DNA of 64,000 nt, taken from the NCBI GenBank assembly GCA_034401795.1, contig CM067370.1, forward strand, positions 58,325,295-58,389,294, read 5' to 3'. This DNA comes from Chaetoderma sp. LZ-2023a (Eukaryota > Mollusca > Caudofoveata > Chaetodermatida > Chaetodermatidae). Positions 1 through 64,000 of the stretch are shown here, one piece after another. Made by a program: the position numbers and the translations under genes. Each line of letters starts with the position of its first letter. Within the stretch, counting starts at the first letter, position 1. The notes beneath the pieces were generated by a model. It ran no database searches. It saw nothing but the letters and a program-made list of their open reading frames with translations, and had not been told where the DNA came from.

Positions 1-1357
1 ATCACACATACAGGCCTTACCGAAGTCGAAGTGATCACAATTAAATAGAATCAGAAGACATCAGAAATCTTCAACAGGTTTGACTGTGTATTGAATAGCG
101 TGCAGACGACATGGTATGGGATTTCCCAGTAAAGAGGAAGTCGGCAGCAGCAATTTCCAGGAAATAGGAGAGCTATATTTAAATGAGCGGCTACAATGTA
201 TCAGATTTCGGTGACAAATAACACCAGTAAATGGGTCGTTGTTAAATATTTTGGAAACCATTTTACTTACGGTTGTTGCTGCCTTAGATATTTTTTTTTA
301 TATATGCAATGCTGATAGCTGATAGTTGTCATGAATGTAGTGGCCCTGTTGCATGCTGAAATTCTTCTTTATAATTGCGTGGCCGCTCGACGGCCAAGCA
401 TATATGTGCTTGTGTCTAGAATTGTCCATAGGCACGGCCATTTTGCGCAAGGGATTCTGGTCTCCAACCGCTAACTAGAGCGTCTTTATTTTTAGATTGT
501 AACCATAGATTTAGGATATATGTTAGCTAGATTGCTCATTCGCATACGCTCACTATGGGGGCTAGCTGTCCCGACTGCTGGATTTTCACTGGCTGGCAAG
601 CTTGCCTGACTGACTGACTGCCATCTGACGCAGACGGTCAGCTGTGTATATAGCCCTCAAAAGTAAGTAAATCTTTTATTGGAAATTGGAATAGAAATTC
701 TTCTTAAATAGCATGCAAAATATGGAACTACAAAACTACGGTAAAAAAAGGAAATTGGCGAAATGCGATAATATGGAGAGGCGTTAGGAATTACAGAAAT
801 GTGTTAAAACATAACTGATACATTGCCGAAATTCCAAACATTTCTGTACATATAAATATATGATAACTTCTATTTATTTTGGAAACTGCTGCTGTATGCC
901 GGTGCTGCACACATGTAGACACCTTTCAGCATTGTTGTTTACATAATCTACACACATTTTTCTTGTACTGACTGTGAAATAACTAGGCCTTTGAAACCAG
1001 CAAGATAACGGTTAAAGGGAGTTTTTTAAATATCCCAGTTTTCGCGAAACCTGACACCATTTGGTATGGAAGACCTCAAAAATAAATTAACACATTTTCA
1101 AAACAAGGTAGAATTTCTGTTTCTTTGTTAATATAGTAACGTATTTACATCTATGAGCTGTACTGTAAAACCGCCGACTTGATGGTCTAGAAAATCTAAA
1201 AAATACATTAATATGTTTGCAAAACAAGATATAATTTCTGTTTATGTTTTGTGGGTATAATAACTTATTTATGAGCTGTATAATGTAGCCTAAGCGTTTG
1301 AATCACTTGTAAAAGTGAGCACATATTTGAGCAAGAACGGTCAAATATTGTAGGTAA

Positions 1358-1451
1358 GCTGATAAATAGTTTGAAACTAATTTGACTGGGTGCTGTTGCT
1401 GCTTACGCCAGAACAGCGACCAGTCAAATTTTTCTCAAAATATTAAACAGC
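1358..1451. repeat. Foldback (MITE-like) element
   Basis: Arms of about 32 bp (1358-1389 and 1420-1451) are near-perfect inverted repeats ending in the shared motif AATTTGACTGG, with a loop of about 30 bp. The same arm sequence recurs at 1686, 9846, 10174, 11151 and 11720, and in diverged form at 44696. Confidence 0.8.
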
Positions 1452-1685
1452 ATGTTTATTAAATAGCAAAGACATACAATTCTTACAACATGTTGGACTA
1501 TTAAGAGCTAAAGACAGGCCAAATAGAATCATTTATGACGTAATGATTATGACGATTGCATGCACGTCGCTTAGTTGGATATGACATCATATGACGTTAT
1601 ATAATCGATGGATAAACTTGGAAATGTCCATTGAAGACGGACTATGCATTGTTGTAAGAATTGCATGTCTACTATTTAATACATA

Positions 1686-1780
1686 GTCTGTTGAATATTT
1701 TGAAACTAATTTGACTGGCCCCTGTTGCTGCCATAGGAACAACGGCACCCAGTTCAATTAGTTACAAAATATTCAACGGC
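1686..1780. repeat. Foldback (MITE-like) element
   Basis: Second member of the foldback family. The left arm (1686-1718) has TTGAATATTTTGAAACTAAT and the right arm (1748-1780) its complement with a few mismatches. It sits about 235 bp downstream of the first, as in copy B of the long repeat. Confidence 0.8.
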
Positions 1781-1992
1781 TTACCTGTATAGATTTCAGG
1801 AAATTGATTGTCAGGGCATTCAGAAGAGATCTGATATTAATATGAAGTTGGGAGAATATGATTGTTTCATTTACATTCTTAATCAAATGGAGCATATTTA
1901 GGCACTGCATATTTGAATTACTAACGCCACTCAACCATATCTGCAATTAATCACTAGTACAAGGCATATTTCCATCAAAACTAAAATCTGCA

Positions 1993-2948
1993 CGTGACAC
2001 TCCAATATATAAAGCAAAAGACTCGTCCAACTTCACAAATTACAGGCCTGTCTCAATACTTCCACTTTTCTCTAAATTAATGGAGTGATTAATGTATAAT
2101 AGATTAATCAATTATCTAGCAAAAAGGACATTTTATACGCTTCACAGTGTGGATTCCGCCAGAAACACTCAACAATGCTCACGCTAGTTGAAATGACAGA
2201 AAAAATGGAATCAACTGAAAAGAAAGAACATATACTGGGCATCTTCTTGGACTTTTCAAAAGCTTTTGATACCATCAATCACAATATATTATTAGGAAAT
2301 CTTGCCTATTACAGAATCCGAGGATGTGCACTTGCCTGGTTTCAGAGGTATTTAACTGATAGAACACAATGCGTGCTATTTAATGCAACCTGCTCTGAAA
2401 ACAGCAAATTAACCTGTGGTGTTCCTCAGGGGTCAATTATTGGCCCTCTGCTGTTTTTACTCTATATGAATGACTTGCCCAAAATTTGTCACAATTTGTC
2501 ACTAATACGGTTTGCCGATGACACCAATGCCTTTTGCTCCGCCAAAAACTTAGATATATCATACGAAAGTGTAAATAAAGAAATGGAAGAAGTTATTAAC
2601 TGGTTCAAAGTAAACAAGCTATCATTAAATGTTGATAAAACAAACTACATGCTATTTTCAAAGTCTAGACAATCAAGAAACAATAGTATTCCAAAAATCT
2701 ATATTAATAAAAAAGAAATTAAAGAAGCTCCTTTTGCTAAATCCTTAGGAGTTTATTTAGACAAGAACCTGACCTGGGGCAAACAAATTGTGGTAGTCAC
2801 CGCTAAAGTAGCAAGAGGCATGGGGGTCATTCAAAGACTAAAGCCATACCTAACACAAGCTACCATTAAAACCCTGTATTCCACACTGATCCTTCCACAC
2901 TTCACATACTGCAATGCCATCTGGATTAGTACAAAAAACCCAAATTAA
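1993..2948 (+). pseudogene. LINE reverse transcriptase domain
   Basis: Copies element RNA into DNA at a nicked target. The fragment starts with the fingers region (NYRPVSILPLFSKLME just before a TGA), shifts frame, and then runs open for 257 codons from 2175. In that block LDFSKAFD lies at residues 25-32, GVPQGS at 82-87 and the catalytic FADD at 113-116. The later motif KSLGVYLDKNLTWG and the thumb motif TLYSTLILPHFTYCN are present. The apurinic endonuclease and ORF1 are missing upstream. A related C-terminus lies on the minus strand at the end of the window. The family is clear; the clade (CR1, L2 or Jockey-like) is inferred from motifs only. Confidence 0.9.
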
Positions 2949-3285
2949 CAAAATTGCAAAGCATGCAGAAAAAATGCATTAAAATGTTCTCAAAACAGCA
3001 AAGGATCAAAACATCTTCAAAACACAAAAACCTCTTAAACTCACAGAGATAGGCAAGTCACAGATGATCAACATTTCCAGAGCCTTTCATCACAAAATCC
3101 TACCTAAATCTATAACCCACAGCTTTGCAAACAACATCGAAATCCACACATATAACACTAGTAACAAACATGATCTCCACGTCGTCAAAGCGTGGAATAA
3201 TATAGATAAACACACATGTGAAAAAATACTAACACTAAAATCATACAAAGACATAATTAAAACAAGCATACTCAATACATACTAG
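2949..3285 (+). pseudogene. LINE ORF2 C-terminal region
   Basis: Continuation of the LINE ORF2 after a stop at 2946-2948. An intact frame from 3064 to 3285 (73 codons) encodes the typical tail: a stretch beginning near AFHHKILPKSITHSF, then HTYNTSNKHDLHVVKAWNN. It matches in pattern the end of the minus-strand LINE at 63428-64000, which has HSYNTKAKYSL. It carries several lesions and is not functional. Confidence 0.75.
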
Positions 3286-3368
3286 ATCTAGAAAACACAA
3301 TGCCAAGATAACTAAGATCACACACTTCCTGTATCATTGCCATGGCTACTATCATAACAACCACCCAC

Positions 3369-3370
<2 letters not shown>

Positions 3371-3457
<87 letters not shown>

Positions 3458-3458
3458 G

Positions 3459-3493
<35 letters not shown>

Positions 3494-3494
3494 G
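3371..3494. repeat. (CTA)n microsatellite
   Basis: About 40 tandem CTA triplets with two CTG interruptions, inside the 3' UTR of the LINE. The long leucine and valine runs it would encode are not genes. Confidence 0.97.
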
Positions 3495-3929
3495 CTAAAT
3501 CATAATGCACTATTACAGCTATTGTGACTACTGCTTCCTTCAATCTGACGCACCTCAACAAGTGATACTACTAAATAGCAACCTATGGGTTGAGCTGGGG
3601 GTAATTAGCATGCATGACCCCCATTCCCCTTCCTCCCCCCCCCCCAATATAAATCTCTAATCTCAATAACTAAAAGGGAAAACATAGATGTATTGTATCG
3701 TTTGTTCTTTTTTCTATGTCTACTTAGCTCAGTACCATATCTGTGCATTCACAAGTATGTCTCACATCCTATGCTAAGCTATGTGTGTAATTGTATATGT
3801 ATGTTTAATGTTAGGTGTCCGCCACCACTATGGGCAATGCCTTCGGCGTGCAACCTGTATTAAAAATATGTAAATTGGTATGCAAGAAGCAAATAAATAA
3901 TCTTGAATCTTGAATCTTGAATCTTGAAA

Positions 3930-4371
3930 TTATCATTAAATTCCTTTTGAAGAACATAGTCACATTCTGGTGTTAGATATTTGATTTCTTCATTGTTAAC
4001 ATCATGTTGAGATATAATAATTTGATAGGATTTGTTAAGCTTAATCGGATTAAAAAGTGTGTCTTGGTGGACATATTGATACATATGGTTATACCTTTCA
4101 TTTATGTCCAGGATAGCTAACATGAAATCAGTATCATCATCATAGTGATTATATGGAAATAAATCTTTATTGCAGCTAAAATGCCCCACCATGACACCTC
4201 TGAGTTGTCTAATTCTGCATATTCAGCAGTGGTAACCTTGGAGCAGCGTAAGTGTATCCAGACATGACAGCAATCACATAGTATGGCATATTGGTTACAT
4301 TTAACTGCTTTTCTACAGGAAGAACAAGGGAATTTGATGAGTATAGGATTGGGTGGAAAGGGTTGAGTCAA
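3930..4371 (-). pseudogene. LINE ORF1 fragment with PHD-type zinc finger
   Basis: Read from 4371 downward, the first block (4371-4117) has Cys pairs and a WIHLRC motif in the spacing of a PHD finger: CSSC, then CDCC, then WIH and C. A frameshift near 4190 leads into a second block with CNKDLFPYN and an acidic DDDTDF motif that usually follows this finger. PHD-bearing ORF1 proteins are known from CR1-type LINEs and bind nucleic acid or chromatin. The fragment stops exactly at the tail of the plus-strand LINE, so it was probably split by that insertion. A host PHD protein is less likely, given the missing exon structure and the repeat context. Confidence 0.65.
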
Positions 4372-4588
4372 GCATAGGTGTAATCGTGAGTAGAATAATT
4401 ACTATATGATTCGCTATTGAAATCTTAGGGAAGTGAACAAGTGAGTAAATGGCTGCGGGAAGGTTTCCTCAGCTTGGCAGTAAACATGTAGTTGAGGATG
4501 GCTGGGAGCAATTTAGAGTATTCATAATATCTAGCTAGTGGTTTCGGAGCAGCAGGTATACTGGTATGGGGTATGGGTAATGATCCGG

Positions 4589-4590
<2 letters not shown>

Positions 4591-4659
<69 letters not shown>
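4591..4659. repeat. (TA)n microsatellite
   Basis: About 34 uninterrupted TA units. Confidence 0.98.
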
Positions 4660-4667
<8 letters not shown>

Positions 4668-5224
4668 GCTAATTATTCAAGATGGCAGTGTACTGTTTTT
4701 ATACCAGCATGACAGAGCATAGATTAAGAGGGTGAAAGAATAAAAAATAAATATAATAAACATAAAGATGAATAGAAGACAAGTTGGTCCTCTGCTGGAA
4801 AAAAGTGAACGCAGTTACTTATAGTTGGATGAGAACTTATAATTCTCATCTTTAGCCTATCAATGGCAAAAAATTTGTTGCAGAGAAAAGATAAATTTCG
4901 AATTCGTGTTGGATGAATAATATATATGTACATCGCATGACCAGTGCAGACCTCTCTCAGGAACTTATCACTGGAATGATGGAATCAACTATTATCATAT
5001 TATGTCAGTCATTCCAGTGGTAAAAAACCTCAAGAAAGGTCGCTGAGTCATCTGTACGCCAGGACTTCTTAAGACTACTCTGAGGCTGGCTTGGTTGGCG
5101 GAATTAAAGAGCAAAATAAGAAGCAATAAGATGTACACACACGCGCGCACTTACTCACGCACGCACGCACGCACACAGTTGTGAGTCGCGTAGTTGAAAG
5201 CTGGTCCGATGAAAGAAGATTATT

Positions 5225-5470
5225 GTCTTCTGGATGGTGGGCCAGTCGGTAGACTACTCGGCTCCAAAATGCTAGGCGAATAGGTGTGTGCCATAGGATG
5301 GGCTGCGTTCGAACCCCGCTCAGGTCAAAAATTGAAAAATGTAAAAATTACATTCCAATGATGACTGTACTATATCCTAGCGCCAGTGCGTCGTCAATGA
5401 CAGGGTTCCTAGAACTAATGCTTGACAATAATAGAAACCACATACATACATACATACATACATAGATACA
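5225..5470 (+). repeat. tRNA-derived SINE with (CATA)n tail
   Basis: It has a pol III A-box-like TGGGCCAGTCGG near 5237 and a B-box GTTCGAACCCC near 5313. A non-tRNA body follows, then a CATA tetranucleotide tail at about 5442-5465. The A-B spacing is about 75 bp, longer than in a tRNA, as is common in tRNA-derived SINEs. It is not a functional tRNA: no cloverleaf closes. Confidence 0.55.
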
Positions 5471-5735
5471 TGGTAAAAAAAATGGTAAAGGCCTCCAACT
5501 TGCCTAAACAGGAAGCCGAAGAGAGTCTACCATAGACCAGGACTACTATAGCAGGAGGTGGAGGAACTAAATAAATGGAAGTGGAAATAACCTGGGGAAA
5601 GTAAACAGAAAAAAACAGACTGTGAAAAACTATCAAAACTGGAAAGGAAAGTGTTAGAGCCGAAAACGGAAATAAAATCATTGATCTCTGAAGTAAACTC
5701 AACACTGTATATATGCAAATGGGGAGTAGAACCAT

Positions 5736-5996
5736 GGCCTAAATCAGAATTTTGAAACGAAGAAAATCCCTAAAACCGGAAAGTAAGCCAAAACCGGAAG
5801 TATGCAAAACTGGAAGTGGAAACATGACCGGAAACACTTAACAATCAGAAAAAAATCCTTACAACTGGAAGTTAAACCAAAACCAGAAATACCCGAACAG
5901 AAGTGGAAAACTGACCGGAAGCGGAACTCTGATAAACAAGAATCACCGGAAGTATGTAAACCAGAAGTAGAAATTAGACCGGAAATTAACTGTTAA
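5736..5996. repeat. Cluster of CCGGAAGT-like short repeats
   Basis: Irregular tandem array of a motif close to ACCGGAAGT (also ACTGGAAGT, ACCAGAAAT) repeated more than a dozen times with 15-25 bp spacing, starting in the region around 5580. It gives an open frame rich in K, P and E that is probably incidental. The core resembles an ETS-factor binding site. Confidence 0.6.
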
Positions 5997-7300
5997 AAAT
6001 CCTTAACTCTGATTGTTAAGGTTTCCTTTGCATAGAATCTGAAGACATTGTTCCTTTTATCAGAATCGCAGAATAATTTTGAATGACACTGCTGCGAGAA
6101 CGCCTAGCCTGAACCGAGTGCATCTTTTCTACTTGTTTTAATCTCGCAAAACGGGGATTAGTACCTATAGCAGAACAGAAGCTGGGGTCTGACTTGTGAT
6201 GATGATGAAGACAATATTGATGACGAGTGCCATATTCCAAGTTTTACATGACTTCTGGAAGCTAGAGACTTATTGGTATGGTCCTTATTGCTTCTTAGAT
6301 TTGAAGCTGGCGACTTATTGGTATGCTCCTTATTGCTTCTTTGATTATTCCCATTGCATCCTTCGGTCACAACGTGAGGGACACAGAAATCCACACATTC
6401 GAATACGACTCTTGTGTTCACCACATGGGGGAAATAGCTTTATGTGAAGTTTTTATCTCCAAGATAATCCTTTCATCCAACGAGATGGACAGAATAGAAG
6501 GCATCTTTAGAAATACCCGGAACAAAATCTACCATACAGTCACAAAAAAATAAAATTTGGAAAAGTCATGATGACTTTCAAAAGCTAATACGTTAGCACA
6601 AACACTCTCCACCAAATCGAATGCTACACTATTGTCACCGCTGTCATCCTCTGATGAAGTATCTATAAAAAATCAGTAGGGAAAGACTAGACCATTGGGA
6701 AGAATAAAGTGATGCTTTAATAGTCGAAAAATCTGATCGTCCAACAAAAATGCTGGAACTAATGTAAAAAAGGGGGGAAAAGAAGAAAAAGATTCAATGA
6801 CAGCATCTAACAGCGGATTCCATGCTAATCTGTCTCTTAAGGCACAAAATAAATGCAGAAAGGTCACATAAAACTTTGGATTTGACTTGTCATATTTACA
6901 ACTAATATAAAGGCTGTTTTGTGGAAAGAACCAGAAATAACCCGACTGTAGATTCTATATAACGGGGCAGGAGAGAATTTACAACACCTAGCCTTTGTTA
7001 AAGAAACCACAAAGTAACACATGTTAAATGGAAAAAACCCATAACTTAATGATATAAGACTTCCTTAGAGTCACAACAATGACTAAGGATGAAACTCTAA
7101 TGTAATAATCGAGATAAGTGTACACTTTTTCGTAGAGCTCTGTACTGTAGGGCAGATCTCCCGATAAGAATTAGTCTTTTGAATGATTCACTCACAGGGG
7201 ATGATTATAATTGGGTATTCTTCGTATTAATTGTGTATTTCAAAATACCTTTACTCATAGGAAGTGGCAGGAATTGAGTATTTGAGGCCCACTTAGATGT
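5997..7300. other. Unassigned, with one 45-bp tandem duplication
   Basis: No supported gene. The only structure seen is a duplication of about 45 bp at 6258-6346 (two units containing CTTATTGGTATG and CCTTATTGCTTCTT). The short open frames here have no recognisable motifs. Confidence 0.6.
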
Positions 7301-7310
7301 GAATTTTTTT

Positions 7311-7355
7311 TGTATTACTAGAGACTAATTGACTAACTGAGTCTCTAGTAATACA
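7311..7355. repeat. Perfect hairpin
   Basis: A 16-bp inverted repeat (TGTATTACTAGAGACT and its exact complement) with a 13-bp loop. Weaker complementarity continues outside the arms for about 20 bp, which suggests the core of a small foldback element. Confidence 0.85.
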
Positions 7356-7598
7356 TTTTTTAACTTCAAAAGTGACTTACATGTATGATTATGACTTTTT
7401 GACATGTACATTATTTACGTAATTACATGTACGTACATGTAGACAACTTCAACAAGTAGACAGTCTACTGTCGACAAGCCCGTAGGCCTTATAGCATAGT
7501 AATGAGTGACCAGGTGAAAACAATGTTTTATATATGTTTCAAATCTTTCAATTGTGAGTTGTGACTGCTCTGAGCCTGATTAAGGTATCAGTCTATCA

Positions 7599-7713
7599 GA
7601 ATCACTTGACCCACTACATTTACATCTGAGATAGTATGACAATATCAAATCATTTGATATTATCATACATTCATACTGCCCCTGATATAAGTGTAGAGTG
7701 GGTCAAGTGATTC
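7599..7713. repeat. Nested double hairpin (foldback element)
   Basis: The outer arms GAATCACTTGACCCACTAC and GAGTGGGTCAAGTGATTC enclose an inner near-palindrome at 7634-7668 (GTATGACAATATCAAAT and its complement). It is a clear MITE-like foldback of about 115 bp. Confidence 0.85.
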
Positions 7714-7719
7714 AAATCA

Positions 7720-8490
7720 TTCATGCCGTTTTACGTGTATGATCACTATGATGTATACATGGAATCCACATTTCTTAACTTGACTGATGAACTGAATTAA
7801 AAATTACGCAACTGTGCCAGTCTGTAACAACTGGCAATCTTTGTTTTGTTTTCCTTACTGTATTAAAAGATGTTCCTAGGACAGTGCCACTGCATGACAT
7901 TAATGACAATTGACAAACTAATTTTCTCACTTCCATTTTACCTGACTTTTATGGTTTGATGCCCATATTCCAGTCAAAAAGTTTAGGTCATAGGCAGTTG
8001 CTACAGCAGGGTTCTGTCAAGAAATTCATCTAGTGGGCCCATCACCAGTGAAAGATAGGGGTCATTTTCTGAATCTTATGGGTCAAATGTATATCGGCCA
8101 GTATGATCCCATAACAACACCCCCACCCCGCCCAAAACAAAAACAATGCACCCATCGCAAAACAAACAAATGAATATATTACATTGTTGTGTCTTACTTA
8201 GTTGAGCAACCCAGCCCAACCCACCCACCACCACCTGTAACCCTAATATTTATTCACGAAAATTTACATTTTCTCATAAAAATGTCCTTTTGCAGACCTA
8301 AATATGATTATTTTTGAAAGTTTGCCAATGGAATGACAGGCTCATTATGAGTGGAAGCCCTAAAGGCAGCAACAGCTGATATATTTTCAAAATATTCAAC
8401 AGAATATGCTTTAATTTGTAAAGAATTACACCTGTACCTGTATCAAAGACCACCATCTTAATGGCCCACAAAACAAGTGTCCATTATACA
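7720..8490. other. Unassigned
   Basis: AT-rich sequence with no supported gene or repeat seen. Confidence 0.6.
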
Positions 8491-9845
8491 CAGGTTTGAC
8501 TGTGTATTGAATAGCGTGCAGACGACATGGTATGGGATTTCCCAGTAAAGAGGAAGTCGGCAGCAGCAATTTCCAGGAAATAGGAGAGCTATATTTAAAC
8601 GAGCGGCTACAACGTATCGGATTTCGGTGACAAATAACACCAGTAAATGGGTCGTTGTTAAATATTTTGGAAACCATTTTACTTACGGTTGTTGCTGCCT
8701 AGGATATTTTTTTATATATGCAATGCTGATAGCTGATAGTTGTCATGACTGTAGTGGCCCTGTTGCATGCTATGTATGGTTTATAGATCTATGGATTTGT
8801 CATTCTCTGCAAATTGGTTGTTTTCAAATGCAAAAGGATATTCACGTTTTCAGTTGAAATTCTTCTTTATAATTGCGTGGCCGCTCGACGGCCAAGCATA
8901 TATGTGCTTGTGTCTAGAATTGCCCATAGGCGCGGCCATTTTGCGCAAGGGATTCTGGTCTCCAACCTCTAACTAGAGAGTCTTTATTTTTAGATTGTAA
9001 CCGTAGATTTAGGATATATATTAGCTAGATTGCTCATTCGCATACGCTCACTATGGGGGCTAGCTGTCCCGACCGCTGGATTTTCACTGGCTGGCTGGCT
9101 TGCCTGACTGACTGACTGCCATCTGACGCAGACGGTCAGCTGTATATATAGCCCTCAAAAGTAAGTAAATCTTTTATTGGAAATTGGAATAGAAATTCTG
9201 CTTAAATAGCATGCAAAATATGGAATTACAAAACTACGGTAAAAAAAGAAATTGGGGAAATACGATAATATGGAGAGGCGTTAGGAATTACAGAAATGTG
9301 TTAAAACATAACTGATACATTGCCGAAATTCCAAACATTTCTGTACATATAAATATATGATAACTTCTATTTATTTTGGAAACTGCTACCGTATGCCGTT
9401 GCTGCACACATGTAGACACCTTTCAGCATTGTTGTTTACATAATCTACACACATTTTTCTTGTACTGACTGTGAAATAACTAGGCCTTTGAAACCAGCAA
9501 GATAACGGTTAAAGGGAGTTTTTTAAATATCCCAGTTTTCGCGAAACCTGACACCATTTGGTATAGAAGACCTCAAAAATAAATTAACACATTTTCAAAA
9601 CAAGGTAGAATTTCTGTTTCTTTGTTAATATAGTAACGTATTTACATCTATGAGCTGTACTGTAAAACCGCCGACTTGATGGTCTAGAACATCTAAAAAA
9701 TACATTAATCTGTTTGCAAAACAAGATATAATTTCTGTTTATGTTTTGTGGGTATAATAACTTATTTATGAGCTGTATAATGTAGCCTAAGCGTTTGAAT
9801 CACTGAGCACATATTTGAGCAAGAACGGTCAAATATTGTAGGTAA

Positions 9846-9939
9846 GCTGATAAATATTTTGAAACTAATTTGACTGGGTGCTGTTGCTGCTTACGCCAGA
9901 ACAGCGACCAGTCAAATTATTCTCAAAATATTAAACAGC
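9846..9939. repeat. Foldback element (copy B counterpart of 1358)
   Basis: Inverted arms at 9846-9877 and 9908-9939 with the AATTTGACTGG core. Confidence 0.8.
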
Positions 9940-10173
9940 ATGTTTATTAAATAAGAAAGACATACAATTCTTACAACATGTTGGACTATTAAGAGCTAAA
10001 GACAGGCCAAATAGAATCATTTATGACGTAATGATTATGACGTTTGCATGCACATCGCTTAGTTGGTTATGACATCATATGACGTTATATAATCGATGTA
10101 TAAACTTGGAAAGGTCCATTGAAGACGGACTATGCATTGTTGTAAGAATTGCATGTCTACTATTTAATACATA

Positions 10174-10268
10174 GTCTGTTGAATATTTTGAAACTAATTT
10201 GACTGGCCGCTGTTGCTGCCATAGGAACAACGACACCCAGTTCAATTAGTTACAAAATATTCAACGGC
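10174..10268. repeat. Foldback element (copy B counterpart of 1686)
   Basis: Inverted arms carrying TTGAATATTTTGAAACTAAT and its near complement. Confidence 0.8.
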
Positions 10269-10384
10269 TTACCTGTATAGATTTCAGGAAATTGATAGTC
10301 AGGGCATTCAGCGATCGATCGATCCCAACACTGCGAAGTGTGGGTAGAGGTGGGCGGGGCATAACTAAAGCTGGAAAGGGCCAT

Positions 10385-10680
10385 TGCCTATAGGCGCTGC
10401 CATTTTGCGCAAGGGACTGTCATCATTCATGTTCTCCCAGATCAATCGCTAACGAGAGCGATATATATGAGGAGGCTCGCCTCTATTTTTAGATTGGAAT
10501 CGTAGATTTAGGATATATTGTCTAGATCACTCATGCGCATTAAAAACATACACTCACTATTGGGGCTAGTTGTACCTATCGCTGGTGGCCTGAGCTAATT
10601 GGTTCCTGACTCACGCAGACACTCAGATGCATATATAGCCTCCAAATGTGATTTATTCTTCTTTTTTGGCAATTGGAAGA
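10385..10680. repeat. Diverged third copy of the long repeat
   Basis: Matches about 420-690 and 8920-9200 with many substitutions. It shares GCCATTTTGCGCAAGGGA, TTTTTAGATTG, GATTTAGGATATAT and ACTCAC-AT-GGGGCTAG. Confidence 0.75.
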
Positions 10681-11150
10681 GAAATTGAACACACGCAAGT
10701 TTATATATTTGCATCAGAAATAAAATAGTATTGTGATCTGCCCCACTGTACCCATGCACCGATCTTAATCTCTACTTCAACACTCATCTTGATCAAACTG
10801 GCCAAAATCGCTTCTGTAGTAATCTTGAAAAATTACCATTTACATCTAACAGCTAAACATTTTTGCAAATTTATCACTGGAATGACTGGCTCGATAACGG
10901 ACCCTATCATTCCAATGGTAAAGTGCCAAAAAACAATGGCTGCTTGGTCTACAAATGGGCATAGGATCTTCTCTATAATAATGGATGGATCTGATCTGTC
11001 GCTCAATCATATGACGTCATAATCATTTATGTCATATGTCGGATGACATCACAATCAAAATACGTAATGGATGATGTAAATAGCTTCATCGGTAACATTG
11101 AATAGTCCATCAAGTGTACGAATTTTATGTTTTTACTTTTTAATCAACAT

Positions 11151-11243
11151 TCTGTTGAATATTTTGAAGTTAATTTGACCAGGTACTATTACGGCCATAG
11201 GCAGCAAAATCACCCAGTCAAATTAGTTTCACGATATTCAACA
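11151..11243. repeat. Foldback element
   Basis: Arms TGTTGAATATTTTGAAGTTAA and TAGTTTCACGATATTCAACA flank a loop of about 45 bp. Confidence 0.75.
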
Positions 11244-11719
11244 CCTTACCTATATAGTTATCATGAAATTGGGATTCTGGGAAGTCGTGCATCAAAGTAT
11301 ATAAATTGATTCCAACACGCCAAGAGAACGGGTAGAGCTTAGCTAGAAATGGATCCCACCTTTAAAATTGTCATGAACAAATTTGATCATTAACCAGCCA
11401 AAACCACTTAGTAATGTGTGGTCCATCCAACATGGACCACTTGTAATAAGTGACCACATATTTTAACAAGAACAGACAGATAGTTAGCTCTGCCCACCCG
11501 GACGCATGTCGACCCAATCGCAAAGCACTGACTCTCTTATGGAACGAGGGTATAAGTTATCCAACCTGTCACTCAAGTGTTGACGTCGTAATCAATTATG
11601 TCACAGATAGACTGACATCAAGTCAAAATACATAATGAATGACGTAGCTGTGGCCATCCGGAACACTGAAAAGTCCTTAAGCTGTGCGAATTGTATGTCT
11701 TTACTATTTAATAAACATT

Positions 11720-11843
11720 CTGTTGAATATTTCGAAACTAATTTAACTGTGCTGCTGCTATAAGCAGCGACAGCATCTATGCTAGTCAAATTAGTTTTAA
11801 AATATTCAAATCACCCAGTCAAATTAGTTTCACGATATTCAAC
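11720..11843. repeat. Foldback element with a duplicated right arm
   Basis: One left arm (11720-11748) is followed by two right arms (about 11782-11808 and 11813-11843). This looks like a recombination product between two foldback copies. Confidence 0.7.
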
Positions 11844-12629
11844 ATCTCACCTCTATAGTTACCTTGGAAATGGGATTCTGGGAAGTCATGGTTGAAAGTA
11901 TATAAATCACAATGCGACGGCTATGAAAATAGGCCTATCTTATTGTATTTTAACCAGCTCATGGCATAGCTGGTCAAACTGACCTCTACAGTGATCTTGA
12001 GCAATGCCAAATTACATGCCATGAGGGGACAGTTTTTAATAATTTACCACTGAATGACTCTCTCGACAGTCATTCCAGATTCCAGTGGCAAATCTGCAAA
12101 AACAGCCTTCTCTTGGCCTGCAAAAAGACATTCAATATCTAAACATTTTAACAATCTTTACCAAATTTAGACAGTAAAAGTGTAATATATTATGACGACA
12201 ATACCAGGTACTGTGTCTGTTTCATTTTCCCCTTATGTTTTATAGCATAAAACACTAGACTGAACATTCGAGATAGTGCATAAATTTCCAGTGTTATGTC
12301 TTGTAGGGTGTCGAGGGCAAAGATTTTAATATCGTGGACGCATTTTGCTAGTCACGATATGTGTGGTAAATTTTAACAGTAAAACATGTATAATAATATT
12401 GCAGAGCATGAAAAAGTAGACAAAATTCGCTAAGATTAATGTATGTGTGATTTTCATTAGTAATTTATTGTCCTTAATCCTTCACTTGGAAAAGAGCCAT
12501 GCATGCAATTATTTAGCACTATGGATAGACAACTGATGTTCTGAATTTCCATTCAAAACGGTTGTCAATAACATTGTAGCGGGTGGTTTAGATACAGAAA
12601 TCAACAGAAAGGGTATATATGTGCTAAGT

Positions 12630-14100
12630 TAATAATGCCTGCAGTATGTTCAGCTCCAAAATCCACCCATATGGTTAACTAGGTAATCTGAATATGCTAA
12701 TAAATTACTGAGTTAAAAAATGTTTTCCATGATGTAATCTAATGCGTTGTACACAATATTCATACTGAAAATTGGCTGGAATTTTATCCAATTCACATTC
12801 TTCACTGCCCTATTGTCTGTAGGTTATGCTCGGCCCCGGATTTTCATCCACATGGACTTGAGTTTGATTATGCTAGCTATATTCCGAATTAAAAGGATTT
12901 CTAGATGAAGTAATTTCATAGTATGCAAATCCATACTGAAAACTGGTGAAACCTGTATCTGATTCATGCTTTTCAGTGCTCTACTGTCTGCAATATATTC
13001 GACCCCAGTATTTCAGAAACATAGGTTTATAAAGTATTGGATACACTAGTTATATTGCCAATTCAAAAGAAATTCTACAGTGAAGTAATTGTGCAGTACG
13101 CAATTCCATACTAAAAATTGTCTAAAATTTTAGCAGATCCACAGTTTTTAATACCCTACTGTCTGCAATAGGTCCGGCCCCAGAGCTTTACCCATAAGGT
13201 TAGTTAGGGTTATGAATGCACTAATATGAAGTCCTGAGTTTAATAGTCTACCAAGAAACAATTTCATAGTACACATTACTGTATCGAAAATTGGCTTAAA
13301 TTTTGGCTGTTTCCCGGTTTTCGGTGCCCTGATGTATGTAATATATTCGGTGTCAGAATTTAATCATCAGAGACTTAGAGGGATTTGAATATGTTCGTTA
13401 AGGCCTATATTGTGAATTAAAAAAAGAACCTACTCTGAAGTAAATTCATAATACGCAATTCCATACTGAAAACTGGCTCAAATTTTGTCAGATCTACGGT
13501 TTTCAGTACGCTACTTTCTGCAATAGATTCTGTCCCAGAATTCCACTGATGTGCTTAGATAGGCATATGAATGCACTTTTAAAATGTCGAGTTTAAAAAT
13601 AGTCTACCATAAAGTAATATCGCAATATGCAGTTTAGTTGCGTCTAACAGTTATCAGATGTCAATAAATTACTATTTTAAGTACCAATATCTGCATAATC
13701 TGTTTGCATTCTGCTTTCGAACATCTAGTGATATAGAATGGTATATAGTGTTGTATGTAATATTGCACAATTCTACCATCAAGTAATTTCATAGTATGTA
13801 GTTATATAATCGACATATGCCACCATTGTAAGATAGTTGGTTCACATTCATCACATTCACCACATTCCGATAGGTGTTGATATGTCCTGGCATATTGCAT
13901 GTAATAGCTTCGACCCCAGAATTTCAGCCATATGTTTAGATATGTATATGAATACGTTAATGAAGTATTGAGCTTAAAAGATTTATACCATAAAGTGATT
14001 TCGTAGTACACAATTTAATCTAAAAAGATCTGCTCAAATCTTGGCTGATTAACAGTTCTGCATGCCCTACTATCTTTAAAATGTTCGGTCCCAAAAATTC
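12630..14100. repeat. Diverged satellite, monomer about 170-180 bp (block 1)
   Basis: The segment CCCTACTGTCTGCAATA-GTTCGGCCCCAGAATTT recurs at about 12811, 12981, 13156, 13331 and 13511 (spacing 170-180) and again near 14067. Each is preceded by GAAGTAATTTCATAGTACGCA and CCATACTGAAAATTGGCT. Monomers differ at many positions, so the array is old. The part from about 13630 to 13905 deviates and recurs at 15715-15990. Confidence 0.8.
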
Positions 14101-14199
14101 ACCACATAGTATCAAAGCTAGACTTGACAAAGAACGGACTCGATACCCATTTTCCTGGTGTGGTGAAAAGGTCTAGCCTTCGCTAAAATTCAAATAGAC

Positions 14200-14320
14200 T
14201 GCACTACAAATAGATTGTGTGTGAAATCACACCAGTCTATACTTACCAAAAGTATTACCATGTATATAGTGCACTACAAATAGAATGTGGGTGAATATTA
14301 GTATTATCATGTCTATCTAT
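14200..14320. repeat. Second small satellite, part 1
   Basis: Units of about 75 bp contain AGATTGTGTGTGAAATCACACCAGTCTATA, in which TGTGTGAAATCACACC is a short dyad. The array resumes at 14880, split by the LINE fragment. Confidence 0.7.
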
Positions 14321-14832
14321 TGTACTATGCCATACTAGATCATAGATCAAAGATGCCCTTGATTAAAAGGCTACATTTATACAATGCAGCCTGCGAATCA
14401 TTTATACTCTATAACTGTAACAGCTGGACATCTCCAAAGGCAGCTCTAGACAAACTCGATGCCTGCCACTGCAAACACCTGCACACCATCACTGGACACC
14501 GATGGCCAGACAGCATAATTTCCAATGATGCACTATACAAGATGTGGACTACGTCACCACTGTGTAAAAGTCGACCAGCAAAGATGGCCCATGTGTGGCT
14601 ATGTGCTATGGATGCCAGAAACGACACGAGCACAGAGAGCCTTGAATGCGCCCTACTCGGAGCCAGTAAATACAAAGCCAGGAGAGGATGTCACTGCATA
14701 AAGGTGATAAGTGTGCTACGAGGTGACCTCAAGAAAGTTGGACTCAGTACACTCAAGTCAAAAATGAACTTGAGGAAGCTAAGGACTTCAGCTGAGGACA
14801 AGACACAGTGGGCAAAAGCGAAGAAAGACTGA
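14320..14832 (+). pseudogene. LINE ORF2 C-terminal fragment
   Basis: Open frame of 170 codons. It begins in the RT thumb (LIKRLHLYNAACESFILYNCNSW) and continues with KLDACHCKHLHTITGHRWPD. This pattern is seen downstream of the RT palm in several LINE clades, with a leucine-rich linker and a basic C-terminus. No catalytic RT motifs are present, so it is a 5'-truncated copy. It lies inside the small satellite. The clade is not assigned. Confidence 0.7.
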
Positions 14833-14879
14833 TTGCAGCTGTAGGATATTTCTACTACTACAGCCATAGAATACAGTAA

Positions 14880-15120
14880 TCATACATAATAGATTGTGTG
14901 TGAAATCACACCGATCTGTGCTGTACCCAAAATATTAAGATATGTATATATTGCATTACAAATAGATGTGTGAAAGCCCCCACGGTCTGTATTGTACCAA
15001 TAGTATTCTATTACAAGTCAATTATGTGTGGAATCACACCAGTCTATATTATACCACATACAATGCTACAGGTATATATTATTACTATTAGGCACTGGGT
15101 CGAACAACACCAGTCTCTTC
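14880..15120. repeat. Second small satellite, part 2
   Basis: Three to four further units with TGTGTGAAATCACACC or variants at about 14889, 14967, 15025 and 15105. Confidence 0.65.
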
Positions 15121-15299
15121 GTTTGAACAAACTAAAACCTACACTAGCTTGCACTACATACACTATGAACAATTATGACTGTATATAATACGACTCCCAT
15201 CTTTACTTTTTGGAATCGCTGTGCCCCATCTGTTTAAAAAGCGATCTAACTAAAACGTATAATGTATCCTAAATTTTCTCTCAGCTGTTAACAATATGA

Positions 15300-16330
15300 T
15301 ATCATATCATTGCTAGCTATATCATAATTAAATCAAATTCTACAATGAAATAATTCCATAGTCCGCAATTCCATACCAAAAACTGGCTTAAATTTTGACA
15401 GATCAGTGATTTTCAGTAACATACTGCAATATGTTCGGGCCCCCTATTCGGTTCAAAATTCATACTTTTGGTCAGATCGGTATATGAATACGCTAATGAA
15501 GTATCAAGCTTACAAAATGTCTACCGTGAAGTAATTTCGTAGTACACAATTCCATGGCAAAAATTTGCACAAGTTTTGGCAGATCCATGGTTTTCGGTAG
15601 CCTACTGTCTGTAATAGGTTTGGCCCCAAAATGTCAGATAGATATAAGAATATGCTAATAAAATATCAATTTTAAAAAATTCCACCATAAAGTAATTTTA
15701 TAAAGTGCAATTTAGTAGCGACCAAAAGCTGTCAGATGCTAATAATTTATGTACCGATATCTATGCACTATGTTTGTAACCACGTTTCGAACATCTAGCC
15801 ATACAGAACTCAATATCTATTATTATGTACTAGTGCTGTAAGAAATATTGCACGATTCTAACATCAAATAATATCATAATTACCATGTATGTCCATGTCG
15901 TTACTTATTCGCAATATGTCCCCATTGAAAGATAGTTGGTTCACATTAGCCACAATCGGATAGATGTCAATATGTCCTGGAATATCGCTTGTAATAGGTT
16001 CGGCTCCAGAATTTCACCCATATGTTTAGCTAGATATATATGAATGCCCTAATAAAGTATAGAGCTTTAACAATTTCTACAATGAAGTAATTTCAAAACA
16101 CGCAATTTAGTCACAACTTAGTTTTCAAATGGTAATAATTTACTATATATTTGGTATCAGAATCTCTGTACTCGGTTTATAACCAGGCTTTCGAACATAA
16201 TACCATCTAGAACTCAACAGATACTGCACGATTCTATTATCAAATATTTCTTGTAATAATGTGAAAATCTTTCTATATATCCTATAATTTAGCTCCAGAT
16301 AGAATCTGAATTATCAAACAAAAACCCCAG
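15300..16330. repeat. Diverged satellite (block 2), higher-order repeat
   Basis: Same monomer family as block 1. The segment 15600-16080 parallels 13510-13990 in order, including the unusual stretch with TTTCGAACATCTAG and AAAGATAGTTGGTTCACATT. A partial third copy lies at about 16100-16215. This gives a higher-order unit of about 2.1 kb, including the interruption. Confidence 0.7.
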
Positions 16331-16339
16331 AATTTACAC

Positions 16340-17400
16340 ATATGGTCAACAAGATGGATGGAAAGATGGACGGACGGCCCCAAAATATAATCTGCTTCTT
16401 CCAATAACCCATAGCTAATCCTATCCAAGGATGATATCATTACAGTCATCTTAAATATATGACACCACTAAGAAACTACCATTATTACAATCCCAACCAC
16501 CATCAGCATTGCATGGCACACGTAAGAAACTGTAAATGATAGTAAGAACCAATGTAACATTGAATCTTAATATAACAAGATACTCTTCTCTCTGTCCTGC
16601 AAATATTTGGTCAATTTATCACATTGTCTAATGGCTATGTCTATAGTACATTGACTTTAACTCGAAGCCCATGTCTTCCCATAGTATATAGAGCATGTAC
16701 CAGTTCTACATGTATAATTTATTTTTTGTTCTATGTAGGGGTCCCAAGGTCTAGATTTAGTCACTGTCTTTGGTGAAGAACCTGTTGTGCTACTGCAAAT
16801 TGTATATTATATATAAAAATGAATTTGAAGCTCAACTTGCGTTATAATAATCTCCGGCCACGATATTTGCCATTGATGCCTTGCATCAATATGTGTACTT
16901 GTAACTATAATGATTAGCAGTTCACCCGGTCGTTACTACTATCATTGCAGGGCGCATTGACGATCTTTAATAACACGAAAATAGGACACATTTCCCTGGT
17001 TCAAATTATTTCCGTCTTACAGCTATGCTTAATGTATATATGTCCATCTTCTCAGGAGTGAAATTATTAAGTGGCACCGTATAAATATTGTGTATGCTGT
17101 AATAATCCTTGGTTTTGCACCCAACATTCTTCATAAAATATAACAAAAATGTGTTGTGAAAATCTACAAATCATTTGATGTCAGGAATTTGCGAGTAGAT
17201 TCAATATTTTAGCGAGTACTCGACATTGTCGTCTGCTACTCGCGGATCTGTAATTTTTCACTCGGAATTTCAAAATTACTACATGTTATCATTGCGTAAT
17301 GGTAACCGAGTACTGCAGGTTTGATCCGATCTACATAATGGACTTTTTTACGCTCGTATTTGGTAATTGGATTCAGTTCAGTTCATTTGGGAAATCCCTC
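16340..17400. other. Unassigned
   Basis: No gene or clear repeat seen. The right end probably includes the 3' UTR of the minus-strand LINE. Confidence 0.55.
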
Positions 17401-17481
17401 CCATATACGGGAGCACCTCGCGAGAGAGTAAAATACAAAAATAACAACATTAGAAGCGGACTTGTGTATGAATTTCTTGTA

Positions 17482-18195
17482 CTATTTATTACTGTTTATA
17501 ATTATGAGTTTTGTGGTCCTGTGATGGTGTAGTGAGTAGAAGTATTGTCGCACTGACATTTCTAGTTTATGATGGCAGTTGCAGCTTGGTTTGTTAGACA
17601 TATATGTAGAAGGATCGAGCAGGAATGATGTTAGGATGCGGTTGTTGGTCCAGATGCTGTGGGTGTTGGTGTTGCACGTGGTACATAGGCTAGAGTGGAT
17701 CAAATTGAGGTATTTCATGCGGATTTCAGCTAGAGCAGTGCAGGCAGTCAGAAAGTGCTGGAGGTCCTCGGGTTCACCATTACATAGTAGGCAGGTTGCA
17801 TTAACAGTGTAGTGGCTAAACTTAGCTGTGTTCAGCTGAAGAATGTAACATCCTGTCAGTAGCCGTAGTCGTACTGCAAGTAGGCATATATCGTAAGGTG
17901 AAGTAGTAACAGAGTCAACTGCTGGATGTGCAGAGCAGAAATTAATTGGATAGTGCTGAACATGCTCCAACGAGGGATACAGCTGCAGTTGTGAGTTGAG
18001 ATTCGCAGACCATTGTGTGTGTATGTTGGTTCTGATAGTGGTCTTCCAGTCACATTTTCCTGGTGGGCTGTCCATGAGTTCATAGATGGATGGCAGCTCA
18101 TACCTTGCCAATATCCTGCGTATGTCTGCAAACCAGCTCTCCTGGTCAAAGCCTCTCATAACACTTTGTCTTACAGCTACTTCGAATAGAAGCAT
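17482..18195 (-). pseudogene. LINE C-terminal region with zinc-knuckle-like motif
   Basis: Open for 237 codons. Cys135, Cys138, His147 and Cys152 form a C-x2-C-x8-H-x4-C motif (CLLCNGEPEDLQHFLTAC), usual near the C-terminus of many LINE ORF2 proteins, where it is thought to help RNA or DNA binding. A His/Thr-rich tail follows. It is the best preserved part of this element. Confidence 0.8.
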
Positions 18196-18198
18196 TTC

Positions 18199-19225
18199 CT
18201 AGTTTCCGCAGATATCTCTGGTCATGATGAGCCTCAACATATGTATACGAGCCTCAGCTGGTAAGATGCTGAATAGGATATAAGGTGATGGGTACGCAGT
18301 CCTGCCTGGATGGCCTAATATTTGAAGTAGTAGTTTGTGGTAGAATTTGTCTAGCAGATTAATTTCTGTCTTGTTAAGGATGAGAATGTCCAAACCGTGG
18401 AGTAGTACAGGAAGGACATATATCTCAATCAGGTGCATACTGGCATTTGGTGTTATCCCATTGATGCCGTGGAGTCCCTTGCCCATGAGAAAGTAAGCTG
18501 CTCATCTTGCCTTTTTTATGTTTTCATTGATGGTGGGCCGTGCACTAGTAATCTGATCACTCCTTTGGATTCCCAGGTGGGGAGCACAGCCTGGTGCTGA
18601 TACCAGGTCTCCATTTAGAGTAAATGCTGGCTTCTCCTGTTTACAGTTTGATAGGATGGCACATTTCGCAGGCTGCAGTTCGTAGAACTCATAGGTGCTA
18701 TAATAGCATAATGTGTCTATCAGGTGTTGTAGCTGATATTCACTGTTTGTGATTAGGCTGACATCGTCAGCACAGGTCGGCGCTGCCGAGTGTACAGTCC
18801 CAATATAGGCACCATTACCAGTAGCCTCTAGGCAGTTGAGCAGATTGTTGATGTACAGTTTGTACAGGTCTGTTGATAATATGCTCCCTTGCCTGACACC
18901 TTGCCTGAACGGAATCTGAGCACTCACCATGCCATTTCACTGTGGTGGTAGCATTTTTGTGAAGGTCTGTGATGAGGGTCCAAGTGGCTCCCTATATCCC
19001 AGCAAGATACAGTTTACACACAAGGATTGTGTGGTTTACTACATCGAAGGCTGACTTGTCATCAAGGAGAGCAACGTATGTATTAAGGTTCTTGATTCGC
19101 GATTCAGAGGTAGCTTCCTGGAGCATCAGTGCGCTGTACATTAGCAATAACCCGGATGTAAATCCAAACTGAAGAGGGTGTTGTGTTTTAAGTACTGTCT
19201 GTTGGATGCACACTTTCAGAAGCAT
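18199..19225 (-). pseudogene. LINE reverse transcriptase palm and thumb
   Basis: Read from 19225 down, LLDDKSAFDVVNH holds the first catalytic Asp region. After a frame break, FRQGVRQGSILS (the primer-grip side) and CADDVSLI with the catalytic ADD follow in a 142-codon frame (18930-18502). Then comes the thumb frame 18486-18199 with LPVLLHGLDIL. Typical RT order is preserved despite three frame breaks. Confidence 0.8.
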
Positions 19226-20043
19226 TTCTAGAGTTTTACCAAGGGTTGATGTTACTGTAATACCGCGATAGGATGTAGCTTGGTTAGGATTGCCTATTTT
19301 TTATAGACTGGTGTTAATTGGCCTACCTTGAAGATGTCTGGAATGGTTTTAAGTTTGCCAATAGCATTCAAGATTACGGTCAGCAGATGCATGGTTACAA
19401 TCCCACCTCCTTTTAGGTGTTTGGCTGATATGCCATTAGTATCTGAGGTTTGGCGCTATTTAATCACTTGACTGCCTGCTCTACTTCACCATATGTGAAT
19501 TGGATCATTTCACTTTCTCCTGCTGCGATGTCAGATAGCACCAGTTCATCAAACTCCAGTTCTGCTTTCCTATGGACATCAGCTGGGATATTTGGTGGGT
19601 GGTAAGCTGTGAGAAATGTGAATACCATCCCTCTATGATACGGTCTTTTTGGAATGTATCTTTCTGGACCTTGAGTTCTGTAACTAGGTACTCTACAGCC
19701 TCGCTGTTTGCGGATTAGCCTGAAGAATAGTCCTCTATCATTCCCTCTGGCACACTCAGTAGGGGTTGGATGTCAGCGTTACGCTTGTCCGCTACTGATC
19801 TTCTTTGTGCCGGGTGCAGTAGCTTTTTGGCTCTAGATCTTCTGGCTGAGGCTGTGTGGTTTTGGTTTGATGGTCTGTTACAGGTCTTCCAATTATGAAG
19901 AGCTATCTTACTTTCTGCGACAGCATCAGCAATTTCATTATTCCAGAGCCGGAAAGGCCTCTGGCGTTTCTGGATAATCTGCGGTGAGGAGGCGGTAGCA
20001 GCTGCATGGAGAGTGTCACAGAACTTAGCGTATATGGTACATA
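19226..20043 (-). pseudogene. LINE region upstream of the RT
   Basis: One frame translates from 20043 with RPFRLWNNEIADAV and KIALHNWKTC. The pattern (W, N and basic residues, then a helical stretch) occurs between the endonuclease and RT of many LINEs. A stop lies near 19720. The frame continues for some 70 codons beyond it before decaying into stops. Confidence 0.6.
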
Positions 20044-20045
20044 TG

Positions 20046-20580
20046 CATTTTTAATGCGCTAGAGTGTGATTTAAATTGGGTTTTTTAAATATATTTTTGC
20101 GTTTTTACACAAATACACTGCTTAGCTGGAGCTCTGCTGTATGGAAGAAATTCTAACAGTGAATTTTACCATCGCCATTTGCAAGTGTACGCTCTTGCAC
20201 ATGCGCAGTGATTTAGCTGAGTCACATAGCTATTTAGACTGGTGCCAGTCTAGGTTTGATTGACAATATGGGAGTTAATTCATTCTAGAATATATAGAAT
20301 TGAATTAGGGAGCTGAGGTTCTGGTATTATAAGGCTTAAAAGAGATAGGTTAAATTTCTTTCGGGGGCTATATATTGGTGGGTTGTATTTAGGATGTAGT
20401 GATTGAACGGTACACATGTTTGTGGTGTAATAACAACTGAGGGTGGGGCTGGCCTGTATCTCAAAAATGCATGTTATAGCTGGGAGCTGCCAGATACCAC
20501 TGTGCTAGTCTGGCCAGGTTTTTTGTTTGGCTGGTGGTGGGTGAGATTTGCCCCACCACCATCCCATGTGGGGTGGGGCG
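20046..20580. other. Unassigned
   Basis: No gene supported. An open frame at 20403 crosses the terminal repeat at 20581 and has no recognisable features. Confidence 0.55.
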
Positions 20581-20595
20581 TAGGGCTGTGCGGTT
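20573..20595. repeat. Left terminal inverted repeat with flanking 8-mer
   Basis: TAGGGCTGTGCGGTT (20581-20595) is the exact reverse complement of 29834-29848. The preceding 8-mer GTGGGGCG matches GTGGGTCG after the right end at 7 of 8 positions. A 15-bp TIR starting TAGGGCTG with an 8-bp duplication is the pattern of hAT-superfamily transposons. Confidence 0.6.
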
Positions 20596-21640
20596 TTGGT
20601 AAGAACACAACCGGTGATGGTGTTGGCCATAAATCCAATTTTAACCAGATATCCGGTTTATTGGCTGAAAATATTTTCAGTTTTCGTGAAAAAATAAATA
20701 ATTTGCAATACCACGAAAATAGAACGTTTTTAGTAGTAGACTTAAATCTGTAGCTACATGTATAGTATCCGATGCAATTTTAGAGGATCTAGTGAAATCA
20801 TTACTTAAATTGCTTTAAAACATTAGATTTTGTGCTTTTAAATTCATCGCGATATGCCATTTCGAGTTCTTGCACAATCTGTCATATATTAGATTCGTAG
20901 ACAATTAGCAATTCGTATACCCCTCTCTAGGATAACGCTTAGAGAGATACATTGCCAAATTTACTGTGACTTTTAGTGACCAATTCAAGCTGTTCATGGA
21001 GTAGAAAATATGGTTTTGGATGACTAAACTACAGTTAGAAAATTTGTAGAGCATTCGCTAAAGATACTACTCGATAGTTAGTCATTTTAGGTCTTGGAAA
21101 CACAGAGACGGTGATAAATTCTGAAAGATGGCAGACCTAATTAGGCTGTTACACAGCCTCCATTTTGGAGACCAGTGAGATTCATGAGAAGCATTAGCGA
21201 ATGCAGTGAGCGATGGCTTCGTGCGAAACCATCGCGAACGAAGTGAATGTATATAGATAACATGTACGTACATGTAATGAGGAAAAATCAACAGAAAATG
21301 AGACAGGGAACCAGGCTAAAATACATATACCATGCGACTGAGAAAGCTTCGTTTCCGGTCGCAAGATTTTTTTGTGTTCTGGTTTCGGCTTATGATATAA
21401 CTTTTGTGGTTTCTTCATGGGCCCCCGTTGCATTCTGGGATGTGGTTCTTCATTATGCGTATGTTCCTCTCGTTGTTTTAGGGCAACCTACTGCGCATTT
21501 TCAATGCCCAAAATCTGTGTGATATTGTTATCACGAAATAGCGTACATTTACTTTAGAATATAAAGCGATTAAATAGTATGACGCAGACCAGATAAAAGC
21601 TTTATTTTTTCCTATTTATGGGTGTTGTAAATGCAATATG
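20596..21640. other. Non-coding left arm of the composite element
   Basis: No gene supported. A hairpin-like GCGATGGCTTCGTGCGAAACCATCGCG occurs near 21210. The segment GCATTCTGGGATG near 21430 is promoter-like but unproven. Confidence 0.5.
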
Positions 21641-21811
21641 AGGTTTGGTTGTCTGTCTAGTATTATTTTTAACACTTATGGCCGTGACAACTCGTTGTTG
21701 TCAGTGTGGTATGTATTTAGCGCCGATAGCAAGACATTTAAGGCCGGGTACCACACGATTCGCACCCGGATGGAATTATGGTACAGGGACACACCCATAT
21801 GGACACACCAA

Positions 21812-21817
21812 CACACA

Positions 21818-21885
<68 letters not shown>

Positions 21886-21892
21886 CACACAC
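21812..21892. repeat. (ACGC)n then (AC)n microsatellite
   Basis: About 13 tetranucleotide repeats followed by about 10 CA units. The open frames crossing it encode HARTHART runs and are artefacts. Confidence 0.97.
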
Positions 21893-21910
21893 GGTATATG
21901 GAGGGTTTAA

Positions 21911-22690
21911 ATGGCTGCCATGTTTGGTAAAGTTCTCCAGCAGATTGTCTATAGGCAGCAGGACAAGTCGGCACGATGCGGAGATACTGGCCGCCATAGA
22001 GGAAGGAGCGCCAGCTCATAATACAAAAGAACTCCTAGGCTCGGATACTCTGCCGGAAGTTTGACAGCACCCAGGGCAGGGAACTCAACCTACCTGTGGC
22101 CCAAACCAACAGTCCTGTTATTCTAGCTCTCCAAAGGGCGAGGGTCGATCCCAAAGATCTACTAACGGTCGGGAAGTGGGCTGCCCTATTTAACCTCCAT
22201 AGCCAAGAAGAGCGAGAGATGCTGGATAGCCTCGTCTGGTGCAAATAACTACTTCAGGGAGGAGGTCAGTGCTGCTGTAGCAGAAAGCCACAACACAGGT
22301 CATGCAGAAGGTACTCAGGAGGGGTTCACTGTTGGCCGCAAGGAGGCTATTGAGCACATCTTCAAGGAAAGAGGGTGCAGGAGATTGGCCAGTAATCTGC
22401 CAGCATTTCTGAAATTCCCAGATAACTACCAGAACTACCTCATCAGATTCACTCGCAAGCACGATGCTAGTCGCTCATGGAAAAAGTGGGTCTTCCATGA
22501 GAAGTTCCAGAAGAAGAGAGTCCTAGACTCTGACCCTCAGTGGAAAGAGTTTCAGCAACAGGCTTCTGACGAAGTTCCTCAAGCTTCTGACGAAGTTCCT
22601 CAAGCTTCTGATGAAGTTCCTCAAGCATCTGACGAAGTAGCAGAGACCGTGGAGGAAGTAGCGGAGACCACGCAGCCTTCTGATGAATGA
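21911..22690 (+). pseudogene. Hypothetical module protein with C-terminal heptad-like repeats
   Basis: Unknown function. The frame opens at ATG 21911 (MAAMFGKVLQQIV), shifts twice before 22070, runs open to TAA at 22246, and overlaps another frame that continues to 22690. I treat it as one broken gene, or two overlapping ones. The C-terminal part is Lys/Arg-rich and helical (residues such as FTRKHDASRSWKKWVF). It ends in four copies of a seven-residue QASDEVP repeat (22559-22642) and an acidic tail. A basic body with a repetitive acidic tail would suit a DNA-binding or scaffolding protein; this is inference only. It converges on the ATPase gene with a 23-bp gap. Confidence 0.5.
22559..22642. 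repeat. Four 21-bp tandem coding repeats
   Basis: Units close to CAAGCTTCTGACGAAGTTCCT, each encoding QASDEVP. All indels are multiples of three, and two substitutions are silent, which suggests past selection on the frame. Confidence 0.85.
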
Positions 22691-22713
22691 AAAAAGTTGC
22701 GGCCGACAGTCTG

Positions 22714-23376
22714 TCAGCGATGACGCGTAGAGCAGGCTAGTTTCCTGGCTGGATTCAGCTTATAGGTAAAGGTCTGCGCCTTTTCCAGAGATGGCTTGAA
22801 GTGTGACAGCTCACCTGTCTCCTTGTTGCTGAAGATGAAGCGGTACAGCTCAGCTGCCCTTTGTACACCTGCGATAAAGTCCCCTTTGGTCTCCTCGAGG
22901 GTTAGGCTGTTGTATATGGTCTCGAGCAGGGCACGTCCACACTTGGAGCTGAAGTATAGCAACCGGGCATTGTGGCGGATGTCCGGTGAGATCTCGCGGG
23001 TGTACTTCTGAAAGAGGATGAAGACAGTTATCTTTGTGTTCCGGATGTGCCTGGTGATGTTGCTGAGGTAGGTGACTGTCTTCTGGTCCATTGCAGGGAC
23101 ATCGATAACTAGAACAAGTGGTTCTGTCAGTCGGGCTGCCAGCAGCTTCTCCATCAGTGCTTGCAGGTTCTGCATCTTGGTGATTGGGCCATTGTACCAT
23201 TGATCATTACTGTCAACCGCCTCAGTGGCGGAGTCAGACACCATAAGGATGTATTGAGAGTGTAGATGTTTGGCCAGGGGAGCCCGCAGCAAGATGTTTT
23301 TCCCGTGTCCTGACGGGGCAATGATCAGCACCACCTGGCCAGCATCGGCCGGCCTACCGTCGAATGGTACAGACAT
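22714..23376 (-). CDS. Packaging ATPase (FtsK/HerA-like, A32 type)
   Basis: Probable motor that pumps DNA into a preformed capsid. Intact frame of 220 codons. A P-loop lies at residues 20-27 (APSGHGKN), followed by a helix. A hydrophobic strand ending in Asp at 87-92 (LVLVID) fits Walker B. A later segment TRHIRNTKITVFILFQ (108-123), with a Gln after a strand, resembles the sensor region of Polinton/A32-type ATPases. The P-loop ends in Asn where Ser or Thr is usual, so activity is doubtful. At about 220 residues the length fits the family. Its start overlaps the end of the preceding gene by 23 bp, suggesting coexpression. Other P-loop NTPases cannot be fully excluded. Confidence 0.65.
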   Translation of the reverse strand: MSVPFDGRPADAGQVVLIIAPSGHGKNILLRAPLAKHLHSQYILMVSDSATEAVDSNDQWYNGPITKMQNLQALMEKLLAARLTEPLVLVIDVPAMDQKTVTYLSNITRHIRNTKITVFILFQKYTREISPDIRHNARLLYFSSKCGRALLETIYNSLTLEETKGDFIAGVQRAAELYRFIFSNKETGELSHFKPSLEKAQTFTYKLNPARKLACSTRHR

Positions 23377-23632
23377 GCGTGCGGAGGATGGTTAGCACTT
23401 GGTCGACGGTAGCCTCGTCTATATCTGGGAGACTAAACGGCAGTACTTCCTGCACCAGCTCTTTCGCATGCAGAGCGGGGAATCCTGCACCTCCGGCGGA
23501 TATGAAGGATGCGATGGAGGCGTCAAGCATGACATCCCAGCAGCAGCTGAGACGATAGCGTAGAGGGCCAGTGTCATCACCCACAGTGTCTAGTACATCC
23601 AGTATCTGTATGATACATGCACGGGAAGCCAT
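23354..23632 (-). CDS. Small hypothetical protein upstream of the ATPase
   Basis: Intact 92-codon frame. It overlaps the ATPase start by 23 bp and begins 2 bp after the stop of the 168-residue gene upstream, as in a compact viral gene row. It is Cys-containing near residue 30 (LSCCWDV), with amphipathic helices after it and no known domain. No function proposed. Confidence 0.6.
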   Translation of the reverse strand: MASRACIIQILDVLDTVGDDTGPLRYRLSCCWDVMLDASIASFISAGGAGFPALHAKELVQEVLPFSLPDIDEATVDQVLTILRTHVCTIRR

Positions 23633-23634
23633 GC

Positions 23635-24141
23635 CTATCCTGTAGTCTTAAACGGCAAAGCAAAGAACCCTGACTTCTTCACCTCTGGTAGCTGGAGGCT
23701 GGCGGTAGCACCTGTTTTGCTGTCGACAGTGATATGGCTCAGGCCGAGGGTGCCTACCATGAGATGCTCTCCATCCTGTTGGAATGAGCTCCGTGGTTTC
23801 AGGAGATCCTTAACCAGGTCTTGTGCATAGGACTCAGACATAACCTTGATGGCACCAGCCTCATCGACTCCGAGCATACCGAGCATCGTTGCCCTGTCCT
23901 TGATGCCCATCCCCTTGTATACAGTCTTGGCCTTGTTAATGGCCGATTGTCCTACCATATCAGTGTTCCCAATGAGATCTTGGGCTGGGATGGTACCTTG
24001 GATCTCCTGCGGGTCTCCCTTCTCATCGAAGTCTAGGAAGGAGATAGGGGCAACAGTATCCTCTGAACCGAGGCATGCCTCGCCCAAGATCGCAAGATCG
24101 CCTAGCTCTTTGCTTTCTAGGTCTGTGAATGACTGAGTCAT
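23635..24141 (-). CDS. Hypothetical module protein, 168 residues
   Basis: Intact frame starting with ATG at 24141. It has an acidic N-terminus, a central helical Ala/Met/Gly-rich region (about 75-115), then a beta-rich C-terminal half with many Thr and Ser, ending with FFALPFKTTG. No recognised domain. It is the best preserved of the hypothetical genes and lies between the small 74-residue frame and the 92-residue gene in the same row. A minor virion or core protein is possible but unproven. Confidence 0.6.
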   Translation of the reverse strand: MTQSFTDLESKELGDLAILGEACLGSEDTVAPISFLDFDEKGDPQEIQGTIPAQDLIGNTDMVGQSAINKAKTVYKGMGIKDRATMLGMLGVDEAGAIKVMSESYAQDLVKDLLKPRSSFQQDGEHLMVGTLGLSHITVDSKTGATASLQLPEVKKSGFFALPFKTTG

Positions 24142-24167
24142 AGTGCTATATACATGGCTTAAACCTA

Positions 24168-24392
24168 CTAGTCATACCCCCAGTGTAATAGTTGGGCATA
24201 GGAGGACCAAGCAGTCAGCCAAGGGAATAGGTAGCAGTGCTCAGGGTGCTGGCCCTCTCTGCAGGGACATGCCTTGTGGGCGGTCCACCATTCCCAGGCA
24301 TTGGCGATCCTCAGTTCGCGTGCTCGACTATGAGCTACACACCGCCCTCTGGCACGCCATGCCTCATATGCTGCAGGGGTCTCATGATCCAT
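24168..24392 (-). CDS. Possible small Trp/Cys-rich protein
   Basis: 74-codon frame with ATG at 24392, 20 bp after the stop of the preceding gene and 27 bp before the next start, so it fills the row. It is rich in Trp, Arg and Ala with a CPC motif near residue 44. Opposite-strand frames of similar length exist here, so the coding assignment rests mainly on spacing. Confidence 0.4.
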   Translation of the reverse strand: MDHETPAAYEAWRARGRCVAHSRARELRIANAWEWWTAHKACPCREGQHPEHCYLFPWLTAWSSYAQLLHWGYD

Positions 24393-24411
24393 CTCTCACT
24401 ATTCAGAGGGG

Positions 24412-24916
24412 TTAAACGTAGGCGACGATGATCGTTGCTAGCCCTAGACCCGCGGCCTCCATTAGTGTAACACGTTCACCCATGATCTTGGCGGCAACGG
24501 TGTAGGAGGCACCACTGAGGGCGATCTTTGGGATGTGGCGAGTTATTCCAAGACAGTGCCCAGCCACCCCACTCACCACTGTAGCGAGGGCAGCCACAGT
24601 GGTGGCAGGAAGAACCTCATTCCCCCCTGTCATCTTCACCACGGCCACATTCGCCGCAACATTACTGACGACATGGACTGCCAGAGGTTTTGCTTTGGTC
24701 AGTAACTTCTGTGTCTTGGTTCGCAGCAGGTTCTCCACCTTCTGAAGACTTGCCTAGCTCTCGGGCAGTTGCTTCACGATCTGTACAGTTGACGTCATTG
24801 TTTAAGCCCTGAGTATACAATGCTGTTAAATGTCTGCGTCCCCTGTCGAGAGAGCTAATAAGATCTTCCCAGTCTGCATCTGCCAGGTGGCCGGGTTGGT
24901 ACTCAGGAATATTCAT
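24412..24916 (-). pseudogene. Hypothetical membrane protein, frameshifted
   Basis: It starts at ATG 24916 with an acidic N-terminal half (MNIPEYQPGHLADADW). A frameshift near 24745 separates this from a second frame (24738-24412) that has no ATG of its own and an in-frame stop just upstream, so both belong to one gene of about 168 residues. The second part has a basic stretch (KTQKLLTKAK), then two hydrophobic segments rich in Ala, Val and Gly that could cross a membrane. A role in a virion membrane or capsid interior is inference. It is divergent from the plus-strand gene at 24940 with only 23 bp between the starts. Confidence 0.5.
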
Positions 24917-24939
24917 CTCTCTATTGAGACATCTTAAAC
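24917..24939. promoter_or_regulatory. Divergent start-to-start gap
   Basis: Only 23 bp separate two divergent starts, so any promoters must overlap the coding ends. No TATA box is seen. Confidence 0.35.
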
Positions 24940-25425
24940 ATGTCCGGGCTCACGCTATGCGAGAAGTACTATGAGGTCTTCTGGAAGGAGTTGAAGGACT
25001 ACAAGAAGAAGACCCCAGATTAGCTCACTCAGCTCTCCAGTGCTGAGCTGACAGCTGTGAAGCTCTATCTAGGATTTGGTAAGGGGCAGATCTGCTTCCT
25101 CGAATACCTTATCATGGGCGGGAGTATCGTCGAGCAGCTCCTGCGAGCTAAAGGTTTCTACAAGGATCGGGAGTATCTGTCAGATGTGTTCCAGCAGTTG
25201 CAGACCTCCATGGCCTCACCTAACTCAGAGATGAACAAGGCTCTGCGATACTACAAGCTGGAAAAAGGATGCGCTGTGGAACCATCCAGCCCTTGGATGT
25301 GCATGTTGGCAGCGTGAATAGGGGCTGTAGGGCAGGCCAAGCTGGTTCAGTGTCTCACCGTGGTCCCCACTGCTACTGTAGAGAGTCAGGATAGTCTTAT
25401 AGCTGATTTGCTAGCAGCGGAGTAG
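24940..25425 (+). pseudogene. Hypothetical module protein, two in-frame stops
   Basis: One frame of 162 codons from ATG 24940 to TAG 25423, interrupted only by TAG at 25021 and TGA at 25315. The product is Tyr/Lys/Leu-rich and mainly helical (CEKYYEVFWKELKDYKKK near the start), with no known domain. Its 3' end overlaps the 3' end of the convergent capsid-like gene by about 15 bp. That the frame survives past both stops suggests nonsense mutations rather than frameshifts. Confidence 0.55.
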
Positions 25426-26644
25426 GCTGATCCCGAGCACCATGATAGCTAGGCCTGACAACACTCATACAGCTACCATGGGAAGCGGTGTCGTGTCAAC
25501 TGGCTGCAGTGTCAGGGTCGGAATGACTGCATGGCCTGTACTATGCGTTGATGTGTTGATATCAGTGTTGAAGCCGAAGTGGACACCAGGGGAACTCCCC
25601 TCGACTATCATGTTGTTATAGCCCCTGACTTGGAGGTCCTTGATGTTCACGATCATGTTGCTCGGAATCAACCGCAGGTGTGGTGAAATAGCAACGTCAA
25701 GTTTGCGACGGGCCTTCTGCAACCCCTGCTGGAACTTAGCAATAAGACTGCTGGGTTCTGCCACGATGATCATATCTTCAACGAGCCTGATGAACATGGC
25801 CTGGACCTCTGCTCCGCTGACACCATCTATGGAATGACGCAGCTTGGTCTGTGCTGTAAGGAGGCAGTAGCACAGTGCTTCCAGCGACTGGTTGATCCGA
25901 ACGATCCCTGCCGGTGTGAGGCCTGAGGTGATGTGTGGGACAAAGTACTTCCACACATCTGGTGATGTGCATATTTTGCACCAGCGCTCCAGGGTCGGAG
26001 TCTGGATTGAACGAGAATGTCGCTGTCTTCCGGCGGCCTACTCGTCGGGGTGTTCGAAAGGGGAATCCTGAGTAGTCACGTCTCGGGTCACCATACATAA
26101 CCCCCAGGCCACTGTTGTTACCACCATGCCACCGATAGTCTGGGTGAGCGCTGAACTCTCTCTGTAGTTTGCTGGCCGCTGAGACGCTCTGACTGTTGAG
26201 CTGTGGGTCGAAGTCGTTTGTATCAGGGAGGCTTGGACCCAGCTCATGAAGGATTCATCGCACTGTGAAGTACACGTGGAATCTGAGACAGCTGGCAATG
26301 AGCACAGCTTCAGGAGTATCAGAATAGGAGTGAAGCAGGGTGGAACTTACTCAACATCCTGCCGTGGCACACCACACGGCAAAGTTCAGCTGCTGATTCC
26401 AGTATGAGAGGCTTGGAGCAGCCAACCAAGTATGAGCTCGCTTCGCATCCTTGATGGTGATTGGGCGGTTGGTCAGCGGTCGTGGGTTGACGGAGAAGCT
26501 GGTTCGGGACCATCCATCCACTGTGATGGAGAACGGTGTTAGCTCTGGTATATCATCCAGCAGACCTCTCTGGCAAGTCAAGGGTGTACCCAGGAGGGGT
26601 GGTTGGCTCTGGATAACTGTCGTGAGGTTAAGTGGGAAGGCCAT
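25411..26644 (-). pseudogene. Capsid-like virion protein with C-terminal membrane segment (candidate)
   Basis: About 410 codons from ATG 26644. Lesions: TGA at about 26351, a second TGA near 26255, a frameshift near 26000 and TGA at 25465, after which the same frame continues to 25411. The middle is rich in aromatic and beta-forming residues (LSYWNQQLNFAVWCATAGC, FHVYFTVR). The following part has conserved-looking helices (AGIVRINQSLEALCYCLL). The last 20 residues are a hydrophobic anchor (VLSGLAIMVLGISLL). Size, position next to the membrane-hairpin gene and presence of an ATPase suggest a major or minor capsid component. I cannot confirm a jelly-roll fold by eye. It could also be an unrelated structural protein. 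Confidence 0.5.
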
Positions 26645-26683
26645 CTATACTGGTGTTCTTAAAGCTAGCGTACAGACAGCACA

Positions 26684-27919
26684 CTATTTGTAGTCATCTC
26701 CACTGCAGAGACCGACGAGGTGACCTCGCCGTAACATCTCGTTTTTTAGCTCCTCTTTATCAACCTGCCCACTCGAGCCTTTGAGGTATTGCTGTCGCAC
26801 TTTAGGTTTCTCTGTGTGGTACATGGCTTGGACCTTCAATATATGGTGGTACTCTTCATCGGTGACCTGGCCATCCTCGAAAGCTTTGCTGACAGACTCG
26901 TCGATAGTCCGTAGCATACTCTGTGCCAGTGTCACGTACTTAGCATGCTTCTCCAGCCTCCTTGTGATCTGCCGCTGCCCCACCCCCAAGCCCGTGACCA
27001 AGACAGTGGCGGCTAGTGTCACGCCACCCAGCGGGATGGCGACGAGGGCACCCACCCCTGTAGTGAGAGTGGCCACAGCTGCCACACCAGCACTGGCTCC
27101 AATCACACCTGCAGCAATGGTTGTACGCGTGAGGACGTTGTATGCCATCTTATATCGCCTGCCCGTTCTGCTGTACTTTTCTGCCTCGCGGACGAGATTC
27201 TGCCTGATGGTATCTATCTGCTGGAGTCGCCAGCCGTGGATGGTACCGCCCTCGTCAGCAGTCAGGGAGGGGTATAGTTCTGGTTGCTTCCGCCACTCAG
27301 ATTCTGCCATAGTATATCTGGAGGCGTAAACAGGCATCACCTGCAGAATCTGCTCATGAGTCATAGAAGGGTTCATTTTGGAGAGCCTGGCGAACCATAC
27401 CAGCTTGCAGGTGTTGAGACAGACGTCTCTTAGACAGCGGTCATCCAGCACTATGACGGGTGCCAGTAGCTTTCTGAGACATGACATCTGGAACTTCACC
27501 TTATTACCATGATAGTAGGTCCGCCGCTGGATGGCTTTCTTGGTCTTACACTTCTATGCCATCTTCTCTTCCCACTGTATGACCTCTTGCTCATCCTCGT
27601 CTGAGAGGACACCTGGCTCATCCTCGTCTGTGAAGACATCTGGCTCATCGTCATATGTGAAGACATCTGGCTCATCACCATCTGTCAAGACTCCTGCATC
27701 CCGCTTACTCTTCTTCAGGAGGTCCTGCCAGTATTTGGAAGCTTCACTGTTCCTTTGCCTACTTGCAATGCTCACGGTCTGTTGACACCAGCTCTCCCGC
27801 TGTTGTCACTCTCCTTCTTGTTGCAGTGTGAGCATCTGTTCGTTTTGTGCAGGGGTCATGAAGGGGCAACCCTCTTTCATCATCTCGGCAAAGGTCAGAT
27901 AATGCTGGTATGATATCAT
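26684..27919 (-). pseudogene. Module protein with large hydrophobic hairpin
   Basis: One frame of 411 codons from ATG 27919 to 26684 with only two stops (TGA at 27808-27806 and TAG at 27556-27554). The first 140 residues include an acidic repeated motif (DEPDVFT and variants, three to four copies). Later comes a basic Lys/Arg/Tyr stretch, then about 45 Ala/Gly/Val/Thr residues (about 266-312) forming a likely helical hairpin in a membrane, followed by charged helices (HAKYVTLAQSMLRTIDESV). I recognise this layout as recurring in mobile-element-linked invertebrate proteins but cannot name a family. Its ATG overlaps the stop of the preceding gene (ATGA). Confidence 0.6.
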
Positions 27920-28299
27920 GTTGTCATCAGGTCAATGAGTAATAAGAGTGTAAACTCTAAATGGGCATCCGATATCCCATCCGTGCTGGCATATATGTTA
28001 ATGGAGGGGCTGTCAAACAGGTGATTTACAGCTGTGAACAGGCTAAGACTGATAGCTTTCCATAGGTTGCTGTTGGCACGTGGGAGATACTCTATCACGT
28101 CCAGGCTGACTTCTACCAGTGAGCTGCTGTGTGCACTGCCCGGAGGTTGATGTATCACATCGGCATGTATGTATGTTGTGCCCTACTGGGGCACCTCGAA
28201 GAGGACCCATTCTACACGGTACTGTTCTGCCCGTCTCCCCTCTAGAGAGGGTGAGATTACGTTCTCACCACCGGAGAGCAGCAGTCGGACAATCAGCAT
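27916..28299 (-). pseudogene. Small beta-rich module protein (possible minor capsid)
   Basis: 128-codon frame from ATG 28299 with one stop (TAG at 28185-28183). Alternating hydrophobic residues (MLIVRLLLSGG, YRVEWVLFEVPQ) and a C-terminal helix-strand region (LEFTLLLLIDLM) suggest a compact beta-rich fold of single-jelly-roll size. This is only a structural guess. Its stop overlaps the next start by 4 bp, so the two genes were probably cotranscribed. Its start faces the plus-strand gene at 28338 across 38 bp. Confidence 0.5.
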
Positions 28300-28337
28300 G
28301 GTTATATGTTTTGTTTAAACCCCTCCAATAGTGTGCT
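28300..28337. promoter_or_regulatory. Divergent start-to-start gap
   Basis: 38 bp between divergent starts; TTTTGTTTAAACCC is the only notable motif. It is a likely shared promoter by position only. Confidence 0.35.
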
Positions 28338-29192
28338 ATGGAACCCATATTTGCTCACTCGACTGGTCTTGCTGACCTGGCAGATGTGTATGCAGTTGAT
28401 GCTGCCAAGGTAGAAGAGAGCGATGGTAAGTCATTCGCCCTACAGTATGAAGCAAGCTCAAAGGCATTCTCCCTCCACCCCATTGGTGGTGATGGGGTGG
28501 AGCTGCTCACAGACCTCAAGGATGTGATGAAGGGGCATCTTGGTCGCAACATAGATGGCCACAAGATCGTGTTTCGGTACGATTTCCCGAAGAGGAAGTA
28601 CATCCTCGAGCCGTTGATTGAGCTCTCGGATACAGAGGTGGCAGACATCAACACCCTAAATAGAGACCTCAGCTTTCATCTGGTCAAACCATATTCGAAC
28701 GGTGCCCCGCTGATGGCCCATGATGGCCTGCTATTTACCCTGGCAAAAAACCTGCAGTTCATATTTTAGAAGAATGAAGTGTGGTACCGTGCTGGACCTG
28801 GGGGTGACTGGCAAACATGGTTGTCCCTATATAGGCCTCCCACAGTCATTGACATAGAGGTTACTCCCCTCTCCACTGTTGTGAAAAAGGATGGGACAGT
28901 TCGAAAGCTCTACAATCGGGGATCATCCTTCCTCACATACATAGGTGAAGGTGTCTCCCTGACGAGGGTGGGTCACCAGATCGGGGTTACAGGTAGAAGG
29001 CTCCTGCTGCGTCGTCCATTCAATGGACCAGAAGAAGCTGTTAACCTCCAGGAGGGCATCCTATGGGTAGATTGTGTGTCACATGTCACCAGAGCCAAGG
29101 ATGCTGTTAAACTGCTTCAGCGAGTCGGACTCACTAGCCCGCAAATGACTCATATAATCCTAGAGCTACGTTTCTTAGCCAAGGCAAAGTGA
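28338..29192 (+). pseudogene. Hypothetical module protein, one in-frame stop
   Basis: 285-codon frame from ATG 28338 to TGA 29190 with a single TAG at 28767. The N-terminal part has mixed alpha/beta character (KIVFRYDFPKRKYILEPL). The C-terminal part includes PPTVIDIEVTPLSTVVKK and a helical end (AKDAVKLLQRVGLTSPQ). No domain is recognised. It starts the plus-strand row that continues with two tiny genes. A virion or assembly role is inferred from location only. Confidence 0.55.
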
Positions 29193-29218
29193 AGCGGCTA
29201 GCCCCTGCCCATGAGGGG

Positions 29219-29320
29219 ATGAAGATCACTATCGAACCGGATGGAGCAGGGCTTGATCTGGCACAGATATTTCTCGAGGGGTTCACTCTGTTCAGTTTAG
29301 CTCTTCATATATGGCCATGA
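29219..29320 (+). CDS. Tiny ORF (33 residues)
   Basis: ATG at 29219, TGA at 29318. It has a hydrophobic C-terminal half (IFLEGFTLFSLALHIW) that could span a membrane and overlaps the next start by 10 bp. Such small membrane peptides are frequent in compact viral rows, but the length makes coding uncertain. Confidence 0.35.
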   Translation: MKITIEPDGAGLDLAQIFLEGFTLFSLALHIWP

Positions 29321-29679
29321 TTCTCATCATACTGCTCGTGCTGGTGTTTACAGCAGTGGCACAGGGCACTGAGACTGCCATGATATTAGATGCCAAGTGG
29401 GCCCACTTTCTGGATGCCCCCCTCCCCCAGTACAATCCTTGGGTCGACCCCTTGCGGAGAAACATTTACGACGGCTTTCACCCACGTGAAGAGATCGAGT
29501 CTGTCTGCCACTTCTATGGTGTGGAGAGGGTAGGACGTGGTTGTCTGCTGGAGACACCTGCTCAGCACCAGATTCTCTGCATAACATGTGAACATGCCAG
29601 AGTCTGCCGTGGCACAAATGCTAAGCACTTTAGCATCCTGCCAGGTGAGCGTTGTCAAGGTAGATGGAAGCAAATTTAG
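29311..29679 (+). CDS. Secreted or membrane protein with six cysteines
   Basis: 122 codons, intact. Residues 1-19 (MAMILIILLVLVFTAVAQG) form a signal peptide or anchor. The ectodomain has six Cys (66, 78, 90, 93, 99, 115), enough for three disulfides, and no recognised family. As the last gene before the right terminal repeat and with an intact frame, it may be an accessory or envelope-type product. A non-viral cargo gene is also possible. Confidence 0.5.
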   Translation: MAMILIILLVLVFTAVAQGTETAMILDAKWAHFLDAPLPQYNPWVDPLRRNIYDGFHPREEIESVCHFYGVERVGRGCLLETPAQHQILCITCEHARVCRGTNAKHFSILPGERCQGRWKQI

Positions 29680-29833
29680 ATTATACAATCAATGTTATAT
29701 ATTATGATATATCGTTAAAAAAATAATTATAAAACCAGATTTTTAAACCTACACGGTTGTACGGTTGTCAAATTATGTCACCGGTTTTCGAACTGTCATG
29801 CTTAAAAATCTGGAGACTGTTCAAAATCTGGAT

Positions 29834-29856
29834 AACCGCACAGCCCTAGTGGGTCG
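29834..29856. repeat. Right terminal inverted repeat with flanking 8-mer
   Basis: AACCGCACAGCCCTA (29834-29848), followed by GTGGGTCG. Inside it, the motif CCAGATTTT or its complement occurs three times between 29740 and 29832, as expected for subterminal repeats bound by hAT-type transposases. Confidence 0.6.
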
Positions 29857-30229
29857 GTGTCCATCCTTCCTCCTACTTCTCTACTATTCCACTACAATCT
29901 AGATCAGCCTTAGCGTGGGAGAACACATCCTGATGTTCTTTCAGTAGTTTCTTCACGGTTTTGCGCCCACTTTCTCCAAGATGTGGACTTGCATCTTAAG
30001 ATAATCAGGCAAGTCCATGTCATTTCCGTTACCAGCATGTCCATGCTAGCTCATTCTCATACTACCACGTGTTTCCACACAATTCACATCCTGCTCAGTC
30101 ATAGTGACTGATTCACATGATGCAATAGATATGCTCTTTATACCAGAAGCAGATGTATGTATTACTCTTAACAGAACAGTACCACAACTTGGATCCACTA
30201 GAGCTATGATGAGAATTAAACCCTGACAA
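29857..30229. other. Unassigned
   Basis: Nothing recognised. Confidence 0.5.
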
Positions 30230-30687
30230 ATCGAAATGTTTTGGTTTGGTTCAATGATTGCAGTTTATCATGGAGTCTCAGGTATATTCTAGATTCAGGT
30301 TTCCCTATATGTCCAGATCTTCATCCTCAGTGTTTTCTAAGACTACTGCCTGCAGCCATGCATCTCATTGCAAACATCTTAAGCCCTGTGTCAACTCGCA
30401 CTTCATCTCCCACTGTGCCCAGTGCTTGTCTAGTCATGCTTCAAACGCCTTTACTGTCGGAGCGCTCGCCGCTTCTTCTGGAAGTTTGTTCCATGCCTCA
30501 GCTACTCGTATGCAAAAGCTATTCTGCCTGAGACTACTGGCCGATCTCCGATAGATTTTCAAATGGTGAGGAAACTTCACTGTGATCTACACTGCTCATC
30601 ATCTTATACACCTCTATCATATCCCCATGCAGTCTTCGATATGTTACAGTTGGCATCTTAAGTTTCTTCAGGCGATCAGGACCAGAA
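30230..30687 (-). pseudogene. LINE ORF2 C-terminal fragment
   Basis: Read from 30687 down: LKKLKMPTVTYRRLHGDMIE, a frame change near 30560, then RVAEAWNKLPEEAASAPT and a LDKHW motif before a stop at about 30362. This is the standard end of CR1/L2-type ORF2. It is truncated on its 5' side exactly where the LTR begins. Confidence 0.75.
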
Positions 30688-30883
30688 TGACACGAGGATT
30701 TCAGAACTGTTTATTTGATTAAAATCGGACCGGAAATTCCCTAGTTATCATTAAAACTCCAGTTAAATTATTGTTAAATTATTTTCAAAATATTGCTTTT
30801 GACGTTGTAATCGCGTATATGCATTAACTGAATGGGGAATGTGCTGTCCACGTGATAGCCACATCGCCAATTCTGTCAGCACG

Positions 30884-30952
30884 CTGATTGGCTACTGCTC
30901 GCCCACTGATTGGTTGGAGCGCCTGCCTCTGATGTCACGAGTAGTATAAAAG
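30884..30952 (+). promoter_or_regulatory. LTR promoter: two inverted CCAAT boxes and TATA
   Basis: GATTGG occurs twice (about 30886 and 30909), with TATAAAAG at 30945-30952. The same arrangement is preserved in the second LTR (TATAAAAG near 53049). Confidence 0.75.
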
Positions 30953-31282
30953 GGACGAAAAATCGAAGATCGAGAGTATCATTGGCATGGAAGCCGACAC
31001 GTCAGGAAGACTGCTGGACCAGCGCAGTGCTAGGCGCGGGACAACTGCAAACCAACAGTGATTCCATCATCACTGCAGTGCCTCTAGGAATAGAGTTCTC
31101 CTGCGCCGGTGGGCAGTCTTCGCGATACAACAAATTTGAATGCCCCCAGACGGCCATCCTGGAGCAAAAATAAATTAAAGTAAGAACTTCCGCCTCTGGA
31201 CTTTCCTAAGGGAGCTTTCCTGCAGATGGGCCTTCCAGGCCCGATGTGATTCTACAGAATGTAGAGTTGATGGTGATTCTTG

Positions 31283-33587
31283 GTGGATGACTCGCCGGAT
31301 CTTCCGACCATGCTGAAAAGTGGATTCAAACTTCCGTGCTGCATGTCGTGATAATTAACTTTTAGACCACAGTCTGGTGGGACTTTGCTCGGTGCGCCGC
31401 AAGAGCTATGCGACGTATCCTGCACTGTGTACCCAGTTATTGTACATGCATAATTATTCATAATAGTAGCCCTCTCTGTTAATGGGCAACTTTCAACTTT
31501 CAAACTACCATCGCCGGACAGACACTTTACAACAAACTGTTTAAATCATGTATTAGTTAAATTGACTATCTAGGGGACATCTTATTGCCCGTTCTTCTTC
31601 ACTGCCTTGAGAGTGAGCCGCATCAACAGTCTGCCTGTGGAAACCTGCTTGCAGAAATCTTCCCTGCAGTCAAGATCGTGTCATCTCGTGCTATTTCAAA
31701 TTAGTGTATCAATTTCAGTGACTTATGAACTCTTACTGTACCGATGACCAATCGGTACTCAAGGATCTATACTATTCTGCATTTAATTATTTCCGTAATA
31801 GGCACTGATGACTAATAGGTGACGTCGCAGTCCTAAGACCGCATTTTTGTACTTTCTGTTTCATATTGTATATATAATCTTTATTTCCTGTGTGTGCTCT
31901 CAACAAACAGCAACGTAAGGTCCTATGACCTGTGATAATTATATATCATTCGCACTGTATTAGTTAGTTGTGTATATGGCAAGTAGCCATCCTAGTTAAT
32001 ATGTTTTGTTTATTTATAAAAACTCTAGGACGCAGTACGCTAGGTAATGCTATACAGCAACATTATATCTGCATCACTATATTCCCCCAGCATCAATTTT
32101 ACACTGAGGTCGCTGATCATGCTCTAATTGTTTGAGCCTGACATGTTACTGATTAAACCTGGCTATTTAGCTCAATAGGATAGGTTTAAAGTAGTTAGGG
32201 ACAATTTCTCCGTAAGAGACGCATAGTGTACGCCTCCTTTCCGGATGTAGTGGGTATGTAACACCACGCACTGGCTAGGTTGTGTAAAATTGGCCAGTTA
32301 CCTTAGGGCCTCTTATTAATATCGAGTTATTGTCTCGTTCCATGATCCACCAGCCACAAGGCTTAATAATTGTCTGGATTCCCCATCGACGCGTTAGCAG
32401 GATCCGACTCTGGGAAACTATCAGAGGTTTCCGAGCCGTGATAACTAGTGCCGATTTACATACACCTCCCCCTGTATCCTCGGATACTAATTAGTTAAAC
32501 TTCCCTGCCAATGTAGGAAGCACTGCGAAAAGAAATTAATTATATTGTGACACCGGCCTGCAGTGCATCTCTTGGCATTCTGGAACTTAACCCTAATGAC
32601 AGTTAAATGTTAATTCCATAGCACGCGGTGACCGATGAGATGCGGATCTCCATCCAATTCGTTGTAGTGTCTGGGTGAGGTCTTAGAACCCACCACGCCC
32701 TCACGGGAAGGACACTAGCGGTGGATATCCGTCTCTTTATGACCACCATAAATGGCATAGCCCTTTCTAAAATTGCTTCTGTGAACTGTAAACATGTCCT
32801 GATGATGTTATATGTGGTTGCGGGACAGTGGTGACCGGATTGTTATTTAATTCCAGAGCTATTGCTCCATAACATGTATGCACGCTATCTTTCGGAGGTA
32901 GATGCTATGCAGGGCGACCTACGGAAAGCTGAGCACCTTCGCCTGTTAGATAAATTTGTCTAAAGTTAGGTAGGAATCCCTGCCACTTGCGGCCAAAGCT
33001 TGTATTCGTATCTATTAACCAAGTGGTAGGTTAGAATGTAGCAGAAGGCCCGCATAAATAAAGTGGCAACTACCAATACAGTAACTTTGGCCCTACATAA
33101 GATGGTGACCCGTGAATTCTTCGGAAACCATTCATCCCGTCTTCACGTAAACCAGTGTGCATCACATTAATTATGGCTTCACTAGGATTGTTCAGCACTT
33201 AGCATTTTCTGTTTGAACAAAAGAGTGGCCCTTTTTGCCAGCTCCGCTTCAGCATTGAAGGCATTTTCCTGTGGCGGAGGCCCGCCCGCACGAGGCACTT
33301 TCCTCTCGCACAAACAACATTTTTTGTGTATGTCTGTTAGGGGTGTAATTAGATTATATTAAACTACCAAGTAGCCTCGTCACGATGCTCCCTTGCGGGG
33401 ATACCTCTGCAGATTTAAGGTTCTGTGTGGTAACTTTGGCGAGACCACTTAGAAAGAACACCGGATGGCTCTATGTACTGTATTAATTGCTCATTACTGT
33501 CAAACGAGTGATATTGTTTGTATAGTAAATATTATTTTGTGACTGTTTAATTATTATCATCATGTCCGTGTTCCTAAATTTGGATGA
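31283..33587. other. 2.3-kb segment present in one LTR only
   Basis: Flanked by GATGAC on both sides (GGTGGATGAC at the left, TGGATGAC at the right) relative to the shorter LTR. It contains CCCTACA followed by TGGTGACCCGTGAATTC at 33103, which looks like another LTR end plus primer-binding site, so it may be a partial second LTR element. No coding region seen. Confidence 0.4.
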
Positions 33588-33827
33588 CACCAACAGTTGG
33601 GATGAGACCGTGCAGTTCAATCTTGGCAGCAATGGTTGCACGGCCCCACTTGAATGTGAACGTTCCACCGGCTCTAGAGGCCGGTCTTTGTACCTTCTGG
33701 AGAGACGGGATACGGGATCCACAACCCCAAGAACCGCAGCTAACCAGCCCTCCCACGCATTATGTATATGCGGTGCAACAGAGTGAAGCAACATGGCGGA
33801 CCAGCACATACCCCCACGAGCTACAAG

Positions 33828-33851
33828 TGGTGCCTGATGTGGGGCTCGAAC
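33828..33851 (+). promoter_or_regulatory. Primer-binding site
   Basis: TGGTGCCTGATGTGGGGCTC and the next bases GAAC are complementary to a tRNA 3' end (CCA, acceptor stem, T-arm GTTCGAGCC). It lies 2 bp after the LTR end, as in retrotransposons. The T-arm half resembles tRNA-Lys, but the acceptor half leaves the tRNA unassigned. Confidence 0.7.
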
Positions 33852-34541
33852 GAGAAGCGAACCCACGCCAACTCTCACCACATGTGAGTTTCAGTCTTCT
33901 TCATCAGACAGTCAGCTCTCCCTCGACATGGAAGTAGCATCATATGATGGACGAACAGCTCGCATGCTCCTCGACAATGTAACTAATTTCCCCGGTGCAG
34001 GATGACCAGCACTGCCTTTACATAAGTTTTCACTGATCAGCGAGGGGACATTCCGTGATGCCTCGCAGGCGGGAATTCAATTTATACCTCTGTCGAATAT
34101 CCGAGATAGGCACACACCATATACGCCAGATCACGAACGACATGGCACAGACCCCTATGGGGGCAAAACTATCCTTCACGACCATTTTGTTCGCCAACGT
34201 CATCAATTGGTGACCAGTGGCCGGATACTCATGTACCTTGTCCCGCATCTCCACAGCTTCGTGCGTCATCACCATATTATCCTTCTGGGCCACGTTACAA
34301 GCTGGAGGATGCGGCGACACCTTTTCAGCAATACATCAGAATCAGAAGACCAACACATCACGCACATCATCCCCGTCAGTCACCTGCACCACCACCATGA
34401 GGAATATCCATCACAACTACCAGCAGAATGTCCGCGTCATCTACATAGTACGCCTCCACCAGTCTAAAGACCAATACCTGTCTATGGACCCTCATCAGGG
34501 CGGTATTCAGCGGAACCCACATATCAAGCACAGCATCAACA
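33852..34541. other. Gypsy leader region
   Basis: Between the primer-binding site and gag. Several short open frames rich in His, Thr and Pro have no motif and lie in different frames. No gene supported. Confidence 0.5.
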
Positions 34542-35260
34542 ATGGGAATCTCCTTCATGGACACAGCGTCATCATCATCATCAGGGACATCAATGGGAAA
34601 CACCACCAACACCACCGCCAACAACAACACGCAGACCAGCATCCGCATTTTCATCAGTCTCCCAAGCACCACCACCTGGATTCGCGCCAACCACTTCACC
34701 TCGTGGATATGGCCGGATCATTCTCCCACCTCCCCTCGCACCCCCCCCCCCCCCGAATTTAGTGGGGAGAATGATTGGGCCAATTACAGAGTTCAATTCG
34801 AAATAATAAGTCACACAAACCGGTGGACAAATCGTTAAATGGGAGAGTATCTGGTCGCAAAGCTGTCCGGGAAATCATTACAGGTCCTGGTAGACTTAGG
34901 CACAGATTACACACCAACATACACAGAGTTGGAGAGCATGTTGTTGGAGAGATTCAGAGACACGGCCCTCAGAGAAACAAGTCGGCTTCAATTAAAGAAT
35001 TTGCGTCAACATTCAGGAGAGACATTACCAGAGTTGGCTAGTCATATTCGGCGACTAGTTACCCATGCATATCCCAGTACGAATCTCGAGGGCATTACTC
35101 ACTTACATCTAGACACCTTCATCGATGCGTTGAGCCTGCCCTGAAAGAAAAATTATTCCTTATGGAGCACGGTAGCCTGCAACAATTCACAGCCACTGCG
35201 GTTCATATTGAGAACGTCTTAGAGCAGGAAAGGAATAATCACCGACAACGCACCCTATAA
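34542..35260 (+). pseudogene. Gypsy gag (capsid)
   Basis: Builds the virus-like particle. It has a Ser/Thr/Asn/Pro-rich N-terminus, then the capsid core starting at PPEFSGENDWANYRVQFE. A stop (TAA at 34836) lies in the same frame, then 102 codons with YTELESMLLERFRD and LRQHSGETLPELASHIRRL, the classic retrotransposon gag pattern. A frameshift near 35140 leads into LFLMEHGSLQQFTATAVHIE, ending near 35260. Confidence 0.85.
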
Positions 35261-35265
35261 ACGAA

Positions 35266-35739
35266 GTGAAAGATGTCAATGTCGCCACGACCACCGACAA
35301 CAACACTGCATCAGCACCCATATCAGCATCAGACCCGCAAACACAACCAGATCAACTCACTGGTCAGAATCATGCGTCTAGAAGGGGGCGTGGCCAATTC
35401 CATCATGGAGGCCACAACAACGCCCCAGGACGCGGGAACCAGCACAACAACAGCAATAGGCAAAACATGCATGATAGGTTAGAGGAGATTACTAAACAAA
35501 TCTCAGCACTCACTAATTTAGTCACCACCCTCAGTACAACAGTCACAACCCAATTCACCACCCGTCCAGCAACCACAATGATTTCCGCACCACCACCGAA
35601 CACATGTTTTGGGTGTGGTCAGCCGGGCCACTGGAAGAAGTGATGTCCTAATCGCCCTCCGTCGACAACTCCAACCACTGACCAACGAACCCCGCAGCCT
35701 GAGACACCGTCAAACTAACAAGGGCACCGATTACAGAGT
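35266..35739 (+). pseudogene. Gypsy nucleocapsid with CCHC knuckle
   Basis: Asn/Gln/His-rich linker followed by C-x2-C-x4-H-x4-C (CFGCGQPGHWKK, then C). A TGA at 35641 sits inside the knuckle between its His and last Cys. Nucleic-acid binding in the particle. Confidence 0.85.
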
Positions 35740-36350
35740 CACCTCGGTGCCCATTCTTACAACCCGGCTCAATGGCAGCCTCTGAACGACAATGTCAGGT
35801 GGCCAACACTACTACTCATTCTCCTACAAAATCATGCATACACACGCATCCAGCTTCTTATATGTCGGTACCAACGATGCACACTGCATCCGCAACACTG
35901 ACATCTCCCCCCCCCCCTCCCCCGGAAATTGTGACCCCCCACAATTTCACTATCTACCAAACCTTCTTTTCTATGTAAAACGGCAGTGGTAGGTTGTAGC
36001 ACCTCCACTGAAACAACGTTTATACAAGCAGCATGACCCACCGCCAAGGCACTTAACACCCAGTCTCCCTTGGTGGTTTGCAATTCACAAGTTCACAAGT
36101 CCTTACAGCATCACCCACTACATCTAGCAGCAACAGTGTTTCGGATGGAAGTACACATTCAGCATCATGGACCCGCAAGAAGGAGCACCGCACTAAGGAC
36201 GGAAAAATGCCACACCATGATTCCTTCTTCTGTGCATCAACTAAACATCCCATGATGCATTGTCAAAAGTGGCTCACACAGGTAGCCCTCATCCATGATC
36301 GTTACAATCCTGTCCGCACGTCTGTTTACACCAACTAAAAATACACAGAA
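35740..36350. other. Region between nucleocapsid and protease
   Basis: Thr/His/Pro-rich frames in several registers without motifs. It is probably a decayed gag-pol linker. Confidence 0.45.
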
Positions 36351-37252
36351 ATGGCATCAACACCACCACCATCACCACTGCTACCCCTAGCTCCGTCATC
36401 GCCTAAGCAATCACAGCAGCAGCGACGATGGGTTGGCCCTTTCTTCACTCAGCCACAAACTGCACTCACGGAAGATATCCAGAAACAGACCGACTACATA
36501 CAGGATGATACTGCACCAAAAACACTCCCACAGATGGTATCATTGGAAACTCTTCTGCAGGCACACTGTAAAGTGATATATAAGTGTGCTTGTCTGTTTA
36601 GCGGTATTTCTACTAGTGCCACTTTTGACACTGGTGCTTCCATCACTGTTTTCAACAAGCGCTTTTATGAGAGCATCCCACCTCATAAAAAGCCACCCCT
36701 TAAACCTACAAATATATTTTTGCAAACAGCTACAGGAGCCGATGTTCCCGTGGCTGGTACAGTAAACCTCGTAATACAGATAGAGGAGATGCAAATCATC
36801 CAGTGAGTTGTTATCGCCTCTATTAAAAAGATGCTCTGTTTGGCTCTGATTTCCTCAGTCCCAGCGAAGCCATCATACATTGCAGACAACAGGAACTAGA
36901 CATACACAGCCGACGTATACCCCTTGGATCGGAGTTATCGCTGTACGACACATGTGCAGTGATTTTAGCCTCAACAGCCACAGTTGAGCCGGGACAGGAG
37001 AAAATCTTATGGGCCACCGAACCACAGTTAGGAAACAACACCCACATAGCCATGCTGGAACCCGACCATAAATATATAATCGCCTCTCAATGCGACAATC
37101 CCCGAATGATTGTGGACATCACCAACAAGGATCACATACCATTTAGAGTATTCAATGGCATGACGGACCCAATAACTCTTGAACCGGGAGTTCGTTGTGG
37201 CCATCTGGTGGATGTGATATCCTACTACACTTCCACCAGCAACATCTTCTGA
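36351..37252 (+). pseudogene. Gypsy aspartic protease and linker
   Basis: Cleaves the gag-pol polyprotein. The first frame (151 codons) has a Pro/Gln-rich start and the catalytic DTGAS at residues 93-97, followed by FLQTATG and VAGTVNLVI strands. A stop at 36804 ends it. A second frame continues with LFGSDFLSPSEAIIHC (the protease C-terminal part), then a linker to about 37252 (EPGQEKILWATEP). Confidence 0.8.
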
Positions 37253-37256
37253 TGAT

Positions 37257-37654
37257 GTGCCAGAACATCTACATGACATATATCTGCGTGCCACAGTTGG
37301 ATTGATGCACTCCCTAAAAAAAGACATACAGAAACTACTATACAAATATTGCAATAGTTTCTCAGCTGGAGACATGGACTTTGGGGAAACTCATCTCGTG
37401 CAACACTCCATTGACATTGGAAACAACCAACCTGTTCGACAACCCATTCGACATCTTCCCATTCACAAGGAGGTGGAAGCACACCAACAAGTAAACGGAC
37501 AGGCATATTAGAGCCATCAGCATTCGCCTGGGCCAGTCCCATTGTACTAGCAGGCAAAAAGGACAGATCTTTGCGGTTTTGTATAGACTACCACCGCCTT
37601 AATGATCTTAGCATCAATGACGCTTTTCCATTACCACGAATACCCGAGATGGAT
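37257..37654 (+). pseudogene. Gypsy reverse transcriptase, N-terminal part
   Basis: The frame from about 37257 includes ETHLVQHSIDIGNNQPVRQP, the usual RT entry. A frameshift near 37500 leads into PSAFAWASPIVLAGKKD and LRFCIDYHRLNDLSINDAFP, then PLPRIPEMD, where an inserted repeat begins. Confidence 0.88.
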
Positions 37655-38582
37655 AGGCTCCTCAAAGGATGTCCGTAACAGGCGGCAGTGGGCTTGCAAG
37701 AGTCCGGGGGCACGTGAAATCGGTAATATGGTGCAGAGGAGATACTGAAGGCCTCCGTGTCTAACGAAGGATGAATTGACATCCTACTGTGGTAATCGGC
37801 GTATTGTTTGGGTTACTGAGATTGTTGGTTCATCCTATCTCAGCAAGTGGACATGCATGGTACGTGGATGACTAGCCACACCCTGGACATAAAAATGTCT
37901 CTAGATTTTTAAGCGTCCTTGCTAGATGATAGTCCTGCAGGCAAGGCCGGGGAAAATGGTCAAAGTTTGCATGCTGTTGGCAGATAGATACAGATCAGAC
38001 CGTCGGTTGCCCCTTGGCGTGAGCTCAGATGGTAATCGCTATCGACTGGGTCGCCAGACAGTCATCTTGATCATGTCAGTTCATCTGTGTGATCAAGATG
38101 GCTCAACGTACAGTCAGGCAAGCGTCCATATTGCAAGTCATGCCTCCCATGATCAGAGAACATGAAAAGTGGTTCTTTGGGAAGCAGGAGGGCATATGTG
38201 TGAGAGGGCGTGACCTGTAACGTGCTGAACTGGATACAGTGTTCAGTCATGATCCCAGTACGCGGAAAGGTGGATGACCTCGTTGAACGATCTATGCCAG
38301 GCTACAGCCTTTCGCTATAATGACGTCTTGTAGGCATCACCTTCATAGTACGGTCTATGCCAGGCTTCGAGCACCTCGCCAAGATGGCCATTGATGGGTA
38401 TCCATTACTGTACCTGCTCATTCGGAAGTCAACAAGTTTATTATCCCATGGGCCCTGGTCGTCAATCTGAGTCATATATATGGAAAGGTACCCAGCCCAG
38501 GCTGCATCCTGTGTAGACTACTAGGTGGTCGTGCTGCGGCCACAATTGGAAATACACCAGGAAGGCCAAAGGGTACAAGTGA
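37655..38582 (+). repeat. Unnamed 0.9-kb insertion element, copy 1
   Basis: Starts AGGCTCCTCAAAGGATG and ends near GCCAAAGGGTACAAGTGA. Removing it and one GAT rejoins the RT reading frame in phase, which supports a 3-bp target duplication (GAT at 37652-37654 and 38583-38585). It has no terminal inverted repeats, poly(A) or LTR. Two related copies lie at 40217 and 50191. It contains an open frame of about 79 codons (37926-38165) with no known motif. Confidence 0.75.
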
Positions 38583-39260
38583 GATCAGGCCTTAGATTCC
38601 TTGTCCAGAGCGAAGTGGTTTGGTAACCGTGATTTAGCTAGTGGGTACTGGCAGGTAGCCATGGATGAGGCTGACAGGGAGAAGACCGCGTTTGTATGTA
38701 GAGACAGTCTTTTCCAGTTCCGCAAGATGCCCTAGGGCTTGTGCAATGCTCCTGGAATGTTCGAGCATCTCATTGAACAGGTATTAACTATCCTGCAATG
38801 GGAAATCTGTCTGTGTTACATCGACGACATTATCGTCTTTGGTTCCACATTTGAGCAAACTTTGTCCAAACTGGACAAAGTACTTATGCGTTTTCATATT
38901 TAAAGCTCAAACCAAAGAAATGCCATCTTTTCAGAAAGACTGTCAAGTTCCTGTGACACGCTATATCCGACGATGGAGTGGCTACTCAGACATCAAAAAC
39001 AAAGGCAGTAGCAGAGTGGCAGACCCCCCACGTCAGTCACGGATACCTGGAGTTTCCTTGGTCTTTGCCAGTACTATCATTGTTATATCCATCACTTTAG
39101 TGCGATTGCATCACCCTTATTCAGGATCACCGAGAAAGGTCGACCATCGAGTGGACGAGTGAGTGTAAAGGTTCCTTCAGGGCGCTGAAGAAGCTCATGA
39201 TGACCGCCCCAATTCTTGCTCATCCTAACCCTAACCTCGATTTCATCTTAGACACTGATC
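38583..39260 (+). pseudogene. Gypsy reverse transcriptase, catalytic part
   Basis: Resumes with LDSLSRAKWF and DLASGYWQVAMDEADREKTA. A TAG near 38735 precedes GLCNAP. The catalytic YIDDIIVFG is intact near 38818. Frames then break repeatedly toward RNase H (SFLGLCQYY and HHFSAIASPLFRITEKGRPS are visible in other registers). Confidence 0.88.
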
Positions 39261-39575
39261 TCAGGTCACAGAAGATGGAATGGAGCAGGCACTGGGTTAT
39301 GGTTCGCGTATTCTGAATAAAACGGAGAAACGTTATGCGACCACAAAGAGAGAATTGTTAGCTGCAGTCCTTTTCGTCAAGTATTACAAACACTTTCTGT
39401 ATGGGCGCCCATTTACCCTCCATACAGATCATGCCTCACTACGCTGGCTCAGAAACCTAAAAAATCCAGAGGGCCAGGTAGCGAGGTGGCAGGAATAACT
39501 GCAGGCCTTCAACTTAAATGTTGTTCATAGACCCGGCAAACTGCATGGAAATGCTGATGCCTTGAGCATAATCGG
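39261..39575 (+). pseudogene. Gypsy RNase H
   Basis: Degrades the RNA strand of the hybrid. YGSRILNKTEKRYATTKREL holds the catalytic Glu and TLHTDHASLRWL a catalytic Asp. It ends with VVHRPGKLHGNADALS after a TAA near 39496. Confidence 0.85.
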
Positions 39576-39839
39576 GCTCATGGATGAACAAGAAGTGGCC
39601 ACCACCGTGACACATACTACACAGCCATCTCCTGTGTTCCCCGAATTGCGGTGCGCAGAGTGGAACACGGAGACTGTCGCTCACTAACAAGCAACAGACA
39701 TGCAAACACAGAACATATACATGTGGATCCAGGAGGGGGTACGTCCTCCTAAGGAATCTTTTACACCACTTTCCACAATGGCAAAATACTACTATTAGCG
39801 GTTTAGAGAATGCCACATACAAAACAACATTCTCTACAT

Positions 39840-40216
39840 TAATAACTGGATAGTGATCCCGGAGCGCTATCATGAGACTATTTTACAACAACTACACGAT
39901 AGCGCTGGACACCTAGCCATCCAGCAAACCACCACTTGGATAAAACAGCGATTCCACTGGATCGGGATATGCGATAGTGTGAAGGCATGGTTCGCCAAAT
40001 GTGTCCCATGTCAAAGAGGCACTGTTGGCCATCACCATTCCGCACCTCTACAAGTTAAGATTGTTGGTGCACCATGGGAGCGAGTGGCTCGGATGCTTGA
40101 ATACAACAGATGGAGGAAACAAGTACATCCTCGTATTACAAGATTATTTTACGAAGTGGGTGGAAGCATTTGCTTTGCCAGACCAAGAGGCATCCACAGT
40201 AGTGACCGAGAGGGAT
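39840..40216 (+). pseudogene. Gypsy integrase, zinc domain and start of core
   Basis: The H-x4-H (HDSAGH) and C-x2-C (CVPC) zinc-binding pairs are intact. Frames overlap after APWERVA; GGNKYILVLQDYFTKWVEAF and LPDQEASTVVTE follow in another frame. The first catalytic Asp region is damaged. A second copy of the insertion element interrupts the core. Confidence 0.88.
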
Positions 40217-41002
40217 AGGCTCCTCGAGGGGATTGCTACAGCAGGCGGCAGTGGGCTCGCGAGAGTCCGAGCACACATAAAAATTGTGGTATAGTGCAGA
40301 GGAGACATTGAAGACATCTGTGTCTAATGAAGGATGACTTAACAGCCTACTGTGGTACCGTCTAGTTGGCATATTGTTCGGGCTACTGAGATTTTTGGTT
40401 CATCCTGTCTCAGTAAGTGGACATGCGTGGTATGTGGCGACAAACCTCACCCAGGGCAAACTAGACTCTGCAGATCTCGTCTGGTCTGCTAGAGGGGCCC
40501 TGCAGGCAAGGCCGGGAAAAATGGTCAAAGGATGCATTCTTTTGCCAAAAAGGTGCAGATCAGACCGTCGGTTGCCCCTGGGCGTGAGCTCACATGGTGA
40601 TCGCTATCGACTGGGTCGCCAGCCGGTTGTCTTGATCATGTCAGTTCATCTGTGTAATCAAGATGGCTCAATGTACAGTCAGGCCATAGTAAGCATTCAT
40701 ATTGCGAGCCATGCCTCCCGTGAGCAGAGGTCATGAAAAGTGATTCTTTGGGAAGCGGGAGGGTATATGCGTTAGATGGGCATCACATGAGGGGATCATG
40801 GACTATGTTCTTCAATCCTGTTTTCATAGGCATTGTTCTCGATCTCATGTTAGACTAGTGTCCCCTGGACCATGTTCCTTAATCATGTTTCTTCAGAGCC
40901 GACTGATCTCCGAGCCCTGACAGGGCATGGTCCTCAATCTCATACGCATATGCAGGAAAGGCACCTAGCCTAGGCTGCATCCTGGTAGACTACTAGGTGG
41001 TC
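40217..41002 (+). repeat. Unnamed insertion element, copy 2
   Basis: Same left end as copy 1 (AGGCTCCTCGAGG after GAGAGGGAT). The right end is shorter, stopping at CTACTAGGTGGTCC. The integrase coding sequence resumes about 45 codons later than expected, so a deletion removed the right end of the insert together with host integrase sequence. Confidence 0.75.
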
Positions 41003-41890
41003 CATACCATGGTGGAGAGATTCAATAGAACTCTCGCAGAGATGTTGACAAAGGAAACACGCCTTGATTGTCGAGATTGGGATCTACGACTCCCATATGT
41101 GCTCATGGCATGCCACACTTTGACACATTCCAGCATGGGTTATACCCCTGCTTGGTTAATGTTAGGCCATGAATTAGCCTTACCCCTGGATCTGGCCATG
41201 CCCAGGATCCCAGGAGAGATAAGTTCACCATCTCTCTACATAGAGCTCATGCGGCAGCTGATAGAACAGACCCATGGGCTAGTGAGAGCAACTTTATCAA
41301 CTGCACACCAGCGTCATAAAACGTGGCATGACCGGCGAGTGCATGGAGATCCGTATGAGGCAGGAAAAATGGTTTGGGTTGATGATTCGCGATGTTCTGC
41401 AAACATACCAAGTAAACTGAGTTACCAATGGAAAGCCCCCTATGTGGTAGTAGGTAAGTCAGACATGACCTACTGCATCCACGCCTTGGATGGCCTGACG
41501 TCAGTCATCCACTTTGATCGACTTAAGCCTTGTGTCAGTGATGACCCAGTAACAGAGCTCGGACTGGGCATTCCACGTGGCACCGGCACCCAGACAGATG
41601 TCTCTACGGAGACAAGTATTCCCGACATTAGTCTAGAGCATCGCAGTGCCAGTTCGACCCCTTTCCTACCAAGCCAGGAGTCCGGTGAACATACGACTAA
41701 TGCTGAGGACGATGATGAGATACGTACTCGCCATCTCTCTCCTCAGTGCAGGTCTACAAGATCTGGGAAGTCGTATCTGAAGACTTTCTCGTTTGTGCTG
41801 TCCAAGGGGAAGGACGGAAAAGTTGTTCCGCCGACCTCTTCCCATTCCCACCCACTTCATGCTATTATGCCAATTATAGAGTTACCATAA
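40997..41890 (+). pseudogene. Gypsy integrase, C-terminal part
   Basis: Open for 297 codons. MVERFNRTLAEML carries the last catalytic Glu region. YVLMACHTLTHSSMGYTPAW follows, then the GPY/F-like module (LSYQWKAPYVVVGKSD) and VIHFDRLKPC. The tail of about 100 residues is acidic and Ser/Thr-rich. No chromodomain is evident. Confidence 0.88.
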
Positions 41891-41929
41891 GCGGAAGCTG
41901 AGGCTGCCCCGGGCCAAGCTTCTTGTGGA

Positions 41930-42322
41930 GTGGAACATGTAATAAATAGCATGGAAGTGAAGAGGCTTGATGAGGCCGTGGCTCGTTTTGAAGAACAGCA
42001 AAACTGCACAACTTGGTATACCTCTCCACCACCGCAAATCGCGAGACCAATCATATTCCAAGGTGCATCCCATCCATTGGCACCACCACCCCCACTGCAA
42101 CTCGCGTCCCTCATCTATGCACCAAGTTCAGACATTATCGGCCCTGTCCATTTCACATCGTCTGTTGACTGTCCATCTTCAGATATGAGAGAGTCCGCTG
42201 TTACAGCGGAGGTGGCATCCTGCACCACAGTACCCCTCCCCCACCCCATCCCCCACAACGCTGGTGGTGGGCAGGGAAGCAGCTTGTTCAGCACTCTCAG
42301 CTCGATTATTCCCTGTACTTAA
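41930..42322 (+). CDS. Possible extra ORF of the Gypsy element
   Basis: 131 codons, Pro/Ser/Thr-rich with no domain. It starts 40 bp after integrase, so it may be a remnant of a third ORF. No transmembrane segment or cleavage site supports an envelope. Confidence 0.3.
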   Translation: MEHVINSMEVKRLDEAVARFEEQQNCTTWYTSPPPQIARPIIFQGASHPLAPPPPLQLASLIYAPSSDIIGPVHFTSSVDCPSSDMRESAVTAEVASCTTVPLPHPIPHNAGGGQGSSLFSTLSSIIPCT

Positions 42323-42329
42323 AAATTAT

Positions 42330-43760
42330 GACAGAGTACCAACCATCGTGTAATGGGAGATGACCCTCTCCATCCAAAGGGCATCCCCGACCACAACCGC
42401 CCTACCAAGCCCCCCCCCCACCCCCCGTTAGCAGTCAGATCATCACACCAAGACACAGAAATCCAGGAGCATAGGCAAGGCTCGATACGTCAGTTTATCA
42501 TTGCGTGAACACCACAAACACACCCAGTTATAGAGAGGACATAAGAAAGACATTCAACATCAGCAACAACAGCGTTAGCATTCACCTAGCATTTTTAATT
42601 TTTTTTAAAGTTTGACACTTGTTTTCGCAACATTCCCTTCCGCACAAATGCAGGGAGCTCATCACTTTCGGCAATCCGACTTTTCCGCAATGGCAACAGA
42701 CTCGGCATTCCCCAGCTGGGAAACCTGGATATGCCCAATCCGCATTACACCAGCGTCACACAGCAACCCCGACTTCCCTACAACAGATCACCACCATCAA
42801 CAGCGACAAGTCAACATTTTCCGCAAACACCCCCTTATCCAGTTACGGAAAACTGATCATACGGAAATGTGGAACAACACCGCAGCTATCTACAGTACGT
42901 GTTACGGGGGATTTCCCCACTGTCACGGAGTGAGCCTCCCTGTAGTGCTCAATTAAGCGATTCAAATTGGAAAGTTGTTGTCTAGGGGTTAAATATCGGG
43001 AGGATCTACCGTTAATCAATTCATTTGATCCGAATTGCTTAACTAAACCGAAGTTAAGTCAATGCAATTATGGCTCAAATGAATTCAAGATGGTGGATTG
43101 ACAGAACAAGAGACCCAAGATGGCGGTCTCTTTTTCAAATTGACTCAATATGGTAACATCATCTTTCGAAGATCCAATATGATGACTTCTTGACCTCAGA
43201 ATGACCTTATAGGGCGATCTCAATATCCAAGAAGATACAGGGTTACGAAATGGAAAAACCAATCTGAAGTGTAAATCTATCGGAGACCCAAGATGGCCGG
43301 CAATGACAATTCTAGGATTTACCAGACATCGACTGACGTTAAGTTAATATGACGTAATTTATGATTGGACCATCTCGATGAACTTGGAAATTGAATGACG
43401 TGTGAATATTATGATGTAATCATAAAGTGTGTCAAGATGGCAGACTGTCAATTCCTACTTGGATGACTCGTTGAACGACTCGTCGAGATTAAATTCTATG
43501 GTCCCATCTCAAGGGTCGATGAATTGGTTGTTAATCAAGTATGTGGATTGGATATCCCAGACAAAGTTTCAAATTATTAATTCCTAAGAACGGACTTAAA
43601 GGTCTTGTGAGGACTTGCGGTCGATAACGAGTTTTAATTAATTTTATGGTCTACTACACTATTTAAACACAATAGCGTCACTTTTGGAGTGAGAAAAATA
43701 TGTTAGGCAGCCCAAATAACGAGATTAAATGACGCCTCCATCTGAATCACATCACCACTC
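42330..43760. other. Unassigned; several CAAGATGG motifs
   Basis: No supported gene. Motifs CAAGATGG or CAATATGG followed by G/C occur near 43089, 43117, 43149, 43293 and 43433, like the motif abundant in the 58.7-62.1 kb repeat. A poly(C) run lies near 42415. Confidence 0.5.
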
Positions 43761-44418
43761 GCTGTGACGTCACACCGGGAACGGCGCTGTGAGCTGGGTC
43801 AATATTTTTCTGTCTGTAGTACAAAGGTAACATATTTTAAAACGTGCGTTTAACAGGATAGACTTCACCTACCATAACATAAATTATGTCAGGTTGAAGC
43901 TAAGTCTTCAAGAAATAAAAAATCATGATTTTCAAAAATCTATTATGATATTTACTAATCTTTAATGGTTTCATGGATAGCTATATTCGCATAATAATCG
44001 GCCTATAACTACGGTAAACCATGGGCAGTGCTGAAAATCGGCAATATTTCAATGCATGTGACAAATACTCTGTAGTCTAGTAGGCCTAATTGTGGATCCA
44101 TTACCATTCTTGAAAGGACTGGGTGTACTATGTACTGTCTGGGATGGATGGATGTGAGCGTGATGATCGAGGTTGGTGGGAGAGGTTGACGATGGCTATA
44201 ATTGTACTATTATTCATATCTAAATGTATAGGCTACAGTGTGCATGCAGTTACAACTTTTTCTGACGATTACGAATCTACAATAAGTGTGTCAGCGTGTC
44301 CTATGTGAAATTTCCCGTGATTACTGATTAGAATGTAATTGTTTACCTATAAGCTTTTGGCAAGGTGTTTGTATAATAATAATGTAGAGGCATGTACGGG
44401 TCAACACGTACGTTGGTG

Positions 44419-44440
44419 TGGGGGGGGGGGGGGGGGGGCG
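44419..44440. repeat. Poly(G) tract
   Basis: About 19 consecutive G. Confidence 0.95.
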
Positions 44441-44695
44441 GCGGCTCGTCACGCATGTGACAACCATATGAACTATATCGTTTTCAAACCAACTTCTTCC
44501 ATGTATGGAAGTAGCATACACTCATATTTCAATGTTATGAATTTTAAATAGGTAGGTGAACTGACAGATGTTCAGAGGTCGCTAGCGTATCATCTTTACT
44601 TACAGTGCAGCTCATAAATAAGTTTAAATGCTTCCAAAGCAAAAACACAAATATGGTAGTTAGAACCATATGAACATGATACAAGAAACGTTATG

Positions 44696-44758
44696 TAGAA
44701 TATTTTGAACACAATTTGGGTTGACATCCAACCCAATTATGTTCAAAACATTCAACAG
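44696..44758. repeat. Diverged foldback element
   Basis: GAATATTTTGAACACAATTTGGGTT pairs with AACCCAATTATGTTCAAAACATTC across a short loop. Same family as the 1.4-11.8 kb foldbacks, with altered centre. Confidence 0.7.
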
Positions 44759-45455
44759 TATATGTTATTTAAGTTGTACTATAAGCGTGCGGACGGCAGT
44801 GAAAGCCTCACTACGCACCTCGACCGCTGCCTAAATTGTAAACAAACCGTGTAGTGTCAATAATATGTCAATGTAGACTATACGCAAATAGATTAGTTTT
44901 GATTAGATTTATATTTACCCGACATTTTAGTTAACTTTAAACACATAGCTAGAGTAACTGCTATAGTGCAATCATAGATTTATTCATAAGCCTACACAAT
45001 GGTAAATTGCGATCGTACGTGCACTGTTGTGTACATGCATGCCTATCATATATGCAAAATCTCTGCAGTCAATCCAGAAAGATAACATGTATATGCATTT
45101 GTAGAATTGTATTCCAAGAAGTGTGTGGGTGGGTTTGATTACATGTAGCCTAATTCACGTACACGAACTCCGATGTTACTGTCACCTCTAACAGGCCTAT
45201 ACGTTAGAATTGTGATGTCAGGCAACGTGACCATGAGGTCTGTCCTTTAAGTTTAATCAACAAAAATATCATCAACTTCGATATTATTGAACCTTTGTGC
45301 ATCTCGAACAATGTAGTGTACCTGTGTGAACAATGAATTGTAAAAGAATATGTGCATAGGTGCCTAATACGGGCAGCAGTAGAGAGCCTAGCTATGCTCC
45401 TCGAGATAATAATCTAGACTAATAGGAATTGGTGTCATCCCGGTGTGACGTCACA

Positions 45456-46960
45456 ACTCTAGCGCATAGCTAAAAACATTTGGTTGTCAAGGTGGTTGCT
45501 ATATGCTTATCTCGGCTTTGGCTGGGCCGATTACAAAAATTTAAAAAGCATTTTGTTTTTCTAGTAAAGGAAAATCTGTATTATGATTGTCAAGTTAATC
45601 AGAGCGATCGGGTATCTAGTCCTCATAACATCTTTAAACTAACTGGATATCATTGTTGGCAGCGAATGCATCAGAGAGGGTTAATTAGACAAAGAAAACA
45701 GATACCAATATCAGTTGTTAAAACATATTTAATATACGTATAGCATTTCAATTAAAAATATCATCAATTGCACAGTTGGATAAAACGGAATAAAATGGAT
45801 GAGATGGACGGACAGTAATGGTATATCACAGATAATTTGAGTCAAGATTGAACGAATTCACGATGCATGCTATTTCAGCGAAAGTTGAAGCATCAGACCT
45901 ACTATAATTCGTTTTATAAATCAGTTGTTACCATAGAATAATTTGGCACAATGATTTCATGCTTAGCAATTAAGTTATTAGACGTTTGGTCATAATCAGT
46001 TAATGTCTGGAGTAAAATGTTATCCCAACCATTAACTGCTTGAAACCGAAACGTATAAACAACACTAAACATAAATTTTTTGACTTTCTTGACTCGATAA
46101 GCGATGGGATATATTTCAGTTTAAATAATGAATCGATTCCGTTAATTCGCGTTGAGTCGAATTATATAAAATCATGTAACTCAAATCTTTACTGATTTTA
46201 CCCGCTGGAAATAACTTCTATCATGGGTCTGAGAAATGTCCATTTTCGTAGGAATAGAAGATTATTATGAAAATTTACAACTGGAATGATTCATTCATCA
46301 CCGACTTTCATTATAAGGGGTAGTCAGTATACCATTAAGTAATTACTAACCAATACTAATTAAATAATTAAGATGTATAGTATATTATGTTTTGTGTTTG
46401 TTGGTGTAATGTCATATCTGCATATCTTTCGTAGAGACGTAAAGACTGTAGTCTGTCATAGTTGAGTTGCTCGTCCCTGGAGAGGTCGTCGAAGAAGATC
46501 CGAGATAGGTTGTGCGAATCCGGAATAATAATCGATATATATGTGTGATATAAACACAGGCACAGGAATATAAGGAGCGTGACGTCACTGGCGAAACATA
46601 TATGAGCAATGCCCAATGTGGGCGTTACAGCACAATGACGTTAAACGAAATGGAGATCCAGAGGTGATTCGTTGAAGACTATCCTCGGATGACTGCTGTT
46701 AAGAATCGAGTCCCGAAATGTAATTCGAAGAAGATAACTATATTACATCAGTACTCTGATAACTGATGTGTAGATGTAAAGAACGGGTTCGACATATCTC
46801 TATGGTGATTGAGAATGTTCGATGATGGATCTTTATGTTTGCAGCTTTCATGGGTGGAAAGCGATCCCGGAATAAACTGAAGATTATCGTAGAAGCGTTC
46901 GATGATGGGTCATAAGATTAGAAGACCCATGAGCAGATGAATGACTACTGAAGAAGGTTC
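45456..46960. other. Unassigned
   Basis: AT-rich, no gene supported. GTTCGATGATGG-GT occurs twice (about 46815 and 46898). Confidence 0.5.
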
Positions 46961-46964
46961 AATG

Positions 46965-47075
46965 GCGGGTTCGGGAGGATAAGTGGTTCCCCATGGCTGA
47001 TTCGAACCCGGGGCCGGCAGGCGTGATGGTAGGTGAGCTAAGTGAGTTGTCCCTAGGCCATCGAGAGGTGTTTGA
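46965..47075 (-). repeat. tRNA-derived SINE head
   Basis: On the minus strand: an A-box-like GATGGCCTAGGG near 47063, then CACCTACCATCACG, and a B-box GGGTTCGAATC near 47005. This layout is common in marine invertebrate SINEs. It has no complete cloverleaf. Confidence 0.55.
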
Positions 47076-47079
47076 TAGC

Positions 47080-49540
47080 TGAGTGTTTATTGAAATGTGA
47101 TCGCAGATCAGGCGGAAATGGTCGACCGATCGATTACCTCAGTTCTCTTGTAGATTTCACGCCCCATCCATAGGAATCAATTACGGCACCTAGGACTATC
47201 ACTACTAATTCAACTTAATATAAAACGTTGATATTCAACTACTTGTCATTATAACTTAGATTGTTCCTCTTAAAAGGAAACCCTACCGCTCACATAAAAC
47301 AATAACACGAAAACTTTTTAAAAACTTCACATTTGAAGAACCAGACACATCTCGCTGGTTTCACGCCTGCACAGACACTAAGCTTGCTATTCACTGACAC
47401 CTGCTTTGGCGGCAATTTTCGCGCCGAGAAGCATGTATAATGCCATATGTGGAAGTTGACTGATCAATCATAGTATTGAGTGATCACTCAACCATATCGA
47501 AATCAAACAGAGTAGTCCCAGATCAATTTAACCAATTTTGGATCATATTTTGAAAACATGGCATCTATCGTGTCAGATTAACATTCCTAGGCCCATAAGC
47601 AATTTATAAGCGGCCCTATTCAAATTTTATTTTTTGTTTGTGACGTCATCAACTTGATGAAGTTGATGCGTCTCTCCTTACACCACCCGTCCCCCCACCC
47701 CCCGCCCCCCCCCCCCCCACGGAATCATTGTACGGAAACAGCTAAATTATCACACGTAATAACAGTCAATATTATCAAGGGAGCAAGATGCCTGCAGTCT
47801 GTTGTTCGTATCAAGTAGGATTTAGCTACCGAACGTGAATTCGATAATGAATTGATTCAAGTTACGACAGCACCCTTCTTTCTTGGTCATCCGCGCTCTA
47901 AAGTAACTCTGTCCCATCTTTGGACTCGTCCATTACAGAACGAAATACATCATGTCCGATAAAGTTGACACAGCCCACGCAGCTACCGCCACAACATCCC
48001 CCCCCGCCCCCCTACTGCCATAAAAACATCACATTTCACAACAGCGCAAGAATCATCCGTGGATAAGCAGCCATGCGTATCAATCAAATTCACCAACATG
48101 ACAGAGACACAGACACTCCGGATGACTGTATTCACAATCTCCATACGACGGTATTGTAATTGTAAAACTGAGGCACAAATTTTCCGAGCTATATTGTGAT
48201 AACTAAGTTTGGTCTAGGTAGGGATGAGACTAGTCCTACCCACAGAAGAGCATACTTGGCAGCCCACCCACCTGGAAAACACAGTCCAGTTTCGCGGAAT
48301 CAATAGACTTGATTTTCGCAAGACATGGAGCTGTTTAAACCAAACAATAAATTACAGTCAGCTATACTGTCCTAATTTTTATTAAGAACACGACTGTTCT
48401 ACCGAGTATATACATCATTAGCGCGTGTATTGGTGAAGCAGCATCAAAACTTTGACAGTGTAGCATAATGGAGAATTTCAAATGTTCTCTTACCTACATA
48501 TTCCAGTCACTAATCAACACAGGCTGGAATAACTCTATTACAGACAAGAGGCGGCTCATGTATAAGATCACGCGCATATACAGGGACGCTGTTTTGTGGA
48601 ACAGAATTTGAAAACATATATTTCCATTTTTCACATCAACTACGTATAATCAGCAGCATTAAATCTTCGCCATCACATACAGATGCCTAAGCTTCTGATC
48701 AACCACGTGCTTCCCAAAACAAGAACAACGTGATCAGCTCTTCTAATTTCCAGTAAATTGGATCAAAGGCTATAAACAAAAGAACCGCCCAACACGTATC
48801 TACCACAGCATGATGGAAGAGGCGAGAGAGGGTGGGTCACGGCTATTGCCACTGATGTCATCACGGTCCCCCACACCCCATCGGGTGTTCCAGCTTGAAA
48901 TCTGAACAAGCGAGTTTATAAGCATCCAATCTGAAAAACTGCTTCACGCTAATTAAAAGGTGAGCTTCCACGGGAATAAGTAGTTCCGGATTTTAATGTT
49001 GATCGGAGACTCAATTTTCCGCCGAGTGGGGATGAAAGCGACTATCCTTCCTTTTATATTTATATTTACTTCCTTTCTATGGAGGGAATATTTGGTCCGA
49101 CTCCAGGAGAATTAAAATTAAAACTCTCCATATAGGGCCTGACCGACACACCTTAAAACCATCGGGTGTGGTCATCCGCCCTCCGGTAATGTCACCAAAA
49201 AGTATAGAAGGAGGAAAGCGCGAACTAAAATTTCATCTTCCCGTCAAACTCGACACAAGGGAAGATCGAGCATTAGGCTACTTTCGTCTCGCAGACCAAA
49301 TTCTGTTTTCCTTATTATTTTATTACTATTATATTTTGGCCAGGAAAAGTATGAAGAGGTAGGAAATTTAAATTAGGTTAGGCGGTTCTGCACATTACCA
49401 TCATGCGGAAATGAGATGTCACTTGCGGAAGATGTCCGGACAGCTCGGAGGAGTCAGCACATGTTCATCTCGGGAATAAGTATCCATGTACCGCGTTACA
49501 GCCTAACGGACAGCCTTGTAAATGTGCATTCTTCAGAAAC
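47080..49540. other. Unassigned
   Basis: No gene supported. Poly(C)-rich tract at about 47690-47720. A small palindrome ATCAACTTGATGAAGTTGAT lies at about 47649. Confidence 0.5.
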
Positions 49541-49546
49541 TCTGAC

Positions 49547-50190
49547 TTGACGCTTCAGGTAAATCGCGACCATCTTTTACAACGTGCCTTTTGTGCAGAC
49601 TGCAAGTACCTGTATTCAGCTACTCGGTATGGTGTGACACATGCTTTAAGTTTCAAACATCGTGTGTTAGTAGTAACGTTAGCACCTGGTGAACAAAATG
49701 AGGACATAGATATTCTCGCTCCACGTTTTGAAAGCCGATTACCAGTTACTGTGCTTCCAATGGGAAAGATGGCGAAAACAAAATGTACTAAATGGCGACA
49801 AACTGACTTTCCGCATTACATAAGACCAACAGCATCCGCAACACAGCCATCTACCAGCAGCATTCCAGCATCTCTCACTACGACATCAGCAGCACCAGCA
49901 CGAACAGCACTGGCAGTATCCGCAGCATTGATATCGACACCAACTGTGATTTCCGCACTGGCAGCACCAGCAATGACACCACCAACCACACGCAGCATCA
50001 TCAACGCATCCACATCCGTAGTTGACCAGACCATTTCAGTCATAATTTCTACACCTGTGACAATATCCGAACCTGGTTTACAGGACATTTCCGATCGTTC
50101 TATATCTCTGTGCAGTTTAATTATAGATGAGGCGATCTGCCTCATGGAAGCAGTCACCATCACCACCGCACCGCAGACACCAAGAGGGCT
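49547..50190 (+). pseudogene. Ser/Thr/Ala-rich ORF of unknown element, interrupted
   Basis: About 215 codons up to the third insertion element. The N-terminal 95 residues look globular (CADCKYLYSATRYG, then VLVVTLAPGEQNEDIDILAP). After FPHYIRP comes a long low-complexity Ser/Thr/Ala/Pro stretch. It may be a third ORF of the Gypsy element if 52803-53646 is its 3' LTR. The first CTG-to-ATG start is uncertain. No domain recognised. Confidence 0.4.
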
Positions 50191-51183
50191 AGGCTCCTCG
50201 AAGGGTGTCTGCAACAGGCAGCAGTGGGCTCACGAGGGTCTGGAGACACGTAAACCAACAAGGTGCGTATAGTGCAGAGGAGATATTGAAGGCCTCCGTG
50301 TCTAACGAAGGATGAATCAACATCCTACTGTGGTACCATCTAGTCGGTGCATTGTTCGGGATGCTGAACTTGGTAATGGTAAGTGGACATGCGCGTACAT
50401 GGATGGTAGTCCACACCCATGGCATCTCTAGCAGACTAGAAGTTTGCTGTGTTTGCTAGAGATAGCCTGCAGGCAAGGCCCGTGAAAACGGTCAAAGTTT
50501 GTATACTGTTGGCAGATAGATACAGATCAGCCCGTCGGTTGTCCCTGAGTGTGAGCTCAGATGGTGATTGCTATCGACTGGGTCGCTGGCCGGTCGTCTT
50601 GATCATGTCAGTTCATCAACCCGTTGCTGGTTATGAGTGGTCAAGATGGCTCAATGTACAGTCAGGCCATGGCAAGCGTTCGTATTGCGAGTCATGTCTC
50701 CTGTGATCAGAGGTCATGAAAAGTGATTCTTTGGGAAGCAGGAGGGTATGTGCGTGAGACACTGTAATCTGTCACTTGCTGGACAGGTGGAGCGGTCTGC
50801 GATCCCAAGTACCCGCAGGATGAATGACCTGGCTAGTATGATCTATGCTTGGCCTCTTGCTAAAATGACGTCCAAGAATGATCTACGTGGAGCCCTTAGC
50901 TAAAATGATGTCTAGCGGGTATCACCTCCGTGGTAGGGTCCAGTTGGGCTATGGCCCTCGCTAAGTCAACCTATTAATTGGCATACAGTACTGTGTCCAC
51001 TTGGGTTGGGAGTCGGCAGGGTGCGCCTTGTCCCAGATCATATTCTCCCAACTTGGACAGGTCTTTATCTCAGGCATGTACGGAGAGGTACCCAGCCTAG
51101 GCTGCATCCTGTGTGGAGAACTGAGCATCCGTCTGGCATGGCGGGGACAGGGAAACACACCGGGAGGGCCAAAGGGTATAAGT
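50191..51183 (+). repeat. Unnamed insertion element, copy 3
   Basis: Starts AGGCTCCTCGAAGGGTG after AAGAGGGCT and ends near GCCAAAGGGTATAAGTG, like copy 1. It shares the internal blocks CTGCAGGCAAGGCC, CAGATCAG-CCGTCGGTTG, CTATCGACTGGGTCGC, TGATCATGTCAGTTCATC, TTCTTTGGGAAGC and GGTACCCAGCCTAGGCTGCA in order. It is longest through extra sequence at about 50920-51080. Confidence 0.75.
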
Positions 51184-51686
51184 GCAGCACACTGGCACCC
51201 ACGCGCATCACCAGTATTCCAGTAGATCCTGCTATATGAAAAATAACTACGCCAGATCATCCATATTCAGGGAAAGGAAGAATAGCTCACCAGCCTTCGG
51301 AAATCCATGCAATTCCTAGGATGACCACCAGCAAGTTATTGAAGGCTGCAAAAATAGGGAGGCTACCCGCAATCACCGCAGCAGCAACCACACCGCACAT
51401 CATCACAGCATTCAGCCAACCTGCAGCCCGCACCATCACCACAACCTCCATGACAACAGTGATGACCGCAGTATCCACACCGCCTCCAGTCTGTATGACA
51501 CCTGTCATCATCACCACCACCACTAGCGCATCTATGGACACATCAGCACCTTCCTCCAGTTTCAGTACTACCGACCTGGGCATTATAGATAGTGATATTT
51601 CGGCATCAGAGGTCCACCCACCATGTCCGACCACTACGAGTCGTGGAACCCAGACTCATTGGGGAAATTTCTCTGTGGACATTTAA
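51184..51686 (+). pseudogene. Continuation of the Ser/Thr/Ala-rich ORF
   Basis: After the insert, an open frame to 51686 is again Thr/Ala/Ser-rich (PAITAAATTPHIITAFSQPA) and ends TSRGTQTHWGNFSVDI. Composition and position suggest the second half of the interrupted ORF at 49547. Confidence 0.4.
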
Positions 51687-51689
51687 GGA

Positions 51690-52800
51690 CACTATGCCAT
51701 GGTTGCAGCAGGATTTATAAGTAGGTGTGCGGGAAAATGGAACTTATTATTTTATTATTTTTGAAATAATGTTTTTATAATTGACACCCAGTCCCTAGGC
51801 TGACTACGGTCATCCTACACAGCTGCGCAATATTCTTGTGTCGCTGTATCTCACACAAATAATCGCTGCGGATAACTTCTGTTGTAAACACGCTATGTAT
51901 GATGTAGGTACACAACACACCATAGCGAATATGTCTTATTCCCGCCATGTCATTCCAGCTATGCAGGGGCTGCCCGATGAACTAGCTTTCTTTACTTTAT
52001 TAAAATATTATTTTCCTTATTATATTTCTTCCTGCGTTAGTATGTCAGGACGGATTGTGGATAGCAAAAGCTATCCGTGCGGACCTGCCAAGACGGGCCG
52101 CACTGTATGCATTCCTTCATTTATCCAGGACGCATACGTAATTTACATATTCAAACTGTGATATTACTGTTTTAACATATCTTTATATATACTTTTCTTT
52201 TATTTTCTTATATATAAATGATTGAGGTACATTGGAACTTGCGCGTTCTCTGCGGAAAGATAAATATCTGCACCCAAGGGAACACCTATGCGAGCTATTG
52301 TTTAATATTGATAATAAACAAAATAAAACAGCACGCACCATGTAATAAACAAACAAAAAAAGAAAAAACTAAAAGTATGCCTCCCTCCCAAACTCTTTCG
52401 CACCTCTATGTTCTCTTCTCTAATAGATATGCGTCTCTCGCGTCAATACTCCTCTCGGCTACGTGCCTACTCGGGAAGTTTATAATTCCTGTCTAGCGTG
52501 CTCCCGTGTATTCGATCTGTGAAGCGTTGATCTTTTGTCATGGGTGTCAAACTAGGAGGGGGTGGTGTAGCACGGATCAACCGGATGGGTATGGACCGTC
52601 CCATCTAAGCTGGGTATGGAATGGCAGTTCCAGATTCGCTCCAAGCTCGCCCCCCTGAGTAGGATAATATGCGTGTATAAGCCCTATGAGAGAGGGTTTC
52701 ATTAAAAATTGTTACGTCTGTAAGAACGCATAGCGCGCATCAGAGCTTCCCTGCCAACATGTGTCAGGATTGGGAGAGAGTGTGTGCTTATAGTCTACCG
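51690..52800. other. Unassigned
   Basis: No gene supported. If the LTR at 52803 is a 3' LTR, a purine-rich polypurine tract should precede it; only GGGAGAGAGTG near 52773 is present, 20 bp too far upstream. Confidence 0.45.
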
Positions 52801-52802
52801 AA

Positions 52803-53646
52803 TGAAACGAGGATTTTAGAACTGTTTATTTTATTAAAATCGGACCAGAAATGGCCGAGGTATCATTAAAACTCCAGTTAAATTATTTTCAAAATATTGT
52901 TTTTGACGTTGTAATCGCGTATATGCATTAACTGAATGGGGAATGTGCTGTCCACGTGATAGCCACGTCAGCACTTCTGGCTGTACACTGATTGGCTACT
53001 GCTCGCCCACTGATTGGCTGGAGCTCCTGCCTCTGACGTCACGAGTAGTATAAAAGCGACAAAAAATTGAAGATCAAGAGCATCATCAGCGTGAAAGCCG
53101 ACCTGTCAGGAAGACTGCTGGACCAGCGCAGTGCTAGACGTGGGACAACTGCAAACCGATGGTGATTCCATCATCACTGCGGTGCCTCTCGGAATTGAGT
53201 TCTCCTGCACCAGTGGGCAGTCTTCGACTTTCCGCAGTACACAAATTTTGGATGCCCACGGACAGCCATCCGGGAGCAAAAATACATTAAGGTAAGAACT
53301 CCCGCCTCCGGACTTTCCTAAGGGAGCTTTCCTGTGGATGGGCCTTGCGGGCCCGATGTGATTCTACAGAATGTAGAGCGGATGGTTATTCTTGGTGGAT
53401 GACCGGTGACACCAACAGTTGGGACGAGACGTGTGGCTCAATCTCGGCGGCAATGGTCGCACAGCCTCACTGGAATGTGAACATTCCACTGGCTCTAGAG
53501 GCCAGTCTTTGTACTGTGCGGAGAGACATGCTATGGGATCCGCAACCCAGAGAGCCGCAGTTAACCAGCCCTCCCACGCATCATGTATATGTGGTGCAAC
53601 GGAGTGGAGTGACATGGCGGACCAGCGCGTAACCCCGTGAGCTACA
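52803..53646 (+). repeat. LTR, short form (solo or 3' LTR)
   Basis: 844 bp, TGAAACGAGG to GAGCTACA. It aligns with both ends of the 30688-33825 LTR but lacks its 2.3-kb middle. It contains two GATTGG boxes and TATAAAAG (53049). No matching target duplication was found for either a solo LTR or a full 23-kb element. Confidence 0.75.
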
Positions 53647-53840
53647 ATATGACAAGAATATGTTCTATGGCTATTTTTTCGATCATATCTATCAGAGCCA
53701 ATATTGTGGAGTGATTTTGTCTAAAGCCATATTGCACTTTGTAGAGAATAGAATATTTATCTAAGAAATATATCAGTCTATTGTAGAAGTCTTTAAATAG
53801 CGAAAATAGTGGAAGTACTGAGACGGACTAGAAATCTTTG
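53647..53840 (-). pseudogene. LINE RT N-terminal fragment
   Basis: From 53840 down one frame reads SVLPLFSLFKDFYNRLIYFL then YGFRQNHSTILALIDMIEKI, the RT fingers of a CR1/Jockey-group LINE. It is truncated at the LTR end. Confidence 0.75.
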
Positions 53841-54130
53841 TCATCCGCATACATGTATGCTTCCATCAGTGGCTCAGGAAGGTAATTTATGTAGAGAACA
53901 AATAGAACTGGTCCCAGCACACTACCCTACGGGATGCCACTCAGGACGTTGGCCCATTCTGACGCTGTGTTATGCACAGTGACTCTGCATTCTATTTGAC
54001 ACGAAGACTTTGATCCACTTGTGAACTTTCCCTGTTATACAAAAATCTGGTAATCTTCACCAGCAGTCACATGTGTGGTACAGTGTCGAAAGTCTTCATG
54101 AAATCTGTTGCCCCCTTCTCTAACTGCTGT
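53841..54130 (-). pseudogene. Second LINE RT fragment (palm)
   Basis: From about 54130: DFMKTFDTVPH, a frame change, then SEWANVLSGIP, a TAG in the GxPQGS site, GSVLGPVLFVLYINYLPEP and YADDKDF with the catalytic ADD. Because it precedes the fingers fragment on the minus strand, the two come from different copies. Confidence 0.8.
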
Positions 54131-54189
54131 GACCATGAGCCCAGCACCCTCAGCAACGGCAATGTTATATTTACCAAATATCAAAACAA

Positions 54190-54675
54190 TTGCAATTAAA
54201 CTGTATGAGTTGCGTTGACAAGAAATGATGAGATTGATGGACAGACAGACTGACATACATACATTTTATACAGATGCATGGATGTACAAGCATACGGATA
54301 GCACATGTACATCTACAAGTGCTAATGAGAACCATTACCAAATTAAAAAAAAGCACAGCTAAATTGTAGGAGTTGTGTTGGCAGGACATGATTGGTACTG
54401 CAGTTTATGTATCGGCTTAAATGTATTTAAAGGGGAAAACTATGTAATGAATACTATTTTGGCCGTGAAAAAAGCACATGCACATCTTTAGATGGTAATG
54501 ATGACTAGATTTATCACGTTTCAAAATAATTATAACTAAACTGTAGGACGAGTTGCGTTGACAAGGATGGACTGGTAGACGAACATACATTTTGGATGAA
54601 TGTACGTACAAGTATACATATAGCACATGTACATCTTCATGTCGCAATGATAACACTTACCAAGTTTCCAAAAAA
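54190..54675. repeat. Tandem repeat, unit about 160-180 bp
   Basis: GAGTTGCGTTGACAAG-ATG and ATAGCACATGTACATCT recur at about 54209, 54370 and 54549, diverged. Three units. Confidence 0.75.
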
Positions 54676-54685
54676 ATTTATTCAA

Positions 54686-54800
54686 TTCAATTCGAGTAAA
54701 TTTTATTTGCTTATTTATAGCATTACTTACAAAATACATATAGGTGGACCATCAAAGGCAGAGCCTATGAGGTGACGGGCCCCTTACATATAACATTTAT
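54686..54800 (-). repeat. 3' end of a LINE, minus strand
   Basis: ATTCAATTCAATTCGAG followed by AAATTTTATTTGCTTATTTA mirrors the tail of the LINE at 3880-3929 on the opposite strand. The region after it (GGCAGAGCC) parallels its CCTTCGGCG segment. Low similarity. Confidence 0.4.
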
Positions 54801-54967
54801 ACATGACATAACATTACAAACAATGACTACATAGGATAGACAGGTACACACATTTATCTGTTCTGCTTGATAGTCTTAATCCTGGTGATAGACAGTATAT
54901 ATGCCTGCAAACATAAGTGGTTATAATTCCATGATGTAGGGTAGGGAAATTTGGGGAAGTGTGGGGG

Positions 54968-54994
54968 AGGGGGGGGGGGGGGTTCATCGTGTTA

Positions 54995-55057
<63 letters not shown>

Positions 55058-55107
55058 ACCCATTATTATTATTATTATTATTACTATTATTATTTTATTA
55101 TTATTAC
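54968..55107. repeat. Poly(G) and (ATT)n microsatellite
   Basis: A G tract at about 54968-54982, then ATT repeats in two runs. Confidence 0.95.
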
Positions 55108-55385
55108 AGGCCTCAAAATTTGGCGTAACCAAACCAATAGTTCCCATGTTGGTTACGCAACTCAAGAAGTGGAGAATGAAAATTATGTGAAACTGAGCTC
55201 TATATTTATTTTCAGGTCTGAGGTAGAAAAGTGTTTACATTAACCAGAATCATGCCCTGTACATATTAATCTCCAAGATTAAATTTAAGGTAGTCTACTA
55301 TAATCAGGTCTACTATAATCAGGTCACGCAGCTGACTGGCATGTAAGAGAATTATTGGTTACATCTAAAAAAAATACCCGTAATC

Positions 55386-55387
<2 letters not shown>

Positions 55388-55416
<29 letters not shown>

Positions 55417-55446
55417 TTATGCAGATTTACCAGATCTCATAGCCTG

Positions 55447-55502
<56 letters not shown>
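55388..55502. repeat. (ATT)n microsatellites
   Basis: Two runs of ATT (55388-55414 and 55449-55502) at the 3' end of the Penelope-like element. Confidence 0.95.
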
Positions 55503-55504
<2 letters not shown>

Positions 55505-55565
55505 ATGCTGTTGCGATGACTAGACTAATCCTGCTGTCTATAGTATTTACTTTAATAAAGACTGA

Positions 55566-55790
55566 AACCATCTACTTTGGTCCATAACTTTGCAGTCGCA
55601 TTTGCATTTTGGGCAGGGTTTGCCGATGTTCCTATGGGTAGGTTTGACAGCGTCTGGATTGTTCGGACACGCTCTGATTACGTCGTCTTTGATTGTTTTG
55701 TTTCTTCCAAACCCGAACATTGGTTTTTCTGGAAACGCTAGTCAAATCTTTGGATGCTATCGAGGATATTCCAATTACTAAGAATTTTTT
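55566..55790 (-). pseudogene. Penelope-like linker domain
   Basis: PMFGFGRNKTIKDDVIRACP resembles the basic linker after the RT. It is followed by GKPCPKCKCDCKV (a CxxCxCxC cluster) and a stop after QSLLK. The GIY-YIG nuclease expected next is absent. Confidence 0.6.
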
Positions 55791-56179
55791 GTTACAAATT
55801 CACTGCCTTTTATTGAATTCCGAGATAAAGATAGGTCTAGTACGGTTCTAGTTCCGGCTGGATTGCGTTACTACATCCGGTGCCGTTGTTGGATGGATGA
55901 GGGACACTCTGTTGTGTGAGAACGCCTTTTCTTGAGCTGATTTTAAGTGATTTAGGGTATCCCCTGGATTCGTAGTGGCTCCTGAGATCGGCGTTATGTT
56001 TAAGATAATCCGTATCTGTTGCATATCCTACTTAAACGGATGTATTGTCCGTTGGGCATGCGTTTTTGCAGGAAATCAGATGTGGTGGAGTAGTCCAAAT
56101 ATCCATGTGTGTCCGTTGGTTTTGTGTGTTATAACGAAAAACATATTTTCCTGTTTGCACCGATTGTGACAGCAGTGTC

Positions 56180-56850
56180 CAAAAAGTTTACAATGGTACA
56201 AGAAATTTGCCGTGAATTTTATTGCCTTGTGTGAAGAGTTCATATGGGTGATGAATTCGTTCAGTGCTTGTTCTCTTTGGTCTCAGATCATGAAGATGTC
56301 GTCTATATATCTTAAGAGAGCTGGTTGGTTGGGAGCCTGTTCGAGTAGTTTTGTTTCTAACTCTCATGAAAATGCATGCATCATGCTTTGCTTCCCATGG
56401 CGGCGCCACCTATTTCTAAATAATGTTTTCCAGAGAATTCAAAATTGTTAAATTCTAGGACCAATTTAAGGAGGTTAAAGTAATCCTCTAATAGACAACG
56501 GTCCTGGGATGCCATGGCAGCGTAGGAATTGGCGTACTGCCCGTAGGCCTTCCTGGTTGGGTATGTTAGTGTACAGCGATGTGACGTCCATTGTGACTAA
56601 TAATATGTCGTTAATCTTTATGTCAAAATTCTCTACTAATTTTATGAAATCAGTGGTGCCTTTTACGTAAGACTATTTCTTTAACAAAGATTTTGATATG
56701 CTCATCAACATAGCTACTGATCAGTTCTGTAGGGCATCCATTGGCGCTTATTATCGGTCTCCCTGGTACTAGATTGCCTGTCTTGGCTTTGTGTATTTTG
56801 GCAGTAAATAAAAGCGTGCTGTTTTTGGTTGTTTTGGGGACCAAATTGAA
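56180..56850 (-). pseudogene. Penelope-like reverse transcriptase
   Basis: From 56844: FTAKIHKAKTGNLVPGRPII and NGCPTELISSYVDEHIK (fingers). Lower down, in a different frame, PALLRYIDDIFMI holds the catalytic YxDD, followed by HKAIKFTANF. The spacing fits Penelope-type RT. It is interrupted by stops and frameshifts. Confidence 0.82.
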
Positions 56851-57114
56851 TGCTAATTGTTCAGTGATCTCACCATCCCTTACTAGTTAGTCTATGCGTT
56901 TTTTTGGATGGGGTTGGTGTGGATGGCGGTTCTGTAATCTGAGAGTTCCAGATAGAAATTTGTGTCAGAAAGCTGTATTTTGAATTGCAGTAGCCTGGCC
57001 CTCGTCCGCCTTTTTCACGATAATGTCACCCCGTTTCATAACTTGTTCTATGGCTGTCCTTTCTGGAGTTTTTCAATTACCTGTTAAATTCCTGTGGTCG
57101 ACATGTTTGGCGAA

Positions 57115-57498
57115 CTAATATTTGATTGCTTTAATGAAGCAGTCTAATTGTGTATCTGCTCCCGGTGCGGGTGTAATGTTTGATTTTGGCAAAAACCTTT
57201 TTTTGCGCATGTTTTCCAGTTTGGTGGCTTGCGTATCATGGGAGGAGTTGACGGGTGATGGAGGGGGTGGGTTGCTCTGGGTGATGCCCGTGTCTTGGGC
57301 GAGTGTGCCCAATAGGGTGGGGTGCGGTGGGTAGGGGTTAGCGGTGAAATGGAGAGTGAGGCGCAGCCTTCTGAAAAACGTGCTCACGTCTTTGTATAGG
57401 ATACCCATATCCGGCTCATAAACTGTTGGGCAGAAGCCAAGACCCTTGTCGAGTGCTTCAATAGTATTTTTGTCAAAATTTTTATTAGACAGATTCAC
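57115..57498 (-). pseudogene. Penelope-like element N-terminal region
   Basis: 127-codon frame. NLSNKNFDKNTIEALDKGLG then FCPTVYEPD and FFRRLRLTLHF are the hallmark region ahead of Penelope RTs. A Pro-rich stretch follows (NPYPPHPTLLG). The frame ends at 57115; the RT continues in other registers. Confidence 0.8.
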
Positions 57499-57539
57499 AA
57501 CAAACTTGGATTGATACGGTTTGTCCGTGTCAAGTTGAC

Positions 57540-58700
57540 CATTATTATTTTTGTTAAAAAAAAGAGTGTGGAAATCAGTGATACATATTGCTGTTATTGC
57601 AGAGAGATATTTAACATAGCAGATACAATGGTATGATAGTGTGAGGCATAGAAATGGTAATACAGTTTGAAGAGGTTACAATTACAAATCAGACTGAGAG
57701 ACATTGGATAATAGTTACATTTGTCCACATTTCCAAAGTTTATGTATAAGGCACTGGCTGTCTTCTTGTATGTAATGGCTACCAACGTTTCTTTCTTCGT
57801 TGCTTCATGTTGACAACTAAATTGCACAGATTCTCTAGAGTCGTCTTCTAGGCCATCCATTTTTGCATAAGAGGTTCTGTGCCCTATCATGGGCGATTCT
57901 CCATGCTTCTGGCTGGGTCATGGTACTGTCGGTCCTACCCTCTCTGCTCCCGGTTCCTTGGTGGATCTTGTGATGGAGCGCTTGTGTCTGTTAGTTTCCG
58001 ATATTTTGGTCTGGTTTTTGGCGGCCTGGCATCCAAGTTTTTTGAATTCTTGGTCGTTTTTCTTTTGAGTTGTCTGCTTTCTGGGCTGCAGTTTCTCTGC
58101 TGTTTTGATTTTGTAGCTTGGACGGCTTGTCAGGCTTCTGTTAGGACATTGCTATCTACGGTCTATGAGAAATAAAAAAGCAGGAAAAGAAGCGGGTAAC
58201 TATCGCCAACAACTGTGATAACTTTGAAACTACCAATCCAACATCAGATCCTGTATCACCATCAGAGCCAATGTTACTCAACATGCCAAACCTGGACGAA
58301 TTTCTGAACATTACGAATATAGGGCCAACACAAAGTGTCTCCACACACGAAACTATAATTAAATGAACAGTTTTCAGAAAAAGCAGCAAAGCACATTGAC
58401 GAATTGCCTCTTCAGGAAAACACGCTAAAACCGTAACATCTCTCGCTGTGTATAATTAGCAGGCTCCCGTTCCCGGAGGGTGTTAGACACGTATATTTCC
58501 TCAAAGGGACGGGAACTGACCAGGAGAAAGAGGACATCTCCAGTCATGGGAATTCATATACCAACATAGGACAAGGTATGATACGCCGCCATGAACATTA
58601 TTACAATATCTTGTGATTCATAACAATTCACATAATGTTTTCTTCATTTCATCATGTATTCGTTTCATACAAACATTTAGTGATATAGACAGTCATAACA
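57540..58700. other. Unassigned; may hold more of the Penelope-like element
   Basis: Minus-strand frames here are Lys/Gln/Arg-rich (QNSRETAAQKADNSKEKRP) as in the N-terminal leaders of such elements, but no motif is decisive. Confidence 0.4.
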
Positions 58701-58709
58701 TAAATAACA

Positions 58710-61244
58710 AGAGGCCCAAGGGGCCTGTGTCGCTCACCTGGAGCAACATCAATTTTTGTCAAAAGTGTTGGTAACTTCTTTTAAATGAGTTTGTGGACAT
58801 TTTTGCAAGTGCAATATGGTCGCCAAACACACTACATTTTGATTGCCCCACGGCGCCCATGTTTTTTTGATGGATCAACTTCCTTTGAACAAATTTTAAT
58901 GGCCCAAATTTCGACCTGATCCCTTCAGCGGTTCTGGAGGAGTCATTTTCGTGAAAACCAGGTCATCCAAGATGGTCGCCGAATCATTTGGTCAATCAAG
59001 TCCTCTTGAACAAACTTGGCTTACCTCTTGGCCTAGATGAAGATTCCCCAAGTGGTTTCGGAGATTTTTAAAGACATTTCCTGAAATCGGCCGAAATCCA
59101 AAATGGCCACTGGGCAAATTGGCCGATCGGGTTCATTTGAACAAACTTGGATCCTTATGCCCTACGGACGCTTTCTGCCAAATATAATTGAAATCGGCCT
59201 GGTAGTTCTCAAGAAGATATTTTAAATTTCCCATTGCTTTAGCATGGGAGCTTTTGACGAGAAAATTATCCAAGATGGCCACCAAACCGTTTATCCGACA
59301 GTTTCGAAAATTGCAAATTTGAGCTCAAAATACCCAAAAACATATACAAAACCAATTTTGGCCTCAAAATCCATCAAATAAAAAAATCCAATATGTCCGC
59401 CAAACACGCTACATTTTGATTGGCCCACGGCGGCCATGTTTTTTGACGGAGCAACTTCTCTTGAACAAACTTTAATGGCCCTTAGTCCCTAATCATGTCT
59501 CCCAAATTTTGGCCTGATCCATTCAGCGGTTCTGGAGAAGTCGTTTTCAGGAAAACTAGGTCATCCAAGATGGCTGCCGAACCATTCGGTCAATCAAGTC
59601 GTCTTAAATAAGCTTGGCTTACCGCTTTGCCTAGATGAGGTTTCATAAGTTTTGAATCGATTCCCCAAGCTGTTTCGGAGAACGAGATTTTTAGACATTT
59701 CTAAAAATCAGCCGAAATCCCAGATGGCCACTGGCCAAATTGGTGGATCGGGTTCATTTGAACAAAATGAAATCTCTATGCCATAAGGATGCTTCCTCCC
59801 ACATATAATTGAAATCGGCCCAGTAGTTCTCGAGAAGCCATTTTAAATTTCCCATTGCTTTAGTATGCGAGCTTTTGGCGGGAAAATGATCCAAGATGGC
59901 TGCCAAACGATTTATCCGACAGTTTCGAAAATTTCAAATTTGAGATCAGAATACCCAAAAACCTATATGAAACGAATTTCGGCCTCAAAATCCATCAAAT
60001 AAAAAATTTCAATATGGCTGCCAAACACACTATATTTTGATTGGTCTACTGCGGCCATGTTTTTTTGACGAATTAACTTCTCTTGAACAAACATTAATCG
60101 CCCTTAGTTCCTAATTATATATCACAAATTTCGGCCAGATCGCTTTCGTGGTTCTGGGGAAGTCGTTTTTGTGAAAACTAGGTCATCCAAGATGGCCACT
60201 GAACCATTTGGTCAATCAAGTTCCCTTGAACAAACTTGATTCAGCGCTTACCCTAGATCATATTTCGTGAGTTTTGAATCGATCCCTCAAATGGTTTGGG
60301 AGGAGAAGATTTTCAAAAACATTTCTAAAAATCGGACGAAATCCAAGATGGTCGCCGGCCAAATTGGCCGATCGGGTTCGTTCATCCAAGATGGCCACTG
60401 AACCATTTGGTCAATCAAGTTCCCTTGAACAAACTTGATTCAGCGCTTACCCTAGATCATATTTCGTGAGTTTTGAATCGATCCCTCAAATGGTTTGGGA
60501 GGAGATTTTTAAAAACATTTCTAAAAATCGGCCGAAATCCAAGATGGTCGCCGGCCAAATTGGCCAATCGGGTTCGTCTGAACAAACTTGAATCTCTATG
60601 CCTTAAGGATGCTTCATGTCAAATATAATTGAAATCGGCCCAGTAGTTCTCGAGAAGAAGATATTTTTAATTTCCCATTGCTTTAGCTTTTGGGGGGAAA
60701 ATGATCCAAGATGGCTGCCAAATCGTTTATCCGACAGTTTCCAAATTTGTAAATTTGAGATCAGAATACCCAAAAACCTATATAAAACCAATTTCGGCCT
60801 CAAAATCCATTAAATAAAAAAATCCAATATGGCCGCCATCCATGCTATATTTTGATTGGCCCACGGTGGCCATGTTTTTTGACGGATCACCTTCTCTTGA
60901 ACAAACTTTACTAGCCCTTAGTCCCTAATCATATCTGCCAAATTTCGGCCTGATCCCTTCAGCGGTTCTGGAGAAGTTATTTTCGCTAAAACTAAGTCAA
61001 CCAAGATGGCTGCCGAACCATTTGACCAATTAAGTTCCCTTGAACAAATTTGGTTGAGCTCTTGCCCTAGATCATATTTCATGAGGTTTCCTTCAATCCC
61101 TCAAGCGGTTTCAGAGAAGATTTTTATACGTTTCTAAAAATCGGCCAAAATCCAAGATGGCCATCGGCCTAATTGGCCGATCGGCTTCATTTGAACAAAC
61201 TTGGATCTCTACGCCCTAAGGATGCTTCCTGCCAAATATAATTG

Positions 61245-61275
<31 letters not shown>

Positions 61276-61380
61276 ATTTAAAGGAAAAGTTGACGGATAG
61301 ACGGACTGATGACGGACACAGGACGGACGGTCGCCACGACATAAGCGCACTTGGCATTTCAGGCCAGGTGAGCTAATAAT
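58710..61380. repeat. 2.7-kb repeat with GCTCACCTGG inverted ends and internal tandem units
   Basis: The left end GAGGCCCAAGGGGCCTGTGT then GCTCACCTGG (58732-58741) pairs with CCAGGTGAGC at 61365-61374. Internally, a unit of about 580-620 bp starting at GCCAAACACACTACATTTTG repeats at about 58823, 59399, 60019 and 60836. Each unit has TTCAGCGGTTCTGGAGAAGT, AGGTCATCCAAGATGG, ATTGAAATCGGCCCAGTAGT and CCATTGCTTTAGCAT in order. No coding capacity seen. Confidence 0.8.
60183..60581. repeat. 200-bp direct tandem duplication
   Basis: 60183-60381 and 60382-60581 are nearly identical. The duplicated block starts at TCATCCAAGATGGCCACTGA, and the second copy lacks AAG after GGGAGGAG. A recent event inside the third internal unit. 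Confidence 0.85.
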
Positions 61381-61982
61381 AAATGTGTTAATTATCAACA
61401 AAATGATAAAAATTAATCATAATAATCTAAGGATATTAACACAATTAATGATATTTGTTAATTTATATTTTACATTGAATATTACTGTACACATAAGTAA
61501 ACCATTTTTCCCCTCCTGACACCCCCCCTCCTGACACCCCCCCCCCCCCCAACACATACACACCCCATCACCACCACGCTATATTTTGCTATATTTTGAT
61601 TGGCCCACGGTGGCCATGTTTTTTGACGGATCAACTCCTCTTGAACAAACTTTACTAGCCCTTAGTCCCTAATCATATCTGCCAAATTTCGGCCTGATCC
61701 CGTCAGCAGTTCTGGAGAAGTTATTTTCGCTAAAACTAAGTCAACAAAGATGGCTGCCGAACCATTTGACCAATTAAGTTCCCTTGAACAAATTTGGTTG
61801 AGCTCTTGCCCTAGATCATATTTCATGAGGTCTCCTTCAATCCCTCAAGCGGTTTCAGAGATTTTTAGACGTTTCTAAAAATCGGCCTAAATCCAAGATG
61901 GCCACCGGCCTAATTGGCCGATCGGCTTCATTTGAACAAACTTGGATCTCTATGCCCTAAGGATGCTTCCTGCCAAATATAA

Positions 61983-62016
<34 letters not shown>

Positions 62017-62303
62017 ATTTAAAGGAAAAGTTGACGGATAGACGGACGGACGACGGACACAGAACGGACGGTCGCCACGACATAAGTTCACTTGGCATTT
62101 CAAGCCAGGTGAGCTAATAATAAATGTGTTAATTATCAACAAAATGATAAAAATTAATCATAACAATCTAAGGATATTAACACAATTAATGATATTTGTT
62201 AATTTATATTTTACATTGAATATTACTGTACACATAAGTAAACCATTTTTCCCCTCCTGACACCCCCCCCCCCCCAACACATACACACCCCATCACCACC
62301 AAC
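60844..62303. repeat. Tandem duplication of the element end plus flank (about 735 bp each)
   Basis: 60844-61578 and 61588-62303 match closely. Both include the last partial unit, the right inverted end (second copy at 62105-62114), the flank TAATAAATGTGTTAATTATC and the C-rich tract CACATACACACCCCATCACC. The flank is included, so this is genomic duplication rather than a second transposition. Confidence 0.85.
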
Positions 62304-62750
62304 CAAACCTAAACTCCCTCCCCTACAACCGCCACGTAACTACCACCATCCCCCCCAACCCCCGGCATTCCAACAACCACTCTCTCCCTTCCCACCCCAT
62401 TTTTCCTACACCACCCCCCCAATCAATATCATAACAGAATCGTAAACACAAGAGCACAGGATCTATGCAATTCAACAGATTACTTGAAACAATCATATTA
62501 AATATATAAGAATAAATCTTGTGTTATCACATTAATTATGTCTACCTCTCCTTATTCCATTTCTGTGTTACCGCACGCCTCCAACCCACCATAGGGTTTT
62601 TAGGCCAAAACAAAATGGCCGCCATGACAGCTAAGCCCTCTGATGAGCTCAAACAAAGAGCGAAACTTTATAAAGTCTGAATCTTAAACATTATCCTCCA
62701 AACTAACAATGATTTGGCCTAATTGGAGAATATTAATTTGACAAAACGCC
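62304..62750. other. C-rich and unassigned
   Basis: C-rich low-complexity sequence to about 62420, then unremarkable sequence. Confidence 0.5.
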
Positions 62751-62824
62751 GGCCATCTTGACGGTTCCAGAGCCGCCAATAAGAACCGGCTCTGGAGCCG
62801 ACAATCAACAGCTCTGCATTGCCA

Positions 62825-63115
62825 TGCCAATCTCAACCAATCAGAACAGAGATATCCATTAGTATGACTAATTTGACCAATCAAACTCTACCAACAAAAT
62901 ATAAAGGACCGTTTCCCAATGGTTCAGGCGAGAGGAGGCAGTAACGAGCAGAGTTGTGAAACCGACAATCCCAGGATCTCTTATCCGTTCGGCCAACTGA
63001 CAATCGCTAGAAACATAGACAATCTCATTCACTCCTTGTCGCCTCTCTCCACCCAGGAGTATAAATGGGTACTAGTGTAAAACTGAGGAAGTTACCAATA
63101 ATAGACTGAAATAAA
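62825..63115 (+). promoter_or_regulatory. LTR-like promoter region (candidate)
   Basis: CCAATC at 62837 and again at 62877, ATATAAAG at 62899, GTATAAATG near 63060, then AATAAAACC near 63111. CCAAT-TATA-AATAAA in this order within 300 bp suggests the U3-R of an LTR. No partner LTR or boundaries found. Confidence 0.35.
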
Positions 63116-63427
63116 ACCAGCTTAGAATGGCGTGAATGGGACCTGGAATCAGGGACTCAATATACGCCAACCAAACCAATAACTTTTCGGTTGAGGCTAT
63201 TCAGACTCTGACTACAACACATAGCAGACGTCAACCACATCTTTTTTGAGAGCCAATCACCACCTACGTATTTATTAATATCTATATTATTTAACAGCCA
63301 TGATGGTGGCCCTGTTAACCTAACTCGGGTAACACCGGTAATTCTAGATTTTGTTGGTGAATGTCCAAGAATAATAGCATAGTCATTGTGGCCGGAATTG
63401 CTCTCATAATTTTCTATTATCGTGCTT

Positions 63428-64000
63428 TTAATGTTTCAGTTGTATGGTGTTTGTGTGATAATCTGTGTGCGTGTCTTCGTCAGTGCAGTTCCAGAGTTTT
63501 ATGGCTTGTGTTGATGTTTTGTTTCTGGATGTTTCTGTGTGGCAGTATTGTGTAAGTAAGCTATATTTGGCTTTAGTGTTGTAAGAGTGTGTTTCTGTGT
63601 TGTGTGTAACGAGATCTGATAGAGGGGCTGCAAAATTGGCATTATGGAAGTCTCTTAGGTTGGAATAAAGTTGCAGTTTGCCAATGTCTTTCAGTTTTAT
63701 TAATTTCTCGGCTTTGAAAATGTTTTGGCCCTTTGCTGCTTGGGAGAATAACTTAATGTCTTTCTTTTGCAGTGATTCTAACTTTGTTAGTTTTGTTTGA
63801 TGTGCATTCGTCCAAATAGTATTACAGTATGTGATATGTGGTAGTATTAGTGTGCTGTAGAGGGTTTTTCTTAAATTAGTTGGTGGGTAGGATTTAAGTC
63901 TATGCATGATACCAATGCTCTTTGCTATCTTGGATGTAATAGTTCCTATGTGCTTCTCCCATGTGAGATGCTTGTCTAAATATACACCTAAAAACTTAGC
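63428..64000 (-). pseudogene. LINE ORF2 C-terminal half, cut by the window end
   Basis: From 64000 down one frame is open: AKFLGVYLDKHLTWEKHIGT, then MHRLKSYPPTNLRKTLYSTL and LPHITYCNTIW (RT thumb), then QKKDIKLFSQAAKGQNIFKA and HSYNTKAKYSL. It ends at 63428 without internal stops, so it is the best preserved LINE here. It is close in pattern to the plus-strand LINE at 1990-3929. The RT catalytic part lies beyond the window. Confidence 0.88.

What the first reader, a model, noticed from the sequence alone, without database searches (positions are those of the whole stretch)
21911..29679. Virus-like morphogenesis gene module without polymerase or integrase
About 13 intron-less genes in 7.8 kb, on both strands, with 2-40 bp gaps or 4-23 bp overlaps, sit in a genome of otherwise sparse retroelement debris. 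One is an A32/FtsK-like packaging ATPase. Neighbours include a capsid-like protein with a C-terminal anchor, a hydrophobic-hairpin protein, a small beta-rich protein and a six-Cys secreted protein. Polintons and adintovirus-like elements carry an ATPase and capsid genes but also PolB and integrase, neither of which is visible. It could be a deleted Polinton-like element or a separate capsid-encoding mobile lineage.
Basis: partly seen in the sequence, partly recalled or inferred. Interest (0 to 1): 0.92.

Follow-up and report, generated by a model that had tools for sequence, protein, structure and literature searches.

The report
Fossil virion-gene block with viral promoters
A decayed block of about 13 tightly packed genes from an unknown DNA virus sits in a eukaryotic, probably animal, genome; it includes a viral DNA-packaging motor, and many of its genes start just after the same unusual two-part signal, suggesting they were once switched on by a viral rather than a host machine.

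Summary
The block is real: 13 genes cover 97% of 21911-29679, with far more long ORFs than shuffles give. One gene is a packaging ATPase. Its relatives match Pox_A32 (6 of 7 scanned, best 2.6e-08), and a model of one resembles giant-virus A32, FtsK and STIV2 B204 motors. No polymerase, integrase, protease or terminal repeat was found beside it. The copy is dead: 7 of 13 genes are broken, and its ATPase lacks a Walker B acid that all 11 relatives found have.

The new result is a bipartite start-site signal, GTTTAA-N9-ATA: seven copies in 8 kb (shuffle mean 0.01), all seven followed by an ATG within 12 nt, and one copy in the other 56 kb. It is the commonest gapped 6+3 pattern of the block. Its layout resembles poxvirus intermediate and mimivirus late promoters and sits too near most ATGs for a host TATA box. 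I read it as the late-gene block of a small polinton-like or virophage-like virus transcribed by a viral RNA polymerase. A capsid was not shown; host and intact copies were not reached.

The parts
21911..22690 (+). g1: 260 codons with a C-terminal acidic 7-aa repeat; broken (stops and apparent frame changes). GTTTAA-N9-ATG overlaps its start (degenerate signal, seen by eye).
   Evidence: Frames; 3 internal stops in the start frame; tandem repeat 22562-22659.
22714..23376 (-). g2: A32/FtsK-type packaging ATPase, 220 aa, open frame, second Walker B acid replaced.
   Evidence: GTTTAG signal 62 nt before the ATG.
23354..23632 (-). g3: 92 aa, open frame, strict GTTTAA-N9-ATA signal; overlaps g2 by 23 bp.
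23635..24141 (-). g4: 168 aa, open frame, strict signal; no relative found.
24168..24392 (-). g5: 74 aa, open frame, strict signal.
24412..24916 (-). g6: about 168 codons, two hydrophobic stretches in its second part, broken by a frame change, strict signal.
24940..25317 (+). g7: 126 codons, one in-frame stop; no signal close to its start (a strict site lies at +24800).
25411..26644 (-). g8: about 411-codon candidate capsid/membrane protein with a C-terminal hydrophobic tail; broken by stops and a frame change; relaxed signal (spacer 10).
   Evidence: fold of one piece uninformative.
26684..27919 (-). g9: 412 codons, acidic repeat followed by a Gly/Ala/Val-rich hydrophobic hairpin; two in-frame stops; 4-bp overlap with g10.
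   Evidence: no homologue at E<=1 for its longest piece.
27916..28299 (-). g10: 128 codons, one in-frame stop, strict signal; divergent from g11.
28338..28769 (+). g11: 143 aa, open frame, strict signal.
28774..29320 (+). g12: about 182 codons, broken by frame changes, starts 4 nt after g11.
   Evidence: frames; ends (one search scored it from 28775 to 29317).
29311..29679 (+). g13: 122 aa, open frame, signal peptide-like start and six cysteines, relaxed signal (GTTTAG).
23636..23653 (-). Start-site signal of g3 (GTTTAA-N9-ATA)
24147..24164 (-). Start-site signal of g4
24400..24417 (-). Start-site signal of g5
24922..24939 (-). Start-site signal of g6
28303..28320 (-). Start-site signal of g10
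28313..28330 (+). Start-site signal of g11 (overlaps that of g10)
24800..24817 (+). Orphan strict signal inside g6, upstream of g7
   Evidence: its first ATG opens only 12 codons.

Best explanation
This is a dead, integrated copy of the virion-building (late) gene block of a eukaryotic DNA virus of the A32-ATPase kind. In life, single genes or pairs of genes were transcribed from a two-part promoter, GTTTAA, a 9-bp spacer and ATA(G), whose first box begins 16-25 nt before the start codon. That would give mRNAs with leaders of about ten bases or fewer. A multisubunit RNA polymerase of viral origin (poxvirus- or mimivirus-like), not host Pol II, most likely read these promoters; no gene for one was recognised in the block. 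The ATPase would pump the genome into a shell built by the neighbouring proteins; g8 is the candidate shell or membrane protein, and g6, g9 and g13 are membrane-associated or secreted. The most likely lifestyle is that of a small polinton-like or virophage-like virus that borrowed transcription, and perhaps replication, from a larger helper virus, and whose integrated copy then decayed. Shown: gene block, ATPase family, decay, signal. Inferred: promoter function, viral polymerase, capsid role, helper dependence.
Confidence: 0.5

Rival explanations
1. A truncated Polinton, adintovirus or other meldvirus whose PolB and integrase ends were lost; its genes were read by host Pol II and the signal is a peculiarity of that lineage.
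For: Polintons and adintovirus-type elements carry an FtsK/A32-type ATPase and occur in animal genomes (PMC4028283; PMC8097293; PMC11071296). 2,166 vertebrate Maverick copies lacked discernible TIRs, so losing ends is common. Meldviruses lacking PolB and integrase are described.
Against: No PolB, protease, TIR or integrase piece in the block or the flanks scanned. In eight genes the signal begins 16-25 nt before the ATG, which leaves no room for a TATA box plus 25-30 nt. 'Promoter' gave no motif in the three Polinton/PLV papers searched for it.
Confidence: 0.25
2. An 8-kb fragment of a large nucleocytoplasmic-type virus integrated in the host genome; the viral RNA polymerase genes lay elsewhere in the same virus.
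For: Best structural matches of the ATPase are giant-virus proteins; the signal resembles large-virus late or intermediate promoters.
Against: Both ends of the gene array coincide with the GC change at about 21.8 and 29.6 kb, which suggests a compact unit. No other large-virus gene was recognised among 145 ORFs of 80 aa or more in the 64-kb window. The model is of moderate quality, so rank order says little on kinship.
Confidence: 0.17
3. Domesticated virion genes kept by the host, as in endogenous virus-like-particle producers.
For: Whole morphogenesis-type block without replication genes.
Against: 7 of 13 genes are broken and the ATPase has lost a Walker B acid present in all 11 relatives found.
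Confidence: 0.03
4. Bacterial or phage contamination in the assembly.
For: Intron-less, compact genes.
Against: No relative in two scans of bacterial and archaeal genome contigs (ATPase, g9) or in eight IMG/VR scans; no PHROGs match below E 0.02 for ten ORFs; CpG depletion as in the flanks; decay; retroelement domains in the window, on both sides by eye.
Confidence: 0.02

Closest known systems
Polinton-like viruses (PLVs)
   Same: Small eukaryotic viruses with a packaging ATPase, mostly without pPolB, RVE integrase and protease (PMC7805220, PMC11071308 passages).
   Different: All PLVs of PMC7805220 carry MCP and mCP genes; neither could be recognised here. No replication gene was found here. 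'Promoter' does not occur in the two PLV papers searched.
Virophages (mavirus/EMALEs, Loki's Castle virophages)
   Same: Compact viruses; EMALEs are integrated; genes preceded by a repeated promoter motif matching or ascribed to the helper (PMC8547959, PMC6401483 passages).
   Different: Different motif (TCTA with AT-rich flanks for mavirus); no recognisable virophage capsid or protease here; helper unknown.
Polintons/Mavericks and adintoviruses
   Same: Elements of animal genomes with an FtsK/A32-type packaging ATPase and genes on both strands.
   Different: PolB, RVE integrase, protease and TIRs not found here.
Meldviruses lacking PolB and integrase (Buck et al. 2024 preprint)
   Same: Virion gene sets without recognisable PolB or integrase, from animal datasets (PMC11071296: Results parts 1 and 2 of 3, and figure legends, seen).
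   Different: Those unite adenovirus-class virion proteins with such genomes; here only the ATPase is recognisable.
Poxvirus intermediate and Megamimivirinae late promoters
   Same: Two short boxes about one helical turn apart near the gene start (passages).
   Different: Sequences differ (AT-rich core plus TAAA; T[AC]T-N9-[AG]TA[TG]A) and are AT-rich; here GTTTAA-N9-ATA in 52% GC DNA.

Membership tests
A32/FtsK-HerA packaging ATPase family | Sequence match to Pox_A32 and FtsK/HerA-type fold | tested here: met
   Pox_A32 in 6 of 7 members at E<=0.01, best 2.6e-08. P0001 alone is below the curated cut-off (18.4 against 22.8 bits) and the window copy has no hit. Fold; plain Foldseek on the PDB ranked aminotransferases first at TMq 0.38.
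Polinton/Maverick or adintovirus | Protein-primed PolB | tested here: not met
   No PolB family among 145 ORFs of 80 aa or more in the window or 149 of 154 ORFs of 40 aa or more in 21.6-33.5 kb. A lost end cannot be excluded.
Polinton/Maverick or adintovirus | RVE integrase of the element | tested here: not met
   No integrase domain in 21.6-33.5 kb, so the integrase domains lie elsewhere in the window.
Polinton/Maverick or adintovirus | Terminal inverted repeats at the ends | tested here: not met
   No inverted pair of 16 nt or more bounding 21.9-29.7 kb within 18-34 kb.
Polinton/Maverick or adintovirus | Adenovirus-like protease | tested here: not met
   No protease family.
Polinton-like virus | Packaging ATPase | tested here: met
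Polinton-like virus | Double jelly-roll MCP and single jelly-roll mCP | tested here: inconclusive
   No sequence match; the fold of a g8 piece was too poor to use.
Polinton-like virus | Mostly no pPolB, RVE or protease | tested here: met
Virophage | Promoters shared with a helper giant virus | not testable with these tools
   A repeated promoter-like signal exists, but no helper sequence is at hand.
Nucleocytoviricota | Several hallmark genes besides A32 | tested here: inconclusive
   Only the ATPase recognised; a fragment cannot be excluded.

The most novel reading that the evidence does not exclude
A satellite (virophage-type) virus of an unknown large DNA virus infecting animals: it carried only virion genes, most under the helper's bipartite late promoter GTTTAA-N9-ATA, and lodged in the animal germline, where it could be switched on when the helper's RNA polymerase appeared. 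It would be an animal counterpart of mavirus in Cafeteria, and its promoters would name the helper.
Probability: 0.2. Interest if true: 0.92.

Novelty: new variant of a known kind. Interest (0 to 1): 0.62.

Why it matters
If the promoter reading holds, a virus fossil in what looks like an animal genome carries the start signal of a viral RNA polymerase with no recognised gene for that polymerase beside it. That points to helper dependence, which is known for protist virophages; none of the 12 listed titles and abstract beginnings (51 papers matched, none opened) describes it for animals. The signal also gives a handle that needs no protein similarity: a search for GTTTAA-N9-ATA placed just before ATGs could find intact relatives and the helper in animal assemblies, even though only the ATPase is recognisable by sequence.

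Tried and rejected
Host and copy number: the genome search on the window's own assembly was unreachable 11 times, so full-length copies and linkage to PolB or integrase were not tested, and the host was not identified.

Relatives of the other genes: only the ATPase and the longest piece of g9 (nothing at E<=1) were put to the large protein set. IMG/VR scans with the ATPase, g9 (21), g8 pieces (22, 39), g4 (83), g12 (84) and g11 (85) gave none, nor did bacterial and archaeal genome contigs with the ATPase (38) and g9 (96). These scans need short exact peptides, so distant relatives are not excluded; g1, g3, g5, g6, g7, g10 and g13 were not scanned.

Fold of the g8 piece: pLDDT 34, discarded. 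Foldseek of the ATPase against the PDB put aminotransferases first (TMq 0.38) and is treated as noise of a moderate model; the realignment of the same list put FtsK/HerA-type motors first.

Second copy or paralogues in the window: none at the thresholds used. PDB sequence searches for g8 and g9 pieces: nothing below 0.8. ATPase profile against PDB sequences: P-loop proteins at weak E and spurious hits.

Control against the signal: in eight other, partly overlapping 7.8-kb stretches of the window, unmasked, the commonest gapped word (simplest words left out) reached 36, 9, 6, 4, 4, 7, 4 and 15 copies. I read the four counts of 7 or more as repeats but could tie only the first to a tandem array. 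In this block the copies share nothing outside the two boxes. Among first-ATG ORFs of 90 aa or more, only 4 of 14 have the relaxed signal within 40 nt; that set was not filtered for spurious antisense ORFs.

Literature searches. No paper listed there was seen to report GTTTAA-N9-ATA; only listings and the passages or sections cited were seen. The family label FtsK-HerA, Walker B, and the view of virophages and PLVs as mainly protist viruses are recalled.

Corrected on checking: the ends of g8 and g12 used were slightly off; one search gives the right ones (gap 93 bp, overlap 10 bp).
Full report
What was checked. Reading the frames gives 13 genes, here g1-g13, each with an ATG and a stop, which cover 96.6% of the interval. 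Neighbours are 2-39 bp apart or overlap by 4, 10 or 23 bp, with one wider gap of 93 bp between g7 and g8 (which corrects two ends used). The block holds 17 stop-to-stop frames of at least 100 aa against a shuffle mean of 7.2 (maximum 14), and 7 of at least 150 aa against 0.75 (maximum 3), in 200 dinucleotide shuffles. GC is 0.522 against 0.376 to the left and 0.435 to the right; it rises near 21.8 kb and falls near 29.6 kb.

State of the copy. Six genes keep an open frame (g2, g3, g4, g5, g11, g13). Seven are broken: g7, g9 and g10 by in-frame stops, g6 and g12 by frame changes, g1 and g8 by both (frame changes judged by eye). The ATPase frame is open, but its second Walker B acidic residue (position 93) is Val, while all 11 relatives found have Asp there. 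CpG observed/expected is 0.53, against 0.59 and 0.71 in the flanks. This is an old, dead integrated copy. The window otherwise holds retroelement debris: RVT_1, gag and integrase domains. By eye these look animal; the host was not identified.

What is absent. No PolB, integrase, protease, helicase or primase domain was found in 149 of the 154 frames of 40 aa or more between 21.6 and 33.5 kb (E<=0.01), nor in 145 frames of 80 aa or more in the whole window apart from retroelement and PHD-finger domains (E<=0.001). No terminal inverted repeats bound the block. Nine further ORFs or pieces of the block have no Pfam or PHROGs match of note. Two proteins have paired hydrophobic stretches (g6, g9), g13 has a signal-like N-terminus with six cysteines, and g8 ends in a hydrophobic tail.

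The start-site signal. While listing TTAAAC words I noticed a constant second box. Tested formally, GTTTAA-N9-ATA occurs 7 times in 21.8-29.8 kb; 500 shuffles give a mean of 0.01 and a maximum of 1. All 7 are followed by an ATG within 12 nt. The other 56 kb hold one copy, without such an ATG. The spacing is sharp: with GTTTA[AG] as the first box, 7 pairs fall at 9 and at most 2 at any other distance from 0 to 29. To reduce the bias of having noticed it, all 6-mer/gap/3-mer patterns with gaps of 0-20 were counted, two tandem repeats masked: this is the single commonest one in the block, 7 against a best of 4-5 in each of 40 shuffles. Four of eight other stretches of the window reach such counts too, which I put down to repeats; here the spacers and flanks differ between copies, so it is not a repeat. 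Strict sites precede g3, g4, g5, g6, g10 and g11; relaxed sites precede g8 and g13, and one lies 62 nt before g2. g9 starts inside g10's end and g12 4 nt after g11. g1 has GTTTAA-N9-ATG at its start (by eye). g7 has none nearby, and one strict site (+24800) opens only 12 codons.

How it most likely worked. The first box begins 16-25 nt before the ATG in the eight genes with a strict or relaxed signal there. A host Pol II TATA box would start transcripts 25-30 nt downstream (stated for Drosophila in PMC1550435, passages), at or beyond the start codon. The layout fits viral RNA polymerases instead: vaccinia intermediate promoters have a core, a spacer of about one helical turn and a TAAA initiator (PMC12917281, passages); the Megamimivirinae late consensus is T[AC]T-N4-W5-[AG]TA[TG]A, also 9 nt between boxes (PMC11464507, passage). 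In the window the RTA part is met by 7 of 7 strict sites, the next [TG] by 5 of 7 and the final A by 2 of 7; the first box reads TAA where the consensus has T[AC]T; the AT-rich setting is not met. Since no RNA polymerase gene was recognised in the block, the enzyme must have come from elsewhere in the same virus or from a helper. Virophages carry promoters that match, or are thought to match, the helper's (PMC8547959, PMC6401483 passages). I therefore favour a small PLV- or virophage-like virus, with a truncated Polinton/meldvirus and a fragment of a larger virus as serious rivals.

Comparison. PLVs mostly lack PolB and RVE (PMC11071308, PMC7805220 passages), and animal-associated meldviruses lacking both are described (PMC11071296, Results parts 1 and 2 of 3 read). 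So a packaging module without these genes is a known kind. Membership in Polintons proper fails on PolB, integrase, protease and TIRs as tested in this decayed copy; membership in PLVs is inconclusive for want of the capsid genes. What seems new is the promoter system and the lack of recognisable proteins beside the ATPase.

Limits. The window's own genome could not be searched. Of the 13 proteins only the ATPase and g9 were put to the large protein set. All statements on transcription are inferences from sequence.

Noticed in passing
2103-2948 (+) and 17482-18936 (-): LINE-type reverse transcriptase (RVT_1, 1.7e-27) and, by eye, a further LINE-like fragment to the left of the block.
   Followed up: partly
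36339-42319 (+): LTR-retroelement-like frames, including an aspartic-protease-like stretch and an integrase-like frame at 40997-41890; identified by eye, domains tallied without positions.
   Followed up: partly
21812-21890: CACG/CA microsatellite directly abutting the left end of the gene block.
   Followed up: no
29732-29815: A short inverted repeat just past the right end of the block, seen by eye; possibly a small non-autonomous transposon.
   Followed up: no
24800-24817 (+): A strict GTTTAA-N9-ATA site inside g6 on the other strand whose first ATG opens only 12 codons; it might belong to g7, about 120 nt downstream.
   Followed up: partly
49415-50272 (+): Unassigned 285-aa frame with a cysteine-rich start.
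   Followed up: no
57115-57675 (-): Unassigned 186-aa frame.
   Followed up: no
45251: The only strict GTTTAA-N9-ATA site in the window outside the block, with no ATG within 12 nt.
   Followed up: no
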